From assembly GCF_003667705.1 (NCBI RefSeq), contig NZ_CP033019.1:1178001-1242000 (forward strand): a stretch of 64,000 nucleotides of DNA. Direction: 5' to 3'. Shown piece after piece: positions 1 to 64,000 of this stretch. Below the pieces are notes generated by a model. That model searched no databases. It had not been told where the DNA came from and saw only the letters and a program-made list of their open reading frames with translations. Position 1 is the stretch's first letter, and each line of letters starts with the position of its first letter. A program made the translations under genes and the position numbers. This DNA is from Janthinobacterium agaricidamnosum (GTDB taxonomy: Bacteria > Pseudomonadota > Gammaproteobacteria > Burkholderiales > Burkholderiaceae_D).

Positions 1-1
1 A

Positions 2-763
2 GAGTACGTCGATGGCGGCTGGCGTTTCCATCCGAGCTGGCGCGTGCGTGGCGCTTACAGCCGTGAGCGCTACTCGTATGACTTGCTGTCGCAGCGCGTG
101 TCCAACCGTGAAGAAAAAGCGACGGAACTGGGGCTTGATTATTTGCCTGCAAGCAATAGTCGTGTCGGCGTGCAGTTGCGGCATATCAATGGCAGCTATC
201 CGAATCGCGTCAACGGCGGCCAGTTCGGCGTCGACGATGGCTATACCCAGGATGAGATCAAGGCGAATATTTATTGGAATTACAGTGCGATTACCCAAGT
301 GCAACTCTTGGGTGGATGGGTGCGCCGCAGCCATTCCTTTTATTCGGGGCGCAATTCGAGCGGCGCCAACGGGCGCATCGTGGTGAACTGGGCGCCTCTG
401 GGCAAGGTGCGTTTCACCGGTTCCCTGTGGCATGAGTATGGAGTAGTGGAAAATGCGCTGATTTCGAGCAGCCTGAATAATGGCGCCAGTGTTGCCGCCG
501 CCTGGGATATCACGTCCAAGGTTCGCATGGATGCGCAACTGCGCCGCGAGAAGCGCGACTTTTCGGCCGCCAGCGGCCTGGTATTGCCCGTCGATGTCAG
601 CGACACCTCGCATACCGAATCTCTGGGACTAACCTATGCTCCGCAGCCGAATATCCAGCTGGGTCTGAACGCCTTCCGCGACACGCGCAAGGGCGCACCT
701 ATTATTAATACTGGCAGTTTCCGCGCCAAAGGCGTGTCGTTCAGCGCCAGTGTCCAGTTCTGA
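2..763 (+). CDS. epsL: EpsL-type outer-membrane EPS protein, 3' part
   Basis: The reading frame is open from the first bases of the window, so the 5' end lies outside and 253 residues are visible. The sequence alternates short polar and aromatic strands typical of an outer-membrane beta-barrel and ends in Val-Gln-Phe, a C-terminal Phe as recognised by the BAM machinery. Its place directly before the priming glycosyltransferase and near xrtB, and the barrel character, fit the exosortase-B-associated EPS transporter EpsL, thought to act in export through the outer membrane. The next gene starts 8 bp after its stop, so the two are probably co-transcribed. The family call rests on remembered pattern plus context, and another EPS-linked barrel is possible. 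Confidence 0.72.
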   Translation, partial: EYVDGGWRFHPSWRVRGAYSRERYSYDLLSQRVSNREEKATELGLDYLPASNSRVGVQLRHINGSYPNRVNGGQFGVDDGYTQDEIKANIYWNYSAITQVQLLGGWVRRSHSFYSGRNSSGANGRIVVNWAPLGKVRFTGSLWHEYGVVENALISSSLNNGASVAAAWDITSKVRMDAQLRREKRDFSAASGLVLPVDVSDTSHTESLGLTYAPQPNIQLGLNAFRDTRKGAPIINTGSFRAKGVSFSASVQF

Positions 764-771
764 AGAGCACT

Positions 772-2154
772 ATGACGGTTAATGATATACCCTTGATTTC
801 GTTCTTTCAACGCATACTCGACCCATTGATTATCATGGGCACGCTGTATCTGTTGTCCGCCTTGTCAGGTTCCCCCTTTACTGGCTATTCGCTGGTATTG
901 ATGATCCTTGCGTTCTTTATTTCATCATCCGTATTCCAGTATGTCGATCCCTATCGTACCTGGCGCAGCGGTCGGATGCTGGCCTATACCCGCGATATTT
1001 TTGTCAGCTGGGGCATCACAGCCCTGATTCTGGTATTCCTGGGTTCGGCGACAGGACTGGCTTTTCATTTTGATCGCGACCTGGTGCTGGCCTGGTTTCT
1101 GCTAACGCCATTCATATTGCTGCTCAGCCATCTGGCTGCGCGGCGTATGGTGGCCGATCCCGGGCGCGACAGCGAAGTGCGCTCCGTCGTCATCATTGGC
1201 GCCAATGATGCCAGCCTGAAATTTGCCGCCACCGTCGAGCGCAATCCGAATCTGTTCATGAGCGTGCGGGGCTTTTTTGACGACCGTACCGATGACCGCT
1301 GGCCCGAGAAAATGCGTGAGCCCATGCTGGGCAAGATGGCCGATATCGCCGCCTATGTGCGCGAACACAATATCAAGATGATATTCATCAGCCAGCCCAT
1401 TTCGGCGCAGCCGCGCATCCGTAAAATGCTCGATGAACTGCAGGATACGACGGCGTCCGTGTACTTCTTGCCGGATATTTATATCTTCGACCTGATGCAG
1501 GCGCGTTTCGACAATGTGGGCGGCATGCCGGTGATCGCCATCCGCGAGTCGCCGTTTACCGGTTTTAACAGCATGGTCAAGCGGGGCAGTGACATCGTGC
1601 TGGGCTTGCTGATCCAGATCATGCTGTTACCAGTGATGTTGGTCATCGCCATTGCAGTCAAGGTAACATCGAAAGGCCCCGTGATCTTCCGCCAGCGCCG
1701 CTACGGCCTGTATGGCGAGGAAATCATCGTCTATAAATTCCGTTCGATGACGGTCAGCGAGGATGGCGACAAGGTAGTGCAGGCCACCAAGAACGACCAG
1801 CGCGTGACGCGCGTGGGCAGCTTCTTGCGCCGCAGTTCACTCGATGAGTTGCCGCAGTTCATTAACGTGCTGCAGGGACGCATGAGCATTGTCGGGCCGC
1901 GTCCGCACGCCGTGGCGCACAATGAGCAGTATCGCAAGCTGATCAAGGGCTATATGCTGCGCCACAAGGTCAAGCCGGGCATTACCGGTTGGGCCCAGGT
2001 GAATGGCTTGCGCGGGGAGACGGAGACGCTCGACAAGATGGAGGCGCGCATCCATTTCGACCTTGACTACCTGCGCAACTGGTCGCTGTGGTTGGACTTA
2101 TGGATCATTTTGCGCACCGTCAAGGTGGTGCTGAAGCGCGACAATGCGCATTGA
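772..2154 (+). CDS. Undecaprenyl-phosphate glucose phosphotransferase (EPS priming enzyme)
   Basis: This 460-residue protein has the full architecture of the polyprenyl glycosylphosphotransferase family. Several N-terminal membrane helices (about residues 10-115) are followed by a CoA-binding-like region (about 135-240), one more helix near 270-290, and the C-terminal bacterial sugar transferase domain. That domain shows the motifs KFRSM, RRSSLDELPQ and GPRPHA, then KPGITGWAQVNG. It transfers a sugar-1-phosphate, usually glucose, to undecaprenyl phosphate at the inner membrane and starts each EPS repeat unit. In XrtB clusters this position is called EpsB. The start ATG lies 8 bp after epsL, and a long gap follows the gene. 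Confidence 0.92.
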   Translation: MTVNDIPLISFFQRILDPLIIMGTLYLLSALSGSPFTGYSLVLMILAFFISSSVFQYVDPYRTWRSGRMLAYTRDIFVSWGITALILVFLGSATGLAFHFDRDLVLAWFLLTPFILLLSHLAARRMVADPGRDSEVRSVVIIGANDASLKFAATVERNPNLFMSVRGFFDDRTDDRWPEKMREPMLGKMADIAAYVREHNIKMIFISQPISAQPRIRKMLDELQDTTASVYFLPDIYIFDLMQARFDNVGGMPVIAIRESPFTGFNSMVKRGSDIVLGLLIQIMLLPVMLVIAIAVKVTSKGPVIFRQRRYGLYGEEIIVYKFRSMTVSEDGDKVVQATKNDQRVTRVGSFLRRSSLDELPQFINVLQGRMSIVGPRPHAVAHNEQYRKLIKGYMLRHKVKPGITGWAQVNGLRGETETLDKMEARIHFDLDYLRNWSLWLDLWIILRTVKVVLKRDNAH

Positions 2155-2826
2155 GCGCGCATTGATGGCGGGCCGCCACACCGGACTTGAATATTTTTTG
2201 CAGAGATTTAATACGCGTTAAAATGGCGCAATCATGCGAGATGTCCAATAGCCGGTTCCTGGAGCCGGCCGAACAGTGATTCGATGAGCCAGACGACCCT
2301 ATGAGGCAAGCACGGCGACATGATGTGCACGGTGACATGCTCCGCCTGCCTGACGGCGGGCCAGCTAGTCGACCATGGCATGCGCGCCGTGCCCGCTGGA
2401 ACCTCGCCCTGCCAGCATGGCGTCGGTCTGCTGTTGAACAGCGGCAGACCTCAAGGCACCGGTCCCATTCCTGCCGCTTTCCCATGTTTGCCCGCCTCCG
2501 ATTATTGTGCGGCGTAGTGCAAGTGCCCCTCGCTACGCAATAAATATTTTCCTGTGGAAATTATTTATTGAGGCATCGCTATTGCAAGGCTTGTGTTTCT
2601 GATGAAACAGTTGTTTTTAAGATCTTTTAATAGTTTTTTAAGCAAATATTTCCCTAGTAAGCTAGTACACTGTGTATCATATTTATAATATTGACAATCA
2701 TGTGGTCGCAAGCCCATAATTTCAATCGAAATCTGCTTTTTTTGACAATATTTTGTTGCTAAGTGAGTTATCATCACGTTCACAAAATTATCAGCGGATT
2801 TCCTTACCTGAACTGAAGGAGTCATT
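2155..2826. other. 672-bp gap between the priming enzyme and epsD
   Basis: No convincing gene is visible. The first half is GC-rich and carries a hairpin at 2251-2269 (8-bp arms GCCGGTTC/GAGCCGGC with one G-T pair) without a T run, so it is not a clear terminator. The second half, from about 2540, is strikingly AT-rich and contains the promoter elements listed separately. A small open frame at 2301-2543 has no recognisable protein features and no ribosome binding site. The gap probably splits the EPS genes into two transcription units. Confidence 0.6.
2691..2720 (+). promoter_or_regulatory. Probable sigma-70 promoter of the epsD-epsI operon
   Basis: A perfect -35 TTGACA (2691-2696) is followed after 18 bp by CATAAT (2715-2720, five of six to consensus) in an AT-rich stretch. 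Predicted transcription begins near 2727 and gives about a 100-nt leader before epsD. A second perfect TTGACA lies at 2742-2747 but has no good -10 at normal spacing. Confidence 0.6.
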
Positions 2827-3816
2827 TTGAACCAAGTGCAAATCGCCCGTGTGTCTTCGAGCACGTCCGCCATGCCTTCCCGTCTGCTGTGCGCAGGCCT
2901 GGTTGTGCTGGCCGTCGCAGGATTGTCTGCTTGTGGCAATAAAGAAAAAAAGCCCGGCCAGGCGCTGGCGAGTGTAAATGGGGAAGAAATCACCGTCCTG
3001 CAGCTCAATGAAGAGATGCAGCGCGCCAATGTTCAGGCGCCGCAGCAGGAAGCGGCGAGCAAACAGTTGCTCGAATCGCTGATCGACCGCCAGTTGCTGC
3101 AGAACGAGGCGGCCAAGGACAAGACGGACCGCGATCCCAAGGTGGTGCAAGCGATCGAACGCGCCAAGGCGCTGATCGTCGCGCAAGCCTATATGCAAAA
3201 GCGCATCGGTACGATCGCCCGCCCCACCAAGCAGGAAGTGGAAGAGTACTTCCAGAAGAACCCGCAATTTTTCAGCGAGCGCAAGCAATTCGACATGCGC
3301 GAGCTGGTGATTGCCAGCGCGGACATGAACGACCAGTTGAAGGCGGCCATGGATAGCGCCAAGACGCTCGACGACGTGGCTGCCTGGCTCGAGGCGCATA
3401 AGGTCAAGTTCGCCCGTACACAGTTGTCGCGCACCAGCGCCGACCTGGCGCCCGAGCTGAGCGCGAAATTGCTGTCGATGCCGAAGGGCCAGTTGTTCAT
3501 TATCCGCGAAGGGGACCGCACCTTGCTCATTTCCCTGGCCGATATCCGCGACAATCCCGCGACCCTGGCACAGGCTGCGCCGCAGATCGAACAATTTTTA
3601 TTCAACAAGAAAAACAAGGATGCCGCCGATGCCGAACTGAAGCGTCTGCGTGCCGCCGCCAAGATCGAATACCTGGGCAAGGACGGCCCCCGGCCGCCGC
3701 ATCGGCAGCGGCCAGCGCCGCGGCTCCGGTACCTGCACCTGCACCTGCTTCGGCGGCCCAGGCAGCACCGGCGAAGAGTTCCTCGGAAGCAAATGATCGT
3801 GGCGTTGCTGGCTTGA
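2827..3816 (+). CDS. epsD: EpsD-type peptidyl-prolyl isomerase lipoprotein, frameshifted near its C-terminus
   Basis: The start chosen is TTG at 2827 because GAAGGAG (2815-2821) sits 5 bp upstream. An ATG at 2872 would also give a short lipoprotein signal. The signal ends in Leu-Ser-Ala-Cys, so a lipid-anchored periplasmic protein is expected. A SurA-like N-terminal region and a PpiC-type rotamase region (about residues 140-240) match the EpsD family of XrtB clusters, whose exact role in EPS is unclear. After Lys-Asp-Gly the frame turns into an Arg/His/Pro-rich tail. One extra C in the run at 3687-3691 would restore an Ala/Pro-rich tail ending at the TAA at 3819-3821. The frameshift affects only a low-complexity tail, so the protein may still work. 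Confidence 0.82.
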   Translation: MNQVQIARVSSSTSAMPSRLLCAGLVVLAVAGLSACGNKEKKPGQALASVNGEEITVLQLNEEMQRANVQAPQQEAASKQLLESLIDRQLLQNEAAKDKTDRDPKVVQAIERAKALIVAQAYMQKRIGTIARPTKQEVEEYFQKNPQFFSERKQFDMRELVIASADMNDQLKAAMDSAKTLDDVAAWLEAHKVKFARTQLSRTSADLAPELSAKLLSMPKGQLFIIREGDRTLLISLADIRDNPATLAQAAPQIEQFLFNKKNKDAADAELKRLRAAAKIEYLGKDGPRPPHRQRPAPRLRYLHLHLLRRPRQHRRRVPRKQMIVALLA

Positions 3817-3868
3817 AGTAAGTCGCAGCATTTTAGGTAAGTAACTCTATCAATGGAATAAGCGAATC

Positions 3869-4657
3869 ATGAAACGAATTTTGATGTGGTGCATGGCCAC
3901 CCTGTTGGCCCTGAGCGCCGGCTTCGCCGGTGCTGCCGATGTACAGCTGGGCGCCGGCGACGTATTGAAAATTTCCGTCTATGGCAATCCCGACCTGGCG
4001 CTCGAAACGCGCGTCAGCGAGGCGGGCGAAATCACCTTCCCCCTGGTCGGCAATGTGGCCCTGGGCGGTTTGTCGGTCTCGGCAGCGGAAAAAAAACTGG
4101 GCGGCTTGCTGGAAAGCGGCGGCTTCCTGCGCAAGGCACAGGTCAACATCATCGTGACGCAGCTGCAAAGCCAGCAAGTGTCGGTGCTCGGCCAGGTCAA
4201 CCGTCCCGGGCGATATCCGATTGAAGGCAAGCGCAGCCTGATGGACATGCTGGCCATGGCTGGCGGCGTCAGTCAGGACGGCGGCGATGCCGTCAACCTG
4301 ATTCGCAAGCGTAACGGCAAGACGACGCGCGAAATCGTCGATATCGTCGAGATGGTGCGCTCGGCTGACCTGAACCGCGACCTGGACGTGGCTGGCAACG
4401 ACGTGATCTTTGTCGAGCGCGCGCCGCGCTTCTATATCTACGGCGAAGTCCAGCGTCCGGGCGCCTTCCGCCTCGAGCGATCGATGACGGTGCTGCAGGC
4501 TTTGTCCGTCGGCGGTGGCCTGACGCAGCGCGGCACCGAGCGCGGCATTCGCATCAAGCGCCGCGACGAGGCTGGCAAGCTGGAAATCATCAACGCCAAG
4601 CATGATGACCTGCTGCAAGTTGACGATATGGTGTACGTGCAGGAAAGCCTGTTTTAA
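3869..4657 (+). CDS. epsE: EpsE polysaccharide export protein (Wza-type)
   Basis: This 262-residue protein has a signal peptide ending near Ala-Gly-Ala-Ala-Asp. The Poly_export domain follows (about residues 27-105, beginning with LGAGDVLKISVYG), and then two SLBB-like repeats, each built around a Gly-Xaa-Val-Xaa-Arg-Pro-Gly element (VLGQVNRPGRYP and IYGEVQRPGAFR). Proteins of this family form the periplasmic and outer-membrane channel through which EPS leaves the cell. There is no lipobox Cys after the signal, so it may rely on a separate barrel such as EpsL. It sits 50 bp after epsD in the same direction. Confidence 0.92.
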   Translation: MKRILMWCMATLLALSAGFAGAADVQLGAGDVLKISVYGNPDLALETRVSEAGEITFPLVGNVALGGLSVSAAEKKLGGLLESGGFLRKAQVNIIVTQLQSQQVSVLGQVNRPGRYPIEGKRSLMDMLAMAGGVSQDGGDAVNLIRKRNGKTTREIVDIVEMVRSADLNRDLDVAGNDVIFVERAPRFYIYGEVQRPGAFRLERSMTVLQALSVGGGLTQRGTERGIRIKRRDEAGKLEIINAKHDDLLQVDDMVYVQESLF

Positions 4658-4719
4658 GCCTGTGTCCGTATCTTTCCGGCGCAAGCCGGATGTTTTTCAT
4701 TCTGTGTTGAGGTTTTCCC

Positions 4720-6135
4720 ATGAATTTGTCACAGCTCCTACTGATCCTGCGTGCGCACAAGAAGTTGATCTTGGTCACGCTGCTGGTCACTGTTCTCGGC
4801 ACGCTGTCGGTCAGTTTGCTCTTGCCTAAAACATACAAGGCGACAAGTTCGTTGCTCTTGAACTACAAAGGGGTCGACCCGCTGACGGGCCTGGCCATGC
4901 CGGGCCAGTTGTTGCCTGGTTTCATGGCGACGCAAATCGACATCATCAGCAGCAAGAACGTTGCCTTGCGCGTCGTCGACCATTTGAAACTGGCGGAAAG
5001 CCCGGCCGTGATTGCGCAATTCAATGAGGCGACCGAAGGCAAGGGCGGCACCGTGCGCGACTGGCTGGCCGATCTGCTGCTGAAAAAAGTGGAAATCGTG
5101 CCATCGCGCGAAAGCAGCGTGGTCGACATCAGCTTCAAGGGCAGCGACCCGCAGTTCGTTGCCGCCGTGGCAAATGCCTTTGCGGACGAGTACCAGAAGA
5201 CCAGCATCCAGCTGAAGGTCGATCCGATGCGCCGCGTCTCGACGTATTTCAGCGAACAGACCAAGTTGCTGCGCGATAACCTGGAAGTGGCACAAAGCAA
5301 GCTCTCCAAATACCAGCAGGACAATGGCATCGTCAGCGTCGACAACCGTCTCGATGTCGAATCGAACCGACTGAATGACTTGTCGGCGCAATTGGTCATG
5401 GCGCAAGGGCAGACGATGGAAGCGTCGTCGCGCCAGCGCATGGCGCAGGGCAGCAATGGCATGGCCTCGCCCGACGTGTCGTCCAATCCGCTGATCCAGA
5501 ACTTGAAGATTGGCCTGGGTAACGCCGAAGGCAAGCTGGCTGAAATCGCCCAGCGCCTGGGCCGCAACCACCCGCAATACGAGAGCGCCAAGGCGGAAGT
5601 CGACAAGCTGCGCGCCGACCTGCGCGAGCAGCTGGCCAATACCTCCAGCAGCGTTGGCAACAATGCGCAGATCCTGCAGCAGCGCGAAGCGGCGGTGCGC
5701 GCCGCCCTGCAGGCGCAAAAAGCCAAGGTGCTGGAACTGAACCGTACCCGCGATGAGATGGGCGTATTGATGAAAGATGTCGAGAGTGCCCAGCGCGCCT
5801 TTGACGTGACGTCGCAGCGCCTGTCGCAAACGCGCATCGAGGGCCAGGCGGAGCAGTCGGATATTTCCGTGCTCAATCCGGCTGTGCCGCCGATCGATCC
5901 TGCCGGTCCACGCGTGCTGCTCAATACCTTGCTGTCGATTTTCCTCGGCACCTTGCTGGGCGTGGGACTGGCCATCGTGATCGAGATGCTGTACCGCCGC
6001 GTGCGTTCGGAAGCCGACTTGCAAGAAACGCTGCAGATTCCCGTCTTCGGCGCCATCGACTGGAATGCCCGCAAGTCGCCGCGCAAAAAAGGTGTGTTGA
6101 ACGGCATTCTGCCGCGCCGCCTGCGCTTACGTTAA
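4720..6135 (+). CDS. epsF: EpsF chain-length determinant (Wzz/PCP type, no kinase domain)
   Basis: The 471-residue protein begins with a Wzz domain whose first membrane helix lies near residues 18-36. A long periplasmic region rich in coiled coil follows (about 180-370), then a second helix near 390-415 preceded by the Pro-rich [15 protein letters not shown] segment typical of polysaccharide co-polymerases. The cytoplasmic tail is short and basic and carries no Walker motifs, so the kinase partner is the separate downstream epsG. It sets polymer length together with EpsE and EpsG. A GAGG lies about 8 bp before the ATG, and epsG starts 3 bp after the stop. Confidence 0.92.
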
Positions 6136-6138
6136 AAC

Positions 6139-7026
6139 ATGGATATGACGATGAACCAAGCCGCGCTCCCCATTTCGATGAACACCGTGCCACGTACCGG
6201 CGACTCCAGTATTGGCGGTCTGCTGCTCGAGTCGGGCAAGATCACGCCCGAGAACGCCGAGCGCGTGCTGCGCATGCAAAAGGAACTCGGCATCCGCTTC
6301 GGCGAAGCGGCCCTGCGCCTGGGCCTGATCACGGAGGCCGACATCCAGCAAGTGCTGGCACGCCAGTTCGATTATCCCTACCTGCAAAAAGGCGAGGGCA
6401 AGTATTCGGAGCTGCTGGTGGCTGCTTATGAACCGTTCAGCCCGCAAGTGGAAACGCTGCGCGCGATCCGCAGCCAGGTCATGCTGCGCTGGTTTGCCCG
6501 TGGGCACAAGGCGCTGGTGGTGCTGGGCGGTGCGTCCGGCGACGGCGCCAGCCTGTTTGCGGCCAACCTGGCTGTCGTGTTTTCGCAGCTGGGTGAACGC
6601 ACCCTGCTGGTCGACGCCAACTTGCGCAATCCGCGCCAGCATGAAATTTTCGATGTTCAGACGCGCCAGGGCTTGTCCGACATACTCGCTGGCCGCGCTC
6701 AGCTCGACGCCATCACCAAGGTCGAATCGTTCGTCGATCTGTCCGTGCTGGGATCCGGTACACTGCCGCCGAATCCGCAAGAGCTGCTCAGCCGTAGCTC
6801 GTTTGCCAACCTGAACACGGAACTCGAGTCGCTGTTCGACATCGTCATCTATGACGTGGCCGCGTATGCGCTCGGTTCCGACGCGATGGCCATTGCGGCC
6901 CGTGCCGGTGGCGTGCTGATCGTGGCGCGCAAGAATCAATCCCTGTTGAGCGACATCAACGCCATGGCCGAGCAGATCGTGCAGAGCGGTGCCAAGGTGG
7001 TCGGTTCCGTGATGGTGGATTTCTAA
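6139..7026 (+). CDS. epsG: EpsG, BY-kinase-like chain-length protein with degenerate nucleotide-binding motifs
   Basis: The 295-residue protein has an N-terminal helical region resembling the GspE/MshE N-terminal domain (about residues 17-78) and a C-terminal ParA/BY-kinase-like fold. It matches the EpsG partner of EpsF. The key motifs are poor. The Walker A segment G131-A-S-G-D-G-A-S has Ala137 where a Lys is expected. The A' motif reads VDANLRNP, with Asn for the second Asp. The Walker B-like segment is VIYDVAAY. No tyrosine cluster is present at the C-terminus. The protein may therefore be a structural partner of EpsF and not an active kinase. It lies between epsF and xrtB with no gap on either side. 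Confidence 0.85.
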   Translation: MDMTMNQAALPISMNTVPRTGDSSIGGLLLESGKITPENAERVLRMQKELGIRFGEAALRLGLITEADIQQVLARQFDYPYLQKGEGKYSELLVAAYEPFSPQVETLRAIRSQVMLRWFARGHKALVVLGGASGDGASLFAANLAVVFSQLGERTLLVDANLRNPRQHEIFDVQTRQGLSDILAGRAQLDAITKVESFVDLSVLGSGTLPPNPQELLSRSSFANLNTELESLFDIVIYDVAAYALGSDAMAIAARAGGVLIVARKNQSLLSDINAMAEQIVQSGAKVVGSVMVDF

Positions 7027-7932
7027 ATGAATACCCAAGCCAAGCGGTGGTCGGGCCTGAACTTGCAGCAATGCAAGGAATACTTGCCAGAATGGCTGCC
7101 GTTGGCCGTCGGACTGCTGGCCATGTACATTCCGTCCTTTGCCGGCCTGTTTGGCGGCATCTGGGCGACGGAAGAGCAGGCGCACGGTCCCATCATCCTG
7201 TTTTTGTCGCTGTGGCTGATCTGGCGCAACTGGCCCGACATGCTGGAAAAAACCCGTGGCAGCGAACCCAGCGCGCTGGGCTGGGTGGTGCTGGCCATCG
7301 CCCTGGTGCTGTACGTGCTGGGCCGTTCGCAACATATCATCGCCTTTGAAATCGGCTCCTTCATCTGGATGCTGGCAGCCGTATTGTTGCTGAAGCGGGG
7401 CTTGCGTGCCTTGAAAATATTGTGGTTCCCGTTCTTCTTCATGCTGTTCATGGTGCCCTTGCCGGCCCAGATCGTCATCATGCTGACGATGCCGATGAAG
7501 ATGGCCGTGTCGTACGTGGTCGAGCACCTGCTGTTTTTTGCCGGCTATCCGATCGCCCGCACGGGCGTGATCCTGCAGATCGGCCAGTACCAGCTGATGG
7601 TGGCGGACGCGTGCGCCGGCCTGCAGACCTTGCTGTCGCTGGAGGCGCTGGGCCTGTTTTACCTGAATGTCGTGCGCCACACGTCGGCACTGCGCAATAT
7701 CGCACTGGCTATCCTGATCATCCCGATCTCGTTCTCGGCCAACGTCGTGCGCGTCATCGTGCTGACCCTGATTACCTATTATTTCGGCGATGCCGCGGGG
7801 CAGGGCTTCCTGCACGGTTTCGCCGGCATGGTGCTGTTCATTACGGCGCTGATCCTGATCCTTTCTGCCGATACCCTGCTGCAATGGATCGTTAAATTGC
7901 GTGAGCGTAGAGTGTCGGGGAGCCAGGCATGA
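7027..7932 (+). CDS. xrtB: Exosortase B (XrtB/EpsH)
   Basis: This 301-residue integral membrane protein has about eight hydrophobic segments. It carries the exosortase catalytic triad: Cys196 in ADACAGLQTLL, Arg242 in NVVRVIVL, and His263 in FLHGFAGMVLF. Exosortases recognise and process PEP-CTERM sorting signals, so this enzyme is the probable sorter of the PEP-CTERM proteins encoded at 28.4-52.4 kb. Its position between epsG and epsI is the classic one for the XrtB subtype tied to EPS synthesis. The start ATG directly follows the epsG stop, and the stop overlaps the epsI start in ATGA. Confidence 0.95.
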   Translation: MNTQAKRWSGLNLQQCKEYLPEWLPLAVGLLAMYIPSFAGLFGGIWATEEQAHGPIILFLSLWLIWRNWPDMLEKTRGSEPSALGWVVLAIALVLYVLGRSQHIIAFEIGSFIWMLAAVLLLKRGLRALKILWFPFFFMLFMVPLPAQIVIMLTMPMKMAVSYVVEHLLFFAGYPIARTGVILQIGQYQLMVADACAGLQTLLSLEALGLFYLNVVRHTSALRNIALAILIIPISFSANVVRVIVLTLITYYFGDAAGQGFLHGFAGMVLFITALILILSADTLLQWIVKLRERRVSGSQA

Positions 7933-8624
7933 AATCGATGATCAATTCCGTCAAGGTCAGTGTGCTGGCCGGCATCCTGATGGTGGCGTCGGCCGGGCTG
8001 GCCAAGCACTTGACGCCCAGCGTCAAGATCGCCGACAGCAAGAGGCAGTTCCAGCTCGCGGATATCATCCCCGTGGCCTTTGGCGGCTGGACCATCGACA
8101 CCACCATCATTCCGCTGCAAGTCGATCCGGAAACCCAGGCGCGTCTGGACAAGATATACAATCAGACCTTGTCGCGCACGTATGTCGATCCGCAAGGAAA
8201 CCGCGTCATGCTGTCGATCGCCTATGGTGGCGACCAGAGCAGTAATATGGCCGTGCACTTGCCGGAAGTCTGCTATGGCGCACAGGGCTTCGAGGTGCAG
8301 AAGTCGGGCCGCAGCGAGCTGCGCACCGATTACGGGACCTTGCCGGTGAAACATCTGTATGCGACGAATGGCCCGCGCCAGGAACCGATCACCTACTGGA
8401 TTACCGTCGGCGACAAGGCGCTCACGCCGGGCCTGGATCAGCGCATGCAGGAATTGCGCTATGGCTTGAGCGGGGCGATTCCCGATGCCATGCTGGTGCG
8501 CGTGTCGAGCATCGACAGCGATACGGGCGCCGCCTACGCAATACAGGAAGGCTTTGTGCGCGCCATGTTGTCGGGCATGAAGGCGCAGGACCGTGCGCGC
8601 ATCATCGGCAACTTCCATGGTTAA
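7929..8624 (+). CDS. epsI: EpsI family protein
   Basis: This 231-residue protein has an N-terminal hydrophobic segment (about residues 8-25) and the conserved EpsI features Gly-Gly-Trp near residue 57, a YVDPQGNRVMLSIAYGG-like segment, and an HLPEVCYGAQGF-like segment with a conserved Cys. EpsI proteins accompany exosortases, either fused to them or as the next gene, and are needed for EPS in Methylobacillus-type clusters. Their biochemical role is unsettled. Translational coupling to xrtB is suggested by the 4-bp ATGA overlap. Confidence 0.92.
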   Translation: MKSMINSVKVSVLAGILMVASAGLAKHLTPSVKIADSKRQFQLADIIPVAFGGWTIDTTIIPLQVDPETQARLDKIYNQTLSRTYVDPQGNRVMLSIAYGGDQSSNMAVHLPEVCYGAQGFEVQKSGRSELRTDYGTLPVKHLYATNGPRQEPITYWITVGDKALTPGLDQRMQELRYGLSGAIPDAMLVRVSSIDSDTGAAYAIQEGFVRAMLSGMKAQDRARIIGNFHG

Positions 8625-8735
8625 GCGGAGCGCGCCGGCGCTGCCTGGCCGTAGCCCCGATATTTTTGTCGATAGGAATTGCCATTAACCTTACGTTGCA
8701 GCGCCAGTGCGCCTCCTCCTGTCCTGCGTCGCGCC

Positions 8736-10244
8736 ATGTCTGCCAGCGCTGACGTCAAGACACGCGCGGTAAGCGCCGTCAAATGGGCCGCGCTCGGCAC
8801 GGTGACGCGCTTCGTGCTGCAGATGGGCGTGCAGATCGTGCTGGCGCGCCTGCTGGGGCCGGAAATCTACGGCCTGTTCGCCATGGGCTTGCTGGTCATG
8901 ACACTGAGTACCTTCCTTGCCGATTTCGGCTTTGCCTGGGGCCTGGTGCAAAACCAGCAATTGCATGACGACGACATCCGTTTCGCCTTCACGTGGCAAT
9001 GCTTGTCCGGCGCGGCGGCCATGCTGGGCCTGTACCTGCTGGCGCCGTGGATCGCCGCCTACTTCAAGGAGCCACGGCTGGTGTCCATCGTTTGCTGGCT
9101 GAGCCTGACGTGCCTGCTCAGCGCGATGACGGCGCCCAGCAGCAACCTGCTGCGGCGCCAGCTCAATTTCCGCTGGCTCAATATCGCGCAGATCCTCAGT
9201 TATGCGCTGGGCTACCTGTGTGTGGGCATTCCGCTGGCACTGATGGGCGCTGGTGTCTGGACCCTGGTCAGTGCCTGGCTGGTACAGGCGCTGAGCTTGC
9301 TGATCCTGACATATTGCCGCAATCCCCATACGCTGCGTCCATTGCTGTGGTACGCGGGTGCGCGCCGCTCGACGCATACGGGCAGTACAGTATTCATTAC
9401 CAACCTGAGCAACTGGTTCTTGAACAACCTCGATCGGGTTTTCCTGGGGCGCATCCTCAATGCCCACGCGGTCGGGGTATATGCGGTGGGTTACAACCTG
9501 GCTAACACGCCCAATTCGCTGTTCCTCAGCGCCCTGCAGCCAGCCTTCCTGGCGGCCGGTGCGCGCTTGCAGGACGACGTGGCCGGCTTGCGGCAGGCGT
9601 ACCTGTCCGTCATCGCGGCCACCTGGATCGTCATCGGTCCCGTCTTCGTGGTGTTGGCCTGCCTCGCCGGCGACCTGATCGCCACCCTGTACGGCGATGC
9701 CTGGCGCGAATCGAGCCGCGTGCTGACGGTGTTGGCGCTGGGCATGCCCGCCTACGTCACGTGGGGCATGTCGACGCCCATCTTGTGGAATACGGGCGGC
9801 AAGCACCTGGAAGCGCTGCTGCAGATGCCGCTGATCGTGCTGGCGGGTATCGCACTCTGGCAGTTTTCCGGCCTGGGTGTAGTGGTGGTGGCCGCCATCG
9901 CGTCAGGTACCTTGCTGGCGCGCGCGCTGGTGATCGGCATGACGGCATGCCTGCGCTTGCATTTGGGCATAATCGACTTGTGGCCCAGCGTCTGGCGCTC
10001 CGTCGTGCTGATGCTGCTGGCGGCGGCCGGCGCCCATGGCGGCTCACTGCTGGGGCATGCCATCGGCCACGGGCCGCTGCCTGCCTTGTTGTTTGGCTCT
10101 CTAGGTGGCGGCGGTCTGTGTTTACTGGCCGGTTTGCTTCAGCCACAATTGCTGGGACGGCGTATCGTCGACCTGCTTGGACGCTTCAGTCCGCCGGTGC
10201 CGGCACGGGTCGGTGTTTATCTTCGTAGTAAATGTTCAGTATGA
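8736..10244 (+). CDS. Lipid-linked oligosaccharide flippase (Wzx/PST family)
   Basis: With the ATG at 8736 the protein has 502 residues and 12-14 hydrophobic segments spread over its length, as in the polysaccharide transporter/MOP family. The N-terminal segment containing LGPEIYGLFAMG is typical of this family. It would flip the undecaprenyl-linked repeat unit across the inner membrane. The frame is also open from a TTG at 8679, which would add 19 residues. Neither start has a good ribosome binding site, and 8736 was preferred because the conserved part begins just after it. The gene follows epsI by 111 bp. Confidence 0.88.
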   Translation: MSASADVKTRAVSAVKWAALGTVTRFVLQMGVQIVLARLLGPEIYGLFAMGLLVMTLSTFLADFGFAWGLVQNQQLHDDDIRFAFTWQCLSGAAAMLGLYLLAPWIAAYFKEPRLVSIVCWLSLTCLLSAMTAPSSNLLRRQLNFRWLNIAQILSYALGYLCVGIPLALMGAGVWTLVSAWLVQALSLLILTYCRNPHTLRPLLWYAGARRSTHTGSTVFITNLSNWFLNNLDRVFLGRILNAHAVGVYAVGYNLANTPNSLFLSALQPAFLAAGARLQDDVAGLRQAYLSVIAATWIVIGPVFVVLACLAGDLIATLYGDAWRESSRVLTVLALGMPAYVTWGMSTPILWNTGGKHLEALLQMPLIVLAGIALWQFSGLGVVVVAAIASGTLLARALVIGMTACLRLHLGIIDLWPSVWRSVVLMLLAAAGAHGGSLLGHAIGHGPLPALLFGSLGGGGLCLLAGLLQPQLLGRRIVDLLGRFSPPVPARVGVYLRSKCSV

Positions 10245-10254
10245 TGAGATTGAT

Positions 10255-11688
10255 ATGATTGAATTTATTGGCGGCTTGGTGGTGTTGATCGCCGCAATCC
10301 TGGTCGTGGCGGGCATGGCTTTGAGTGCCCACTGGGGACACAAGCGGGAATTGGGGTTGATGCAATATATTGCGTACCCGATTTTCCTGACCTATGCCTT
10401 GACCATTTTCTTGTCGGGCCGCGACCTGGCTTTTCCAGATGATGTGCTGGCCATTGTCGTCAACAAGAGTTCCATCGTTTCTTGGCTGGGCCGCCTGAGT
10501 TCGGTATTTCTGATCTTCTCATGTGGCGAGCGCATATTGCGCTACGTGCTGAACTCTGGAAGCGAGCACAAACGCATGCCCGGCATGCTGCTGTTTGGCT
10601 TCTGGATTTTTTACGCGAGCAATACATTGACCCCCGCCCTGTTCGGCATGTATCCATATTTTTCCCATGAATTCCTGTATGCGCTGCTGGCTTGCCAGGC
10701 GGCCCTGATGGCCAATACCAAGGCCGACGTGGACGCCATGACGGTTGTGCTGCGCAATGCCCTGCTGGCGTTGCTTGTCGCCAGTGCCGCTTGCATCGTA
10801 TGGAAGCACGGTCTGGTAATGAGCACGAACTACCACGGTCTGGTACCAGGCCTGAAGCTGCGCTATGCTGGGCTGACCAGCCACGCCAACAGCCTGGGGC
10901 CATTGTGTGTGCTGTTCATGCTGTGCCTTTGGTATCGGCCTTTCAAAAATGTCTGGCTGATGCGCGGTGGCTGGATGCTGGGCGGCATCAGCCTGCTGCT
11001 GACGCAGTCGAAGACTAGCTGGATCGCCTTTATCCTGTCGGTGGTGGTGCTGGCCTGGTATAGCCGCCGCGATGAAATCAACGCCCGCATTCAGGATTTC
11101 CGGCGCCCCCATCTACCAGTATTATTAATACTGATGATGATGTTTGGCGGCGCCCTGCTATGCTTGATTTTCATGTTTGGCGGCGGCGGCGACAAGATTG
11201 CGCGCTTCTTCACGACCCGCGACGGCGCCGAACTGATGACCTTTATGGGGCGCGATCAGATCTGGCAGATCGCCGTCGAAGAGTGGCGCAAGAATCCTGT
11301 GTTTGGCTACGGACTGAATATCTTCGATGAGGCTTTCCGCAACAGCATCGGCATGCCGTTCGCCACCCATGCTCACAGCCAGTTCTTCCAGAGCCTGTCG
11401 AGCGCCGGCAGCGTCGGGGCGTTTGGCCTGCTTTTCTACACGCTGGTGATCGCTTATTTCGTCGCCAATACCGTCCGGGCCAGCCAGGGGCTGTCGCTGG
11501 CGCTGTTTATCCTGCTCATTTGCAAGTCGATCAGTGAAGTGCCTCTGTCGCTAGCCAGCATGAGCCCAGATTTGCCGATTCATATGCTGCAGCTGGCGGT
11601 GCTCGTCCGCTACTATGTACCGGCTGCACAGCAGCGGCGTGAGAAAGCCTTGGCACGGCGCAATATGATGGAAGGGAGTTTGTCTTGA
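10255..11688 (+). CDS. O-antigen ligase/Wzy-type polymerase membrane protein
   Basis: The 477-residue protein has about eleven hydrophobic segments and a large hydrophilic loop in its C-terminal half. That loop contains FMGRDQIWQIAVEEWRKNPVFGYG and a following His-containing stretch (FATHAHSQFFQSLSSAGSVG), the signature region of the Wzy_C/O-antigen ligase superfamily. In this context it is most likely the EPS polymerase. The start ATG at 10255 lies 10 bp after the flippase stop. The frame stays open into the flippase gene, but the N-terminal hydrophobic segment begins right after this ATG. Confidence 0.85.
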   Translation: MIEFIGGLVVLIAAILVVAGMALSAHWGHKRELGLMQYIAYPIFLTYALTIFLSGRDLAFPDDVLAIVVNKSSIVSWLGRLSSVFLIFSCGERILRYVLNSGSEHKRMPGMLLFGFWIFYASNTLTPALFGMYPYFSHEFLYALLACQAALMANTKADVDAMTVVLRNALLALLVASAACIVWKHGLVMSTNYHGLVPGLKLRYAGLTSHANSLGPLCVLFMLCLWYRPFKNVWLMRGGWMLGGISLLLTQSKTSWIAFILSVVVLAWYSRRDEINARIQDFRRPHLPVLLILMMMFGGALLCLIFMFGGGGDKIARFFTTRDGAELMTFMGRDQIWQIAVEEWRKNPVFGYGLNIFDEAFRNSIGMPFATHAHSQFFQSLSSAGSVGAFGLLFYTLVIAYFVANTVRASQGLSLALFILLICKSISEVPLSLASMSPDLPIHMLQLAVLVRYYVPAAQQRREKALARRNMMEGSLS

Positions 11689-12626
11689 TGTTGTGCTCCG
11701 TCATTATCCCACTATATAACAAGGAACAATATATCGTCTCGGCGATCGCCTCTGTGATGTCGCAAAGCCACCAGGATTTTGAAATTGTGGTCGTCGACGA
11801 TGGCTCGAGCGATGGCGGCGCCGCTCTCGTGGAAGCGATGGACGATCCGCGCATACGCTTGATCCGACAAGCGAATGGAGGCGTGTCACGCGCGCGCAAC
11901 GTGGGTATCGCGGCCTCGCGAGGAGAGCTGGTTTGCTTCCTCGACGCCGATGATTGGTATGCTGCAGATTTTTTATTGGCAATTGTTTCCATGTACCAAA
12001 AGTATCCGAAAAACAGTTTTTTTTCTACATCATTTTTATGCATGAACGATCCATCCGATGGCCTGCTCGACCAGGTTGACGATGCGCGGTTTGAGCCGAT
12101 TAAGAATTTCTATGCCTACCGGGCAGCCCACGGAGTGTTCTATTGCACTAACTCGATTGCCGTGCCGCGCCGCCATTTAATGTCCATGTCTCAATGTTTT
12201 CCCGAAGGCGATCAGTTTGGCGAGGACCAGGATTTATGGTTCCGCCTGGCCGAGCGCCTGCAGCTGGTCTTCACGCCTGCCAGACTTGTAGCATATCGCA
12301 CGGATGTGGCTGGCAGCCTGTGTGCCGTGCATGACTTGCGCACCTTGCCACAGGTATTTTTTCGGTTGGAGCAGCGCGCCCTGAGCTTGCCTGCCGGCGA
12401 CCCATCGCGCCCGGGCGCCTTGAGCATCGTCGCCGATGCGCGCATCAAGGTGGCGCGCTATGCTTTGCAGGATGGGCGCCGTGGCGATGCCTTGGTGGAA
12501 TTATGCAAGGCATTGCGCGGCGGCATGTCGATGCGCTGGCTGGTGACTTTCGTCATGTGTACCGCTGGCAACGCTTCTTTGCTAAAACGGTGGGAATTGT
12601 GGCGCGAATTGAAGCAGAGCAACTAA
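11688..12626 (+). CDS. Family 2 glycosyltransferase
   Basis: The 312-residue protein opens with SVIIPLYNKEQYI and has the GT-A nucleotide-sugar motifs VVVDDGSSDGG, GVSRARNVGI and LDADDW (a DXD-like motif near residue 88). It adds a sugar to the lipid-linked repeat unit on the cytoplasmic side. The acceptor and donor cannot be told from sequence. The ATG at 11688 overlaps the polymerase stop in TGATG, with GGGAG about 10 bp upstream. AT content rises near 11990-12060, a small departure from its neighbours. Confidence 0.88.
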   Translation: MLCSVIIPLYNKEQYIVSAIASVMSQSHQDFEIVVVDDGSSDGGAALVEAMDDPRIRLIRQANGGVSRARNVGIAASRGELVCFLDADDWYAADFLLAIVSMYQKYPKNSFFSTSFLCMNDPSDGLLDQVDDARFEPIKNFYAYRAAHGVFYCTNSIAVPRRHLMSMSQCFPEGDQFGEDQDLWFRLAERLQLVFTPARLVAYRTDVAGSLCAVHDLRTLPQVFFRLEQRALSLPAGDPSRPGALSIVADARIKVARYALQDGRRGDALVELCKALRGGMSMRWLVTFVMCTAGNASLLKRWELWRELKQSN

Positions 12627-12636
12627 AGTCATAGTA

Positions 12637-12659
12637 ACCGAAAGTACTTTCGGTATAAT
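12637..12659 (+). promoter_or_regulatory. 18-bp perfect palindrome abutting a TATAAT box
   Basis: ACCGAAAGTACTTTCGGT (12637-12654) is an uninterrupted palindrome whose last T is also the first base of a perfect TATAAT (12654-12659). No good -35 lies 16-18 bp upstream, so the promoter may need an activator, or the palindrome may be a repressor site in the spacer. It precedes the polysaccharide lyase gene. Confidence 0.55.
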
Positions 12660-12683
12660 GGACATTGCGCCCATGCAGTGTTG

Positions 12684-12709
12684 AGGACTTGCAATTCACG
12701 AGTCCTTTT
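12684..12709 (+). promoter_or_regulatory. Terminator-like hairpin in the leader of the lyase gene
   Basis: AGGACTTG (12684-12691) pairs with CGAGTCCT (12699-12706), with one G-T pair and a 7-nt loop, and is followed by four T. If transcription starts from the TATAAT box at 12654, this hairpin begins about 18 nt into a leader of about 140 nt. It could be an attenuator or simply leader structure. Confidence 0.35.
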
Positions 12710-12804
12710 GCTCGAGGCGCGCCGCTCCGTCTTGAGGGAAGGCGATTATGCAAAATGAAGCTGCCCCAGAAAAGATGTCATCCTATCTCATGGAGGCTAT
12801 AAGC

Positions 12805-15042
12805 ATGAAAGCCGCTAAACGTACCTTGCTATGCAGCGCAGCCTGGCTGCTGTTCCCTTATAGTCATTATGCGCGTGCCGACTGGGCCCAGTCGGCGGAT
12901 GCACTGGTCGTGAAGGCGATGCCGACGAACCGCCAGCTGCAGGCGCAGAACCCGCCGACATTTACGTGGGCGCCCTACTCGGCGACTACCACTTCCTATA
13001 CGCTCGAGATCCGCATCGGCACCACCGTGGTGCGCACCTATACGAGCAGCCGCAACTGGTATTTGCCCAGCGAGCCGCTTCCTGTCGGCAGCTATACCTG
13101 GCGCGTGCGCCCCACCGTCAGCTCGGCATGGTCGGATGACCGCGCCTTCGAGATCGGTGGCAGTTCCAAGCAATTCATTTTGCCGGCCAATGATGTCTTG
13201 CGCGCCAATATCCTGAAACGTCCGCGTCCGCGCGGTTTGCCTGCCAGCTTGCCGGTAGCGAGCGCCTGGACCGCTGCCATGAAGGCAGAACGGGGCCCGG
13301 CCTTGCAGGGGATGAGCAATGAAGTTGTCCTGCAAACGACCAATGTCGCGCTGCCGTCCGACGCCAACTGGCCCCTGGTTGCCAGCAGCGTCATGACTGC
13401 TGCCTATGCGGCGCAGATGACGTCGGTACGTACTTCGATCGTCTTGAACAGCCGCCAGCTCGAGGCCGCCGCGCTGATGTTCCGCCTGACGGGCGAGCAA
13501 CGCTTTCTGACTGAGGCCTTGCGGCGGGGGGATGCCCTGACGGCGCTCAATCCCAATGGGCCGACCAGCTATGTCAATCAGGCGCAGGGCAGCCGCTCTA
13601 TTGCCCTGGCGTTGAGCAAGGCGCTTGACAGCCTCGGTTCCAACCTCGACGCGACCCGGCGTGCTGTCTGGATGGCGATGGTCAAGACGCGTACGGCCGT
13701 TATCTACCAAGAGCTGCTGAGCAACAATGGTGGTATCGAACAGAAACCTTACGATGCCTTCACGGCTACCAATATCGGTTTTCTTGCCGGTATTTCCGCG
13801 CTGGTGCTGGGCGAAATCCCGGAAGCGACCACGTGGTTCGACTTTTCCGTACGCTACTTCTCGGGTTCCTTGATGGTATGGAGCGGCCCGGAGGGCGGTT
13901 TTTCGGAAGGTACGGCCTACGCGGAGTTCAGCGCGGATAACGCCTTGCAGATATGGCAGCCCTTGCTGCAGGCCAGCGGCATCGATTTGTTTGCCAAGCC
14001 GTGGTCCGCAGGGCTGGCTCGTTTCTTCATGGAATTTGTTCCGCCCGGCGCCAAGACACATATGTTCGGCGATGCGCAGGAGATTGAGCCGGTGTACCGT
14101 TTGCTGAAGGCCTATGTATCGCGCTTTGCCACGCCGGAAGCAGCCTGGTACGTCAAGAATATCACTGTGAACGAGGACATGCTGACCTTGCTGCAGGCGC
14201 CGTATCCTATGCCTGTATCGACCGTGACGGAAACGCCGCGGCCGCCGGCCAATGGCGCCCTTTTTCCCAGCATCGGCTGGAGCGCGATGCACAGCAATCT
14301 TGCTGATTTGAAACGCACTTCCGTGTATTTCAAATCTACGCCCTATGGTTCGTTCTCGCATAGCCATGGCAATCAAAATTCCTTCGTGCTGACGAGCGCC
14401 AATGTTCCCCTGCTGATCGAGACGGGCTGGTATGACTGGTTCGGTTCGCCCATGCACACGACATGGTATCGCCAGTCGAAGTCGGCTAACACGATTACTT
14501 TCGATGGCGGCGTCGGTCAAATGGTGGATGGCTACCGCGAAACCCTGGTGCGCAACGGCGCCATTACGGCCTTTTCCACGACACCGTCGGTGGACTACGT
14601 GGAAGGCAATGCGACCCCCGCTTATGGCGGTGCGTTAAGCCTGGCGGTACGGCAATTGTGGTACTTGCGCGACAGTGATGCCATCGTCGTGCGCGACAAG
14701 CTGGCTGCGCCTGTCCAGCGCAGCTTCGAATGGAATTTTCATGCGGCAGCACCAATCTTGGTAGATGGCAGCGGCAATATTTCCATCGTCAACCAGGGCC
14801 GCTCCGTGTGCATCAAGCCGATAGCCGATCCGGGGGTGCGCTATGAGAAACGAACAGGGCCGCCACCAAAGGCGGGTAGCTACGAAGAGCACGGCGCCTT
14901 GGTACGCACGACCAGTGCCAGCAGCGGCGAATTCCTCGTCCTGCTCGACGTTGGGTGCAAGAACTTGCCCGTAAGTATCACTGCAACGGCAACCGGCAGG
15001 CAATTGACAGTCGGCACGCAGAAAATCACCATCGCCAACTGA
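12805..15042 (+). CDS. Secreted heparinase II/III-like polysaccharide lyase (DUF4962 type)
   Basis: The start at 12805 is favoured by GGAGG at 12792-12796 and gives a signal peptide (MKAAKRTLL... cleaved near Ala-Arg-Ala). The 745-residue protein has an N-terminal Fn3-like/DUF4962 region (about 20-125), an alpha-helical toroid region (about 170-440) and a C-terminal heparinase II/III-like beta domain. The segment SFSHSHGNQNSFVL, with two His, begins that last part, and WYDWFGSPMH follows. Such enzymes cleave uronic-acid-containing polymers in the periplasm or outside. Inside an EPS locus it probably trims or turns over the cell's own uronate-containing polymer. It has its own promoter region upstream and a terminator downstream. 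Confidence 0.85.
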   Translation: MKAAKRTLLCSAAWLLFPYSHYARADWAQSADALVVKAMPTNRQLQAQNPPTFTWAPYSATTTSYTLEIRIGTTVVRTYTSSRNWYLPSEPLPVGSYTWRVRPTVSSAWSDDRAFEIGGSSKQFILPANDVLRANILKRPRPRGLPASLPVASAWTAAMKAERGPALQGMSNEVVLQTTNVALPSDANWPLVASSVMTAAYAAQMTSVRTSIVLNSRQLEAAALMFRLTGEQRFLTEALRRGDALTALNPNGPTSYVNQAQGSRSIALALSKALDSLGSNLDATRRAVWMAMVKTRTAVIYQELLSNNGGIEQKPYDAFTATNIGFLAGISALVLGEIPEATTWFDFSVRYFSGSLMVWSGPEGGFSEGTAYAEFSADNALQIWQPLLQASGIDLFAKPWSAGLARFFMEFVPPGAKTHMFGDAQEIEPVYRLLKAYVSRFATPEAAWYVKNITVNEDMLTLLQAPYPMPVSTVTETPRPPANGALFPSIGWSAMHSNLADLKRTSVYFKSTPYGSFSHSHGNQNSFVLTSANVPLLIETGWYDWFGSPMHTTWYRQSKSANTITFDGGVGQMVDGYRETLVRNGAITAFSTTPSVDYVEGNATPAYGGALSLAVRQLWYLRDSDAIVVRDKLAAPVQRSFEWNFHAAAPILVDGSGNISIVNQGRSVCIKPIADPGVRYEKRTGPPPKAGSYEEHGALVRTTSASSGEFLVLLDVGCKNLPVSITATATGRQLTVGTQKITIAN

Positions 15043-15063
15043 TTACCTGCCGGCATGTCCAGT

Positions 15064-15097
15064 AAGCCGCTTGCCTTCAAGGCAGGCGGCTTTTTTT
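15064..15097 (+). terminator. Rho-independent terminator after the lyase gene
   Basis: GCCGC-TTGCCT and AGGCAG-GCGGC form a long stem around a short TCA loop, followed directly by seven T. It lies 22 bp after the lyase stop. Confidence 0.88.
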
Positions 15098-15187
15098 ATG
15101 CCCTGTTCATAGCGATGCAAGCAGGAAAATCAGTTAATCATGGTATTATTGCAATAAATGCATTTATGTTATGAAGAGGTTCACTTG

Positions 15188-16441
15188 ATGAGTACACCGG
15201 TAGCTGCAGCCCAGGACAATGCTTCGACGCTGCGTCTCTTGCAATTGGTTCCCGAAGCCTTGCCTACGTTCCGCGTGGACGTCACTACCTTGTTTGGCGA
15301 CTACCTGCCGCGCCACGGCATCGAATGCGAGCTGGTTGGCAAGCCCGTGCTTGGCGTATTGCCGGACCGCAGCGAAGGAACCCGATTCGCGCGCGTCAGG
15401 ACAAGTAGCGCGCAGGGCGGGCGGCTGCGGAGGGAAGGGGCTTTTTTACTCACCTGCCTGAGTGCCTTGCTCAAGGTCAACCGCGCGACCTGCGACGTCA
15501 TCCAGGTGCGCGACATGGTGTCGATCGGCTTGCTGGCGCTCGTCATTGCCCGCCTCAAGGGCATTCCCTTTGTCTTCTGGGTTTCCTTCCTCATGTGCGA
15601 GGCGCGCATTGCCAGGGCGCGGGCACAATTGGCGGCGCATGGCGGCTTGCGCAATCGCTTGATATTACTTAAAGGTTTGTTGGAGGAGTGTCTGCTGTAC
15701 CGCGTCGTGTTACCAAGGGCGCAACACGTCTTCGTGCAAAGCGGGGCGATGCTGGAGATGATGCTGGAGAAGGGCATCCCGAAATCGCGCCTGAGCGCGG
15801 TACCCATGGGCGTCGACACGCAGGTGCTGGCCGCTGCGCCTGTGCAGGCGGAGCGTCCGCAAGGGTGGCAGCATGGACCGTTGATCGCCTATCTTGGGAC
15901 GCTTGATCCCAGTCGCCAGATCGGACGCATGATCGAGGCGCTGGCCAGCGTGCGCGGCACCTATCCTGATGCGCGCCTGCTACTGATCGGCAGCGCCGGT
16001 TCGCCAGCGGAAACGGCTGCGCTGCAGGCACAGGTGGACGCTTCCGGCTTGGGCGCCGCCGTGCGCATTACCGGCTGGCTGCCATCGCGGCAAGCTTGGG
16101 CCTTGCTGGCCAGCGCCGATGCCGCCGTATCCTATTTTCCCCGTGGCTTGATCCATGACACCTGTTCGCCCACCAAGTTGCTGGAATACATGGCGCTGGG
16201 AATGCCGGTGGTGGCCAACGACAACCCCGATCAGGTACGCGTTCTCAAGGAGAGTGGCGCTGGCTGGCTGGTCGACAGTTCGACGCCGGCGATGGCGCAG
16301 GGACTACTCGACATCCTGGCCGATCCGGCAGCGGCGCGTGCCCGCGCGGCCAGCGGCCCGGGGTATATCGAGGCGACGCGCAGCTATCGCGTGATCGCGT
16401 CGGCCGTTGCCGCACAGTACCGGCGCCTGGTGCGCCGCTAG
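15188..16441 (+). CDS. Family 4 glycosyltransferase
   Basis: The 417-residue protein has a GT-B layout. The N-terminal acceptor half is followed by a C-terminal donor half that begins near GPLIAYLGTLDPSRQIGRMIEAL and ends with SPTKLLEYMALGMPVVAND, the EX7E-like nucleotide-sugar site. The ATG at 15188 is preceded by GAGG 9 bp upstream, and an in-frame upstream ATG at 15158 lacks one. It follows the lyase terminator, so it probably has its own promoter in the AT-rich 15100-15180 stretch. Donor and acceptor sugars are unknown. Confidence 0.88.
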   Translation: MSTPVAAAQDNASTLRLLQLVPEALPTFRVDVTTLFGDYLPRHGIECELVGKPVLGVLPDRSEGTRFARVRTSSAQGGRLRREGAFLLTCLSALLKVNRATCDVIQVRDMVSIGLLALVIARLKGIPFVFWVSFLMCEARIARARAQLAAHGGLRNRLILLKGLLEECLLYRVVLPRAQHVFVQSGAMLEMMLEKGIPKSRLSAVPMGVDTQVLAAAPVQAERPQGWQHGPLIAYLGTLDPSRQIGRMIEALASVRGTYPDARLLLIGSAGSPAETAALQAQVDASGLGAAVRITGWLPSRQAWALLASADAAVSYFPRGLIHDTCSPTKLLEYMALGMPVVANDNPDQVRVLKESGAGWLVDSSTPAMAQGLLDILADPAAARARAASGPGYIEATRSYRVIASAVAAQYRRLVRR

Positions 16442-16448
16442 CGTTACT

Positions 16449-17699
16449 TCAGGCAGCGGGACGCCGGATCACGAAGCGGTGCTTGCCGTTCGCCTGCACC
16501 AGGAAGGGCGCGTTGTGAATGAAGTCCAGCTGCTCAAATGCCAGCGATGCGCCGATGCGTCGGCGATACTCGTCGTCGAGCGCCTGCCTGCCATTCGCTG
16601 TGCCATGCAGGTTGATTTCCAGGCGCTGCTCGTCGAACACCACTTGAAACGCGTGAATATGGGGGTCTTCGCGGAAAAGGTGGGTGAAAAATTCTGAATG
16701 GACGGCCGCGCCGTGCGGGTCGACCACCATGTCGTTCTGCCGCCCGCCGACTTCATCGATCAGTGGCAGGCTGCGGCCGCACGCGCACAGCCGGCTCGAC
16801 ATGCGCACCAGATCCCCCGTATCGCAGCGCGGCAGAAACATCGCGCGATTTGCCATGTCCGTCGAGATCAGCCGCCCATCAGGCAAGATTTCCGCGTGGC
16901 TACGCGACGAGATTAGGTGGAAGCCGTCACGGTGCTCGCATTCGAAGGCTGAAACCCCAGCTTCGTTGCAGCCATACTGGCTGTAGCATGGCACGCCAAA
17001 GGCGGCTTCGATATCGGCCCGCATGGCCGGCGTCAGTACTTCTGCCGTACACACAATGCCGCGTAGCACGTGGTGCAGGCGCTGGCCAGATGCCAGCCTG
17101 TGCCGGGCCAACCGGTGGACGGCCGAGGCATAGCCGTACAGCAGCCGGAAGCCGCCCTGGCTCAGGTTAGCATCATATTCATCCATGCGTGCTGGCGACA
17201 TGTCGAACGCGGACAGGACGCTGACATTCAGCAAGCGGTAGTAGATGCGCTGTTTGTAACCGGTGCCAAACAGGGAGGAGCCGGCAAGAAAAGCCACCTT
17301 GTCGCCCAACTGGTAGCCGGCCGCTTCCCAGGCGAGGAAAATGCCGGCCCACAGGTAGGACTGGGCTTCATTGCCTGTGTAGTACACCAGCGGTTCGCCC
17401 GTGGAGCCACCTGTTTTCTTGCGCACGACCTTGCCCTTGTAGTGGGGGTTGATCAGTTGTTCGCGATGGGTATTGATAAAACGCTTGTCCAGCACGGGCA
17501 GCGCTTCAAAATGGCTGACGTCGCGGAACAGGGGCAGGGCGTGCCGCATTGCATCAAAGTAGTCATTGAGCTGACTGCGCTCCCTGGCCTGCATGGTGGT
17601 ATGGTCATCGTATTGCCAGTGGCGCAGTGTCTTGAGCAAGCCGATCGAATCGGTGCCGCGTGCAAGGTCGATCAATTTGTAGCGCAACGCTAAAGTCAT
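16449..17699 (-). CDS. CapK/phenylacetate-CoA ligase-like adenylate-forming enzyme
   Basis: This 416-residue protein lies on the strand opposite to all surrounding EPS genes. The motif KTGGSTGEPLVYYTG (about residues 94-108) is the phosphate-binding loop of adenylate-forming enzymes. Later segments (SQYGCNEAGVSAFEC, DTGDLVRM, GGRQNDMVVDPHG) fit the phenylacetate-CoA ligase/CapK family. CapK-like proteins occur in many capsule and EPS clusters, but their substrate is usually unknown. They may activate an acyl or amino-acid group that decorates the polymer. It ends 7 bp from the convergent glycosyltransferase stop and starts in an AT-rich region shared with the next gene. Confidence 0.82.
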   Translation of the reverse strand: MTLALRYKLIDLARGTDSIGLLKTLRHWQYDDHTTMQARERSQLNDYFDAMRHALPLFRDVSHFEALPVLDKRFINTHREQLINPHYKGKVVRKKTGGSTGEPLVYYTGNEAQSYLWAGIFLAWEAAGYQLGDKVAFLAGSSLFGTGYKQRIYYRLLNVSVLSAFDMSPARMDEYDANLSQGGFRLLYGYASAVHRLARHRLASGQRLHHVLRGIVCTAEVLTPAMRADIEAAFGVPCYSQYGCNEAGVSAFECEHRDGFHLISSRSHAEILPDGRLISTDMANRAMFLPRCDTGDLVRMSSRLCACGRSLPLIDEVGGRQNDMVVDPHGAAVHSEFFTHLFREDPHIHAFQVVFDEQRLEINLHGTANGRQALDDEYRRRIGASLAFEQLDFIHNAPFLVQANGKHRFVIRRPAA

Positions 17700-18091
17700 T
17701 CTTGTACTCTCTATTCTTGCGCCGCACGGGAACGCTGTCCCCGTATGTGCAGCTAATTGCGTGTCTCGGGTCGGGTGTTGCTAGTCTGCACGCCGAACCT
17801 GTGATTCTTCCGTGCATGGCATGACAATTATTCATAATACAATATTTTTTTGACTGCTGTACGCATTCTGACGTATCCAGGCAAAGATGTCGCGTTCCGC
17901 GATTCGATTGAAAAAGTTAATTTTAAAGAAGTATTTTTGTTGTACAATAGTCACTCTTTATAAGCACAACAATAACAGTTTTGCTGTGGTGCAAAATGTA
18001 TCGCGTGCGCGCTACGGGAATATGTGAGAATGAAAAAAATGCAATGGTTGTCGTAGTCCGACATGTACTGGATAAAAAATTTGGGGGCTGG
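17700..18091. other. 392-bp divergent, AT-rich intergenic region
   Basis: This stretch separates the minus-strand CapK-like gene from the plus-strand glycosyltransferase. It is much richer in A and T than its surroundings from about 17820 onward. A TACAAT at 17943-17948, overlapping the 8-bp palindrome TTGTACAA, is a possible -10 for the plus strand but has no good -35. The frame of the following gene is open through part of this region, but no ribosome binding site supports an earlier start. Confidence 0.5.
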
Positions 18092-19171
18092 ATGAAGGCT
18101 GGATGCAAGGTACTGATGGTAGGCACCCATCCTGGCGGAAAGGGCGGCATCGCCACCGTTGTCGCTGTGCTGCAACAACAAGGTTTTTTTAAAGAGAACG
18201 CGGTGCGCTATATCGCCACGCATGCGCAAGGGGGGGGCGTGCGCAAGCTGGGCACGGCCATTGGCGCCGTGTGCACGGTAGCCTGGCTGTGTCTGACGCA
18301 GCGTCCGGCCATCGTGCATGTGCATTCTGCGTCGCGCGCCAGCTTTTACCGGAAATCATTGATATTGCTCACGGCGAGGCTGTTGGGCCGCAAGACGATC
18401 TTTCATTTGCATGGCGCCGAATTTCGGCAGTTTGCGAATGTCGAATCGGGCCCGCTGGCCCGCTGGTGGATACGCCGCACTCTGGCCAGCAGTTCCATGG
18501 TGGTGACCCTGTCGGAAAGCTGGAGCGGTTTCTTGCGTGAACTGGCGCCGACGGCCCGCCTGCGGGTGGTGGCCAATTCGGTCTCCATGCCGGTGCTGCA
18601 GGAGCCGGCGCGGGAAGAGGCGGGACGCATTCTGTTTCTGGGAAGGGCCGAAAAGCGCAAAGGCATCTTTGAATTGCTCGACGCTATTGCGCTGCTGAAG
18701 CAGGAGTATCCTGAAGTCATGCTGGTGATCGGCGGTGACGGCGACCTCCAGGAGATCGCGCTGACGGTAGAGCGCTTGCAGATCGGCGCGCATGTGAGCA
18801 TTCTCGGCTGGATTGGCACGCAGGAACGCGACGAGCAATTGGCCCGCGCGGCGGTATTTACCCTGCCATCGCACGACGAGGGCTTGCCTATGTCGATGTT
18901 GGAAGCGATGGCCACTGGCAAGGCGATAGTCGTGACACCGGTCGGTGGAATTCCCGAAGCCGTCTATGACCAGGTCAATGGCTTGCTGGTGCCGCCGGGC
19001 GATGTTGAGGCGCTTGCCGCGGCATTTAGCCGTTTATTGACGGATATCACGCTGCGCCGCCGCATCGGAGAGCAGGCGCGTGCCACCGTCGCCGAGCGTT
19101 TTAGTACGCAAGTGGTAATGGCTCAGCTGGCCAGCCTTTACCGGGAGCTGGAAGGACCGGCGGCGCCGTAG
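18092..19171 (+). CDS. Family 4 glycosyltransferase containing an 8-G tract
   Basis: The 359-residue GT-B protein begins with CKVLMVGTHPGGKGGIATV, the phosphate-loop end of the acceptor domain. Its donor half contains RILFLGRAEKRKGIFELLDAI, then SHDEGLPMSMLEAMATGKAIV, the EX7E nucleotide-sugar motif. The start at 18092 is preceded by GGGGG 4-9 bp upstream. An earlier in-frame ATG at 17981 would add 37 residues that look unlike the family. A run of eight G at 18230-18237 and a run of seven T at 18184-18190 lie early in the gene. The frame is intact through both. Confidence 0.87.
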   Translation: MKAGCKVLMVGTHPGGKGGIATVVAVLQQQGFFKENAVRYIATHAQGGGVRKLGTAIGAVCTVAWLCLTQRPAIVHVHSASRASFYRKSLILLTARLLGRKTIFHLHGAEFRQFANVESGPLARWWIRRTLASSSMVVTLSESWSGFLRELAPTARLRVVANSVSMPVLQEPAREEAGRILFLGRAEKRKGIFELLDAIALLKQEYPEVMLVIGGDGDLQEIALTVERLQIGAHVSILGWIGTQERDEQLARAAVFTLPSHDEGLPMSMLEAMATGKAIVVTPVGGIPEAVYDQVNGLLVPPGDVEALAAAFSRLLTDITLRRRIGEQARATVAERFSTQVVMAQLASLYRELEGPAAP

Positions 19172-19267
19172 CCAGGTGATGGATAGGCTTGCTGCTGGAG
19201 CGTAATGCCGCTGTCAGGATGGCCAGGTATCTGCCTGGCAAATATTGAATTTTTTGAAGGTTTTGTT

Positions 19268-20548
19268 ATGACAACAATTGCAGTGATTGGCCTGGGCTAC
19301 GTAGGCCTGCCCTTGGTCGTGGAGTTTGGCAAGCTGGGGCGTACCATTGGCTTTGATATTTCCGTCGAGAAAGTTCAGTCTTGCCAGCGCGGCACGGATC
19401 CCTCGCGCGAACTGAGCGACCAGCAAATGGCCGCGGCCGTGCAGGCCGAGTATTCGTCCGAGCCGCAAATACTGGCCGAGGCCGATATTATCATCGTGGC
19501 CGTGCCGACCCCCGTCGACCAGGCCCATAATCCGGACTTCTCGCCCTTGATCGGCGCCAGCCGCACGGTGGGCCAGTACCTGAAAAAGGGCGCCATCGTC
19601 GTCTATGAATCGACCGTGTATCCGGGCGCGACCGAAGAGGTGTGCATCCCCGTGCTGGAAGAGGTCTCCGGCTTGAAGTGGAAGCAGGACTTTTTTGTCG
19701 GCTATTCCCCCGAGCGTATCAATCCGGGCGACCGCAAGCATATGTTGACGAATGTCATCAAAGTGGTCTCGGGCGATACGCCGCAGACGCTCGAACGCGT
19801 TGCCACCATGTATGAAAGCATCGTCGAGCCGGGTGTGCACCGCTGCTCCAGCATCAAGGCGGCGGAGGCCTGCAAGGTGATCGAAAACACCCAGCGCGAT
19901 CTGAATATCGCGCTGATGAACGAGTTGGCGATCATTTTTGACAAAATCGGCATCGATACGTCGGAAGTGCTGAAGGCGGCCGGCACCAAGTGGAATTTCC
20001 TGAAGTTCTCGCCGGGCCTCGTGGGTGGCCATTGCATCGGGGTCGACCCGTACTACCTGACGCACAAGGCGGAAATGCTCGGCTATCACCCGCAGGTGAT
20101 TCTGGCCGGGCGCCGCATCAACGATGGCATGGGCAAGTATATCGCCGAGCAGACCATCAAGAACATGATCGCCTCGGGCAGCTACATCAAGGGCGCCCGC
20201 GTCAACGTGCTGGGCCTGACGTTCAAGGAAAACTGCGCCGACCTGCGCAATTCCAAGGTGGGCGACGTCATCCGCGAACTGAAAACCTACGGCGTGGAAG
20301 TATTCGTGCACGATCCATATGCGGAACAGGAAGAGGCGATGCACGAGTATGGCGTGCGCCTGTTCAGCTGGGAAGAACTGCCGCGCGCCGACGCGATCGT
20401 GGCGGCCGTATCGCATCAGCAATTGCTCGACCTGCCGGTGGAAGAGTTGCAACGCAAGCTGATCAAGAGCGGCTGCTTCATCGACGTCAAGGCGTGTTTC
20501 GACCAGCAGGCGCTGGAAGAGGCAGGCATCAAGGTCTGGCGCCTGTAA
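19268..20548 (+). CDS. tviB: UDP-N-acetylhexosamine 6-dehydrogenase (TviB/WbpO type)
   Basis: The 426-residue protein starts with the NAD-binding motif IAVIGLGYVGLPL. It has the conserved GHCIGVDPYYLT segment with catalytic Cys256 and ends in a UDP-binding C-terminal domain with VLGLTFKENCADLRNSKV. It belongs to the UDP-glucose/GDP-mannose dehydrogenase superfamily, and its closest remembered relatives are the TviB/WbpO UDP-HexNAc dehydrogenases. Together with wecB downstream it could make UDP-ManNAcA or another HexNAc uronic acid for the polymer. The ATG has GAAGG 7 bp upstream. Exact substrate is inferred. Confidence 0.87.
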   Translation: MTTIAVIGLGYVGLPLVVEFGKLGRTIGFDISVEKVQSCQRGTDPSRELSDQQMAAAVQAEYSSEPQILAEADIIIVAVPTPVDQAHNPDFSPLIGASRTVGQYLKKGAIVVYESTVYPGATEEVCIPVLEEVSGLKWKQDFFVGYSPERINPGDRKHMLTNVIKVVSGDTPQTLERVATMYESIVEPGVHRCSSIKAAEACKVIENTQRDLNIALMNELAIIFDKIGIDTSEVLKAAGTKWNFLKFSPGLVGGHCIGVDPYYLTHKAEMLGYHPQVILAGRRINDGMGKYIAEQTIKNMIASGSYIKGARVNVLGLTFKENCADLRNSKVGDVIRELKTYGVEVFVHDPYAEQEEAMHEYGVRLFSWEELPRADAIVAAVSHQQLLDLPVEELQRKLIKSGCFIDVKACFDQQALEEAGIKVWRL

Positions 20549-20603
20549 GGGCCGGCGCCGCGCAGCAGCGCGGCATCTTTTTTCATTGTTGCAAGGGTAA
20601 TTC

Positions 20604-21626
20604 ATGCGTATCTGGTTTGAACTGACCAACTCGCCGCACATCAATATGTTTGCGGCCATGATCCGCGAACTGGAACGCGAACACGAGGTCGTGATCACGT
20701 GCCGGCCGCTGGCCAATACGGTCGAGCTGCTCGACTTGCATGGCTTTAAGTACACGGTGGTGGGCAAGCATTACGGCGGCCAGCTGTCGGCCAAGCTGTT
20801 TGGTTTCCCCGTGCGCGTCTACCAGCTGTGCCGCTTTTTGAGCGGCAAGAAAATTGACGTGGCGATCTCGCAGAGCTCTTTCCATTCGCCGGTGGCGGCA
20901 CGCCTGATGGGCATCCGCTCCATCTACATGAACGATAACGAGCATGCGGCAGGCAATATCCCGGCGTTCTTGTTTGCCAACCGCATCATGGTGCCGGAGT
21001 TTCTCGGTATGGAAAAACTCAAGAAGCAGTGGGCCAATCCGCGCAAGGTCTTGCATTATCCGGGCGTCAAGGAAGGGATTTACCTGTGGGAACTTGATCA
21101 GCGCCTCGGCGCCAAGGGAGTGCAGCAGCGGGCAGGGCGCGCGCGGCACGTGGTGTATATCCGTCCGGAACCATGGACGGCCCAATATTACAAGGGCAGC
21201 CGCAACTTCCTTGATGAGTTGCTGTTGGGTATGAAAGACCGGGTCGATATCGTGTTATTGCCGCGAGGAAAAGAGCAGGGCGTGCATTACCAGGATCCCA
21301 AGTTTGCTGGCGTGCGCGTGGTCACCACTGCCCTCGACATCGCCGATATCGCGCCCGATTGCGACCTGTTCATCGGCGCCGGCGGCACCATGACGCGCGA
21401 GATGGCCGTGCTGGGCATTCCCACCATCTCCGTTTACCAGGATGCCTTGCTCGACGTCGACCGCCACCTGCTGGAGGTAGGTGCCTTCGAACACCGGCCC
21501 GACCTGACGGCTGCGCAGGCGCTGGCCTACCTGGACAGCGCCACGCAGCAACCACCGAATCGCAGCTTGCTGGAAAAGGGCCGCGCCGCGTATGACCTGG
21601 TCAAGCGGCAGCTCGTCAACGGCTAA
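20604..21626 (+). CDS. DUF354 protein (GT-B fold, glycosyltransferase/epimerase-like)
   Basis: The 340-residue protein begins with RIWFELTNSPHINMFAAMI and contains VRVVTTALDIADIAPDCDLFIGAGGTMTREMAVLGIPTIS, which is characteristic of the DUF354 family. The fold is GT-B-like and related to UDP-GlcNAc 2-epimerases, and members are found in archaeal and bacterial surface-polysaccharide clusters. No activity can be named. It is followed by an oxidoreductase, a TIM-barrel-like gene and wecB in the same direction. These four look like one sugar-handling unit. Confidence 0.8.
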   Translation: MRIWFELTNSPHINMFAAMIRELEREHEVVITCRPLANTVELLDLHGFKYTVVGKHYGGQLSAKLFGFPVRVYQLCRFLSGKKIDVAISQSSFHSPVAARLMGIRSIYMNDNEHAAGNIPAFLFANRIMVPEFLGMEKLKKQWANPRKVLHYPGVKEGIYLWELDQRLGAKGVQQRAGRARHVVYIRPEPWTAQYYKGSRNFLDELLLGMKDRVDIVLLPRGKEQGVHYQDPKFAGVRVVTTALDIADIAPDCDLFIGAGGTMTREMAVLGIPTISVYQDALLDVDRHLLEVGAFEHRPDLTAAQALAYLDSATQQPPNRSLLEKGRAAYDLVKRQLVNG

Positions 21627-21700
21627 ATTTGATTAACAACATACGGGACGATGGCGGCACGGGCCGTCAGCGTCCCGGCAGCGCTAAAGGACAGGACAAT

Positions 21701-22792
21701 ATGATACGCCTCGCAGTAGTAGGCTTGGGCAAGATGGGCTTGTCCCATCACTCGATGATCAATGCACATCCCGGTGTCACGCTGGCGGCCGTCTGCGACG
21801 CCACCGGCTACATGCTCGACATCCTGGGTAAATATACGGGCGTCAAGACCTATACGGACTTCGACCTCATGCTCAGTGAACAGGAACTCGATGCCGTGAT
21901 CATCGCGACGCCGTCCAGCATGCACGGCAAGATGGTGCTGGCCGCGCTGAACAAGAATATTCATGTGTTTTGCGAAAAGCCTTTCTGCCTCGATACCGAG
22001 GAAGGCGAGCAGGCGACCCGCCTGGCGGCGGAAAAAGGCCTGGTCAACCAGGTCGGCTACCACTACCGCTTCGTCGGCGCCTTCCAGGAGGTCAAGCGCC
22101 TGCTGGACGTGGGTGTGATCGGTGAAGTGACGCATATGCTGGCCGAGGCCTATGGCCCGGTAGTGCTGAAGCCGAAAGGCTCCACCTGGCGTACCCAGCG
22201 TTCGGAAGGCGGCGGCTGCCTGTATGACTATGCGGCCCATCCGCTGAACCTGCTGAACTGGTATTTCGGCGCGCCGCGCGGCGTGGGCGGCTCCGTACTC
22301 AACAAGATTTTCTCCGCTGACACGGACGATGAAGTGTTTTCCACCCTGTATTACGCCGATGGCAAGAGCGCCCAGCTGTCCGTCAACTGGAGCGACGAAT
22401 CCTACCGCAAGATGTCGACGAAGATCAGCGTGTGGGGCAAGAATGGCCGCATCACCGCCGACCGCCAGGAAGTCCAGGTCTACCTGCGCGACGCCAGCGG
22501 CGCACCGGAAGGCTATGGCGAAGGCTGGACCGTGCGCAATACCACGGAATTGACGGAACCGGTCGACTTTTACCTGCGCGGCGAGGAATACTCGGCCCAG
22601 CTCGATTACTTCGTCCGTTGCATCGTCGACAAGCGCGCGGACGACAATGTCAACTCGTTCGCCTCGGCGCTGGCGACCGACCGCGTGATCTCGATGCTGA
22701 TCGCCGACGCGGAAAAAGGTCCTGGCGTGCTGTCCGGCGATGCCTTGCCAGAACAGCCGAAAAAGAAAAAAGGTTTCTTTTTTGGCCGCTGA
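21701..22792 (+). CDS. Gfo/Idh/MocA family oxidoreductase
   Basis: The 363-residue protein has an N-terminal Rossmann domain with LAVVGLGKMGLSHHSMI, the conserved CEKPFCLD segment (catalytic Lys in Glu-Lys-Pro) near residue 91, and the downstream Gly-Gly-Xaa-Xaa-Asp/His region (GGGCLYDYAAHPLNLLNW) expected for the family. It probably oxidises or reduces an NDP-sugar of the EPS pathway. The C-terminus is Lys-rich (PKKKKGFFFG). AAAGGACAGGA precedes the ATG at 21701, and an upstream in-frame TTG at 21629 has no such site. Confidence 0.88.
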   Translation: MIRLAVVGLGKMGLSHHSMINAHPGVTLAAVCDATGYMLDILGKYTGVKTYTDFDLMLSEQELDAVIIATPSSMHGKMVLAALNKNIHVFCEKPFCLDTEEGEQATRLAAEKGLVNQVGYHYRFVGAFQEVKRLLDVGVIGEVTHMLAEAYGPVVLKPKGSTWRTQRSEGGGCLYDYAAHPLNLLNWYFGAPRGVGGSVLNKIFSADTDDEVFSTLYYADGKSAQLSVNWSDESYRKMSTKISVWGKNGRITADRQEVQVYLRDASGAPEGYGEGWTVRNTTELTEPVDFYLRGEEYSAQLDYFVRCIVDKRADDNVNSFASALATDRVISMLIADAEKGPGVLSGDALPEQPKKKKGFFFGR

Positions 22793-22839
22793 CATGCCGC
22801 GCAGCAGGATTTCGATACGAAATATGAATGGAGCAGGAA

Positions 22840-23730
22840 ATGGATCAACTCGATCGTTTGTTATTTGGTGATAATCAGTTCTTCGGTGTGAATCATATGT
22901 CGGAGGAAAAAGCGCGGGCCCAGGCCATGCGTTTCTAGGATATCAAGGCCGTTATCAAGGTGCTCGATAATGCCTACGATGAAGGGGTGAAATCCTTCAT
23001 GTGCACGACCCATGACCGTATCGCACAGGTGTGCGATCACATGCGTGCCGACCCGGTGCGCTACAAGGACTTCAAATTCATGCCTTGCATGCCGTATGCC
23101 CACAAATATGCGAATGCCGTCACGGAAGACGGCATCATGGGCGCGCTCAAGCGTTTTACGCCCGATGAAGGCTTCCTGAATGCCGCCCTGCGTGGCGGCA
23201 AGGCATTGGCGACCAAGGATATCGAAGGCATCATTACCCTGCTGGTGGATGCGGAAATGAAGATGTTTGCCGGCCTGAATACGCCCGTGATCTTCCTGCA
23301 GAACGTGGTGGTCGACCTGCTGCTGGGCCTGGGCTTCAAGGACGCCTTCTCGATCTTCGCCAACCACGTGCGCAAGCGCTACAACGCCGAGCCCGGCTTC
23401 ATCACGATGAACCTGCCGATGCTGCTCGACGTGCTCGAAGAGCAGGGCATCGACAACCCCATCGTCTGCTCGAACATCAACAAGGTGGGCTTCCGCATGT
23501 CCGGCGGCTTCGATGCCTACCAGAGCGCCTTGCGCGACCGCAAGTTCCGCGCGATCGCCATGTCCGTCTTCGCCTCGGGCGCGATCGCTCCCGAAGAAGC
23601 GATCGAATGGGTGTGCCAGCAGCCGAACATCGAATCCATCGTCTTTGGCGCCTCCAGTCGCGGCAATATCCGCAATACGCGCGAACTGGTGGACCGCTAC
23701 TGGCCAGTGGCACAGGGGGAGGCATCATGA
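22840..23730 (+). pseudogene. TIM-barrel-like EPS-cluster protein interrupted by an in-frame TAG
   Basis: A coding frame with a good start (GGAGCAGGAA just before the ATG at 22840) runs to 23730. It is broken by TAG at 22936-22938, codon 33, in the context ATG-CGT-TTC-TAG-GAT. Both sides of the stop read as ordinary protein in the same frame. A single C-to-T change from CAG (Gln) would explain it. The rest looks like an alpha/beta barrel. The C-terminal IESIVFGASSRGNIRNTRELV resembles aldo/keto-reductase-like ends, but the family is not recognised with confidence. Without readthrough, a GTG at 22960 could start a 256-residue N-truncated product, although no ribosome binding site is visible there. 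The stop overlaps the wecB start. Confidence 0.75.
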
Positions 23731-24836
23731 AGACGGTCTACCTGGTGGCCGGCGCACGGCCCAATTTCATGAAGATCGCGCCTATCGTGCGCGCGTTGCA
23801 AGGCCATGCGCGCCTGGCATTCAAGATCATCCACACGGGCCAGCACTATGACCGCGAGATGAACGACGTGTTTTTCGAAGAGTTGGGCATTCCCGAACCG
23901 GACGTCTTCATGGCGGCAGGCGGCGGCACGCACGCGGAACAGACGGGCAAGATCATGCTGGCCTTCGAACAGCTATGCAAGGCCGAACGGCCTGCCGCCG
24001 TGCTGGTGGTGGGCGACGTCAATTCCACGCTGGCTTGCTCCATCGCGGCGAAAAAGCTCGGCATTCCCGTGGCACACGTGGAGGCCGGCCTGCGCAGCGG
24101 CGACATGGGCATGCCGGAAGAGATCAACCGTCTCGTGACGGACAGTATCTCGGACTGGTTCTTCGTTACCGAGCCGAGCGCCGTCGAGCATTTGCGGCGC
24201 GAAGGCAAGCCGGATGCCGCCGTGCATTACGTGGGTCACGTAATGGTCGACAACGTGCTGTACCAGGCTGAAAAGCTGGGCCGCGAATCGCCGCGGCAAT
24301 TTGAGGCGTCGGCCTTCAAGGCGGCGCACAGCGGCGCTGGAGCCCGCTATGGCGTGGTGACCCTGCATCGTCCGAGCAATGTCGACAGCGCCGAAGACAT
24401 GCGCAAGGTGGCTGGCGCGCTGGTCGAGATCGCCGCAGAACTACCCCTGATCTTTCCCGTGCATCCGCGTACGCGCGCCAACCTCGACAAGTTTGGCATC
24501 GACCTGGGGCCGAACATCACGCTGGTGGGGCCGCAAAGCTACATGGCCTTCCTCGACCTGTGGAAGGATGCGGCGCTGGTGCTGACCGACAGCGGCGGCT
24601 TGCAGGAAGAAACCACGGCGCTTGGCGTGCCCTGCATCACGATACGCGAGACCACAGAGCGTCCCGTCACCGTCGACGAGGGCAGCAATGTCCTGGCTGG
24701 CACGGATCCGCTGCGCATCGTGGCCGAGGCGCGCAAGGTGCTGCGCGGCGAAGGCAAGCAGGGCCGCCGTCCGTATCTGTGGGATGGACAGGCCGCGCAG
24801 CGCATCGTGGCGCAACTGGACCAGGAACTGGCATAG
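23727..24836 (+). CDS. wecB: UDP-N-acetylglucosamine 2-epimerase (non-hydrolysing)
   Basis: The 369-residue protein begins VYLVAGARPNFMKIAPI and carries the family signatures HTGQHYD, HVEAGLRSGD, PEEINR, HRPSNVD and LTDSGGLQEE. It interconverts UDP-GlcNAc and UDP-ManNAc in the cytoplasm. In this cluster the product can feed the UDP-HexNAc dehydrogenase at 19268 to give UDP-ManNAcA. The ATG at 23727 overlaps the preceding stop in ATGA, and the frame is also open upstream without a ribosome binding site. Confidence 0.95.
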   Translation: MKTVYLVAGARPNFMKIAPIVRALQGHARLAFKIIHTGQHYDREMNDVFFEELGIPEPDVFMAAGGGTHAEQTGKIMLAFEQLCKAERPAAVLVVGDVNSTLACSIAAKKLGIPVAHVEAGLRSGDMGMPEEINRLVTDSISDWFFVTEPSAVEHLRREGKPDAAVHYVGHVMVDNVLYQAEKLGRESPRQFEASAFKAAHSGAGARYGVVTLHRPSNVDSAEDMRKVAGALVEIAAELPLIFPVHPRTRANLDKFGIDLGPNITLVGPQSYMAFLDLWKDAALVLTDSGGLQEETTALGVPCITIRETTERPVTVDEGSNVLAGTDPLRIVAEARKVLRGEGKQGRRPYLWDGQAAQRIVAQLDQELA

Positions 24837-24992
24837 GCAGCGGCAGGCAAGGGATAGGCTGAAAGAGGATTGGACGGGCGCACAGGGCGGACATGGATAG
24901 CGCCGCCCATGCACTTGCAAGATGGCCGATGGCTGGCGATACGCCGGACGGACGCCGCATCCACCTCAAACAACGATGGAAAGTGATCGACG

Positions 24993-26147
24993 ATGAAAGC
25001 AATGATACTGGCTGCAGGCAAGGGTACTCGCGTGCGTCCCCTGACCTATGATTTACCGAAACCGATGATACCCATCCTGGGCAAGCCGGTGATGGCTTAC
25101 CTGGTCGAGCATCTGTCCCGTTACGGCATTACCGAAATCATGGTCAATGTCAGCTATCTGCATGAAAAAATCGAGGAGTATTTCGGCGAGGGGCACCAGT
25201 TCGGCGTGCAGATCGGCTATTCCTTCGAAGGTTACACGAATGATGCAGGCGAAGTCGTGCCCGAGCCGCTGGGGTCGGCAGGCGGCATGAAGAAGATCCA
25301 GGAATTCGGCAACTTTTTCGATGAAACCACCATCGTGCTGTGCGGCGATGCCTTGATCGACCTCGACATCAAGTCTGCCCTGTTCGAACACCGCCGCAAG
25401 GGCGCGCTGGCGTCCGTCATCACGCTCGAAGTGCCGTGGGACAAGGTGTCGAGCTATGGCGTGGTGGTCAGCGATGCCGACGGCCGTATCCGCGCCTTCC
25501 AGGAAAAACCGGCGCAGGCCGATGCGTTGTCCAATTGCGTCAGCACGGGCATCTATATTTTCGAACCCGAAGTGCTGGAACTGATTCCCAGTGACCGGCC
25601 GTTCGATATCGGCTCGGAACTGTTCCCCTTGCTGGTCGAGAAGGGATTGCCTTTCTATGCGCAAAAACGCAACTACAACTGGATCGATATCGGCAGCGTC
25701 AAGGATTACTGGGAAGTGCTGCAAAGCGTGCTGATGGGGGAAGTGGCCCAGCTGGACGTGCCCGGTATCCAGATCGACGACGGCCTGTGGGTCGGCTTGA
25801 ATACCAGCATCGACTGGAGTGGCGGCACGCGCATCGAAGGCCCCGTCTACATCGGTTCGGGCAGCCGCATCGAGGCGGGCGCGACGATCATCGGGCCGAC
25901 GTGGATCGGCCACGGCAGTCACGTGTGCGCGGGCGCCGAAGTGGTGCGCAGCGTGCTGTTCGAGTACACGCGCGTGCTGCCCGGCGTGGTGCTCGATGAA
26001 ATGATCGTCTTCAAGGATTACAGCGTCGACCGGGCCGGCGAGATGCGGCACGCATCGCAGTATGAGCCCGATGCCTGGGCCAATGCGCGCGACCGGCGCA
26101 ACCGCCGGCGTGCCGAGATGTCCACGCAACTGCGCGCAGTCAAATAA
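24993..26147 (+). CDS. NDP-sugar pyrophosphorylase with C-terminal LbH repeats
   Basis: The 384-residue protein opens with MILAAGKGTRVRPLTYDLPKPM, the nucleotide-binding signature of sugar-1-phosphate nucleotidyltransferases. It contains ILCGD-like and EKP motifs and ends with a left-handed beta-helix region (about residues 255-345) rich in I-G-X-X-X-X repeats. This is the mannose-1-phosphate guanylyltransferase/glucose-1-phosphate thymidylyltransferase superfamily, and the nucleotide and sugar cannot be fixed from motifs alone. It follows wecB by 156 bp, a stretch with no gene or clear signal, and precedes manC by 14 bp. Confidence 0.85.
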   Translation: MKAMILAAGKGTRVRPLTYDLPKPMIPILGKPVMAYLVEHLSRYGITEIMVNVSYLHEKIEEYFGEGHQFGVQIGYSFEGYTNDAGEVVPEPLGSAGGMKKIQEFGNFFDETTIVLCGDALIDLDIKSALFEHRRKGALASVITLEVPWDKVSSYGVVVSDADGRIRAFQEKPAQADALSNCVSTGIYIFEPEVLELIPSDRPFDIGSELFPLLVEKGLPFYAQKRNYNWIDIGSVKDYWEVLQSVLMGEVAQLDVPGIQIDDGLWVGLNTSIDWSGGTRIEGPVYIGSGSRIEAGATIIGPTWIGHGSHVCAGAEVVRSVLFEYTRVLPGVVLDEMIVFKDYSVDRAGEMRHASQYEPDAWANARDRRNRRRAEMSTQLRAVK

Positions 26148-26161
26148 CCAGGAGCCCCGAC

Positions 26162-27592
26162 ATGAACATCTATCCAGTGATCTTGTCGGGAGGCTCCGGT
26201 AGCCGTCTATGGCCGCTGTCGCGCCAGGCGCTGCCCAAGCAATTGTTGCCGCTGGTATCAAGCCAGACGCTGCTGCAGGAAACCGTGTTGCGCGTGCGGG
26301 ACCTGGGCGATGTCGGGCTGGCGGTCATGCCGCCGCTGCTGGTGTGCGGCAATGAGCACCGTTTCATGGTGGCTGAACAGCTGCGCCAGGTCGGCGTCGC
26401 GCCGCTGGCCATTCTGCTGGAGCCGCTGGGACGCAACACGGCACCGGCCGTGGCGGTCGCCGCGCAATATCTGCTGGCGCACGATGCCGATGCCCTGATG
26501 CTGATCATGCCGGCCGACCATCTGGTCGGCGACGTGGCCGCGTTTCACCAGGCGATCGCGCAAGCCGCGCCGCTGGCCGACGCGGGCGCGCTGGCCACCT
26601 TCGGCATCTTGCCGACCGCCGCCGAGACGGGCTACGGCTATATCCTTGCCGGCGCCTCCCTGCCTGGTTCGGCGCAAGGACGGCAGGTCGAGCGCTTCGT
26701 GGAAAAACCGGACTTGCCCACAGCCCGCGCATTTCTTTCCGATGACCGTTACCTGTGGAACAGCGGCATGTTCCTGTTGCGCGCCGCCGCCTGTCTCGGC
26801 GAGTTGCGGATGCTGGAACCTGCCATGCTGGGGGACTGCGAGCTGGCCGTCGCGCACGGCTGCCGCGACCTCGACTTTTTTCGCCTCGATCCTGCCGCCT
26901 TTGCCCGCTGCCGCAGCGTTTCGATCGACCATGCAGTGATGGAACACACGCAGCGGGCCGTGGTCGTGCCGGCCGCCATCGGCTGGAGCGATATCGGTTC
27001 CTGGTCGGCCCTGTGGCAAGCCTTGCCCGGCGACGAGCATGGCAATGTCGTGCGCGGCGATGCCTATCTCGATGGCGTGCACAATTGCCTGGTGCGTGCC
27101 GGCAGCCGCATGCTGGCCGTACTCGGGGTGGATGACCTGGTGATCGTCGAGACCGATGACGCCGTGCTGGTGGCGCACCGCGACCAGGTGCAGCGCGTGC
27201 GGCAGGTGGTCGAGCACCTGGAGCGGCATGCGCGCACGGAACACGTCCAGCACCGCCTCGTGTACCGGCCTTGGGGCAGCTACGAAGGCATCGATATGGG
27301 CGAGCGCTTCCAGGTCAAGCGCATCGTCGTCAATCCCGGCGGGCAACTGTCGCTGCAGATGCACCATCACCGCGCCGAGCATTGGGTAGTCGTGCGCGGC
27401 ACGGCCCGGGTCACCTGTGGCGAGACTGTCAAATTACTGACGGAAAACGAATCCACCTACATTCCCATCGGTATGACGCATCGCCTGGAAAACCCCGGCA
27501 AGCTGCCGCTGCACCTGATCGAGGTGCAGACCGGCAGTTATCTGGGAGAGGACGATATCGTGCGCTATGCCGATGCCTACCAGCGCGCCTGA
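26162..27592 (+). CDS. manC: Mannose-1-phosphate guanylyltransferase/mannose-6-phosphate isomerase
   Basis: The 476-residue, two-domain protein has an N-terminal GDP-mannose pyrophosphorylase part (PVILSGGSGSRLWPLSR, then the FVEKPD motif near residue 182). Its C-terminal cupin isomerase part contains RPWGSYE, QLSLQMHHHRAEHW and the PIGMTHRLEN metal-site region. This length and order match the type II ManC/AlgA family. It supplies GDP-mannose, which implies mannose or a mannose-derived sugar in the EPS. It is the last plus-strand gene of the locus and ends 3 bp from the convergent acetyltransferase. Confidence 0.95.
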   Translation: MNIYPVILSGGSGSRLWPLSRQALPKQLLPLVSSQTLLQETVLRVRDLGDVGLAVMPPLLVCGNEHRFMVAEQLRQVGVAPLAILLEPLGRNTAPAVAVAAQYLLAHDADALMLIMPADHLVGDVAAFHQAIAQAAPLADAGALATFGILPTAAETGYGYILAGASLPGSAQGRQVERFVEKPDLPTARAFLSDDRYLWNSGMFLLRAAACLGELRMLEPAMLGDCELAVAHGCRDLDFFRLDPAAFARCRSVSIDHAVMEHTQRAVVVPAAIGWSDIGSWSALWQALPGDEHGNVVRGDAYLDGVHNCLVRAGSRMLAVLGVDDLVIVETDDAVLVAHRDQVQRVRQVVEHLERHARTEHVQHRLVYRPWGSYEGIDMGERFQVKRIVVNPGGQLSLQMHHHRAEHWVVVRGTARVTCGETVKLLTENESTYIPIGMTHRLENPGKLPLHLIEVQTGSYLGEDDIVRYADAYQRA

Positions 27593-27595
27593 GGC

Positions 27596-28174
27596 TCAGG
27601 GCACGCGGTGCATTACGTCCGGCGTGCAGCCGCTCTTGACGACCTTGCCAGGGTTGCCCACCACGATGGAATACGGCGGGATGTCTTCCGTGACGACGGC
27701 GCCGCCTCCGATGCGGCTGCCGCGCCCGATGGTGATGCCGCCCGTGATGATGGCGTGCGGGCCGACCCACACCTCATCTTCCAGGGTCGGGTAGCCGGTG
27801 ACGCGCTGGCCATCCCTGGCAATGCGGTCGCGACGGCCCAGCGTGACGCCATGGAACAGCGTGACATTGCGGCCGATGACGGCACCCGGGCTCATCACCA
27901 TGCCCCAGCCATGCGTGAGGGCAAATCCGGGGCCTATCTGCGCCCTCCAAGGGAAATCCACCCCCGCCTGGCTGGCCGCATAACGATGCACGAGCTTGCA
28001 GAATGGAAGAAATACGGGCCACAGGCCGCGCGCCTGCGATACCGCCTGGCAGAGGCGGGCGGTGGCGACGACACGGAAGGTTCTACTGCGCAAGATTTCC
28101 TTGAAGGTCAAGGGCCAGCTGCTGCGACCGAATAGCCGATACGTGTCTGCCTTTAATGCTGTCCAGGTTGTCAT
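27596..28174 (-). CDS. LbH-fold acetyltransferase (CysE-like, EPS modification)
   Basis: The 192-residue protein ends in a hexapeptide-repeat left-handed beta-helix (about residues 80-180) with GPGFALTHGWGMVMSPGAVIGRNVTL and VVGNPGKVV, as in serine acetyltransferase-like and colanic-acid-type acetyltransferases. The start at 28174 is preceded on the minus strand by AGGAGGGG about 12 bp away. An upstream in-frame start at 28261 would precede that site. It lies convergent to manC and probably O-acetylates the polymer or its precursor. Confidence 0.83.
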   Translation of the reverse strand: MTTWTALKADTYRLFGRSSWPLTFKEILRSRTFRVVATARLCQAVSQARGLWPVFLPFCKLVHRYAASQAGVDFPWRAQIGPGFALTHGWGMVMSPGAVIGRNVTLFHGVTLGRRDRIARDGQRVTGYPTLEDEVWVGPHAIITGGITIGRGSRIGGGAVVTEDIPPYSIVVGNPGKVVKSGCTPDVMHRVP

Positions 28175-28401
28175 ACATTCACCACGTCTTCCCCTCCTGT
28201 TGTCGTTGGTACTGATTATATCTTTACTATGTTTGCGCACGCCACGGTAACAAGCCGGCATTCGAATTTGATGCCATAAAGAAACTATTCATTAAAAAAA
28301 GAATAAGCATATAAATTGCTTTATGATACTATTCTCCTTGGTTAAATTAATTCAATTCCCGTAGGCAACTTATTGTCTGCAATTACGTTTGGTGGAATCG
28401 C

Positions 28402-28956
28402 ATGAAGAAACATATTTGCTCAGCTGTGGCCACCGTGGCATTTGCCGGTGCCGCCCTGTTTTCCCAGGCAGCAGCCGCCGCCGTTGTCGACATCAGCTCC
28501 GTGCCGACGGCCGTGATGCTGGCGAATGGCGGATCGCTGACCTTTGGCGACAAGTTTAAATCCGGCAATAAAGACAACTTTTTCAACGACCACTTCACGT
28601 TCAACGTGGCACAGTTCAGCAATGTGAGCCTGGTGGTCACGTCGACCAGCACGAGCGCGGCGAATGGCTTGAACCTGACGGGCCTGGGCCTGTACGACAG
28701 CGCCAATCACAGCCTGTTGCAGGGCGCGCAGGTATTGACGGGCAAGGATGACAAGTGGACCTTGTCTTTTGCCAACCTGGCGGCCGGTTCCTATTACGTC
28801 AAGGTTAGCGGCAACCTCGTTTCGGGCGCGGGCGCCACCTTCAGCGGCAACGGCAGTCTGGTGTCGGCTGTGCCGGAACCGGCAAGCTACGGCATGCTGC
28901 TGGGCGGCCTGGGTCTGCTGGGCTTCCTGGCGCGCCGCCGCCAGAAGTCTGCCTGA
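28402..28956 (+). CDS. PEP-CTERM protein, FxDxF family
   Basis: The 184-residue protein has a signal peptide (cleavage near Ala-Ala-Ala-Ala-Val) and a beta-rich body with the FFNDHFTFNV segment that marks the FxDxF family. A PEP-CTERM sorting signal closes it: VPEPASYGMLLGGLGLLGFLARRR. It would be exported, processed by an exosortase (XrtB lies 20 kb upstream) and released or anchored at the surface. GGTGGA precedes the ATG. No -24/-12 promoter match was found in the 140-bp AT-rich region upstream. Confidence 0.9.
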   Translation: MKKHICSAVATVAFAGAALFSQAAAAAVVDISSVPTAVMLANGGSLTFGDKFKSGNKDNFFNDHFTFNVAQFSNVSLVVTSTSTSAANGLNLTGLGLYDSANHSLLQGAQVLTGKDDKWTLSFANLAAGSYYVKVSGNLVSGAGATFSGNGSLVSAVPEPASYGMLLGGLGLLGFLARRRQKSA

Positions 28957-29034
28957 GCATCGCTGCACCGCTTTCCTTCCGCATTTTTATCTTGCGGCCA
29001 GCCTGTGCCGGCCGCTGTTTCCTTGGTGAAAAGT

Positions 29035-29613
29035 ATGAACAAAATTCTCAAATCCCTGTTCCTGGCGATCATGCTGGCCGGCAGCAGCCTGGGCGCGCAA
29101 GCCGCCCCCGTCGACATCAGCCACGCGCCTGTCGACCTGACGCAGGACTTGCTCGATTATTCGGGCAGCAACCTGTTCGGCTCGTTTACGCTGGCACCGG
29201 GCCAGTTGGCCGGCGTCGAGCACAATTTCTTCAGCGACAAATTCCTGTTCACCTTGACCGGTAGTAATGATTTTAGCGGCCTGGCCACTTCCCTGAAGCC
29301 CAGTCTGAACTCGGGCCTGACCTTGACGGGTTTCAGTCTGAAGAATGCCGGCGGCGTCGTCTTGCAAGGAACGCTGGACCTGTTGAACTTCACGGCGGCG
29401 GACCAGGCCTGGGTCCTGTCGTCGAACACAGCGCCGCTGGGCGCCGGCGACTACTTCCTGGAAGTGAATGGCTACGTGGCCTCGGCGGCCGGCGGCAGCT
29501 ATAGCGGCAACGTGTCCGTCAATCCCGTGCCGGAACCGGAAACCTATGCCATGTTGCTGGCAGGTCTGGGCCTTGTGGGTTTCATGGCGCGCCGCCGCAA
29601 GCAGCAGGCGTGA
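29035..29613 (+). CDS. PEP-CTERM protein, FxDxF family, second copy
   Basis: The 192-residue protein is related to the gene 78 bp upstream. It has a signal peptide ending in Ala-Gln-Ala-Ala, an FFSDKFLFTL segment (the FxDxF mark), and the sorting signal VPEPETYAMLLAGLGLVGFMARRRK. The ATG at 29035 starts the signal peptide. An upstream GTG at 29005 would add ten residues. The two proteins share domain order but not close sequence, which suggests an old duplication. A strong terminator follows. Confidence 0.88.
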   Translation: MNKILKSLFLAIMLAGSSLGAQAAPVDISHAPVDLTQDLLDYSGSNLFGSFTLAPGQLAGVEHNFFSDKFLFTLTGSNDFSGLATSLKPSLNSGLTLTGFSLKNAGGVVLQGTLDLLNFTAADQAWVLSSNTAPLGAGDYFLEVNGYVASAAGGSYSGNVSVNPVPEPETYAMLLAGLGLVGFMARRRKQQA

Positions 29614-29636
29614 TGGCCGTGGCGTGAACGGAAAAG

Positions 29637-29663
29637 CGGAGGCCTCGGCCTCCGTTTTTTTTT
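29637..29663 (+). terminator. Terminator after the second FxDxF gene
   Basis: CGGAGGCC and GGCCTCCG form a perfect 8-bp stem around TC, followed by nine T. Confidence 0.92.
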
Positions 29664-29768
29664 GCAGCGCTTCCGCGGCTATTTTCAAGGCTATAATTGT
29701 TGGCACCATGGGCGGCCTGCAAACGGCCGTTTTGATCAATCGCACGTGTATTTTTTCCCGGTACCCCA

Positions 29769-30779
29769 TTGCGTATTTCATTCTGTCTGTCGCTGGCATT
29801 GCTGGCAAGTAGCGCCCATGGCGCCGCACCCGGCTTACAGCCGTCACAATTAGCCATCGTCATCAATGATGCTGAACCGAACAGTATCGAGGTGGGGGAG
29901 TATTACCGCCAGGCGCATGCCATTCCTGCCGCCAATATCGTGCATGTGCATATTCCAAACCGGCCGCGCAAGCTGAGCATGGACCAGTTCGCTCAACTGA
30001 AGGAGCGCATCGACGGCCAGCTGAAGCCAGGTATCCAGGCGGTGCTGATGGTATGGAGCGCGCCGTATGCGGTCGAATGCAATTCCATCACCTCGGCCTT
30101 TACCTTGGGATATGACGCCGGGCAGTGTTCGAAGAGCTGCGGCGCCGGCAAGCCCAGTACCTATTTCAGCAGCGATACGGCCCAGCCATTCAGCCAGCTG
30201 GGCATGCGTCTGTCGATGTTGCTGCCCATCGATTTTGTCGAAGAGGCCAAGGCGGTCGTCGATCGCGGCACGGCCAGCGGTTTTGCCGTGCCGGCCGCCA
30301 GTGCCTATTACCTGAACACGAGCGAAGGCGCGCGCAACAGCCGCGCGGCATTTTTTCCACCGGCCGGAGTGGTGCGCCAACGCAAGCTGACGATCAAGAA
30401 CATGAAGGCCGATGTGCTGGAAGGCGCACAGGACATCATGGTGTACCAGACGGGCATGGCGAAGGTGGACAAGCTCGATACCTTGCGTTTTCTGCCGGGC
30501 GCTCTGGCCGACCACCTGACGTCGTTTGGCGGCGATTTGCAGGGCACGGCGCAGATGAGCAGCCAGCGTTGGCTGGAAGCGGGCGCGACCGCCAGTTACG
30601 GCACCGTCAGCGAGCCCTGTAATTATTGGCAGAAATTTCCTAACCCCACGGTGCTGCTGCGCCGCTACCTGAGCGGCATGACGGCGCTCGAAGCGTACTG
30701 GGGCAGCGTCGCCTGGCCGGCGCAGGGGCTGTTCATCGGCGATCCTCTGGCGGCGCCCTACGCCAGCTTCCGCCGCTGA
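29769..30779 (+). CDS. TIGR03790-family exported protein
   Basis: The 336-residue protein starts at a TTG (29769), which is needed to include the signal peptide (RISFCLSLALLASSAHGA). No ribosome binding site is visible before it. Conserved-looking segments are NDAEPNSIEVGEYYRQAH, VLMVWSAPYAVEC and a C-terminal LIGDP-like stretch (GLFIGDPLAAPYASF). This agrees with the TIGR03790 family, whose members occur with PEP-CTERM systems and have no known activity. It ends before a bidirectional terminator. Confidence 0.75.
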   Translation: MRISFCLSLALLASSAHGAAPGLQPSQLAIVINDAEPNSIEVGEYYRQAHAIPAANIVHVHIPNRPRKLSMDQFAQLKERIDGQLKPGIQAVLMVWSAPYAVECNSITSAFTLGYDAGQCSKSCGAGKPSTYFSSDTAQPFSQLGMRLSMLLPIDFVEEAKAVVDRGTASGFAVPAASAYYLNTSEGARNSRAAFFPPAGVVRQRKLTIKNMKADVLEGAQDIMVYQTGMAKVDKLDTLRFLPGALADHLTSFGGDLQGTAQMSSQRWLEAGATASYGTVSEPCNYWQKFPNPTVLLRRYLSGMTALEAYWGSVAWPAQGLFIGDPLAAPYASFRR

Positions 30780-30803
30780 CGGCATGCTGGCGTGATTGAA
30801 GGC

Positions 30804-30836
30804 AAAAAAAATGGCTCGTATGAGCCATCTTTTTTA
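30804..30836. terminator. Bidirectional terminator between convergent genes
   Basis: ATGGCTC and GAGCCAT form a stem around GTAT. An A run lies upstream and a T run downstream, so it can stop transcription of both the TIGR03790 gene and the minus-strand PEP-CTERM gene. Confidence 0.85.
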
Positions 30837-31574
30837 TGCCTTGCCGTTGCGGCGGCGGCCGATCCAGCTCAGCAGTCCCAGGCCTGCCAGCAACATCACA
30901 TAGGTTTCCGGTTCCGGTACGGGAGGAATCGGCGGCACTACGACGCCATTGCCGCCCGTGCCGATCGCGCCGCCGCCGCTGCGGTCGAAACCGCCGCTGG
31001 CGCCGCCGCCGCCGACACCGCCGCCACCGGCCGGCGGCGCGATGCCGCCGCCAGACGAGACCAGCAGCGGTTCATACACGTCGCCGGCACGCAGGCTGCG
31101 GCCAGCTTGATAGCCACGGCCCTCGATGGCTGGTTCTTCCTGCGCATACACGAAATCGCGGCTGCCGAAATGGTGCTGGCCGGTGCTGGCCAGCAGGCTG
31201 GCATTGGCGCCGTATCCTGCATCGGCAGGCTGTCCCAGAGCGTTGGCCAGACGATGGTCATTGCCGGAAAATGCAGGCGTGCGCAATACCTGGTCTGACT
31301 CGCCGGTACCAAATTCGGGCGTCGAGCCAACACCGTCATTGCTGCGCGCGCCAAAGTTGACGAAACCATTCGCCAGGCTGCAGGCGCTGCTTGAACTGTC
31401 GGGGTTGAATTCGGCGCCCTTGCCACCGCCATCCGCATTGCCCGCTTCGCAGCGCTTGCTGTCCGCATTGGCCTGTGCCGCAACTGTCTGTGCCTGCGCC
31501 AATCCGGCCGTCATGAACAGGGCTGCCGCCATGGCGGCGCAGAAAACGGAGTATTGCTTGCGTGGTTTTAACAT
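30834..31574 (-). CDS. PEP-CTERM protein with Gly-rich linker
   Basis: The 246-residue protein has a signal peptide ending in Ala-Gln-Ala-Gln and two Cys in its N-terminal third. A Gly-rich linker (GGGGVGGGGASGGF and neighbours, about residues 170-200) and the sorting signal VPEPETYVMLLAGLGLLSWIGRRR follow. The body shows no known domain. The long Gly/Pro linker before the signal suggests a surface spacer. A weak GG-N10-GC promoter-like element may lie at 31597-31610 on the minus strand, but it is GC-rich and uncertain. Confidence 0.85.
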   Translation of the reverse strand: MLKPRKQYSVFCAAMAAALFMTAGLAQAQTVAAQANADSKRCEAGNADGGGKGAEFNPDSSSSACSLANGFVNFGARSNDGVGSTPEFGTGESDQVLRTPAFSGNDHRLANALGQPADAGYGANASLLASTGQHHFGSRDFVYAQEEPAIEGRGYQAGRSLRAGDVYEPLLVSSGGGIAPPAGGGGVGGGGASGGFDRSGGGAIGTGGNGVVVPPIPPVPEPETYVMLLAGLGLLSWIGRRRNGKA

Positions 31575-32024
31575 GGTCTATCTCTTCAGAATGCATGCGA
31601 GCGTCGCGCCGTGCGCTGTCCGTTCGTGATGCGATTAATATTGCTACCGGTAATGCGACCTTTGTGTGCATGGCCGGATGTGCATCCCAAGAGGCAAGCG
31701 AGGCTGGGGCCTGCTCTCATTGTTGCGAAGCTGGTTGTTGTTGTCAGGAACAAAATTTATTTGCCTGAAATATATCACATTTTTCCTGGCGGCGTCTTTT
31801 TGACTTGCCACACGGTGCCATATGTTGTTCATAAAATACGTTTCAGCAGGCATCGGAAATGGCTGACGGACGAGGCTTTACTCCATTCGGCTTAATCAAA
31901 TGTCATCAAGTCGTCATCCCCGGCCTTTAATATGCAAATAACAAGTCTGAAATACTTTTGTTAATTGTGGCGCGCCGGCCCATCATGCGGGACCGGCGTC
32001 ACTTATTTACCGACCGGGATCCTC
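31575..32024. other. 450-bp divergent intergenic region
   Basis: This region lies between the minus-strand PEP-CTERM gene and the plus-strand nuclease gene. It becomes AT-rich between about 31730 and 31970 and holds no convincing gene. Promoters for both flanking genes should lie here, but no strong -35/-10 pair was recognised. Confidence 0.5.
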
Positions 32025-35018
32025 ATGCACACCTCGTTTTCCCCCTTGCGCACGCCGCTGCGCCTGACCGTCATGGCTACCCTGCTGGCCAGCCTGTCCG
32101 TGCCGGCCCTGGCGGCTTCCGATATCGTCATCAGCCAGGTGTATGGCGGTGGCGGCAACAATGGCGCGCTGTATCGCAACGATTTCATCGAACTGTTCAA
32201 CCGTGGCGCCAGTCCCGTCAACCTGAGTAACTGGAGCGTGCAATACGCGTCGGCCGCCGGTTCGAGCTGGGCCGTGACGGCCTTGCCGGCTATCGATTTG
32301 CAACCGGGCCAGTATTTGCTGGTCCAGCAAGCCAAGGGGACGGGCGGCACGCAGGACTTGCCCGCGCCGGATGCCTCGGGCAGCCTGGCCATGTCCGGTA
32401 CGGCGGGCAAGGTGTTGCTGAGTAATAACAAGACGGCCCAGACGGGCACCAGCCCCACGGGCGCCGCCGTCGTCGACCTGGTCGGTTTCGGTACGGCCAA
32501 CGGTTTTGAGGGCGCCGTCGCTCCCGCGCCATCGAATACCCTGTCGATTGCGCGCGCGAATGGCGGCTGCGGCGACACGGACGACAACAGCGTGGACTTC
32601 GCCGCCGGCAGCGTGACGCCGCGCAACACGGCTTCCGAGCGCCACGTCTGCGGCGGCCCGGTCGTGCACCAGATCATCACCAGCTGCCCGGCCAGCCTGG
32701 CGCTGGCGCTGGGCAATGGCGGCAGCGCCGTGCTGCGCGCGTCCGACGTGGATGGCGTGGTGAATGCTGCTATCTTGAGCTCGCCGGCGGTGGCCGGCAT
32801 CAGCCTGGCCAATTTCAGCGCGGCCGGCGTGGCGGGCGAGAGCGCCAGCGTGAACCTGCTGGTGGCCGCTGGCGTGCCGGTGGGCAATTATCCCGTCGTC
32901 GTCCAGTTCGGCAACGACCAGCAGCAAACGGCGTCATGCAAGGTCGACGTGGCCGTGCAAGGCCTGGCCGCCGTCAGCCACACGATCCCGCAAATCCAGG
33001 GCAGCGGTGCGGCCAGCCCCTACGCCAATTCCGTGCAGACGACCGAGGGCGTCGTCACCCTGAAAGTAGGCACGGGTTTCTTCATGCAGGACGCGGCCGG
33101 CGACGGCGACCCGTCGACCTCGGACGGCATCTTCGTGTACACGGGCGCGGCCGTTACCACCGTGCAGCAGGGCGAGCTGGTACGCGTGACGGGCACGGTG
33201 TTCGAATACACGCCGTCGGGCGCGAAAAATTCCTATACGGAACTGAAGGACGTGACGGCCATCCTCACGCAAAGCGCGGGCCACGGCATCGTGCCGGTGA
33301 ATGTGACCTTGCCGAACGACAACCTGGCTGCCGTGGAAGGCATGCTGGTGCGTTTCACGCAACCGCTGACCGTCTCGCAAAACGCCTACCTGGGCGCGCG
33401 CGGCGAACTGACCCTGTCGGCGGGACGGCGCGAAGTGCCGACCAACCGCTATCCGGCAGGCTCCGCCGAAGCGCAAGCCTTGATCGCCGCCAATGCGAAC
33501 AACCTGATCGTGCTCGATGATGGCATTTTCGTCACGCCGCCGACGATACCGTATATCGGCCAGGACAACACCGTGCGCAGCGGCGACACGGTGGCCGACC
33601 TGACGGGCGTGGTGGATTTCGGTGCCATCGGCGGTGGCGGCGCCGCCTACAAATTGCAGCCGACGCAGACGCCGCAATTCTCGCGCGACAACCCGCGCAC
33701 GGGCAGCCCGGAACTGCCATCCGGTAACGTCAAGGTGGCCAGCGCCAACGTGCTCAATTTCTTTACGACCTTTACCAATGGCAATAACGTGTTTGGCCAG
33801 ACGGGGCAGGGCTGCACCGTGGGTGCGTCGACCACCAAGTCGAACTGCCGCGGCGCCGACAACCTGGCCGAATTCGTGCGCCAGCGCGACAAGATCGTGG
33901 CCGAACTGAAAGCCATCGATGCGGACGTGGTGGGCTTGATGGAAATCCAGAACAATGGCGAAACGGCCGTCACTTACCTGGTCGAGCAGCTGAACGCGGC
34001 CATCGGCGGCGTCACCTACGCCGTGGTGCCGAAGCCGGCCGCCACGGGTACGGACGCCATCCGCGTGGCCATGATCTACAAGCCTGCCAAGCTGGGCCTG
34101 GTGGGCGGCGCCCTGTCGGACGCCAACGCCATCAACAACCGTCCGCCGATGGCGCAAACGTTCAAGGCCGCCAACGGCGAGAAATTCTCGCTGGTCGTCA
34201 ACCACCTGAAATCGAAGGGCAGCTGCCCGTCGAGCGGGCTGGACGCGGACCAGAACGATAGCCAGAGCTGCTGGAACGCCAGCCGCGTGCAGCAGGCCCA
34301 GCGCCTGGTGGGCAGCTTCGTGCCGCAGGTGGCGGCCGCCGCCGGCGACGCGGACGTGCTGGTCATCGGCGACTTGAATTCGTATGGCGCGGAAGACCCG
34401 ATCCAGGTCATCACGGGCGCCGGATTCGTCAATGAACTCGAGCGTTTCGTGCGGCCGTCCGGCATGCCGTACTCATACGTATTCGGCGGCCAGAGCGGCT
34501 ACCTCGACCATGCCCTGGCCAGTGCCTCGCTGAGTCCGCAAGTGGCGGGCGTGGCCGAATGGCATGTGAATGCGGACGAGCCGGAAGTGATCGACTACAA
34601 CATCGACTCGGCCAAGCCGCAAGACCTGTACAACGCCTTGCCCTACCGCGCCTCGGACCACGACCCCGTCGTCATCAGCCTGGACTTGCAGCCCGCCTAC
34701 CGCGACATCACGGCCGGCGTGGCGCAAGCCAGCTCGGGACTGACGTTCAACCGCGCGACGCAAAAGTACGCGGGCACGTTCTCGTTCACCAACACGGGCA
34801 CGGCGGCCATCAGCGGCCCGTTCCAGGTGGTGTTCGGCGGCTTGCCGGCCGGCGTGACCCTGGCCAATGCCACGGGCAGCCATGCGGGCGCCGCCTATGT
34901 CACCGTCAACGCGGCCAGCCTGGCGCCCGGTGCGACGGCCTCGTTCGCCGTCAGTTTCACCAATCCGTCGAAAGTGACGATCAATTACTCGGCCAGCATT
35001 TTTGCCGGCAACTTCTAA
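32025..35018 (+). CDS. Large extracellular endonuclease (ExeM/NucH type)
   Basis: The 997-residue protein has a signal peptide (cleavage near Ala-Leu-Ala-Ala) and a lamin-tail-like domain (about residues 27-200, DIVISQVYGGGGNNGALYRN). A middle region with OB-fold-like sequence follows (about 320-530). An endonuclease/exonuclease/phosphatase domain comes next (about 565-890) with VKVASANVLNFFTTF, VVGLMEIQNNG, LVVNHLKSKG, VIGDLNSYG and the C-terminal SDHDPVVISL. The tail is beta-rich, Ala/Gly/Thr-rich, and has no PEP-CTERM signal. Enzymes of this family degrade extracellular DNA. A matrix-DNA role is suggested by the EPS and PEP-CTERM neighbours. The next gene starts 10 bp after its stop. Confidence 0.88.
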   Translation: MHTSFSPLRTPLRLTVMATLLASLSVPALAASDIVISQVYGGGGNNGALYRNDFIELFNRGASPVNLSNWSVQYASAAGSSWAVTALPAIDLQPGQYLLVQQAKGTGGTQDLPAPDASGSLAMSGTAGKVLLSNNKTAQTGTSPTGAAVVDLVGFGTANGFEGAVAPAPSNTLSIARANGGCGDTDDNSVDFAAGSVTPRNTASERHVCGGPVVHQIITSCPASLALALGNGGSAVLRASDVDGVVNAAILSSPAVAGISLANFSAAGVAGESASVNLLVAAGVPVGNYPVVVQFGNDQQQTASCKVDVAVQGLAAVSHTIPQIQGSGAASPYANSVQTTEGVVTLKVGTGFFMQDAAGDGDPSTSDGIFVYTGAAVTTVQQGELVRVTGTVFEYTPSGAKNSYTELKDVTAILTQSAGHGIVPVNVTLPNDNLAAVEGMLVRFTQPLTVSQNAYLGARGELTLSAGRREVPTNRYPAGSAEAQALIAANANNLIVLDDGIFVTPPTIPYIGQDNTVRSGDTVADLTGVVDFGAIGGGGAAYKLQPTQTPQFSRDNPRTGSPELPSGNVKVASANVLNFFTTFTNGNNVFGQTGQGCTVGASTTKSNCRGADNLAEFVRQRDKIVAELKAIDADVVGLMEIQNNGETAVTYLVEQLNAAIGGVTYAVVPKPAATGTDAIRVAMIYKPAKLGLVGGALSDANAINNRPPMAQTFKAANGEKFSLVVNHLKSKGSCPSSGLDADQNDSQSCWNASRVQQAQRLVGSFVPQVAAAAGDADVLVIGDLNSYGAEDPIQVITGAGFVNELERFVRPSGMPYSYVFGGQSGYLDHALASASLSPQVAGVAEWHVNADEPEVIDYNIDSAKPQDLYNALPYRASDHDPVVISLDLQPAYRDITAGVAQASSGLTFNRATQKYAGTFSFTNTGTAAISGPFQVVFGGLPAGVTLANATGSHAGAAYVTVNAASLAPGATASFAVSFTNPSKVTINYSASIFAGNF

Positions 35019-35028
35019 GGACTTGACC

Positions 35029-35667
35029 ATGTTGACAACGAAATTCAATCTTACCCTGCGCCGTGCCGTGCTGGCCGCCTTGCTCGCTGGCAGCAGCAGC
35101 CTGGCGCTGGCGGACCCGCTAGCCTACCGCGTGGAAATCGACACGAGCCAGTTCTCGGGCGCCGGTTTCCTCGACTTCGCCTTTATCGCCGGCAACAGCC
35201 CGGCGCCGGGCGCGACAGCCACCCTCAGCAATTTCTCGGGCGCGTTCGGCGCGCTGGCATCGCAGGAAGGCAACGTCAGCGGCAGCTTGCCCGGCACCTT
35301 GACCTTCGGCAATAGTGGCGCCTACAACGACTGGTTTCACAACGTGACCCTGGGCGGCAAATTCGGTTTCAACGTCGTTTTCGGCGGCGACTTCCTGAAC
35401 ACGGCCGGCAACGCGGGCACGACGTTTGGCGTGGGCTTGCTCGACTACACCGGCACGTCCTACCTGGGCAATGTGAACGGCAACCTCGTGCAATTCGAAC
35501 TGACGCCGCTCAATGGGGGCATTCCGGCCAGCATCGCCGGCAGCACGTATGCGAGCATCGCGTCGATCTCGGCCGTGCCGGAAGCGTCGGAATGGATGAT
35601 GCTGACGGGCGGCCTGGCGCTGATCGGTTTTGCCTTGCGCCGCCGCCAGCCTGTCACGCGCGCCTAG
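35029..35667 (+). CDS. PEP-CTERM protein with a variant sorting motif
   Basis: The 212-residue protein has a signal peptide ending in Ala-Leu-Ala-Asp and a body with VEIDTSQFSGAGFLDFAFI, which resembles an unnamed PEP-CTERM family (NF038129-like, from memory). The C-terminal signal reads VPEASEWMMLTGGLALIGFALRRRQ, so the usual Pro-Glu-Pro is Pro-Glu-Ala, with Trp after it. AAGGA lies 7 bp before the ATG, and the 10-bp gap to the nuclease gene points to co-transcription. Confidence 0.82.
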   Translation: MLTTKFNLTLRRAVLAALLAGSSSLALADPLAYRVEIDTSQFSGAGFLDFAFIAGNSPAPGATATLSNFSGAFGALASQEGNVSGSLPGTLTFGNSGAYNDWFHNVTLGGKFGFNVVFGGDFLNTAGNAGTTFGVGLLDYTGTSYLGNVNGNLVQFELTPLNGGIPASIAGSTYASIASISAVPEASEWMMLTGGLALIGFALRRRQPVTRA

Positions 35668-35849
35668 TTTTTCCAGTCGGAACACAGCGCGCCTGCGGGC
35701 CGCTGTGCTTTGCCTATTTAGTCGCAATAGCTATAAATCAGGAAACTAAATTGTATTGGTCAGCGTTTTACGCTTGATGCATAGTCAAAAACTTGTCGGG
35801 CCGTCTAGTTTTTCATGGAGGGCCGCCAACTTTTTCGGAAGGATGCATC

Positions 35850-36572
35850 ATGCGCCGTCATATTTTGCTGCTCGATCCCGCGCCCGCCATGCAAGCCTTG
35901 TTGCTGCATAACCTTGAAGGTGCCGGCTACCGGGTTAGCTGCGCCCCGGACGCGCGCGGCGCGCAGGCGCTGATGGCCGTGGATGCGCCCGACGTGCTGC
36001 TGCTGGAATGGGAGTTGCCGGATGCGTCCGGCATCGCGCTGCTGCGCCAGGTGCGCCAGGATGACCAGCTGTGCGACTTGCCCATCATCATGGTCAGCGC
36101 GCGCGACAGCGAACAGGACAAGGTGCTGGCGCTGGAAAGCGGCGCCGACGACTATCTGTGCAAGCCTTTCGGTCCCCGTGAAATGCTGGCCCGCGTGCAC
36201 GCGCTGCTGCGCCGGCGCACCCCATCGGCCTGGCGCCCAGGCGCAAACACGGCCGGCGCCAGCGTCTTGCGGCTCGACCCGCATACCCAGCGCGTGACGG
36301 CCGGCAGCGTGCCCGTCAGCCTGGGCCGCGTGGAATTCAAGCTGCTGCATTTCCTCATGGACCATCCCGGACGCGTGCATAGCCGCGCGCACCTGCTGGA
36401 CCAGGTGTGGGGCCATGCGGCGTATCTTGACGAACGCACGGTCGATGCCCACGTTGGGCGCTTGCGCCACGCGCTGCAGCCGGGCGGCTGCGGCCACCGC
36501 ATCGAAACCGTGCGCGGCAGCGGCTACCGTTACCTGGCCGCCGATGCCGCCAACGCCGCCGTGCGCGCATGA
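35850..36572 (+). CDS. PhoB/OmpR-type response regulator with Glu at the phosphorylation site
   Basis: The 240-residue protein has a receiver domain (about residues 4-120) and a winged-helix DNA-binding domain (about 140-232, ending RIETVRGSGYRYL). The position that aligns with PhoB Asp53 is Glu53 (GAA at 36006-36008, in DVLLLEWELPDASG). The N-terminal acidic patch is reduced to Asp9 (LLLDPAPAM). The switch Ser (MVSARDSEQD) and the Lys (YLCKPFG) are kept. No histidine kinase gene is adjacent. It may act without phosphorylation. GGAAGGA precedes the ATG, and its stop overlaps the next start in ATGA, so it is coupled to the EpsA-like gene. Confidence 0.87.
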   Translation: MRRHILLLDPAPAMQALLLHNLEGAGYRVSCAPDARGAQALMAVDAPDVLLLEWELPDASGIALLRQVRQDDQLCDLPIIMVSARDSEQDKVLALESGADDYLCKPFGPREMLARVHALLRRRTPSAWRPGANTAGASVLRLDPHTQRVTAGSVPVSLGRVEFKLLHFLMDHPGRVHSRAHLLDQVWGHAAYLDERTVDAHVGRLRHALQPGGCGHRIETVRGSGYRYLAADAANAAVRA

Positions 36573-37239
36573 TGCTGCTGACGGGGCGGGAGCAGGAATA
36601 CCTGCTGCACGCCATACTCGGCGCGCATGGCATCGCCGAGTCCGGCGATTTCTTTCTGTGGAGCCAGGGGCCGTTGCAAACGCTGTTGCCGCACGACTTA
36701 TTAATGTGCGCGCAGCTGGGCGCCGACGGGGCCGTGCTGCGCAGCGAAGCCTGGCACAGCATCGTGCCTGATCACGCGCAGCTGCGCGAGCGCCACGGCC
36801 AGCTGGCGCGCCTGGCGCTGGTCTGGCGCGCGGGCGGACAAAGGGCGGGCGTCATCGACGGCGTGCTGGTGCACGGCAGCGTGGGTGAGGGGGCGGCAGC
36901 TTTTTTGCCCTGTTCGCCATGGGAACCGTGGACGCGGCACGCCAGGCATACGCGCTGGAATTGCTGCTGCCCTACCTGCACCTGCACTGGCTGGCGCTGC
37001 CAGGCAGTACACGTGCGCCCCTGGCCGGGCCGGGCGCCACGCGCGCGGCCAGTGCGCGCGAGCTGGAAGTACTGCATTGGGTGCGCGAGGGGAAGAGCAA
37101 TGACGAGGTGGGGCAAATCCTCGGCATCAGCGGCACCACCGTGAAAAGCCATTTGCAGCGCATCTATAAATTATTGGGCGTGAGCAACCGCACGCAAGCC
37201 GTCTCGCGCGGCATCGCGCTGCGTCTGCTCAGCCATTAA
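36569..37239 (+). pseudogene. epsA: EpsA-like LuxR-type regulator, frameshifted
   Basis: Two overlapping frames together make one LuxR-type regulator. The N-terminal half (36569 to about 36900) contains FFLWSQGPLQTLLPHDLLMCAQLG, like the sensor part of EpsA of XrtB clusters. The C-terminal half (about 36905-37239) carries the LuxR helix-turn-helix with ARELEVLHWVREGKSNDEVG and GTTVKSHLQRIYKLLGVSNR. The switch between frames occurs at a run of six T (36901-36906). A seventh T would give a single 223-residue protein through Ala-Ala-Phe-Phe-Ala-Leu-Phe-Ala-Met-Gly. As written, the first frame runs on in unrelated sequence to 37144. It ends tail to tail with the I9-like gene. Confidence 0.8.
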
Positions 37240-37640
37240 CGCTGATCCTGTATTGTATTCTTGCCGTTGCCGCCGCCATCCTGCGTGTGTTCGATGCTGC
37301 CGGGCGACACCCGCGCCACGTCGGGGCTCGCTTGCAGGCGCGCCACTTCGTCCAGCGTCAGCATGGCGGCAAAACCATTGAAGGCCGTCGTATAGCGATA
37401 TTGCACGGGAGCATCGGGTACCAGCGCCAGCACGGCGCGCTGCTGCGCTTCCAGCTGGGCCGTGTAGCGCCGCGCGGCGTCGCTGTTCGTATCGAGCCCA
37501 TGCATGCCGTCCGCCTGCGAGGCCAGCGGCGGGGCGCGCAATTGCACCAGATACGATAGCCGCGCCGCGGCGGCCTGCGCCGCGACAGGCAGCGCATGGA
37601 CGCTGGCCAGGATGGCAATACTGAGGCGAAATGCGGACAT
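37236..37640 (-). CDS. Standalone I9 (subtilase propeptide) inhibitor-like secreted protein
   Basis: The 134-residue protein has a signal peptide (MSAFRLSIAILASVHALPVAAQA) and then a region that parallels the propeptide of the adjacent S8 protease. YLVQLRAPPLAS, QYRYTTAFNGFAAMLTLDEVARLQASPDVARVSP and the spacing between them match the protease's YIVQLTDKPIAS, QYQYKIVLNGFSALLTDAEVRQLQAS. No catalytic domain follows. It ends in a Gly/Asn-rich tail. It may be a free inhibitor or chaperone of the protease, or a remnant of a duplicated one. A terminator lies between the two genes. Confidence 0.75.
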   Translation of the reverse strand: MSAFRLSIAILASVHALPVAAQAAAARLSYLVQLRAPPLASQADGMHGLDTNSDAARRYTAQLEAQQRAVLALVPDAPVQYRYTTAFNGFAAMLTLDEVARLQASPDVARVSPGSIEHTQDGGGNGKNTIQDQR

Positions 37641-37693
37641 GCAAGCTCCCTTGGCGCATGGCGCCCATGCGCCGATTGTACGCGCGTCGCGTA

Positions 37694-37719
37694 TAAAAAA
37701 CGCGCCCCGCAGGGCGCGC
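37694..37719 (-). terminator. Terminator of the S8 protease gene
   Basis: On the minus strand CGCGCCC-TGCG-GGGCGCG forms a 7-bp stem followed by six T. It starts about 25 bp after the protease stop. Confidence 0.82.
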
Positions 37720-37744
37720 CGTGTTATTGCCTGGAGCGACACCG

Positions 37745-40700
37745 TTACAGCTTGGCATCCACCTTCACGTTGCGCTGGCTGGGAACGGCCAGCGGCAGCG
37801 GGTTGTTGGTCTCCACCGACAGCACGGTGGTGGACGCGGCCGCATTGTTGCCATCAAGGAAGACTACGCCGCCCAGGTAGCGCTTGCCCGTTTCCAGTCC
37901 CGACCAGCTGACGCCGGCCGTGGCGCTGCCGCCCACGTACACCTTGCTGGGCAGGGTGGCTTTCAGGTTGCCGCCCTTGTCGGCTGTCGTGACGACGGCC
38001 GACGACAGGCCGAAGCCGGTCGACACGCCATTTGCCACTTCGTAGCCGATCACGCACACCTTGTAGCTGCCCGCCGCCGGGGTGGTCAAGGTGATGGACT
38101 CGTTCGAACCGGCCGTGGCCGAGGTGGCGACGGTTGCGCCGGTACTGTTGAGCAGCAGCAGGTCGAGGTCATTGCCGGCGCCCTCGGTCGTGTCGCGGTC
38201 GAATATTTCGAAGCGCGCCACGACGGTGCTGGCGGGAATGCTGACATTGACCGCGCGCACGCCGCTGCCGCCCGCCTTGCACGCGGCAGCCATCTGTTCC
38301 AGCGTGTCGACGCTGCCCGGCGCGGCCTGGCTGATGGTTTGCTCGCTGCGCGCCACTTCCTTCAGGCCGCCCGTCGCCGCGCCCACCTTGCCGGCAAAGC
38401 CGGTGGACAGCGTCAGCGAACGCAGGCCGCTGACCTTGTCGGCCTGCAGCAATGCCGGCGACTGTACCGCGCGGCCCGAGCGGGCCGTGACGGGGCTGCG
38501 CACCGTGTGCACGCCGTCGCTCCACACGAGGGCGCCGTACTGCCAGGCATTGTCCGGCGCCGTGGTGCGCGTCAGGGTCACGGTGAAGGACTTGGTTTCG
38601 CCGGGCGCGAGCAGCAGGGTGGCAGGCGAAACCGCCACGCTGTAGCCGCTGACCGAAGCGCTGGCCGTGTAGGTGGCGCTGCTGCTGCCCACGTTGGTGA
38701 CGCGGCGCGTCACCGTTTGCGTGCCCAGCACGTTGCCGATGGTGATGGACGGCATGTTCAGGTTGTAGCCGGCCAGGGTGCCGCCCGCGCATTCGGCCGT
38801 CATGCCGACGCCGCACATGTATTTCTTGTAGTCGGCCAGGCTGGCGTCATACACGAGGCCGGGATCGGTCGCCTTGTTCGGCGTCACGTGGCCGGCGCCC
38901 TGGCCCCAAGGCAGGATGCCGCGCGCGTCGCCCGCCTGAACGTCGGGCAGGGTGGTGCTGCCGGTCGTCATCAGGGCCGATTTGATGGCGGCCGGGCTCC
39001 AGTCCGGGTGCTGCTGGCGCAGCAGGGCGGCCAGGCCGGCCACGTGCGGGCTGGCCATCGAAGTGCCTTGCAGGAAGATGTAGGCTTGCGGCGGCACCAG
39101 GCTGCCATCCTGCACGGCGTCGCGCTGGGCGCGCGACAGGGCAGGCGTGCCGCCGGCCAGAATGTCCACGCCAGGGGCCGTGACGTCCGGCTTGAGCAGG
39201 TTGGCGTCGTACAGGTTCGGGCCGCGCGACGAGAAGTCGGCCACCACGGGGGCGGCGGGGCCGTTGCCGTTGGTGACGAAACGCGAGATGGCGGCCGTGG
39301 CCGTGCCCGTTTGCGCCTGGGCATTGATCAGCGCGCCATCGGCGGCGCTCACGTGCACGGCCGGCAGCACATGCGGGTCGGACACCAGACCGATGCCCGT
39401 GTCGACCAGCACCATGCCGGCGCCGCCCGCTTCGAGCACGGCGACGCCCTTGTCGGTACGCGCCGTGGTGCCGCGCAGGCAGCTGACGACCTTGCCGGCC
39501 ACCTTGGCCGGGTCCAGCAGGGCCACGCCGCCGTTGTCGCCGGCGCGGTAGCACAGCGCCAGTTTTTGCGCATCGGCGCCGGGCAAGCCCGCATCCTGGG
39601 CGCGGATCAGGGTGGTGGCCGGCAGCGGGTTGTAGTTGAGAGAGGCGCCCGTGTAGCTGGCGCCGTTGCTGAGAGTCACTTTGGCTTGGTTGGCGCGGTT
39701 GTGCGTCGAAGCGGCCACAGTGGTGATCCATGGGCTGACGTGAGCCACGGTATTGGCTGGCCCGGCATTGCCGGCGGACGCGGCAACGAAGACGCCCGCG
39801 TTCGACGCGTGCAGGAACGCTTGCTCGACCGGGTCGTTGACGGTGCCGCCGCCGCTGATCGAGTAATTGATCACGTGTACGCCGTCCTGCACGGCTTTTT
39901 CGATCGCCGCCACGCTGTCGCCGCCGTAGCAGCCGTTTTTCGCGCCGGTCGGCTGGGTGGCCAGGTTGTACGACCAGCACACCTTGTAGACGGACAGGCG
40001 GGCGCGCGGCGCCACGCCGGAAATGGCGCCCAGCGGCGAACCGCCGACAGTGACGGGCACGCCCGCATTGCCGCCCGCGGTGGATGAGGTATGCGTGCCG
40101 TGGCCGCCTTCGCCATTCGGGTCGCCGATGGAATCGCGCGGCGAGGTGTATTCGCTCCAGTGCTGGATCTTGTCCGTCTCGGTCAGGCGCACGGCGTTGA
40201 AATACTGCGCGCCGAGCAGCTTGTTGTTGCAATGGTCTTGCGTAAAGCCTTCGCCCGTCTGGCAGCTGCCTTTCCAGGCGGCCGGCGGAGCGCCGTAGGC
40301 CAGGGTGGCGTTCGGATCGAAGGTCGGTGCGCCGTTGGCGTCGACCTTGTCCGCATACGACAGGTTTTCCGGCCACACGCCGCCATCGACGATGCCGATG
40401 ATGATGTCCTCGCCCGCATGCTGCTTGCCGCCCAGCTGGCTCCACAGGCCGCCCGGCTGGTCCAGGCCCAGGAAGGTGGGCGTGTAGTTCGTCTGCAGGG
40501 CGCGCGGCTCGTCGGGGGCGATGCTGGCCACTTCGCCGCTCGCTTGCAGCTGGCGCACTTCGGCGTCCGTCAGCAGGGCGGAGAAACCGTTGAGGACGAT
40601 CTTGTACTGGTATTGCACGGGCGCGGCGGCGACGAGTGCTTGTACCCGGGCCTGTTTCTGCTCAAGGTAGTCGCCGTACAGCTGCACTTGCGCGCTGGCC

Positions 40701-40897
40701 AGGTCGAGGCGGCCGCCGGCGGCAGGCTGGGTGGCGCTCAGGCCTTCCACCGAGCCGGTGTAGGAGGCGATCGGTTTGTCGGTCAACTGCACGATGTAGG
40801 GGCGGCGCAGGTCGTCGGCGTGGGCCTGGAAGCTGAGGCTGGCAAACAGGCTCAGCACGGCGAGCGAAATGGGACGCAAGGCGGGACGGAATGTCAT
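37745..40897 (-). CDS. Secreted S8 family serine protease (subtilase)
   Basis: The 1050-residue protein has a signal peptide (to about residue 27) and an I9 propeptide (about 32-130). The peptidase S8 domain carries the complete catalytic triad: Asp171 in IVDGG, His266 in GHGTH and Ser613 in GTSMASPHVAG. A protease-associated insert (about 430-540) splits the domain. Fn3-like and pre-peptidase C-terminal-like regions follow. The start at 40897 begins the signal peptide. The frame remains open to 41311, but that part overlaps the next gene and looks like shadow sequence. It would be exported, perhaps by the secretion operon downstream, and act in the matrix or on surface proteins. Confidence 0.93.
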   Translation of the reverse strand: MTFRPALRPISLAVLSLFASLSFQAHADDLRRPYIVQLTDKPIASYTGSVEGLSATQPAAGGRLDLASAQVQLYGDYLEQKQARVQALVAAAPVQYQYKIVLNGFSALLTDAEVRQLQASGEVASIAPDEPRALQTNYTPTFLGLDQPGGLWSQLGGKQHAGEDIIIGIVDGGVWPENLSYADKVDANGAPTFDPNATLAYGAPPAAWKGSCQTGEGFTQDHCNNKLLGAQYFNAVRLTETDKIQHWSEYTSPRDSIGDPNGEGGHGTHTSSTAGGNAGVPVTVGGSPLGAISGVAPRARLSVYKVCWSYNLATQPTGAKNGCYGGDSVAAIEKAVQDGVHVINYSISGGGTVNDPVEQAFLHASNAGVFVAASAGNAGPANTVAHVSPWITTVAASTHNRANQAKVTLSNGASYTGASLNYNPLPATTLIRAQDAGLPGADAQKLALCYRAGDNGGVALLDPAKVAGKVVSCLRGTTARTDKGVAVLEAGGAGMVLVDTGIGLVSDPHVLPAVHVSAADGALINAQAQTGTATAAISRFVTNGNGPAAPVVADFSSRGPNLYDANLLKPDVTAPGVDILAGGTPALSRAQRDAVQDGSLVPPQAYIFLQGTSMASPHVAGLAALLRQQHPDWSPAAIKSALMTTGSTTLPDVQAGDARGILPWGQGAGHVTPNKATDPGLVYDASLADYKKYMCGVGMTAECAGGTLAGYNLNMPSITIGNVLGTQTVTRRVTNVGSSSATYTASASVSGYSVAVSPATLLLAPGETKSFTVTLTRTTAPDNAWQYGALVWSDGVHTVRSPVTARSGRAVQSPALLQADKVSGLRSLTLSTGFAGKVGAATGGLKEVARSEQTISQAAPGSVDTLEQMAAACKAGGSGVRAVNVSIPASTVVARFEIFDRDTTEGAGNDLDLLLLNSTGATVATSATAGSNESITLTTPAAGSYKVCVIGYEVANGVSTGFGLSSAVVTTADKGGNLKATLPSKVYVGGSATAGVSWSGLETGKRYLGGVVFLDGNNAAASTTVLSVETNNPLPLAVPSQRNVKVDAKL

Positions 40898-40940
40898 GTC
40901 GGGTTTCCTGGTGACGGTAGCGGGAATCGAAAGGGATAAA

Positions 40941-41699
40941 TCAGGCTTGCTGGCGGCGGCGCGCCGCGAAACCGATGCCTGCCAGGCCCAGCAGCAGCAT
41001 CGCGTAGGTCGATGGCTCCGGTACCGAGGCGACGATATTGTCGAGCGCAAACTGGCCCTTGTTGCTGTTGAAGGCGTTGCAACTGCCGGCTGTGTTGCAA
41101 GTGAAACCGAAGAAGGCCAGCGACGCGAACTGCTGGCTGCCGAAGTTGGCGCTGGTGTTGTAGCGCTGGAACTGGAAGTTGCCGCCGAGCGGGCCGCCCA
41201 GCTGGTACGTTTCATACATGTAAGAGCCGTCCGCATAGAAGCCTTGCACGCGCAGCAGGCCGGCCACGGCCGGATAGGTGACGCCCTGCGCATAGCCGAT
41301 GAAGCTGGCATCGAAACCTTGCAGGCTGACGCTGCCGCCCGTCTTCAGCGGGTCCAGGTAGACGATGCCGTCGTTGAGGGCCGCATAGTAATTGCTCGTA
41401 TTGTTGGTCGGGCACGCCATGCCGCAGGCGGCCGGGTCCGTGCCGTCGAAGACTGCGCCGACCAGGTCGCCATTACTGGCGCCGTCGGCATTTGAGAGGC
41501 CCGTCAGCAGGAAATTTTTGAATTCCAGCGAGTCGCCGTGGCCGACGAACTGGCTGTCGAGATTATCGAAGTTGATCACGTCCGCGACGGCGGCGGGAGC
41601 CCAGGCGGCGGACAGGGCCAGGATGGCGGCGCCGGTCCACTGCTTGGCCGAGAAAGGACTTGCTGCGGCAGTTGCCTTCGAATGCACAATACGAGTCAT
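40941..41699 (-). CDS. PEP-CTERM protein (unclassified)
   Basis: The 252-residue protein has a signal peptide ending near Ala-Val-Ala-Asp and an INFDNL-type opening found in many PEP-CTERM families. Four Cys form two close pairs (CGMAC, and CNTAGSC), and the sorting signal VPEPSTYAMLLLGLAGIGFAARRR closes it. The body probably folds as a beta-sandwich. It precedes the S8 protease by 43 bp in the same direction, so the two may be co-transcribed. Confidence 0.87.
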   Translation of the reverse strand: MTRIVHSKATAAASPFSAKQWTGAAILALSAAWAPAAVADVINFDNLDSQFVGHGDSLEFKNFLLTGLSNADGASNGDLVGAVFDGTDPAACGMACPTNNTSNYYAALNDGIVYLDPLKTGGSVSLQGFDASFIGYAQGVTYPAVAGLLRVQGFYADGSYMYETYQLGGPLGGNFQFQRYNTSANFGSQQFASLAFFGFTCNTAGSCNAFNSNKGQFALDNIVASVPEPSTYAMLLLGLAGIGFAARRRQQA

Positions 41700-42186
41700 G
41701 AATTTTCCCTTGGTGATTATGTCGGATGCAATATGTTTTGCGTCTTGGATGCTGTCTTGGATGCTCTCTCCTGCGCGGCCGGATAGGATTAATGCGGACC
41801 CATGCGTAGAAAATTGATTTTTACTATAGCAAAAGAGGCAATTGCATTGTTTGATATTCTTTCAAATTTAATTTGAAAGTTACAAATAATGAATGAATAA
41901 AATTCATCATTTGCTATGGTTTGACAACCAAAAGTAGATAGTTTCCGCATTGAAAATAGTTGAATAATTGACTAGCCAGTCAGGCGCGCGCGGCGCCGTG
42001 CCCCTTTCGTACACACTGGATGGTTTCCGCAGGAATTTGTTGTTCACAGAGCAAAGAAAAGATTGTATTAACCATAACCGGCATGGTAGGCTGATAAGCA
42101 TCAGGCAAGCGCGTGTCGCCCGTGCGTGGCCATCCGCCGCGCACAGCGACGCAATGTATTGAAGGTAGGCAATAAGGAGTTACCGG
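41700..42186. other. 487-bp divergent region before the secretion operon
   Basis: The stretch 41810-41970 is very AT-rich. It holds a perfect inverted repeat at 41859-41879 (CTTTCAAAT, TTA, ATTTGAAAG) and an imperfect one near 41889-41912. A TTGACA at 41921-41926 has no clear -10 at normal spacing. No gene was recognised. It should contain the promoters of both the PEP-CTERM gene and the gspG operon. Confidence 0.55.
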
Positions 42187-42630
42187 ATGCATGCAGCACA
42201 CAGGCAGAACCTTGCGGCAACGCGCCATGCGCGCGGCTTTACCTTGCTCGAACTGCTGGTGGTCATCGTGATCATCGGCTTGCTGGCCGCGTATGTCGGC
42301 CCCAAGTATTTCGCCCAGCTGGGCAAATCCGAAGTGACGGTGGCCAAGGCGCAGATCGAGGCGTTTGAAAAATCGCTCGACACCTACCGCCTCGACGTGG
42401 GACGCTATCCGACCACGGAAGAGGGCCTGGCCGCGCTGCTGGCCGCGCCGCCCGCCGCCGGCACGCGCTGGAATGGCCCCTACCTGAAAAAAGCCGTGCC
42501 GCTCGATCCGTGGGGCCATGCGTATCAATACCGCGCACCGGGCAGCAAGGGCGAATATGACATCGTCTCGATGGGCAAGGATGGCCAGCCCGGCGGCAGC
42601 GGCGAAAACGCCGACATCAGCTCGCAATAA
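42187..42630 (+). CDS. gspG: Type II secretion major pseudopilin GspG
   Basis: The 147-residue protein has the prepilin site in RHARG-FTLLELLVVIVIIG with Glu5, the conserved PKYFAQLGKSEVTVAKAQI helix, the PTTEEGLAALL stretch and the C-terminal GKDGQPGGSGENADI, a calcium-binding loop typical of GspG. It forms the periplasmic pseudopilus. TAAGGAG lies about 7 bp before the ATG. It is the first gene of an operon that runs to 51621, and no prepilin peptidase gene is in the window. Confidence 0.95.
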   Translation: MHAAHRQNLAATRHARGFTLLELLVVIVIIGLLAAYVGPKYFAQLGKSEVTVAKAQIEAFEKSLDTYRLDVGRYPTTEEGLAALLAAPPAAGTRWNGPYLKKAVPLDPWGHAYQYRAPGSKGEYDIVSMGKDGQPGGSGENADISSQ

Positions 42631-42666
42631 CGCCAGCGCCATTCTTTTTCCTACGGACAAGCCATC

Positions 42667-43872
42667 ATGCAGTTTGAAGTACGCGCGCTTTCCACGGACC
42701 AGGCCGTAGCTACCTTGCATACGTGCGTGATCGACGGCCGCGACGAGGCGGACGCGCGCCGCCAAGCCGAGGCGCGCGGCCTGTTCGTCAGCGCCATCCG
42801 CCCCGTGCGGGCCACGCCGTTCAGCGCGGCCGGGCGCCAGCGCGCGCGGGCCTTGCCCCTGCTGCTGTTCAGCCAGGAATTGCTGGCGCTGCTGCAAGCG
42901 GGCCTGGGCATCGTCGAAGCGCTGGAAGCCTTGCTGGAAAAGGAAGCGTCGCCGGCCACGCGCAGCGTGCTCACGCGCCTGCTGGAAGGCTTGCGCGAAG
43001 GCAAGCGCTTTTCCGCCGTGCTGGCAGAGCAGGCCGAACTGTTTCCCCCCTTGTATATCGGCATCGTCAAGGCGGCCGAGGGCACGAGCGACTTGCCGCG
43101 CGCGCTGTCGCGCTACATCGACTACCAGCAGCGCATCGATACGGTGCGCAGTAAAATCGTCAGCGCCGCCATCTATCCGACTATTTTGCTGGCCGTGGGC
43201 GGCGGCGTCAGCGCCTTTCTGATCAGCTATGTGGTGCCCCGTTTCGCCGAGGTCTACCAGGGCGCCGGGCGCAATCTGCCGTGGATGTCGCAAGTGATGC
43301 TCAGCTGGGGCCAGTTCGTCACGCAGCATGGCGTGCTGCTGTTGCTGGGGCTGCTGATCACCGGCAGCGGCGTGTTCACTGCCGTGCGGCGCGCGCTGCG
43401 CCATGGCGGCGTGGCGCGCCTGCTGGCGAAGTTGCCGGGCATCGGCGAGCGCGTGCGCATCTATGAACTGTCGCGCCTGTACCTGACCCTGGGCATGCTG
43501 GCCGAAGGGGGCATTACCATCGTGCAGGCGATTGCCACCGTGCAAGCGATGGTCTCGCCGGGCATGCAGGCCTCCTTGCAAGGCGCGCGCGGCGCCATCG
43601 AGGCGGGCCAGCCGCTGTCGTCCGCCTTCGAGCAGCATCAATTGACGACGCCGATTTCCCTGCGCATGCTGCGCGTGGGCGAGCGCACGGGCGACATGGG
43701 GCCCATGCTGACGCAGTCGGCCGCCTTTTACGACGGCGAAATCAGCCGCTGGATCGACCGTTTTACGCGCACCTTCGAACCCTTGCTGATGGCCGCCATC
43801 GGCCTGGTCGTGGGCGCCATCGTGATCCTGCTGTACATGCCCATCTTTGACCTTGCCGGCGATATTTCATGA
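42667..43872 (+). CDS. gspF: Type II secretion inner-membrane platform protein GspF
   Basis: The 401-residue protein has two T2SF domains (about residues 68-190 and 270-392). Membrane helices lie near 165-190, 215-235 and 375-395. Typical motifs include LLLFSQELLALLQAGLGI and, in the second repeat, LARLYLTLG-like and LSSAFEQ segments. The N-terminal part is shorter than in some GspF proteins but the layout is complete. Its stop overlaps the gspE start. Confidence 0.93.
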   Translation: MQFEVRALSTDQAVATLHTCVIDGRDEADARRQAEARGLFVSAIRPVRATPFSAAGRQRARALPLLLFSQELLALLQAGLGIVEALEALLEKEASPATRSVLTRLLEGLREGKRFSAVLAEQAELFPPLYIGIVKAAEGTSDLPRALSRYIDYQQRIDTVRSKIVSAAIYPTILLAVGGGVSAFLISYVVPRFAEVYQGAGRNLPWMSQVMLSWGQFVTQHGVLLLLGLLITGSGVFTAVRRALRHGGVARLLAKLPGIGERVRIYELSRLYLTLGMLAEGGITIVQAIATVQAMVSPGMQASLQGARGAIEAGQPLSSAFEQHQLTTPISLRMLRVGERTGDMGPMLTQSAAFYDGEISRWIDRFTRTFEPLLMAAIGLVVGAIVILLYMPIFDLAGDIS

Positions 43873-45575
43873 TGCAGAGCGCAGCCGAATCCACCGCGGC
43901 CATCGCGGCCATCGACCCCGCGCTGCTGCAGCGCGCGCGCATGCTGAGCCGGCAATCGAAGCGCAGCCTGGTCGAGGAATTGCAGGAGCTGAGCGGCATC
44001 GAGGCGCGCGCCGTGGTGCGCGCACTGGCGCGCCCGTTCGGCCTGGACGTGCTGGAAACGGCCGACATGCTGGCCTTGTCTCCCGCCTTCGATGTGCTGC
44101 CCCTGTCGCAGGCACTGGCGCGCCACAGCGTGCTGCTGCGCGCCGCCGACGGTCAGCTGCTGGGCGTGATCGCCGACCCCTTCGACCTCGACCTGCAAAC
44201 CTGGCTCGGCGCGCGCGCGGGGCAGGGCGTGTTGGACGTGCGCCTGGCGCTGCAGGCCGACATCGGCGCCTACCTGTCGAAGCAGGAAGAATCGGCGCGC
44301 GCCGTCGACAGCCTGCTGCCCGGCGCGGCGAACGATGCGCGGCGCGACGGCAAGACGGCCGCCGTGCTGTCGTTCGCCAGCGTGTCGGAAGCGGCCAGCC
44401 CCGCCGTCAAGCTGGTCAACTCGACCCTGTATGACGCCCTGAAGGCGGGCGCCTCGGACATCCACCTGGAAAGCACGGCCGGCGGCTTGGCCGTCAAGTA
44501 CCGCGTCGACGGCGTGCTCGATCACGCCACGTCCGTCAACGGCATCGAAGTGGCAGAACACATCATCTCGCGCCTGAAAGTGCTGGCCGAACTCGATATC
44601 GCCGAGCGCCGCGTGCCGCAGGACGGCAGCTTCCGCGTCGAGGCGGGCGGGCGCGAAATCGATTTGCGCGTCTCCATCATGCCCAGCATCCATGGCGAGG
44701 ACGCCGTCATCCGCATCCTCGACAAGCGCGCCATGATCGAGGCCTACGGCGCGCTGACCCTGGAAGCGCTGGGCTTTGACGCGCCCTCGCTCGAAGCCCT
44801 GCGCGCGCTGGCCCAGGAAGCCTACGGCATGCTGCTCGTGACCGGTCCCACGGGCTCGGGCAAGACGACGACCCTGTATGCGGCGCTGACGGAAATCCAT
44901 AACGGGCGCGAAAAGATCATCACCATCGAGGACCCCGTCGAATACCAGCTGCCCGGCATCCTGCAAATCCCCGTGAATGAAAAGAAGGGGCTGACCTTCG
45001 CCAAGGGCTTGCGCTCGATCCTGCGCCACGACCCCGATAAAATCATGGTGGGCGAGATCCGCGACCGCGAGACGGCGGAAATTGCCGTGCAATCTGCCCT
45101 CACGGGCCATCTGGTGCTCACCACCGTGCATGCGAATAATGTGTTCGACGTGTTTGGCCGCTTTACCCACATGGGCATCGATCCGTATGCCTTCGTCTCG
45201 GCCCTGAACGGCATCTGGGCACAGCGCCTGATCCGCACCAACTGCCCCCATTGCGCCACCGACTACACGCCCGACGATGGAGAACTGGCCAGCGTGGGCC
45301 TGGCGCGCGCCGACGTGGCAGGCTATGAATTCAAGCAGGGCAAGGGCTGCGGCGACTGCCGCGGCACGGGCTACAAGGGACGCCGCTCGATCGCCGAGAT
45401 TCTCGTGCTGACCGATGAAATCCGCGAACTGATCGTCGATAAAAAACCGATCCGCCAGATCAAGGCGGCCGCGTATGCGAACGGCACGCGCAGCCTGCGC
45501 CTGGCGGCGCTGGAACTGGTCAAGCGGGGCGCCACCACCATCACGGAAATCAAGAGGGTCACCCTGCATGCGTAG
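43869..45575 (+). CDS. gspE: Type II secretion ATPase GspE
   Basis: The 568-residue protein has an N-terminal MshEN/GspE-N domain (about residues 35-135). The ATPase core carries GPTGSGKTTTLYAAL (Walker A, about 325), the Asp box IITIEDPVEYQL, the Walker B region LRHDPDKIMVGEIRD, a His box (LTTVHAN), and the four-Cys zinc motif with CPHC (about 460) and CGDC (about 496). This full set indicates an active secretion ATPase at the inner membrane. The next gene starts inside its last codons (8-bp overlap). Confidence 0.95.
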   Translation: MMQSAAESTAAIAAIDPALLQRARMLSRQSKRSLVEELQELSGIEARAVVRALARPFGLDVLETADMLALSPAFDVLPLSQALARHSVLLRAADGQLLGVIADPFDLDLQTWLGARAGQGVLDVRLALQADIGAYLSKQEESARAVDSLLPGAANDARRDGKTAAVLSFASVSEAASPAVKLVNSTLYDALKAGASDIHLESTAGGLAVKYRVDGVLDHATSVNGIEVAEHIISRLKVLAELDIAERRVPQDGSFRVEAGGREIDLRVSIMPSIHGEDAVIRILDKRAMIEAYGALTLEALGFDAPSLEALRALAQEAYGMLLVTGPTGSGKTTTLYAALTEIHNGREKIITIEDPVEYQLPGILQIPVNEKKGLTFAKGLRSILRHDPDKIMVGEIRDRETAEIAVQSALTGHLVLTTVHANNVFDVFGRFTHMGIDPYAFVSALNGIWAQRLIRTNCPHCATDYTPDDGELASVGLARADVAGYEFKQGKGCGDCRGTGYKGRRSIAEILVLTDEIRELIVDKKPIRQIKAAAYANGTRSLRLAALELVKRGATTITEIKRVTLHA

Positions 45576-46428
45576 CGGTTTTGCGAAGTTGAGATTTGGA
45601 AGATTTGGACAGGCATTGCGCCTGGGCGTGGCGGCGGATGGCTTGAGCTTGTGGCGGGGCAGCCGCTGGCGCGCGCCCGCCTGGACGCCGTTGGGCGAAG
45701 CCGCGTATGTGCCGGACGCCGGTCAAGGCCTGCATGGCGATTTTTCCGCCCTGGGCCAGGCGCTGGCGCAGTTGCTGGAGCGGCTGCTGCCGGCGGACCA
45801 ATACGCGGGCTGGCCCCTGTCCGTGGTGCTCGACGACGCTTTGGCGCGCCTGTGGCAGGTGGACTTGCCGCAGGGCGCCGCGCGTCTGGCCGACATCGAG
45901 GCGGCCGCCGCGCTGCGCTTCCAGTCGCTGTATGGCGATGCGCCCGGCCTGTGGCACAGCAGCAGTGCCTGGGATGCGCGCGTGCCGTTTTTCTGCGCAG
46001 TGCCCCGTGCGCTGCTGGCGCAGCTGACGCGTGTGGCGGCCGACCGCAAGCTGGCTCTGATTTTTATTACGCCGCAATTCGCGCGCCACTGGAACCGCTG
46101 GCACGGCGCATTGAAACCGGGCGCCTGGTTCGGCCAGTTGCAGGAAAACGCCTTGACCCTGGGCGTGCGGCACGATGGCCGCCTGTGCGCCGTGCGCGCG
46201 CTGCCCGTGCCGGCTGGTGCCGGCAGGGACTGGCTGGTGCAGACGCTGGCGCGCGAGGCGCTGCTGCAAGGCGTGACCGCACCGGCGCTGCTGCAGCTGT
46301 GCGGCACGCCGCCGCCCGCATGGCTGACGCCGACACAAGAGTTCCACTGCCAGGTTTTTTCCACGCCGGACGGGGAAGGCGCTTTGTCGCCGGCCGCCCG
46401 GCTGGCGCGTAGCGGAGGCGTGGCATGA
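45568..46428 (+). CDS. GspL/PilM-like secretion protein
   Basis: The 286-residue protein starts at 45568, 8 bp before the end of gspE, and its stop overlaps the next start. No transmembrane segment is obvious. The body (LGVAADGLSLWRG, LSVVLDDALARLWQVDLPQ, FFCAVPRALLAQL) has the feel of the actin-like GspL/PilM domain. Its place between the ATPase and a PilN-like gene supports a PilM or cytoplasmic-GspL role. The assignment rests mainly on position and weak pattern. Confidence 0.6.
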   Translation: MRSGFAKLRFGRFGQALRLGVAADGLSLWRGSRWRAPAWTPLGEAAYVPDAGQGLHGDFSALGQALAQLLERLLPADQYAGWPLSVVLDDALARLWQVDLPQGAARLADIEAAAALRFQSLYGDAPGLWHSSSAWDARVPFFCAVPRALLAQLTRVAADRKLALIFITPQFARHWNRWHGALKPGAWFGQLQENALTLGVRHDGRLCAVRALPVPAGAGRDWLVQTLAREALLQGVTAPALLQLCGTPPPAWLTPTQEFHCQVFSTPDGEGALSPAARLARSGGVA

Positions 46429-46973
46429 CGCGCCTCGATATCGATTTCGCGCCGCCCGGCTGGCGCCGCAGCCTGCACCGCGTGCCCGCCTGGGCATGGG
46501 GAACGGGGGCGCTGGGCATGGTGCTGGTCGTCACGGCGGCGTACAGCGGCAGCGCTGCGCTGCAGCGCCAGCAGCTGCGCGAGGGGCAGTTGCAGCGCGC
46601 GCAGCAACGCGTGCTGGCCGCCACGCTGGGCCCGGCGCCTGCGCCGCAAATGGCCATCGCACCGGCGCAGGCGGCGGCCGTGAATGCGGCCATCCTGCAA
46701 TTGAACCTGCCGTGGCGCGACCTGCAGGATGCGCTGGCCAGCGCCACGCCGCCCGCCATCGCGCTGCTGGCGCTGGAGCCGGACGCGCGCAAGCGCGTGC
46801 TGAAGATCACGGCCGAAACGACCGGCAGCGACGCCATGGTGGCCTATATCGCGCAATTGAAGCAGCAGGAGCTGTTCGGCTCCCGCGTGCAGCTGCTGCG
46901 CCATGAAATCAACGCGCTCGATCCGAACAAACCCTTGCGCTTCCAGCTTCAAGCGCAGTGGGGCACGCCATGA
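46425..46973 (+). CDS. PilN-like inner-membrane secretion protein
   Basis: The 182-residue protein has a short cytoplasmic N-terminus (LDIDFAPPGWRR, reminiscent of the PilN N-terminal strip that binds PilM). One membrane helix follows near residues 25-45, then a periplasmic ferredoxin-like region after a coiled coil. It fits the PilN/GspL-C family. It overlaps genes on both sides by 4 bp (ATGA), indicating tight translational coupling. Confidence 0.72.
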   Translation: MTRLDIDFAPPGWRRSLHRVPAWAWGTGALGMVLVVTAAYSGSAALQRQQLREGQLQRAQQRVLAATLGPAPAPQMAIAPAQAAAVNAAILQLNLPWRDLQDALASATPPAIALLALEPDARKRVLKITAETTGSDAMVAYIAQLKQQELFGSRVQLLRHEINALDPNKPLRFQLQAQWGTP

Positions 46974-47542
46974 CGGCCATCGATATCAATATCTTGCGCC
47001 TGCGCGCGCAACTGCTGCTGCGTCGCCTGGGCGTGCCCGCCTGCCTGGCCGTGCTTTTGCTCGCACTGGGGATCGCCGCCTGGGCATGGGCCTGGCAGCA
47101 GCGCGCCGTGGCGGCGCAGCTGGAAGCGCGGCCCTTGCCGCAGCCGGCGCTAGCCGTGGCGGCCCTGGCGCCGCCGGCGACGGCCAGCGAAAACCTGGCC
47201 CGTTTTTATGCCGCCCTGGGGCAGCAGCGCCATGCGGAGCAGCAGGTCAAGCAGCTGTTCGACCTGGCCGCGAAAAACGGCTTGCTGCTGACGCAGGGCG
47301 AATACAAGAGCGGCTACGACAAGGCCAGCCGTGTCGCCACCTGGCAGGTGACCTTGCCGCTGAAGGGCAGTTATGCGGCCGTATGGCAGTTCGCGCTGCA
47401 AGCGCTGCGCGCCGTCCCCTTTGCCTCGCTCGACGAACTGAGTTTTCGCCGCGAGCAGATCGCCGATACGCAACTCGAGGCGCGCCTGCGCCTGACCTTC
47501 TATCTGACCGATACGCCTGGCGTTGCGGGAGAAACACCATGA
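46970..47542 (+). CDS. PilO/GspM-like inner-membrane secretion protein
   Basis: The 190-residue protein has one N-terminal membrane helix (about residues 20-42) and a periplasmic part with a coiled coil followed by a domain containing LLLTQGEYKSGYDKASRVATWQ and LPLKGSYAAVWQFALQALRAVPF. This strand-helix pattern is typical of PilO/GspM ferredoxin-like domains. It starts in an ATGA overlap with the PilN-like gene. Named by pattern and order. Confidence 0.7.
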   Translation: MTAIDINILRLRAQLLLRRLGVPACLAVLLLALGIAAWAWAWQQRAVAAQLEARPLPQPALAVAALAPPATASENLARFYAALGQQRHAEQQVKQLFDLAAKNGLLLTQGEYKSGYDKASRVATWQVTLPLKGSYAAVWQFALQALRAVPFASLDELSFRREQIADTQLEARLRLTFYLTDTPGVAGETP

Positions 47543-48060
47543 CCCCGCGCCATTGGCTCATGCTGGCCGGCGTGCTGGGCGCGGGCGCCTTGCTGCTGTT
47601 CGGCGAGCGCCAGCCCGTGGCCGACGTGGCCGAGGCGGTGGAGCGGGCCGTCGCGCCCGCGCGTAAGCCGGCCGGCAAAGCGGAGGCAGCGCAGCCGGTC
47701 ATCCTGGCCCTGCTGCCGCGCAGCGAAGTGGCGGGCGAGGATGGCGACACCTTTGGCGGCGCCGGCGCTGTCTTCCAGAGCCAGAACTGGAATCCGCCGC
47801 CGCCGAAAACGGCGGTGACGGCTGCGCCGCCGCCACCGCCGCCGACGGCGCCGCCGCTGCCCTTCGTCTACCTGGGCAAGGCGGCCGCCGACGGCGCCTG
47901 GGAAGTGTTTTTGTCGCGCGCCGACAAGACGTATATCGTGCGCGCCAATACCGTCATCGATGGCGCCTACAAGGTCGTGACGATCGCGCCGCCCGTCATG
48001 ACGCTCACCTATCTGCCGTTGAACCAGGTTCAGCAGCTCAACATTGGAGTACTCGAGTGA
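47539..48060 (+). CDS. PilP/GspC-like secretion protein with Pro-rich linker
   Basis: The 173-residue protein has an N-terminal hydrophobic segment (residues 5-22), a flexible part ending in a long Pro run (about 85-110), and a C-terminal beta-domain (FVYLGKAAADGAWEVFL onward) like the homology region of GspC/PilP that contacts the secretin. Similar genes in related genomes carry the odd label 'secretion system X translation initiation factor', which is probably a misnomer taken from the Pro-rich part. The stop overlaps the secretin start in TGATG. Confidence 0.7.
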   Translation: MTPRHWLMLAGVLGAGALLLFGERQPVADVAEAVERAVAPARKPAGKAEAAQPVILALLPRSEVAGEDGDTFGGAGAVFQSQNWNPPPPKTAVTAAPPPPPPTAPPLPFVYLGKAAADGAWEVFLSRADKTYIVRANTVIDGAYKVVTIAPPVMTLTYLPLNQVQQLNIGVLE

Positions 48061-50090
48061 TGTCTCGTTCCTTTTCACCGGCGCCTTTGCTGGCGTTGCT
48101 GGTGCTGCTGTCCGGCTGCGCGGGGCAGCAAGCTTACCGCGACGGGCGCGAGCTGATTGCGCAAGATCAGATCCCGGCCGGCCTGCAAAAACTGCAGGAG
48201 GCTCTGCAGCAGGACCCCGGCAACGCGCAATACCGCAGCGCGTATCTGCAGGCGCGCGAACGGGCCACCAGCAGCCGCTTGCAGCAGGCCGAGCGCCAGG
48301 CGCAGGCGGGACAGGGCAACCTGGCGCGCACCTCCTTCATGAGCGTGCTGGAAATCGATGCGCAGAACGAGCGCGCCAGCAGCGGCTTGCGCGCGCTCGA
48401 ACGCGAGCAGCGCCAGGGCAAGCTGCTGGCCGAAGCGCAGAAGGATATCGACGCCAAGCGCTACGACCCCGCGCGCCAGCGCCTGAACGCCATCCTCACG
48501 GAGCAGCCGAATCACGCCGGCGCGCGCGCGCTGCTGCGCGAGGTCGATGAAAAAACGGCGCCGCCCGTGGTCGAATCGGGCCTGGCCAAATCGTACAAGC
48601 AGCCGATCACGATCGAGTTCCGCGACGCGCCGTTAAAACAGGTGTTCGAGCTGATCGCGCGCCGCTCGGGACTCAATTTCGTCTTCGACAAGGACGTCAA
48701 GGCGGACGCGAAAACCTCGATCTTCCTGAAAAACAGTACGGTGGAATCGGCCGTCTACTTCCTGCTGGTGACGAATCAGCTGGAGCAGCAGGTGATGGAT
48801 GCGAACACGATCCTGATCTACCCGAACGTGGCGGCAAAATTGAAGGAGTACCAGGAAGTGCTGGTGAAAACCTTCTTCCTGGCGAATGCGGATGCCAAGC
48901 AGGTGGCCAACACGCTCAAGACCATTTTGAAGACGCGCGACGTGGTGGCCGATGAAAAGCTCAACCTCGTCATCGTGCGCGACACGCCCGAGGCGATCCG
49001 CCTGGCCGAGCGCCTGATCGCGCTGCAGGACGTGCCCGAAGCGGAAGTGGTGCTGGAGCTGGAAATCCTCGAAGTCAAGCGCAGCCGCCTGATGGAACTG
49101 GGCGTGGCCTGGCCATCGAGCCTGACCCTGACGCCACTTTCCACCTCGGGCGGCGTGGGGCTGACCATCAACGACCTGAATAATCTGAACCAGCGCACCA
49201 TCGGCGTGAGCGACCTGTCCGTGACGGCGAATGCCAAGAAGACGGATGGCGACGCGAATATCCTGGCCAACCCGCGCATCCGCGTGCGCAACCGGGAAAA
49301 GGCGAAGTTCGTCATCGGCGACAGGGTGCCCGTGGTGACCACCACGATTTCGCCGGGCACGGGCGGCTTCGCTTCCGAGTCGATCAGCTACCTGGACGTG
49401 GGCCTGACGGTGAACGCCGAGCCGACCATCTATTTGAACAATGAAGTGGGCATCCGCATTTCGCTCGAAGTGAGCAACCTGGGGGCGGCCACCACCACCC
49501 GCAGCGGCTCGACCCTGTACCAGATCGGCACGCGCCAGGCCTCGACCATGCTGCAACTGAAGGATGGCGAAAACCAGGTGCTGGCTGGCCTGATCAACAA
49601 TGAAGAGCGCAGCTCGGGCAACAAGGTGCCGGGCCTGGGCGACATCCCCGTGCTGGGACGGTTGTTCGGCAGCAGCAAGGACGACAGCCAGAAGACGGAA
49701 ATCGTGCTGTCGATCACGCCGCACCTGGTGCGCACCGTGCAGCGTCCGGAAGCGAAGGAATCGGAATTCTCTGCCGGCACGGAAGGCAGCTTCCGCCGCC
49801 GTCCCGACATGGCGGCCAAGGCGCCCACGCAGATGCCGGGCACGGTCATCGTGCGTTCCGGCCCGTCGGCCGTCGGCATGCAGCCGGCGCCGGCGCAGCC
49901 GATGATGACGCCGGGCCAGGTGCCATCGACCTTGCCGCAGAGCGTGGCGGCGCCGGAAGTGGCGCCGTCGCCCGAGCCGGCCGCGTCGCCTTTGCCGATA
50001 TCGTCGGGCCAGCCCGTACCGCTGCAGGCGGCACCCTTGCCGCTGTCGTCGAGCCAGCCGGTGCCGGTGGTGCCGCCGCCCGCCAAATGA
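48060..50090 (+). CDS. gspD: Secretin GspD with lipoprotein signal and TPR-like N-terminus
   Basis: The 676-residue protein has a lipobox with Cys20 (VLLSGC), a TPR-like region (about 28-160), an STN/secretin N0 domain (ITIEFRDAPLKQVFELIA, about 182), an N1-type repeat (about 260-340), and the secretin core (about 345-560) with the VPGLGDIPVLGRLFGS motif. A Pro/Ala-rich tail of about 100 residues follows. It forms the outer-membrane pore. The TPR part is unusual for GspD and recalls PilQ/MshL-type secretins. The ATG at 48060 was preferred over a GTG 3 bp earlier. Confidence 0.93.
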   Translation: MSRSFSPAPLLALLVLLSGCAGQQAYRDGRELIAQDQIPAGLQKLQEALQQDPGNAQYRSAYLQARERATSSRLQQAERQAQAGQGNLARTSFMSVLEIDAQNERASSGLRALEREQRQGKLLAEAQKDIDAKRYDPARQRLNAILTEQPNHAGARALLREVDEKTAPPVVESGLAKSYKQPITIEFRDAPLKQVFELIARRSGLNFVFDKDVKADAKTSIFLKNSTVESAVYFLLVTNQLEQQVMDANTILIYPNVAAKLKEYQEVLVKTFFLANADAKQVANTLKTILKTRDVVADEKLNLVIVRDTPEAIRLAERLIALQDVPEAEVVLELEILEVKRSRLMELGVAWPSSLTLTPLSTSGGVGLTINDLNNLNQRTIGVSDLSVTANAKKTDGDANILANPRIRVRNREKAKFVIGDRVPVVTTTISPGTGGFASESISYLDVGLTVNAEPTIYLNNEVGIRISLEVSNLGAATTTRSGSTLYQIGTRQASTMLQLKDGENQVLAGLINNEERSSGNKVPGLGDIPVLGRLFGSSKDDSQKTEIVLSITPHLVRTVQRPEAKESEFSAGTEGSFRRRPDMAAKAPTQMPGTVIVRSGPSAVGMQPAPAQPMMTPGQVPSTLPQSVAAPEVAPSPEPAASPLPISSGQPVPLQAAPLPLSSSQPVPVVPPPAK

Positions 50091-50569
50091 GCGTGACGCG
50101 CGCGCAGGGCGGATTCACCCTGATCGAACTGCTGGTGACCCTGGCCATCCTGGGCGTGCTGGCCACCCTGGTGATCCCCATCACGCAGGTGACGATGCAG
50201 CGGCGCCAGGAGCAGGAATTGCGGCGCGCGCTGCGCGACATCCGCCAGGGGCTCGACGCCTATAAACGGGCTGGCGACGAAGGCCGCATCCTGCGCGCGC
50301 CCGACGCCAGCGGTTATCCGAAAAGCCTGGGACTGCTGGTCGAAGGCGTGCCGGACCAGCGCAACCCGAAGCGCAGCAAACTGTTTTTCCTGCGCCGCGT
50401 GCCGCGCGACCCGTTCAACGGCGACGCTGGTCTGAGCGATGCGCAAACGTGGGGCAAGCGCAGCTACGCCAGCGAAGCGGCCGAGCCGCGCGAGGGCGAT
50501 GATGTCTACGATGTGTATTGCACGTCCGGCAAGACGGGCTTGAACAACGTGCCTTACCGTTTATGGTGA
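50087..50569 (+). CDS. Prepilin-type pseudopilin
   Basis: The 160-residue protein has the prepilin site GG-FTLIELLVTLAILGVLATLV with Glu5, then a GspG-like helix (EQELRRALRDIRQGLDAY). Its C-terminal part has no Ca-loop motif like that of gspG. It may be a minor pseudopilin. It overlaps the secretin stop by 4 bp. Confidence 0.85.
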   Translation: MSVTRAQGGFTLIELLVTLAILGVLATLVIPITQVTMQRRQEQELRRALRDIRQGLDAYKRAGDEGRILRAPDASGYPKSLGLLVEGVPDQRNPKRSKLFFLRRVPRDPFNGDAGLSDAQTWGKRSYASEAAEPREGDDVYDVYCTSGKTGLNNVPYRLW

Positions 50570-50572
50570 ACC

Positions 50573-50965
50573 ATGCCCGCTGAAAACGCCCCACGCCGCA
50601 GGCGCGGCTTTACCCTGATCGAATTGCTGGTGGTGCTCGGCATCGTGGCGCTGTTGCTGACCCTGGCCGTGCCGCGCTACTTTCCCAGTCTCGACAAGGC
50701 GAAGGAAACCGTGCTGGCGGATAACTTGCGCAACCTGCGCACCACCATCGACCAGTTCCACGGCGATACGGGGCGCTACCCCGATTCGCTGGAGCAACTG
50801 GTGGACAAGAAATACCTGCGCGCCATGCCCATCGATCCCATCACGGACAGCGACAGCAGCTGGCTGATCGTGCCGCCACCGGACGACACGCCGGGCCAGG
50901 TGTATGACGTGAAAAGCGGCGCGCCCGGCAAGGACCGCAGCGGCACGCCGTTCGCCGACTGGTAG
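50573..50965 (+). CDS. Prepilin-type pseudopilin
   Basis: The 130-residue protein has a prepilin site (RRG-FTLIELLVVLGIVALLLTL) with Glu5, a PRYFPSLDKAKETVLADNL helix and a YPDSLEQLVDKKYLRAMPIDPITD segment typical of GspG-type pseudopilins. It starts 3 bp after the previous stop and is part of the same operon. The exact pilin role (G-, H- or I-like) is not clear. Confidence 0.85.
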   Translation: MPAENAPRRRRGFTLIELLVVLGIVALLLTLAVPRYFPSLDKAKETVLADNLRNLRTTIDQFHGDTGRYPDSLEQLVDKKYLRAMPIDPITDSDSSWLIVPPPDDTPGQVYDVKSGAPGKDRSGTPFADW

Positions 50966-50970
50966 CGGCC

Positions 50971-51621
50971 ATGTACCGTTCTGCGCGCCGCCAGCGCGGT
51001 TTTACTTACCTGGGCCTGATCATTCTGGTGGCTATTCTGGGCCTGGTAGGGGCGGCCGGGCTGAAGATGGGCTCCTTGCTGCAGCGCCAGGCGGCCGAGC
51101 AGGAATTGCTCGATATCGGCGCGCAGTTTTCAGACGCCCTGTACAGTTATGCGGCGGCCACGCCGCCGGGCCAGCCGCAACAGCCGCCGACCCTGGCCGC
51201 CTTGCTGCGCGATCCCCGTACGCCCCAGCTGCGCCGGCACCTGCGCAAGTTGTTTGTCGATCCCATCACGGGCCGCGCCGAGTGGGGCTTGCTGTATCAG
51301 CCGGGCAGCAACGGCATCATCGGCGTGTACAGCCTGTCCCAGGCTGCGCCGTTAAAGGTTGGCAACTTCGAGGCCCGGTTCGCCGGCTTCGAAGGCAAGG
51401 CGCATTTCTCGGAATGGCGCTTCATGGTCGATGCACGGGTGTCATCCGTGCCGTCTGCAGGACCGGCAGCTGTGCCAGCGAGTGATGAGGACGGCATCGC
51501 GCCCGCCTTGCCCGCGCCACCGTTGTTTTTTCGCCCTGTTACCCCACCGCAAGAACAAACGCCACCAGAGCCAAATGAACAGCTTGAACCGCAAAATTCC
51601 GCCGAAAACACTGCCGAATAG
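50971..51621 (+). CDS. Pseudopilin-like protein lacking Glu5 (possible GspK-type tip)
   Basis: The 216-residue protein has a prepilin-like N-terminus (RG-FTYLGLIILVAILGLVGAAG) with Gly where Glu5 is expected. Minor pseudopilin GspK also lacks Glu5 and caps the pseudopilus, so a tip role is possible, although the protein is shorter than typical GspK. The C-terminal third is Pro/Ala/Glu-rich and looks disordered. It is the last gene of the operon. Confidence 0.75.
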   Translation: MYRSARRQRGFTYLGLIILVAILGLVGAAGLKMGSLLQRQAAEQELLDIGAQFSDALYSYAAATPPGQPQQPPTLAALLRDPRTPQLRRHLRKLFVDPITGRAEWGLLYQPGSNGIIGVYSLSQAAPLKVGNFEARFAGFEGKAHFSEWRFMVDARVSSVPSAGPAAVPASDEDGIAPALPAPPLFFRPVTPPQEQTPPEPNEQLEPQNSAENTAE

Positions 51622-51863
51622 ACGGTTTTACCTTAAAAAATGAAAAAAATAAATGTATGTCTCGGTAACTATTTTTTCCTGGAAATTCATAGATGCTGGC
51701 AAATAGTTCATTTTGAAAATAGTTATCAGTGGTGAAACTTAGATAAAAAATTTATAAGCAATTCAATGCAATTATGTTACCATTCTGTTCAGTACTTCCG
51801 GTACTAATAAACTATTGGTGGCCTGCGCATTGCAGCCATAAATTACTTTTTAAGGGATAAGCT
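51622..51863 (+). other. AT-rich gap before the PEP-CTERM gene
   Basis: This 242-bp stretch is AT-rich between the end of the secretion operon and the PEP-CTERM gene. It contains no gene and no strong terminator. An AGTAC-TTCCG-GTACT inverted repeat lies at 51791-51805, just upstream of the -24/-12 element. Confidence 0.5.
51819..51834 (+). promoter_or_regulatory. Sigma-54-type -24/-12 promoter
   Basis: TGGCCT-N5-TTGCA has the invariant GG (51820-51821) and GC (51832-51833) ten bases apart. Transcription would begin near 51845, giving a leader of about 19 nt to the ATG at 51864. RpoN with a PrsK/PrsR-type two-component system is known to control some PEP-CTERM genes. Confidence 0.7.
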
Positions 51864-52361
51864 ATGAAATTGAAATTTATCGCTGCAGGCATCATGGCAG
51901 CAGCATCGTTCAGCGCGTCGGCAGCAACCTACGACCTGGGCATTCTGGACCCAGCCGGTTCCGATACCCTGTCGGCTTTCACGACCAAGTTTGCGATCAA
52001 TTCGCAGATCAATGATTCGTGGACCTTCCAGTTGCTGGCTCCATCGTCGACTTCGTTCGGTGCACTGCAAACGTTCTCCGTTGCTAACGGCGCGATCAAG
52101 GATTTCGCCGCTACCCTGGTCGGCTATGGCGACCTGGCCAAGAGCACGGCTAGCGGTATCCAGAATCTGAGCTGGGCAGGCGAATTGGCCGCAGGCACCT
52201 ACACGGTGCAAGTCACGGGTCTGACCCTGGTGAAAAATGTTCAGTACGTAGGCACGGTTTCGGCCCTGCCAGTACCAGAACCAGAAACCTATGGCATGCT
52301 GCTGGGCGGCCTGGCATTGGTTGGCGCCGTGGCACGCCGCCGCGCCAAGAAAGCTGCTTAA
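51864..52361 (+). CDS. PEP-CTERM protein, FxDxF-like
   Basis: The 165-residue protein has a signal peptide ending in Ser-Ala-Ala-Thr, an INDSWTFQL segment near residue 50 that corresponds to the FxDxF family mark in variant form, and the sorting signal VPEPETYGMLLGGLALVGAVARRR. The N- and C-terminal signals are typical. Upstream AAGGGA lies 6 bp before the ATG. It is the only PEP-CTERM gene here with a clear sigma-54-type promoter, and a strong terminator follows. Confidence 0.9.
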   Translation: MKLKFIAAGIMAAASFSASAATYDLGILDPAGSDTLSAFTTKFAINSQINDSWTFQLLAPSSTSFGALQTFSVANGAIKDFAATLVGYGDLAKSTASGIQNLSWAGELAAGTYTVQVTGLTLVKNVQYVGTVSALPVPEPETYGMLLGGLALVGAVARRRAKKAA

Positions 52362-52381
52362 GCTTTCGCTGCAATGAAAAA

Positions 52382-52405
52382 AACCCGCTCCGGCGGGTTT
52401 TTTTT
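52382..52405 (+). terminator. Terminator after the PEP-CTERM gene
   Basis: AACCCGC and GCGGGTT form a perfect 7-bp stem around TCCG, running into eight T. Confidence 0.93.
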
Positions 52406-52432
52406 CGTCTGGATCATTTGTGCAAGGCAGTC

Positions 52433-52543
52433 CGCCGGCAACAACGTCCTGCGCAATCTGGAAAAGCTGCGCAGGCCCAGGCGCCAAGTCGAAGGCAGTA
52501 CGCTAGTACGGCGAGACGCCGGCAACAACGTCCTGCGCAGCTT
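52433..52543. repeat. Paired 23-bp direct repeat with internal inverted copy, downstream of murJ
   Basis: CGCCGGCAACAACGTCCTGC plus GCA occurs exactly at 52433-52455 and 52517-52539 (84 bp apart). AAGCTGCGCAGG at 52464-52475 is the reverse complement of CCTGCGCAGCTT at 52532-52543. The unit lies just past the murJ stop. It is either a local duplication or a copy of a small interspersed repeat. Confidence 0.7.
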
Positions 52544-52544
52544 G

Positions 52545-54092
52545 TCACGCGTGGCGCTTGAAGTCGCGGAAGCGGAAGCCAACGAGGAACAAGGTGGCAA
52601 AGTACGCCACGCCGCACAGGGCCACCACCAGGGCCAGCGCACCGGCCCGCAGCAGCGGATGGGCTTGCATGGCGATCCAGTCGATGCGCATGGCGCCAGC
52701 ATACGCCACGCCGCCCATCACGATGAGTGCCGGCAGCAGGCGCGCGAAGAATTTGGCCCAGCCCGGTTTCGGCTGGTAGATGCCGCGCTTGCGCAAGCCC
52801 CAGTACAGGAAACTGGCATTCAGGCAGGCGCCCAGGCCGATCGACAGGGCCAGGCCGGCCACGGCGATGTAGGGCACGAACAGCAGATTCATCAGCTGCG
52901 TGGCGATCAGCACGCCGATGGCGATTTTCACGGGCGTGCGGATGTCCTGGCGCGCATAGAAGGCGGGCGCCAGGGTTTTGACGAGGATGATGCCGATCAG
53001 GCCCAGGCTGTAGGCCACCAGCGGCTGCGTCGACATGATGACGGATTCGGCCGTGAACTTGCCGTAGTGGAAGAGGGTGGCGATCAGCGGCGTGGCCAGG
53101 GTCGCCATGCCGACGGCGGCGGGCAGGGCCAGCAGGAAAGTCAAGCGCAAGCCCCAGTCCAGCAAGGCCGAGTATTCCGTCTTGTCGCCGTCCACGTTCG
53201 CTTTCGACAGGCTGGGCAGCAAGATGGTGCCCAGGGCCACGCCCAGCATGGCGGTCGGGAACTCCATCAGGCGGTCCGCATACGACAGCCAGGAAATACT
53301 GCCTTCGGCCAGGCGCGAGGCGATGCTCGTGTTGATCATCAGGCTGATCTGCGCCGCAGACACGGCGAACACGGCCGGGCCCATCTTTTTCAGCACGCGG
53401 CGCACGCCGCCGTCGGACAGGCCGATGGCGGGATTGATCGACAGCCGCGGCAGCATGCCGATCTTGATCAGCGCGGGAATCTGGATGGCCACCTGCAGCA
53501 GGCCGCCGGCAAACACGGCGATGGCCATGGCGTAGATCGGCTGTTTCAAGTATGGCGCGAGGAACAGCGAGGCGGCGATGAAGGACAGGTTCAGCAGCAC
53601 TGGCGTGAACGCGGGAATCTTGAATTCGCGCCAGGTATTCAAGATGCCGCCGGCCAGGGCCACGAACGACATGCAGGTAATATAAGGGAACATCAGCCGC
53701 GTCATCCACACGGCCGCGTCAAAAGCGCCCGGGTCCTTGGACAGGCCCGTGGCGATCACGTAGACGAACCACGGCGCGCCGACGATGCCGATGGCGGACA
53801 CGAGCAGGGTGGCCCAGACGAGGGTCGTGGCCACATGGTCGGCCAATTGCTTGCTCGCTTCCTGGCCGTGCTGGTTCTTGTATTCAGACAAGATCGGCAC
53901 GAAGGCTTGCGAGAACGCCCCCTCGGCAAACAATCGGCGCAACAGGTTGGGGATGCGGAAGGCAACAATGAAAGCGTCCGTGTAGGCGCCGGCGCCAAAG
54001 GCGCGCGCGAACAGGCTTTCGCGCAATAATCCGGTTACACGGGACAGCATGGTCATGCTGGAAATGGCGGCGAGGGTTTTAAGCAAGTTCAT
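52545..54092 (-). CDS. murJ: Lipid II flippase MurJ
   Basis: The 515-residue protein begins MNLLKTLAAISSMTMLSRVTG and continues with the conserved FAEGAFSQAFVPIL segment. About 13-14 hydrophobic segments cover its length, matching MurJ/MviN. It moves the peptidoglycan precursor lipid II across the inner membrane. There is no ribosome binding site before the ATG and a TATAAT sits only 8 bp upstream, so the message may lack a leader. Its head-to-head arrangement with rpsT is common in Burkholderiales. Confidence 0.96.
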   Translation of the reverse strand: MNLLKTLAAISSMTMLSRVTGLLRESLFARAFGAGAYTDAFIVAFRIPNLLRRLFAEGAFSQAFVPILSEYKNQHGQEASKQLADHVATTLVWATLLVSAIGIVGAPWFVYVIATGLSKDPGAFDAAVWMTRLMFPYITCMSFVALAGGILNTWREFKIPAFTPVLLNLSFIAASLFLAPYLKQPIYAMAIAVFAGGLLQVAIQIPALIKIGMLPRLSINPAIGLSDGGVRRVLKKMGPAVFAVSAAQISLMINTSIASRLAEGSISWLSYADRLMEFPTAMLGVALGTILLPSLSKANVDGDKTEYSALLDWGLRLTFLLALPAAVGMATLATPLIATLFHYGKFTAESVIMSTQPLVAYSLGLIGIILVKTLAPAFYARQDIRTPVKIAIGVLIATQLMNLLFVPYIAVAGLALSIGLGACLNASFLYWGLRKRGIYQPKPGWAKFFARLLPALIVMGGVAYAGAMRIDWIAMQAHPLLRAGALALVVALCGVAYFATLFLVGFRFRDFKRHA

Positions 54093-54100
54093 GGGGGCAG

Positions 54101-54106
54101 ATTATA
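54101..54106 (-). promoter_or_regulatory. -10 box of murJ, 8 bp before the start codon
   Basis: A perfect TATAAT on the minus strand (plus-strand ATTATA) ends 8 bp before the murJ ATG at 54092. The predicted transcription start falls at or next to the start codon. The -35 region is weak. Confidence 0.5.
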
Positions 54107-54225
54107 GCCGGGCGCGGTACCGTTAAACGCTTAAAATATGGTAACAAACGCTGCCGATTCGCTGCGCATTCGCCCTTGCCAGCCCCATTTTCAGGTGTTT
54201 TTGGCGTGATACACGGTTTTTTGAT

Positions 54226-54254
54226 TTGCCCCCGCTTGAAAATATCGCTATAAT
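54226..54254 (+). promoter_or_regulatory. rpsT promoter
   Basis: TTGCCC (54226-54231), 17 bp, then a perfect TATAAT (54249-54254). Transcription should begin near 54261, giving a leader of about 140 nt before rpsT. Confidence 0.65.
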
Positions 54255-54281
54255 CGAAGGCTGTACAGAATTCTGTTACGC

Positions 54282-54368
54282 AGACACTAATGTTTGACAG
54301 GCACTGGTTTGGCACACATGGTTCGGCAGACGCACAGAACGCACCGGTTGGCAAACACTAATGTTTGC
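54282..54368 (+). repeat. Two repeated hairpins in the rpsT leader
   Basis: The 13-mer ACACTAATGTTTG occurs at 54284-54296 and 54355-54367. Each copy sits in a small hairpin with a CTAA loop: CAGACA/TGTTTG at 54282-54297 and GCAAACA/TGTTTGC at 54351-54368. Both lie in the predicted leader of the S20 message, the second about 32 bp before the ATG. Confidence 0.55.
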
Positions 54369-54400
54369 AAACGCACTTTGACCCTGTTTTAGGAAATTCC

Positions 54401-54667
54401 ATGGCAAATACCGCACAAGCGCGCAAACGCGCTCGTCAAGCAGTTAAGCAAAACGCACACAATTCGTCCCAACGTTCGACCTTGCGCACGGCTATCAAAG
54501 CTGCTCGCAAAGCGATCCAGGGCGGCGACAAGGCAGCTGCTGCTGCAATCTTCCAGGCATCCGTGTCGACCATCGACCGTATCGCTGACAAGAAGATCAT
54601 CCACAAAAACAAGGCAGCTCGCCATAAGAGCCGTCTGGCAGCTGCTTTGAAAGCACTGTCCGCTTAA
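54401..54667 (+). CDS. rpsT: 30S ribosomal protein S20
   Basis: The 88-residue, Ala/Lys/Arg-rich protein starts [18 protein letters not shown] and shows the helical pattern and size of bacterial S20, a primary 16S rRNA-binding protein. The ATG at 54401 follows TTTTAGGAAATTCC, with AGGA 7 bp upstream. An in-frame ATG lies earlier at 54365 but is not the S20 start. It has its own promoter and terminator. Confidence 0.97.
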
Positions 54668-54737
54668 TATTCGCCAGCAGGCAAGCCACCACGGTGACCT
54701 TGCCTGTGCCGGTACGCTGGCACTGGTTGAAAAGCAA

Positions 54738-54768
54738 AAACCCGCAGATTCGTTCTGGCGGGTTTTTT
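54738..54768 (+). terminator. rpsT terminator
   Basis: AAACCCGC and GCGGGTTT pair, with AGA/TCT extending the stem, followed by a T run. Confidence 0.85.
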
Positions 54769-54842
54769 CGCGTGCGCGCATGCTTTTTCGGCCATCCGCG
54801 GCAGTCGTTTTCCGGCAGCGCCTTGCTGCCGGCCGCCACGGG

Positions 54843-55286
54843 CTAGCGCAGCGCTGGCAAGTTGCCGATGCTCATGCCCGGCTTGATGTTCTTTTGCTTG
54901 AACCAGCCCAGGTGCATTTCCAGCGCATAGCGCACGGGCACGGTCTTCGTGGAGCAATGGCTGTCGAGTGTATGCGGCTGCATGTCTTCGATGTTGACGA
55001 TCTTGCCGCTGGCATCGAGAAAGGCCACCGACAGGGGCAGCGGCGTGTTTTTCATCCACATGCATTGCGTCGAAGGATTGCCAAAGACAAACAGTATGCC
55101 CGCATTCGCCGGCATTTTTTCACGGTACATCAACCCCTGTTCGCGTTGCTCTTCTGTCGCCGCCACTTCCGCCTGGATCAAATGCATGCCGGCCGACAGC
55201 TGCACGCTTTTTGTTTGCGCCTGGACCATGCTGGCGCAAGACAGCAGGGCGATGGACAGGCAGAGACGGCGAAGGGGATTTTTCAT
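54843..55286 (-). CDS. DUF192 secreted protein
   Basis: The 147-residue protein has a signal peptide (to about residue 23, ending Val-Gln-Ala-Gln) and the DUF192 core with EEQREQGLMYREKMPANAGILFVF, CMWMKNTPLPLSVAFLD and VRYALEM. The family is common and of unknown function, and usually periplasmic or exported. It converges with rpsT. The 62 bp just downstream of rpsT hold its terminator. Confidence 0.9.
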   Translation of the reverse strand: MKNPLRRLCLSIALLSCASMVQAQTKSVQLSAGMHLIQAEVAATEEQREQGLMYREKMPANAGILFVFGNPSTQCMWMKNTPLPLSVAFLDASGKIVNIEDMQPHTLDSHCSTKTVPVRYALEMHLGWFKQKNIKPGMSIGNLPALR

Positions 55287-55418
55287 GGGACGGGATGGGT
55301 GGCTGCGAAGCGGCGATTAAGCCATGCTGGCGGCCGCCTGGTCAAGCATGCGGTCTGGTCGCGCCCAAAGCGTGGGGTGACAGCAACATAGTCGTTGCCG
55401 TCACCCCGGGAATGACCT

Positions 55419-55700
55419 TTATTTCACCGGCTTGCCTGTTTCAGCGGCCGGCTGCTTCGTCTTGCGCGCCTGGGGAATCAGGCGCGACGCGTCCGTCGCG
55501 GCGGAGGCGTTGACGGAAGCCGACGCCGGCGGCACGGGCTTGCTGGCATCGGTGGCGGCCGAAGCCTGGCTGGCTGCCGATGCGGGTGGCGGCTTGACGG
55601 CATCGGTCGCGGCGGAAGCGTGCACCTGGGCGCCCGACTGGGCCAGTGCGGCGCCGGCAAGCAGGGAGGCGGCCAGCGTGAATATTACTTTTGTCATCAT
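55419..55700 (-). CDS. Small Ala/Pro-rich secreted protein with a threefold repeat
   Basis: The 93-residue protein has a signal peptide (ending in Ala-Leu-Ala-Gln) and three copies of an ASAATDA[SV][KR] unit separated by Pro/Ala/Ser-rich linkers. The unit appears near residues 29, 47 and 67. No known domain is present. A low-complexity exported protein of this kind could be a linker or a wall-associated peptide, and its reality rests on the signal peptide plus regular repeats. Confidence 0.55.
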   Translation of the reverse strand: MMTKVIFTLAASLLAGAALAQSGAQVHASAATDAVKPPPASAASQASAATDASKPVPPASASVNASAATDASRLIPQARKTKQPAAETGKPVK

Positions 55701-55807
55701 CTTTCCTTTCCGTCATGTGAAGGTCAGATGATTTTAATGCATTATCTAAAAATAAATAGTGCTTATTGGCAAAATTTCAGCAAGGAAAACCGTTTTTCTT
55801 GTGCCGT

Positions 55808-56371
55808 TCACGTTTTCCCAATGTTCTCGGCCGGCACTTCGCACCATTCTCCGGGCATCAATGGGTGGCTGGCCAGAGAAAACGGGCCGATGGCGCTGCG
55901 CACCAGGCGCAGGGTGGGCAGGCCGACGGCCGCCGTCATGCGCCGCACTTGCCGGTTTTTTCCTTCTTTTAAAGTGATCGCCAGCCAGGAGGTGGGCTTG
56001 TCGGCGCGCGCGCGGATCGGCGGGTTGCGCGGCCACAGCCAGTCGGGCTCGGCGATGCGCACGGCCTTGCACGGCTTGGTGATGAAGTCGCCCAGGTCCA
56101 GCGGCGCCTGCAGGCGCGCCAGGCTGGCCGCGTCGGGCACGCCATCGACCTGCACCAGATAGGTTTTCGCTTCCTTGCGGTCCGGGTGGCTGATCTCGTG
56201 CTGCAGGCGGCCGTCGTCCGTCAGCAGCAGCAAGCCTTCGCTGTCGGCGTCGAGCCGGCCGGCCGGATAGATGCCGGGAATGGTGAGGTGGTCGGCCAGG
56301 GTGGCGCGGCCTTCCTGCGGCGAAAACTGGCACAGGACCTGGAATGGTTTATTGAAGAGAATGAGTGGCAT
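55808..56371 (-). CDS. rluE: rRNA pseudouridine synthase, RluE/RsuA family
   Basis: The 187-residue protein begins LILFNKPFQVLCQF, typical of the short RluE group, and has the catalytic GRLDADSEGLLLLT segment (Asp after Leu), then EGKNRQVRRM. It modifies U2457-type sites in 23S rRNA in the E. coli enzyme. The start chosen is the ATG at 56371, because upstream in-frame starts add residues unlike the family. It is divergent from icd. Confidence 0.88.
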   Translation of the reverse strand: MPLILFNKPFQVLCQFSPQEGRATLADHLTIPGIYPAGRLDADSEGLLLLTDDGRLQHEISHPDRKEAKTYLVQVDGVPDAASLARLQAPLDLGDFITKPCKAVRIAEPDWLWPRNPPIRARADKPTSWLAITLKEGKNRQVRRMTAAVGLPTLRLVRSAIGPFSLASHPLMPGEWCEVPAENIGKT

Positions 56372-56659
56372 GCTGGATAAATTGATGCAAACGAGGGTGG
56401 CTGCTGGTCGGCGCCGCAAAAGCGTGGCGCCCTGTAAGATACTGGTGCATAATGTGAAACGTTAGTCTTATGTCTTATAGAAGACATGGGCGATATGGCA
56501 ACGAAGTTCTTTGGCGCCGCAGATGGCCCGGCTGTTCTTTCCCTGCTAAAGTGCGTTATTGCCGCCCTGTTCGGACTTGTTTTTGTAAACTCTGCAACCG
56601 CAGAGCGCGTCGCCGGCCAGTGTTACCCGCCAGCGGTGTGTCCCACTTCGGAGATCACG
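56372..56659. other. Divergent promoter region of rluE and icd
   Basis: The region carries a 7-bp-arm inverted repeat ATGTCTT-ATAG-AAGACAT at 56470-56487 and a CATAAT at 56448-56453 without a good -35. No gene is supported here, although the icd frame is open upstream to 56486. Confidence 0.4.
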
Positions 56660-57913
56660 ATGTACCAACATATCACTGTACCTGCTGACGGCCAAAAAAT
56701 CACCGTCAACGCCGATTTTTCGCTGAATGTACCAGATAATCCCATCGTTCCCTTCATTGAAGGCGATGGCACGGGCATCGATATCAGCCCGGTCATGATC
56801 AAGGTGATCGACGCTGCCGTGGCCAAGGCCTACGGCGGCGCGCGCAAGATCAGCTGGATGGAAATCTACGCGGGCGAGAAATCGACGAATGTGTACGGCC
56901 CCGATGTGTGGCTGCCGGAAGAAACCTTGCAAGTGCTGAAAGATTACGTGGTCTCCATCAAGGGCCCGCTGACGACGCCCGTCGGCGGCGGCATCCGCTC
57001 GCTGAACGTTGCCCTGCGCCAGCAGCTCGACCTGTACGTCTGCCTGCGTCCCGTGCGCTACTTCACAGGCGTGCCGTCGCCCGTGAAAGAGCCGGAAAAG
57101 ACGGACATGGTGATTTTCCGCGAAAACTCGGAAGATATCTACGCCGGCATCGAGTACCAGCAGGGCTCGCCCGAAGCGAAGAAACTGATGGATTTCCTCG
57201 TCCATGAAATGGGCGTGACGAAAATCCGCTTCCCGGCCACGTCGGGCCTGGGCATCAAGCCCGTGTCCATCGAAGGCACGGAGCGCCTCGTGCGCAAGGC
57301 CATCCAGTACGCGATCGACAATGACAAGCCTTCCGTGACGATCGTGCACAAAGGCAACATCATGAAATACACGGAAGGCGGTTTCCGCGACTGGGCGTAT
57401 GCGCTGGCGCAAAAGGAATTCGGCGCCGAGCTGATCGATGGCGGCCCATGGTGCAAGTTCAAGAATCCGAAGACGGGCCGCGACATCATCGTCAAGGATT
57501 CGATCGCTGACGCGTTCCTGCAACAGATTTTGCTGCGTCCGGCCGAATACAGCGTCATCGCGACCCTGAATCTGAACGGCGATTACATTTCCGACGCGCT
57601 GGCGGCGCAAGTGGGCGGCATCGGCATCGCGCCGGGCGCCAACCTGTCCGATTCCGTCGCCATGTTCGAGGCGACGCACGGCACGGCGCCGAAGTACGCG
57701 GGCAAGGATTACGTGAACCCCGGTTCCTTGATTTTGTCGGCGGAAATGATGCTGCGCCACATGGGCTGGCTGGAAGCGGCCGACCTGATCATTTCTTCGA
57801 TGCAAAAGTCGATCGCCTCGAAGCGCGTCACCTACGATTTCGCCCGCCTGATGGAAGGCGCGACGCAAGTGTCGTGTTCCGGTTTCGGCGACGTGATGAT
57901 CGAGCACATGTAA
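56660..57913 (+). CDS. icd: NADP-dependent isocitrate dehydrogenase
   Basis: The 417-residue protein starts at 56660 with GGAG about 7 bp upstream. Motifs are the [11 protein letters not shown] loop, the phosphorylatable-Ser region [46 protein letters not shown] and the C-terminal [17 protein letters not shown] adenine-binding part. It catalyses isocitrate to 2-oxoglutarate in the TCA cycle. An in-frame extension to 56486 has no ribosome binding site and is unlike the family. Confidence 0.97.
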
Positions 57914-57948
57914 TAAGCGGGGGCAGGGTGCTGGGCACCCTGCGGACG

Positions 57949-57979
57949 AAAAAAAACCCCGTTTGACAACGGGGCTTTT
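57949..57979. terminator. Bidirectional terminator between icd and the cold-shock gene
   Basis: CCCCGTT and AACGGGG form a stem around TGAC, with eight A upstream (a T run on the minus strand) and four T downstream. A second, stronger hairpin (57923-57943, 9-bp arms) lacks a T run. Confidence 0.85.
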
Positions 57980-58001
57980 CACATCTGAGGGCCGGCGATG
58001 C

Positions 58002-58205
58002 TTAGGCTGCTTGGATGTTGGAAGCTTGCTTGCCTTTAGGGCCTTGCGTGACTTCGAATTGAACTTTTTGACCTTCTTTGAGGGTCTTGAAACCGTTCAT
58101 GTTGATTGCGGAGAAATGAGCAAACAAATCTTCGCCGCCATCATCTGGAGTGATGAAGCCAAAACCTTTGGAATCATTGAACCACTTAACTGTACCTGTT
58201 GCCAT
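58002..58205 (-). CDS. Cold-shock protein (CspA family)
   Basis: The 67-residue protein starts at 58205 and has the two RNA-binding motifs of the cold-shock domain ([15 protein letters not shown] and DLFAHFSAI). It is the right length for CspA. It binds single-stranded RNA and acts as an RNA chaperone. An earlier in-frame start at 58220 would add five residues and is unlikely. A long, structured 5' leader is typical of this family and matches what is seen upstream. Confidence 0.95.
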
Positions 58206-58324
58206 AAAAAGAACTTTCAAAATTAAAACAAATCACACGAGCCATAAAAGCAAGAAGCTTCTTGCCCCCTCCTCGACGTCTCACTTCTTATCAAGCTGTA
58301 CATTACTGCAACAGTCGATACAGC

Positions 58325-58353
58325 ATTGTTGGCGGAATAAATAATGAAGTCAA
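58325..58353 (-). promoter_or_regulatory. Probable cold-shock gene promoter
   Basis: On the minus strand TTGACT (58353-58348), 17 bp, then AACAAT (58330-58325, four of six). Transcription would begin near 58318, giving a leader of about 110 nt, typical of csp messages. Confidence 0.5.
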
Positions 58354-58492
58354 GCGCTTTTCCATCGATATTGACAAATTCTTCACGACGACCAAAAAAG
58401 CAACTCTTGATTTTGACAGCAAGGTCGCCATCTGCGCACTATTAAGAAAACGCGTAAGATTGAAAACAATTGGAAAGGCGTAGATATTGCGC

Positions 58493-58520
58493 ATGACAAC
58501 CACTGTGAAAGCATTAGAAT
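58493..58520 (+). promoter_or_regulatory. clpS promoter ending 6 bp before the start codon
   Basis: ATGACA (58493-58498), 16 bp, then TAGAAT (58515-58520), each five of six to consensus. The predicted start is at or beside the clpS ATG at 58527. Confidence 0.45.
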
Positions 58521-58526
58521 AAGCGT

Positions 58527-58829
58527 ATGGCAACCAAGCACGACTCAGAAACCCTGCTGGAGCGGCAAGTGCTGAAGCCGCCGCCGCTCTATCAGGTAGC
58601 CTTGCTCAATGACGACTACACCCCGATGGAATTTGTGGTGGCCATCATTCAGGAGTATTTCAACAAGGACCGTGAAACGGCGACGCAAATCATGCTCAGT
58701 GTTCATCGCTACGGCAAAGGAGTGTGCGGCGTGTTCTCTAAAGATATAGCGTGTACCAAAGTGGAGTTCGTTTTAACGCATGCGCGCAAGGCGGGGCACC
58801 CCCTGCAGTGCGTGATGGAGGAAGTATGA
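58527..58829 (+). CDS. clpS: ATP-dependent Clp protease adaptor ClpS
   Basis: The 100-residue protein contains [12 protein letters not shown], the central adaptor motif, followed by [20 protein letters not shown] and the C-terminal [14 protein letters not shown]. It hands N-degron substrates to ClpAP. No ribosome binding site is visible before the ATG. The stop overlaps the clpA start in ATGA. Confidence 0.96.
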
Positions 58830-61126
58830 TTGCGCAGGAATTAGAAGTAAGTTTGCACATGGCGTTTGTCGAAGCTCGGCAGGCACGGCACGAATTCATC
58901 ACGGTTGAGCATTTACTGCTGGCACTGCTGGACAATCCCTCCGCTGCCGAGGTATTGCGTGCCTGCGCGGTCAATATAGAAGACCTGCGCAAGACCCTCA
59001 CCAATTTCATCGGCGATAACACGCCGACCGTGCCTGGCACGGGCGAAGTCGACACCCAGCCGACGCTTGGTTTCCAGCGCGTGATTCAGCGCGCCATCAT
59101 GCACGTGCAGTCCGCCTCGAACGGCAAGAAGGAAGTCACGGGCGCCAATGTGCTGGTGGCCATCTTCGGCGAAAAGGATTCGCATGCGGTCTACTACCTG
59201 CACCAGCAGGGCGTGACACGCCTGGACGTGGTCAATTTCATCTCGCACGGCGTGCGCAAGGACCAGTCGACGGAAAGCGCGAAAGCCTCCGAAGGCGTGG
59301 AAGAAGCGCCCGTCGACGGCCAGCCGAAGGAAAGCCCGCTCGACCAGTTCACGCAAAACCTGAACAAGGCCGCTGCCGAAGGCAAGATCGACCCGCTGAT
59401 CGGGCGCGAGGAAGAAGTCGACCGCGTGATCCAGATCCTGTGCCGCCGCCGCAAGAACAATCCGCTGCTGGTCGGCGAGGCGGGCGTGGGCAAGACGGCC
59501 ATCGCCGAAGGCCTCGCTTACCGCATCACGCAAAGCGATGTGCCGGAAATCCTGCAGAATGCCGTCGTGTATTCGCTGGACATGGGCGCCTTGCTGGCCG
59601 GTACCAAATACCGCGGCGACTTCGAACAGCGCCTGAAAGCCGTGCTGAAACAGTTGAAGGACAATCCGAACGGCATCCTGTTCATCGACGAGATCCACAC
59701 CATCATCGGTGCGGGCTCGGCGTCGGGCGGTACCCTTGATGCGTCCAACCTGCTGAAACCGGCACTGGCCAACGGTCAATTGAAGTGCATCGGCGCGACC
59801 ACGTACACGGAATTCCGCGGCGTGTTCGAGAAGGACCATGCGCTCTCCCGCCGCTTCCAGAAAGTGGACGTCAACGAGCCGACCGTCGAGCAAACCGTGC
59901 AGATCTTGCGCGGCCTCAAATCGCGCTTCGAAGAGCACCATGGCGTGAAATACTCGGCTTCGGCCCTGTCGACGGCGGCCGAACTGGCGGCGCGCTTCAT
60001 CAACGACCGCCATCTGCCCGACAAGGCGATCGACGTCATCGATGAAGCGGGCGCGGCGCAGCGCATCCTGCCGAAGTCGAAGCAAAAGAAAACCATCGGC
60101 AAGGCCGAGATCGAGGACATCATCGCCAAGATCGCCCGCATTCCGCCGCAAACGGTCAACCAGGACGACCGCAGCAAGCTGCAGACGATCGACCGCGACT
60201 TGCGCAATGTCGTGTTTGGGCAAGATCCCGCCATCGATGCGCTGGCCTCGGCCATCAAGATGGCCCGTGCCGGCCTGGGCAAGACGGACAAGCCGATCGG
60301 CTCCTTCCTGTTCTCCGGTCCGACCGGCGTCGGCAAGACCGAGGTGGCGAAACAGCTGGCCTTCATCCTCGGTATCGAGCTGATCCGTTTCGACATGTCC
60401 GAATACATGGAGCGCCACGCCGTCAGCCGCCTGATCGGCGCGCCGCCGGGCTATGTCGGTTTCGACCAGGGCGGCTTGCTGACGGAAGCGATCACCAAGA
60501 AGCCGCATGCGGTCTTGCTGCTCGATGAAATTGAAAAAGCCCATCCGGACATTTTCAATATCCTGCTGCAAGTCATGGACCATGGCACCTTGACGGACAA
60601 CAATGGCCGCAAAGCCGATTTCCGCAACGTGATCATCATCATGACGACGAATGCGGGCGCGGAAAGCCTGCAAAAGACGTCGATCGGCTTCACCAATTCG
60701 AAGCAGGCAGGCGACGAGATGGCCGACATCAAGCGCATGTTTACGCCGGAGTTCCGCAACCGTATCGACGCGACCATCAGTTTCCGCGCGCTGGACCAAG
60801 ACATCATCCTGCGCGTGGTCGACAAGTTCCTGATGCAACTGGAAGAGCAGTTGCACGAGAAAAAGGTCGAGGCCGTATTTACCGAGAAGCTGCGTGCTTT
60901 CCTCGGCAAGAAGGGCTTCGATCCGCTGATGGGCGCGCGGCCGATGGCGCGTTTGATCCAGGACATGATCCGCAAGGCGCTGGCCGACGAACTGCTGTTC
61001 GGCCGCCTGGTCACGGGTGGACGGGTCACCGTCGACCTCGACGACAAGGAGCAGGTCTTGCTGGAATTCCCGGAACCGCCAGACGCGGCGCCGACGGCGG
61101 CACCGGAAACGGTGGAAGTGGAATAA
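58826..61126 (+). CDS. clpA: ATP-dependent Clp protease ATPase ClpA
   Basis: The 766-residue protein has the double Clp-N repeat (about residues 1-150) and two AAA+ modules. The first has [15 protein letters not shown] (about 217), the second [15 protein letters not shown] (about 500). A Glu/Asp-rich Walker B segment sits in each, and the C-terminal D2-small domain carries [14 protein letters not shown]. It unfolds substrates for ClpP. The ATG at 58826 is coupled to clpS, and a terminator follows at 61146-61178. Confidence 0.96.
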
Positions 61127-61145
61127 ACTTCCCGCCGTCAACGAA

Positions 61146-61178
61146 AAACCCGCCCACGCAAGTGGCGCGGGTTTTTTT
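61146..61178 (+). terminator. clpA terminator
   Basis: AACCCGC and GCGGGTT, with CCAC/GTGG inside the stem, are followed by seven T. Confidence 0.85.
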
Positions 61179-61297
61179 ACGTTTTTATGGGCAATAAAGA
61201 AGGTTTTAAGAAGGTTTTCTTTGGTCGTAGTTATGCCAGAATTGCTGTCCGGTATCGACATGATGTCCATGCCACCTGACCGCTATCTGGATGCCAC

Positions 61298-64000
61298 ATG
61301 AAAATTTCCCGCAATCTCTCCATGCTCCTGTTGTCCGCCGGCCTGCTTGGCAACGCCGCCGCTGCCGCGTCCGCCGGTAGTTATTTCCGTTTTCCCGCCG
61401 TGCGCGGCGATACCGTCGTCTTTACGGCCGAAGGCGATTTGTGGAAAAGCAGCGTGCGCGGTGGCGCGGCCCAGCGGCTGACCACGCATCCCGGCTATGA
61501 AACGAACGCGGCGATCTCGCGCGACGGCCAGTGGCTGGCGTTTTCCGCCGCCTATGAAGGGGCGCAGGAAGCATATGTGATGCCGCTGGCGGGCGGCTTG
61601 CCGCGCCGTATTTCCTTTGATAATGGCGGCGTGCTGGTGCTGGGCTGGACGGCGCAGGGCGAAGTGCTGGTCAGCACGCAGAATACGGACGGTCCCGCCT
61701 CGCGCCGCATCGTCGCCGCCATCGATCCCGTGAAACAGACGCGGCGCGTGTTTCCCGTGGCCGACGCCAACGACGCCGTGCTCGACGACGCTGGCAAGAC
61801 GCTGTTCTTCACGCGTTTCGGCCTGGCCATGACGAACGACAATGTGCGCAACTACCGGGGCGGCGCGCATGCCACCTTGTGGCGCTATGCGCTCGATGGC
61901 AAGGGCGAGGCCGTGCGCATGCACACGGATGCCGGCGTCTTGGCGGGCAACAACAAGCGCCCCATGTGGTGGCAGGGCCGTATCTATTACATCAGCGACG
62001 AGGGCGGCAGCGACAATCTGTGGAGCATGCTGCCCGACGGCTCCGACCGCCGCGCCTTGACCAGCCACACGCAGTGGGACGTGCGCAACGCGCAGCTGGG
62101 CGACGGCAAGATTGTGTATCAATTGGGCGCAGACCTGCGGGTGCTGGACCTGGTCGCAGGGGCGGACTCATCGCCATTGCCGATCAGCCTCATATCCGAC
62201 TTCGACCAGCAGCGCGCGCGCCAGATCCGCTCGCCGCTCGACACCCTCTCGAACGTGCAGCTATCGGGCAAGGACGAGCGCATCATCCTGACGGCGCGCG
62301 GCAAGGTCAGCATCGCCGGCACGGGCAGCCTGCGCAGAGTCGACATCGCCATTCCCGATGGAGCGCGGGCGCGCGATGCCGTCTTTTCCAGCGACGAGAA
62401 ATCCGTGTTCGCCATCGTCGACACGAGCGGAGAAAACGAAATCTGGAAGTACGCGGCCGATGGCTCGGGCAAGGGCGAGCAGCTGACGACGCAGGGCGAT
62501 AACCACCGCTGGAAGCTGTATCCGTCGCCGGACGGGCGCTGGCTGGCGCACACGGACAAGAAGGGCCGTTTCTGGCTGCTGGACCTGGCGACCAGGGGCA
62601 ATCAGCTGATCGACGATGCGGGCAAGGCGGGCGTGGACAAGCACGACGAAGTGCAATGGTCGCCCGACAGCCGCAACCTGGCCATCGTGCGCGTGGCCAG
62701 CAGCGAGCAGCGCGAGCAGATCGGCTTGTACAACCTCGCATCGAAGCAGCTGCAGTTCGTCACCAGCGACCGCTATACCTCCGCTTCGCCCGTGTTTTCG
62801 CCGGACGGGCGCTGGCTGTATTTCATGTCGGCGCGCAATTTCCAGCTGGCCAATGGCTCGCCCTGGGGCGACCGCAACATGGGCCCCGTGTTCGACAAGC
62901 GCATCGGCGTGTATGCGCTGGCGCTGCAGCCGGGCAACCGTTTCCCGTTCCAGCCCGACGATGAACTGAGCCGTCCGGGAGTGAAACCGGCCGAAACGGA
63001 CGATGAAAAGGCGGCCGAATCGGCGGCGGAAAAGGCATTGGAAAAGGCCGGCGGCAAGTCGGCCGTGAAGAAAACGCCGGCCGCCCTGCCGGACGTCGTC
63101 TTCAAGGGACTGGCCGAGCGCCTGTACGAAGTGCCGCTAGCGGCCGGCAATTACAGTGCGCTGGCCATCGATGACAAGCGCCTGTATTTCCTCGAGCGCG
63201 ACAGCGGCGAGAACAAGTCCAGCCTGAAGACCTTAGCGATTGGCAATACCGGCTCCAAGCCGGAACTGCTGGTGGCCAATGTGCGCGAATTCGACCTGGC
63301 GCAAGATAAAAAGCATTTGTACTACAGGACAGCAACCAGCGCGGCAGCCACCGGCCCGGGCGAGATGCTGGTGATCGAGGCGGGCGCCAAGCTGCCGGCC
63401 GACCTGTCGAAGGCGAAAGTAAAAGTCGACGACTGGACGTTTGTGTCGAACCCGCGCCTGGAATGGAAGCAGATGTTCAACGATGCCTGGCGCTTGCACC
63501 GCGATTTCCTGTACGACGCGAAGATGCGCGGCGTGGACTGGAAGGCGGCGCGCGACAAGTATGCGCCGCTGGTCGAGCGCGTCACGGACCGGGCCGAGCT
63601 CAATGACGTGCTGGGCATGATGGTGGCCGAAGTGGGCGCCCTGCATTCGCAGATCCGTCCCGGCGAATTGCGCCGCACGGAGCAGGAAGGCGCGCCGGCC
63701 GGCCTGGGCGCCGTGCTGGCGCGCACCAGCGAGGGCTACCGGGTCGAGCATGTCTACCGCAGCGAGGCGGAACTGCCCTCGGCGCGCGCACCGCTGTCGC
63801 GGCCCGAAGTGGATGTGAAGGAGGGCGACGTGATCACGGCCGTCAACGGCAAGGACGTCCTGGGCGTGCGCGACATCAGCGACCTGCTGCTGAACCAGGC
63901 CGACAAGCAGGTGCTGCTGCAGGTCAAACGCGGTCATGGCAAGGGCGCGCCGCGCGCCGTCATCGTCACGCCCGTCAACATGGCGAAACAGACGGCGCTG
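61298..64000 (+). CDS. Tricorn-like S41 family protease, 5' part
   Basis: The frame is open from the ATG at 61298 to the window edge (901 codons). A signal peptide (about residues 1-26, ending Ala-Ala-Ala-Ser-Ala) is followed by a beta-propeller region with repeated YISDEGG- and WSPDSRNLA-like blades (about 30-560). A Lys/Ala/Glu-rich stretch comes next (about 565-600), then a tricorn core-like segment (LEWKQMFNDAWRLHRDFLYDAKMRGVDW, about 725) and a PDZ-like domain (about 790-890). The catalytic S41 domain would lie beyond the edge. It is exported. No clear ribosome binding site precedes the start. Confidence 0.88.
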   Translation, partial: MKISRNLSMLLLSAGLLGNAAAAASAGSYFRFPAVRGDTVVFTAEGDLWKSSVRGGAAQRLTTHPGYETNAAISRDGQWLAFSAAYEGAQEAYVMPLAGGLPRRISFDNGGVLVLGWTAQGEVLVSTQNTDGPASRRIVAAIDPVKQTRRVFPVADANDAVLDDAGKTLFFTRFGLAMTNDNVRNYRGGAHATLWRYALDGKGEAVRMHTDAGVLAGNNKRPMWWQGRIYYISDEGGSDNLWSMLPDGSDRRALTSHTQWDVRNAQLGDGKIVYQLGADLRVLDLVAGADSSPLPISLISDFDQQRARQIRSPLDTLSNVQLSGKDERIILTARGKVSIAGTGSLRRVDIAIPDGARARDAVFSSDEKSVFAIVDTSGENEIWKYAADGSGKGEQLTTQGDNHRWKLYPSPDGRWLAHTDKKGRFWLLDLATRGNQLIDDAGKAGVDKHDEVQWSPDSRNLAIVRVASSEQREQIGLYNLASKQLQFVTSDRYTSASPVFSPDGRWLYFMSARNFQLANGSPWGDRNMGPVFDKRIGVYALALQPGNRFPFQPDDELSRPGVKPAETDDEKAAESAAEKALEKAGGKSAVKKTPAALPDVVFKGLAERLYEVPLAAGNYSALAIDDKRLYFLERDSGENKSSLKTLAIGNTGSKPELLVANVREFDLAQDKKHLYYRTATSAAATGPGEMLVIEAGAKLPADLSKAKVKVDDWTFVSNPRLEWKQMFNDAWRLHRDFLYDAKMRGVDWKAARDKYAPLVERVTDRAELNDVLGMMVAEVGALHSQIRPGELRRTEQEGAPAGLGAVLARTSEGYRVEHVYRSEAELPSARAPLSRPEVDVKEGDVITAVNGKDVLGVRDISDLLLNQADKQVLLQVKRGHGKGAPRAVIVTPVNMAKQTAL

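Follow-up and report, generated by a model that had tools for sequence, protein, structure and literature searches.

A conserved operon in Janthinobacterium agaricidamnosum that probably encodes a divergent type II-like secretion machine, and its linkage to PEP-CTERM genes

The window analysed here is a stretch of 64,000 nucleotides from Janthinobacterium agaricidamnosum (contig NZ_CP033019.1, positions 1,178,001 to 1,242,000). Positions 42187–51621 of its plus strand hold 11 tightly packed genes, hereafter G, F, E, M, N, O, P, D, H1, H2 and K, each recovered at its expected place among the window ORFs. The gaps between them range from −8 to +36 bp and 4-bp overlaps occur at five of the ten junctions, in agreement with the tight overlap reported in a preliminary description of this DNA. 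The start of G is preceded by GGAG. Upstream of the operon, the signal for a −24/−12 (RpoN) site was not above that of shuffled sequences, and scans for sigma-70-like promoters and terminators at the operon gave background levels.

G (42187..42630) encodes the major pseudopilin, a GspG-family protein with Glu5 and a GspG-type C-terminal loop that passed the GspG equivalog of NCBIfam (TIGR01710, 178.3 bits; cut-off 88.85) and matched PF08334 of Pfam (147.5 bits); the loop was visible in G of the 18 relatives listed. F (42667..43872) is an inner-membrane platform protein of the GspF/PilC family (PF00482) that did not reach the GspF equivalog (TIGR02120, 257.6 bits, under the cut-off of 424). E (43869..45575) is an assembly ATPase of the GspE/PilB family (PF00437, 407 bits) with an N-terminal MshEN domain (PF05157, 28.3 bits; cut-off 23.1), and it fell short of the GspE equivalog (TIGR02533, 484 bits, under 630) and of the TIGR02538 cut-off (463 bits). 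The best scores of G, E and F were all on Gsp models.

D (48060..50090) encodes the secretin, with a lipobox-like start, a TPR-like N-terminal part (TPR_19, 20.4 bits, under the cut-off of 25), an N0 domain, one N1-type domain, the secretin domain and a Pro-rich tail. It matched PF07660, PF03958 (one stretch) and PF00263 in Pfam, and an AMIN domain was not among its Pfam matches. With one STN and one Secretin_N stretch it is not of the GspD N0–N3 type; a single N1-type domain is a trait of pilus secretins. GspD- and PilQ-type models matched but all equivalog cut-offs were missed (GspD, 164 versus 351 bits; PilQ, 157 versus 284; MshL TIGR02519, 100 versus 250). The lipobox pattern is present in 50 of 62 D homologs. 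Three further pseudopilins follow, as had been described: H1 (50087..50569; PF07963, 34.3 bits) and H2 (50573..50965; PF07963, 36.7 bits), both minor pseudopilins with Glu5, and K (50971..51621), in which Gly replaces Glu5, a GspK-like trait. Across homologs Glu5 is found in 53/54 G, 57/59 H1 and 54/60 H2 proteins, the remainder being without a recognisable signal, and in none of 53 K proteins. H2 and K reached no cut-off for GspH, GspI, GspJ or another curated pilin equivalog in NCBIfam, no GspK model match was listed for K, and with H1 covered by Pfam alone no GspH/I/J set was found in the operon. Of the four Peptidase_A24 (prepilin peptidase) matches in the genome, none is at the operon.

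The four genes between E and D were described earlier as resembling PilM, PilN, PilO and PilP. Up to an E value of 1, neither Pfam nor NCBIfam gave a match for M, N or P of the window, and O had sub-threshold Pfam matches alone; PF04350 was over its cut-off for O of a paralogous operon in the same genome and of some other loci of the family. N (46425..46973), which has a hydrophobic N-terminal stretch, was aligned by hhalign to PilN at 87% versus 41% for GspL, and its PDB profile matched PilN of 3jc8 (E = 0.036). O (46970..47542), a membrane protein, gave 94.5% for PilO versus 71% for GspM, and a profile match to PilO of 3jc8 (E = 3e-8). N and O thus resemble PilN and PilO more closely than GspL and GspM at the level of sequence profiles. 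P (47539..48060), which has an N-terminal anchor, a Pro-rich linker and a PilP/GspC-type C-terminal domain, is equivocal by the same comparison (PilP 33%, GspC 34%). M (45568..46428) is a cytoplasmic protein and a probable equivalent of cytoplasmic GspL or PilM; hhalign to PilM gave 0.1%, which rules out its identification as PilM at the sequence level, and its best, weak profile match was GspL. Its predicted structure (pLDDT 88.5, pTM 0.86) may contain two RNase H-like halves in an actin-like fold, as read from the secondary structure of one model. The proposal of a hybrid of Gsp and Pil parts, for which profile searches of the small genes had been suggested, therefore holds for N and O, is not supported by sequence for M and is equivocal for P.

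The PilN/PilO-like parts and the single N1-type domain would also suit a short surface pilus or adhesin of the MSH kind instead of a secretion system. This is very unlikely, given that the major pilin is GspG by equivalog, K lacks Glu5, D is far under the MshL cut-off and no PilT was seen among the operon genes.

Of 300 genomes sampled from the order, 111 carried the secretin family of the operon. On the strand of the secretin, O and D were present at all 62 loci, E, M and N at 61, F and H2 at 60, P and H1 at 59, G at 54 and K at 53. The exact order G-F-E-M-N-O-P-D-H1-H2-K was kept at 31 of these loci, and 5 more were circularly permuted. Because the gene order, whose comparison among relatives had been called for, recurs across the order, the operon is more than a chance assembly. 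In the trees of E, F and D, read without a root and with long branches meeting, the 38 sequences of the operon family fell on one side of a branch (SH-aLRT 100, 99 and 100, respectively), so that in these trees the family is one clade apart from canonical Gsp, which is present in the same genome. That genome also carries the paralogous operon, within which no GspG gene is found, and an MshL-like secretin at a separate locus (L015; 246 bits, cut-off 250).

These data bear on whether the operon is simply a divergent form of the ordinary Gsp type II secretion system (T2SS), free of pilus parts. Besides the best Gsp scores of G, E and F and the weak GspL match of M, such a reading could point to three of the 62 loci, from two family codes, in which M and N are fused in one ORF in the layout of GspL. 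It is somewhat unlikely: N and O fit PilN and PilO better, no GspH/I/J set was found, canonical Gsp forms a separate clade and is present in the same genome, and none of the 27 PF05134 (GspL) matches in the carriers searched lies at a locus of the operon family. A PF05134 match is absent from 21 of 47 carriers tested.

PEP-CTERM genes stand on both sides of the operon, as had been noted. The divergent upstream neighbour (40941..41687, minus strand; NF038120, 248.8 bits versus 80; PF07589, 39.9 bits) is a candidate cargo, and the downstream neighbour (51864..52361, plus strand) belongs to the FxDxF family (NF038126, 85.4 bits; cut-off 50). Further upstream lie two other candidate cargoes, an S8 subtilase with I9, PA and fn3 domains (37745..40897, minus strand; PF00082, 136.8 bits; precursor of 106.9 kDa) and an ExeM/NucH extracellular nuclease (32025..35018, plus strand; NF033681, 574.3 bits versus 300), together with a PEP-CTERM protein of the NF038129 family (35002..35667, plus strand; 211.3 bits, cut-off 65) and a short EpsA-like LuxR-type regulator of 106 aa (36919..37239, plus strand; TIGR03020, 95.7 bits, under the cut-off of 170). 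One block of ~20 kb, containing the operon, the ExeM nuclease, the S8 protease and PEP-CTERM genes (the NF038129-family gene included), is absent from all four operon-less relatives inspected. The homolog of the downstream PEP-CTERM gene still adjoins murJ in three of these four, and the 51864..52361 gene is probably outside the block. Within the genus, an S8 ortholog scoring >1500 bits was found in 16 of 18 operon carriers and in one of seven genomes that lack the operon (G001; Fisher P = 0.001); it was not found in the operon carriers G020 and G024, the contig of G024 being cut there. Three loci of family f21 adjoin uvrB, not murJ, and keep the S8 and PEP-CTERM neighbours. Crude prediction of signal peptides showed no enrichment among the neighbours of the operon family (92/289, versus 42/111 for gsp and pil loci). 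Next to other copies, single cases picked by eye included M4, GH18, GH5, alkaline phosphatase, phosphoesterase, S8 and Rhs exoenzymes.

Linkage to PEP-CTERM genes extends to the wider family. Counting PF07589 matches over the gathering cut-off, with the expectation taken from the genomes' own counts, 14 genes flanked the loci (12 of 62 loci) versus 1.5 expected (Poisson P = 8e-10). The enrichment remained when collapsed to 6 events (P = 0.004) and outside families f1 and f21 (7 versus 1.1 expected, P = 2e-4), and counts by pattern only were near expectation for gsp (1 versus 0.69) and pil regions (1 versus 0.63). EpsA, an XrtB/PEP-CTERM-associated regulator, was over its cut-off adjoining or within the operon at seven of the 62 loci. 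The window itself encodes the exosortase XrtB (7027..7932, plus strand; TIGR03113, 398 bits, cut-off 275), the enzyme expected to process PEP-CTERM proteins, and 16 of the 18 operon carriers in the genus have an exosortase on the same contig, 23–41 kb away.

These patterns could indicate that the operon exports PEP-CTERM proteins across the outer membrane: XrtB would cut or transfer them at the inner membrane and the machine would carry the folded, modified protein out. A 2025 paper calls their outer-membrane route undefined (PMC12188702). We regard this export role as unlikely. A PF07589 match is absent from 14 of 56 carrier genomes, because of which PEP-CTERM export is no firmer than plausible; the downstream PEP-CTERM gene persists without the operon; and an exosortase is present in 39 of 40 genus genomes, including all seven known to lack the operon. 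The last count also rules out exosortase presence as an explanation for operon presence. Alternatively, the linkage could reflect shared regulation or residence in a shared surface-polymer region, with the machine exporting other proteins or none of these. The block lies within the XrtB/exopolysaccharide region, where PEP-CTERM genes are found also without it, but the linkage recurs in a second setting beside uvrB and in other families, leaving this account possible though doubtful. The earlier suggestion that the system exports the neighbouring PEP-CTERM proteins or the S8 protease and nuclease is thus favoured by the enrichment and by the shared presence and absence of protease and nuclease, and weakened for the PEP-CTERM proteins by the carriers, genomes and exosortases just mentioned.

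Given these observations, we consider that the operon probably specifies a full type II-like secretion machine, divergent and of its own lineage, even though F, E, D, H2 and K miss every equivalog cut-off in NCBIfam and H1 is covered by Pfam alone. From its components, their conservation, the separate clade and the linkage, all read from sequence, we infer its assembly, direction and cargo. ATPase E and platform F would drive the polymerisation of GspG into a short pseudopilus in the periplasm, with H1, H2 and K, which lacks Glu5, as its cap; prepilin peptidase would be supplied from elsewhere in the genome. M would dock E at the membrane, and M and N together may fill the role of GspL, which does this job as one protein. 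N and O would form the inner ring and P would connect it to D. The secretin itself may be piloted to the outer membrane by its lipobox and TPR-like N-terminus. Proteins that enter the periplasm by Sec and fold there would then be pushed outward through D. In this lineage the S8 protease and ExeM nuclease, inherited together with the operon, are the likeliest cargo, perhaps joined by the linked PEP-CTERM proteins. In one study, J. agaricidamnosum with a mutated gspE in its canonical T2SS still secreted protease, and the protease set included a 106.3-kDa subtilisin-like protein with a log2 ratio of −0.66 in that mutant (PMC10470514), a mass to be compared with the 106.9 kDa of the S8 precursor in the window.

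The operon thus belongs to an exporter lineage that is real, conserved and has been little studied; more than one in three of the genomes sampled from the order carry its secretin. It is a candidate exit route for enzymes or for certain surface proteins that bear a tag. Platform parts of the pilus and secretion types share one operon, and the occurrence of split M-N and fused GspL-like forms in one locus family bears on the origin of the T2SS from pili. The statistical link also makes the outer-membrane crossing of PEP-CTERM proteins, as raised in PMC12188702, testable. A broader proposal, which we hold to be improbable, is that some of the PEP-CTERM proteins processed by XrtB have in this operon their long-missing exporter across the outer membrane. 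The operon would then be a branch of the type IV filament superfamily in which GspL is split, and it would couple exopolysaccharide loci to surface-protein release.

Several known systems can be compared with this machine. The name 'secretion system X', said earlier to be given to such operons in related genomes, is indeed borne by a P homolog (P0198; UniRef name 'Secretion system X translation initiation f...'), a likeness of label only. The same label is printed for Paraburkholderia nodosa, where the system is said to resemble that of Ralstonia solanacearum (PMC5095457); the link of that system to the present operon is by label. In the literature searched, the label turned up in a single genome announcement and no experimental study was found, consistent with the little experimental work anticipated. 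MYXO-CTERM and GlyGly-CTERM proteins are reported to be processed at their tag in the inner membrane and then exported by the T2SS (PMC11980579); the proteins here would likewise be C-terminally tagged, whereas the tag is PEP-CTERM, the sorter is XrtB and export is hypothetical. With the MSH pilus the operon shares a compact single locus and the MshEN domain of its ATPase, but its pilins are different and its secretin scores far under the MshL cut-off. Like the PilMNOPQ genes of the type IVa pilus, it has an M-N-O-P run of four genes ahead of the secretin, with N and O profiles to match; it differs in an M not recognisable as PilM, in GspG instead of PilA, and in a D that forms a separate clade, lies below the PilQ cut-off and has no AMIN domain among its Pfam matches, and no PilT retraction ATPase was present among the window ORFs beside the operon. 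Compared with the T2SS (Gsp/Pul/Eps/Xcp), the operon differs in the split of M and N, the PilN/PilO-like platform, the separate clade, the lack of a GspH/I/J set among the genes found and a secretin that starts like a lipoprotein with a TPR-like part and has a single N1-type domain. It shares with the T2SS a GspE/GspF-type motor and a secretin, together with a GspG bearing a C-terminal loop and a Glu5-less pseudopilin, both of which are T2SS traits.

The operon occupies 42187-51621 on the forward strand of the window (C1:1178001-1242000 of a 6.36-Mb genome) and comprises eleven genes in the order G-F-E-M-N-O-P-D-H1-H2-K, with 1-8 bp overlaps or 3-36 bp gaps between adjacent genes. G was assigned as GspG by NCBIfam, and F, E and D are members of the GspF/PilC, GspE/PilB and secretin families, respectively, none reaching an equivalog cut-off. 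The secretin D begins with a lipobox-like start and carries single STN and Secretin_N stretches ahead of the secretin domain; a TPR match was weak (20.4 bits, cut-off 25). M, N and P had no match in Pfam or NCBIfam, and the Pfam matches of O were all sub-threshold. A search of the genome for T2SSE gave twelve matches, six of them full-length: the window operon, a paralogous operon, a canonical Gsp T2SS, a PilB-like gene, one at an MshL-like locus and a TfpB-like pilus ATPase. The paralogous operon (L016:7452-16105; C1 ~5153-5162 kb) shares 54% identity in E and 47% in the secretin, lacks a GspG gene, and as called starts 243 bp after a gene for an M4 thermolysin-like protease.

Janthinobacterium is placed in the Oxalobacteraceae, Burkholderiales, and the closest named records to the window secretin are from this genus (best identity 98%), which makes the genome most likely a Janthinobacterium. 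A search with this secretin at E 1e-40 matched 111 of the 300 genomes sampled from the order, and the window's version was found in 18 of 25 genus genomes (>900 bits). At E 1e-30, there were 16 matches among 370 genomes in the class sample and 11 among 397 in the phylum sample, of which four and one, respectively, were excluded as members for being weak (109-118 bits). Gene order was profiled in 62 loci (60 fetched loci, the window and the own-genome paralog) using iterated profiles restricted to the strand and vicinity of the secretin; because the ORFs come from a simple script, their starts are only approximate. The gene order of the operon recurs in relatives, with the exact string in 31 of the 62 loci and each gene in 53-62 of them (O and D 62; E, M and N 61; F and H2 60; P and H1 59; G 54; K 53; several absences fall at contig ends). 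In the remaining loci the string is interrupted by a contig end or a gap, ORF labels overlap or G is absent, and five (L082, L084, L089, L092 and L113) are circularly permuted, i.e., O-P-D-H1-H2-K then G-F-E-M-N, with the K and H2 labels swapped in L084.

Gene order within the window leads from the XrtB exosortase gene (7027..7932, +) and exopolysaccharide genes (EpsE, EpsG) through PEP-CTERM genes, an ExeM/NucH nuclease (32025..35018, +), a response regulator, a short EpsA-like gene, S8 protease genes and a PEP-CTERM gene to the operon, then a further PEP-CTERM gene and murJ. The intact S8 gene (37745..40897, -) adjoins a 134-aa S8-protease-like N-terminal fragment (37236-37640, -) that looks like a broken copy. 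An Rfam match to the cspA thermoregulator lies at 57949-58327 on the reverse strand (85.6 bits, gathering cut-off 78). Seven genus genomes lack the operon, and the region was inspected in four of these (G003, G009, G011 and G013). It is syntenic there, but in all four window ~31.6-51.8 kb is unmatched with no room between the flanking genes, and three keep a homolog of the downstream PEP-CTERM gene. An S8 ortholog was present in 16 of 18 genus genomes with the operon versus one of seven without it (Fisher P 0.001). Across 80 named loci, which are close relatives, flanks of sufficient length contained PEP-CTERM genes upstream in 47/72 and downstream in 38/73, S8 in 39/72 and murJ in 72/73 (by pattern or BLAST). 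In one family (f21; L060-L062) the operon adjoins uvrB, with S8 and PEP-CTERM neighbours retained.

To the 62 loci belong 600.6 kb of flank with 480 genes, of which 28 pass the C-terminal PEP-CTERM pattern; PF07589 was detected in 17 of the 28 at E 0.01, with 14 above the gathering cut-off, spread over 12 loci. The background, taken as the number of six-frame hits in each genome at E 1e-3 and judged close to the gathering cut-off, was 662 in 42 of 56 genomes and 0 in the remaining 14. From the genomes' own counts 1.5 such flank genes were expected (P 8e-10 for 14 observed, 7e-13 for 17), although the loci are related to each other; collapsing the neighbours by homology left six events (P 0.004). 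Without the window there were 12 versus 1.46 expected, and without families f1 and f21 (49 loci left) seven versus 1.1 (P 2e-4). One background hit within L107 escaped the C-terminal pattern and was left out of the count. Control stretches at gsp and pil loci (20 of each) had one PEP-CTERM gene per set by pattern alone, versus 0.69 and 0.63 expected, the pil match probably being a spurious ORF. An EpsA-like regulator was found at nine of the 62 loci, seven above the TIGR03020 cut-off (L095, L098, L104, L109, L111, L091 and L070; annotated as XrtB/PEP-CTERM-associated) either within the operon or up to 2 kb from it. A recurring protein family, its members called at 317-559 aa and mostly beginning with a signal-like sequence, lies downstream near PEP-CTERM genes in the first five of these and in L091; one member checked had no Pfam match and a weak PstS-like NCBIfam match only.

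The boldest reading of this linkage, that the operon exports PEP-CTERM proteins, seems unlikely to us. The outer-membrane step of these proteins was left open in 2006 in the available text of PMC1569441, and excerpts of PMC12188702 term it unclear or undefined, with a polysaccharide secretion route among the suggestions. The part of PMC9850573 available assigns entry into the periplasm to the T2SS, with no supporting test there.

Other operon copies have individual neighbours that look like T2SS-type exoproteins, i.e., GH18 chitinase, GH5 cellulase, alkaline phosphatase, phosphoesterase, another S8 protease and Rhs/SpvB-like proteins. In four of the five permuted loci, sequence clustering places large proteins of this last type upstream of the operon, and two of these were checked with Pfam. 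A crude count revealed no signal-peptide enrichment among neighbours of the operon copies (92/289 versus 24/54 at 14 gsp loci and 18/57 at 20 pil loci; one-sided P 0.9), and the exoprotein-like neighbours are therefore presented as cases only. A lytic-transglycosylase-like gene lies beside the operon in 14 of 62 loci (e.g., upstream in L073 and L070), with two members confirmed as SLT. As reported in the accessible portion of PMC10470514, J. agaricidamnosum has one T2SS cluster, and its canonical gspE mutant lost chitin degradation, kept protease activity and showed little alteration of a 106.3-kDa subtilisin-like protein. The window S8 precursor has a computed mass of 106.9 kDa, which is a lead and not an established match. 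Our literature searches on the operon found no experimental study, and the sections available of PMC4690342 and PMC2864759 describe ordinary gsp clusters only.

The preliminary description took M, N, O and P to be PilM-, PilN-, PilO- and PilP-like. Profiles built from 35-38 homologs in operon copies were aligned with reference profiles for PilM/N/O/P (20 loci per gene), GspC (13) and GspL and GspM (22 apiece), nearly all drawn from genomes that also supplied the operon copies. This supported the claim for N (PilN 87%, GspL 41%) and O (PilO 94.5%, GspM 71%), left P even (PilP 33%, GspC 34%) and went against it for M (PilM 0.1%, GspL 10%), in an insensitive comparison that itself gave the accepted pairs PilN-GspL, PilO-GspM and PilP-GspC only 2.6%, 7.0% and 2.0%. 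In the PDB search, O matched Myxococcus xanthus PilO at 3e-8, N matched PilN weakly (0.036, ranking under an unrelated protein at 0.026), P reached PilP at E 1 only, and M had no match. Pfam PilO was above cut-off for O of some operon copies, including the own-genome paralog, and below it for the window's own O. Weak PilO-family matches above cut-off also occur outside the known pil loci and operon copies of two genomes (G140:C1:116922-117326 and G315:C1:196760-197167), perhaps further copies of such systems. GspL and PilM share an actin-like fold. The predicted model of M (pLDDT 88.5, pTM 0.86), which we read as two RNase H-like halves, would fit this fold. In three loci (L064, L067 and L102) M and N form a single ORF of 425-457 aa with the GspL layout, M being N-terminal (E 1.3e-16 or better) and N C-terminal (E 1.9e-23 or better). 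In the E tree, L064 and L067 pair as sisters; we infer an independent fusion in L102, which is outside the tree rows, because its family code differs (f43 versus f5).

Trees were built with 38 of the 62 operon copies, together with 15 Gsp and three other rows for E, 15 and two for F, and 14 Gsp, 14 PilQ and one MshL-like row for D. The operon copies fell together on one side of a branch in every tree (SH-aLRT 100, 99 and 100 for E, F and D), with long-branch warnings that make the root and deeper joins unreliable. Denise et al. 2019 left 101 of 309 representative systems 'generic', and the words hybrid, Burkholderi and Geobacter are absent from the available text (PMC6668835). The T2SS is reported as the route of MYXO-CTERM and GlyGly-CTERM proteins in the part of PMC11980579 available. 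We conclude that the operon is a real, conserved and divergent type II-like secretion branch with a pilus-like platform, and that the machine probably secretes folded Sec-exported proteins.
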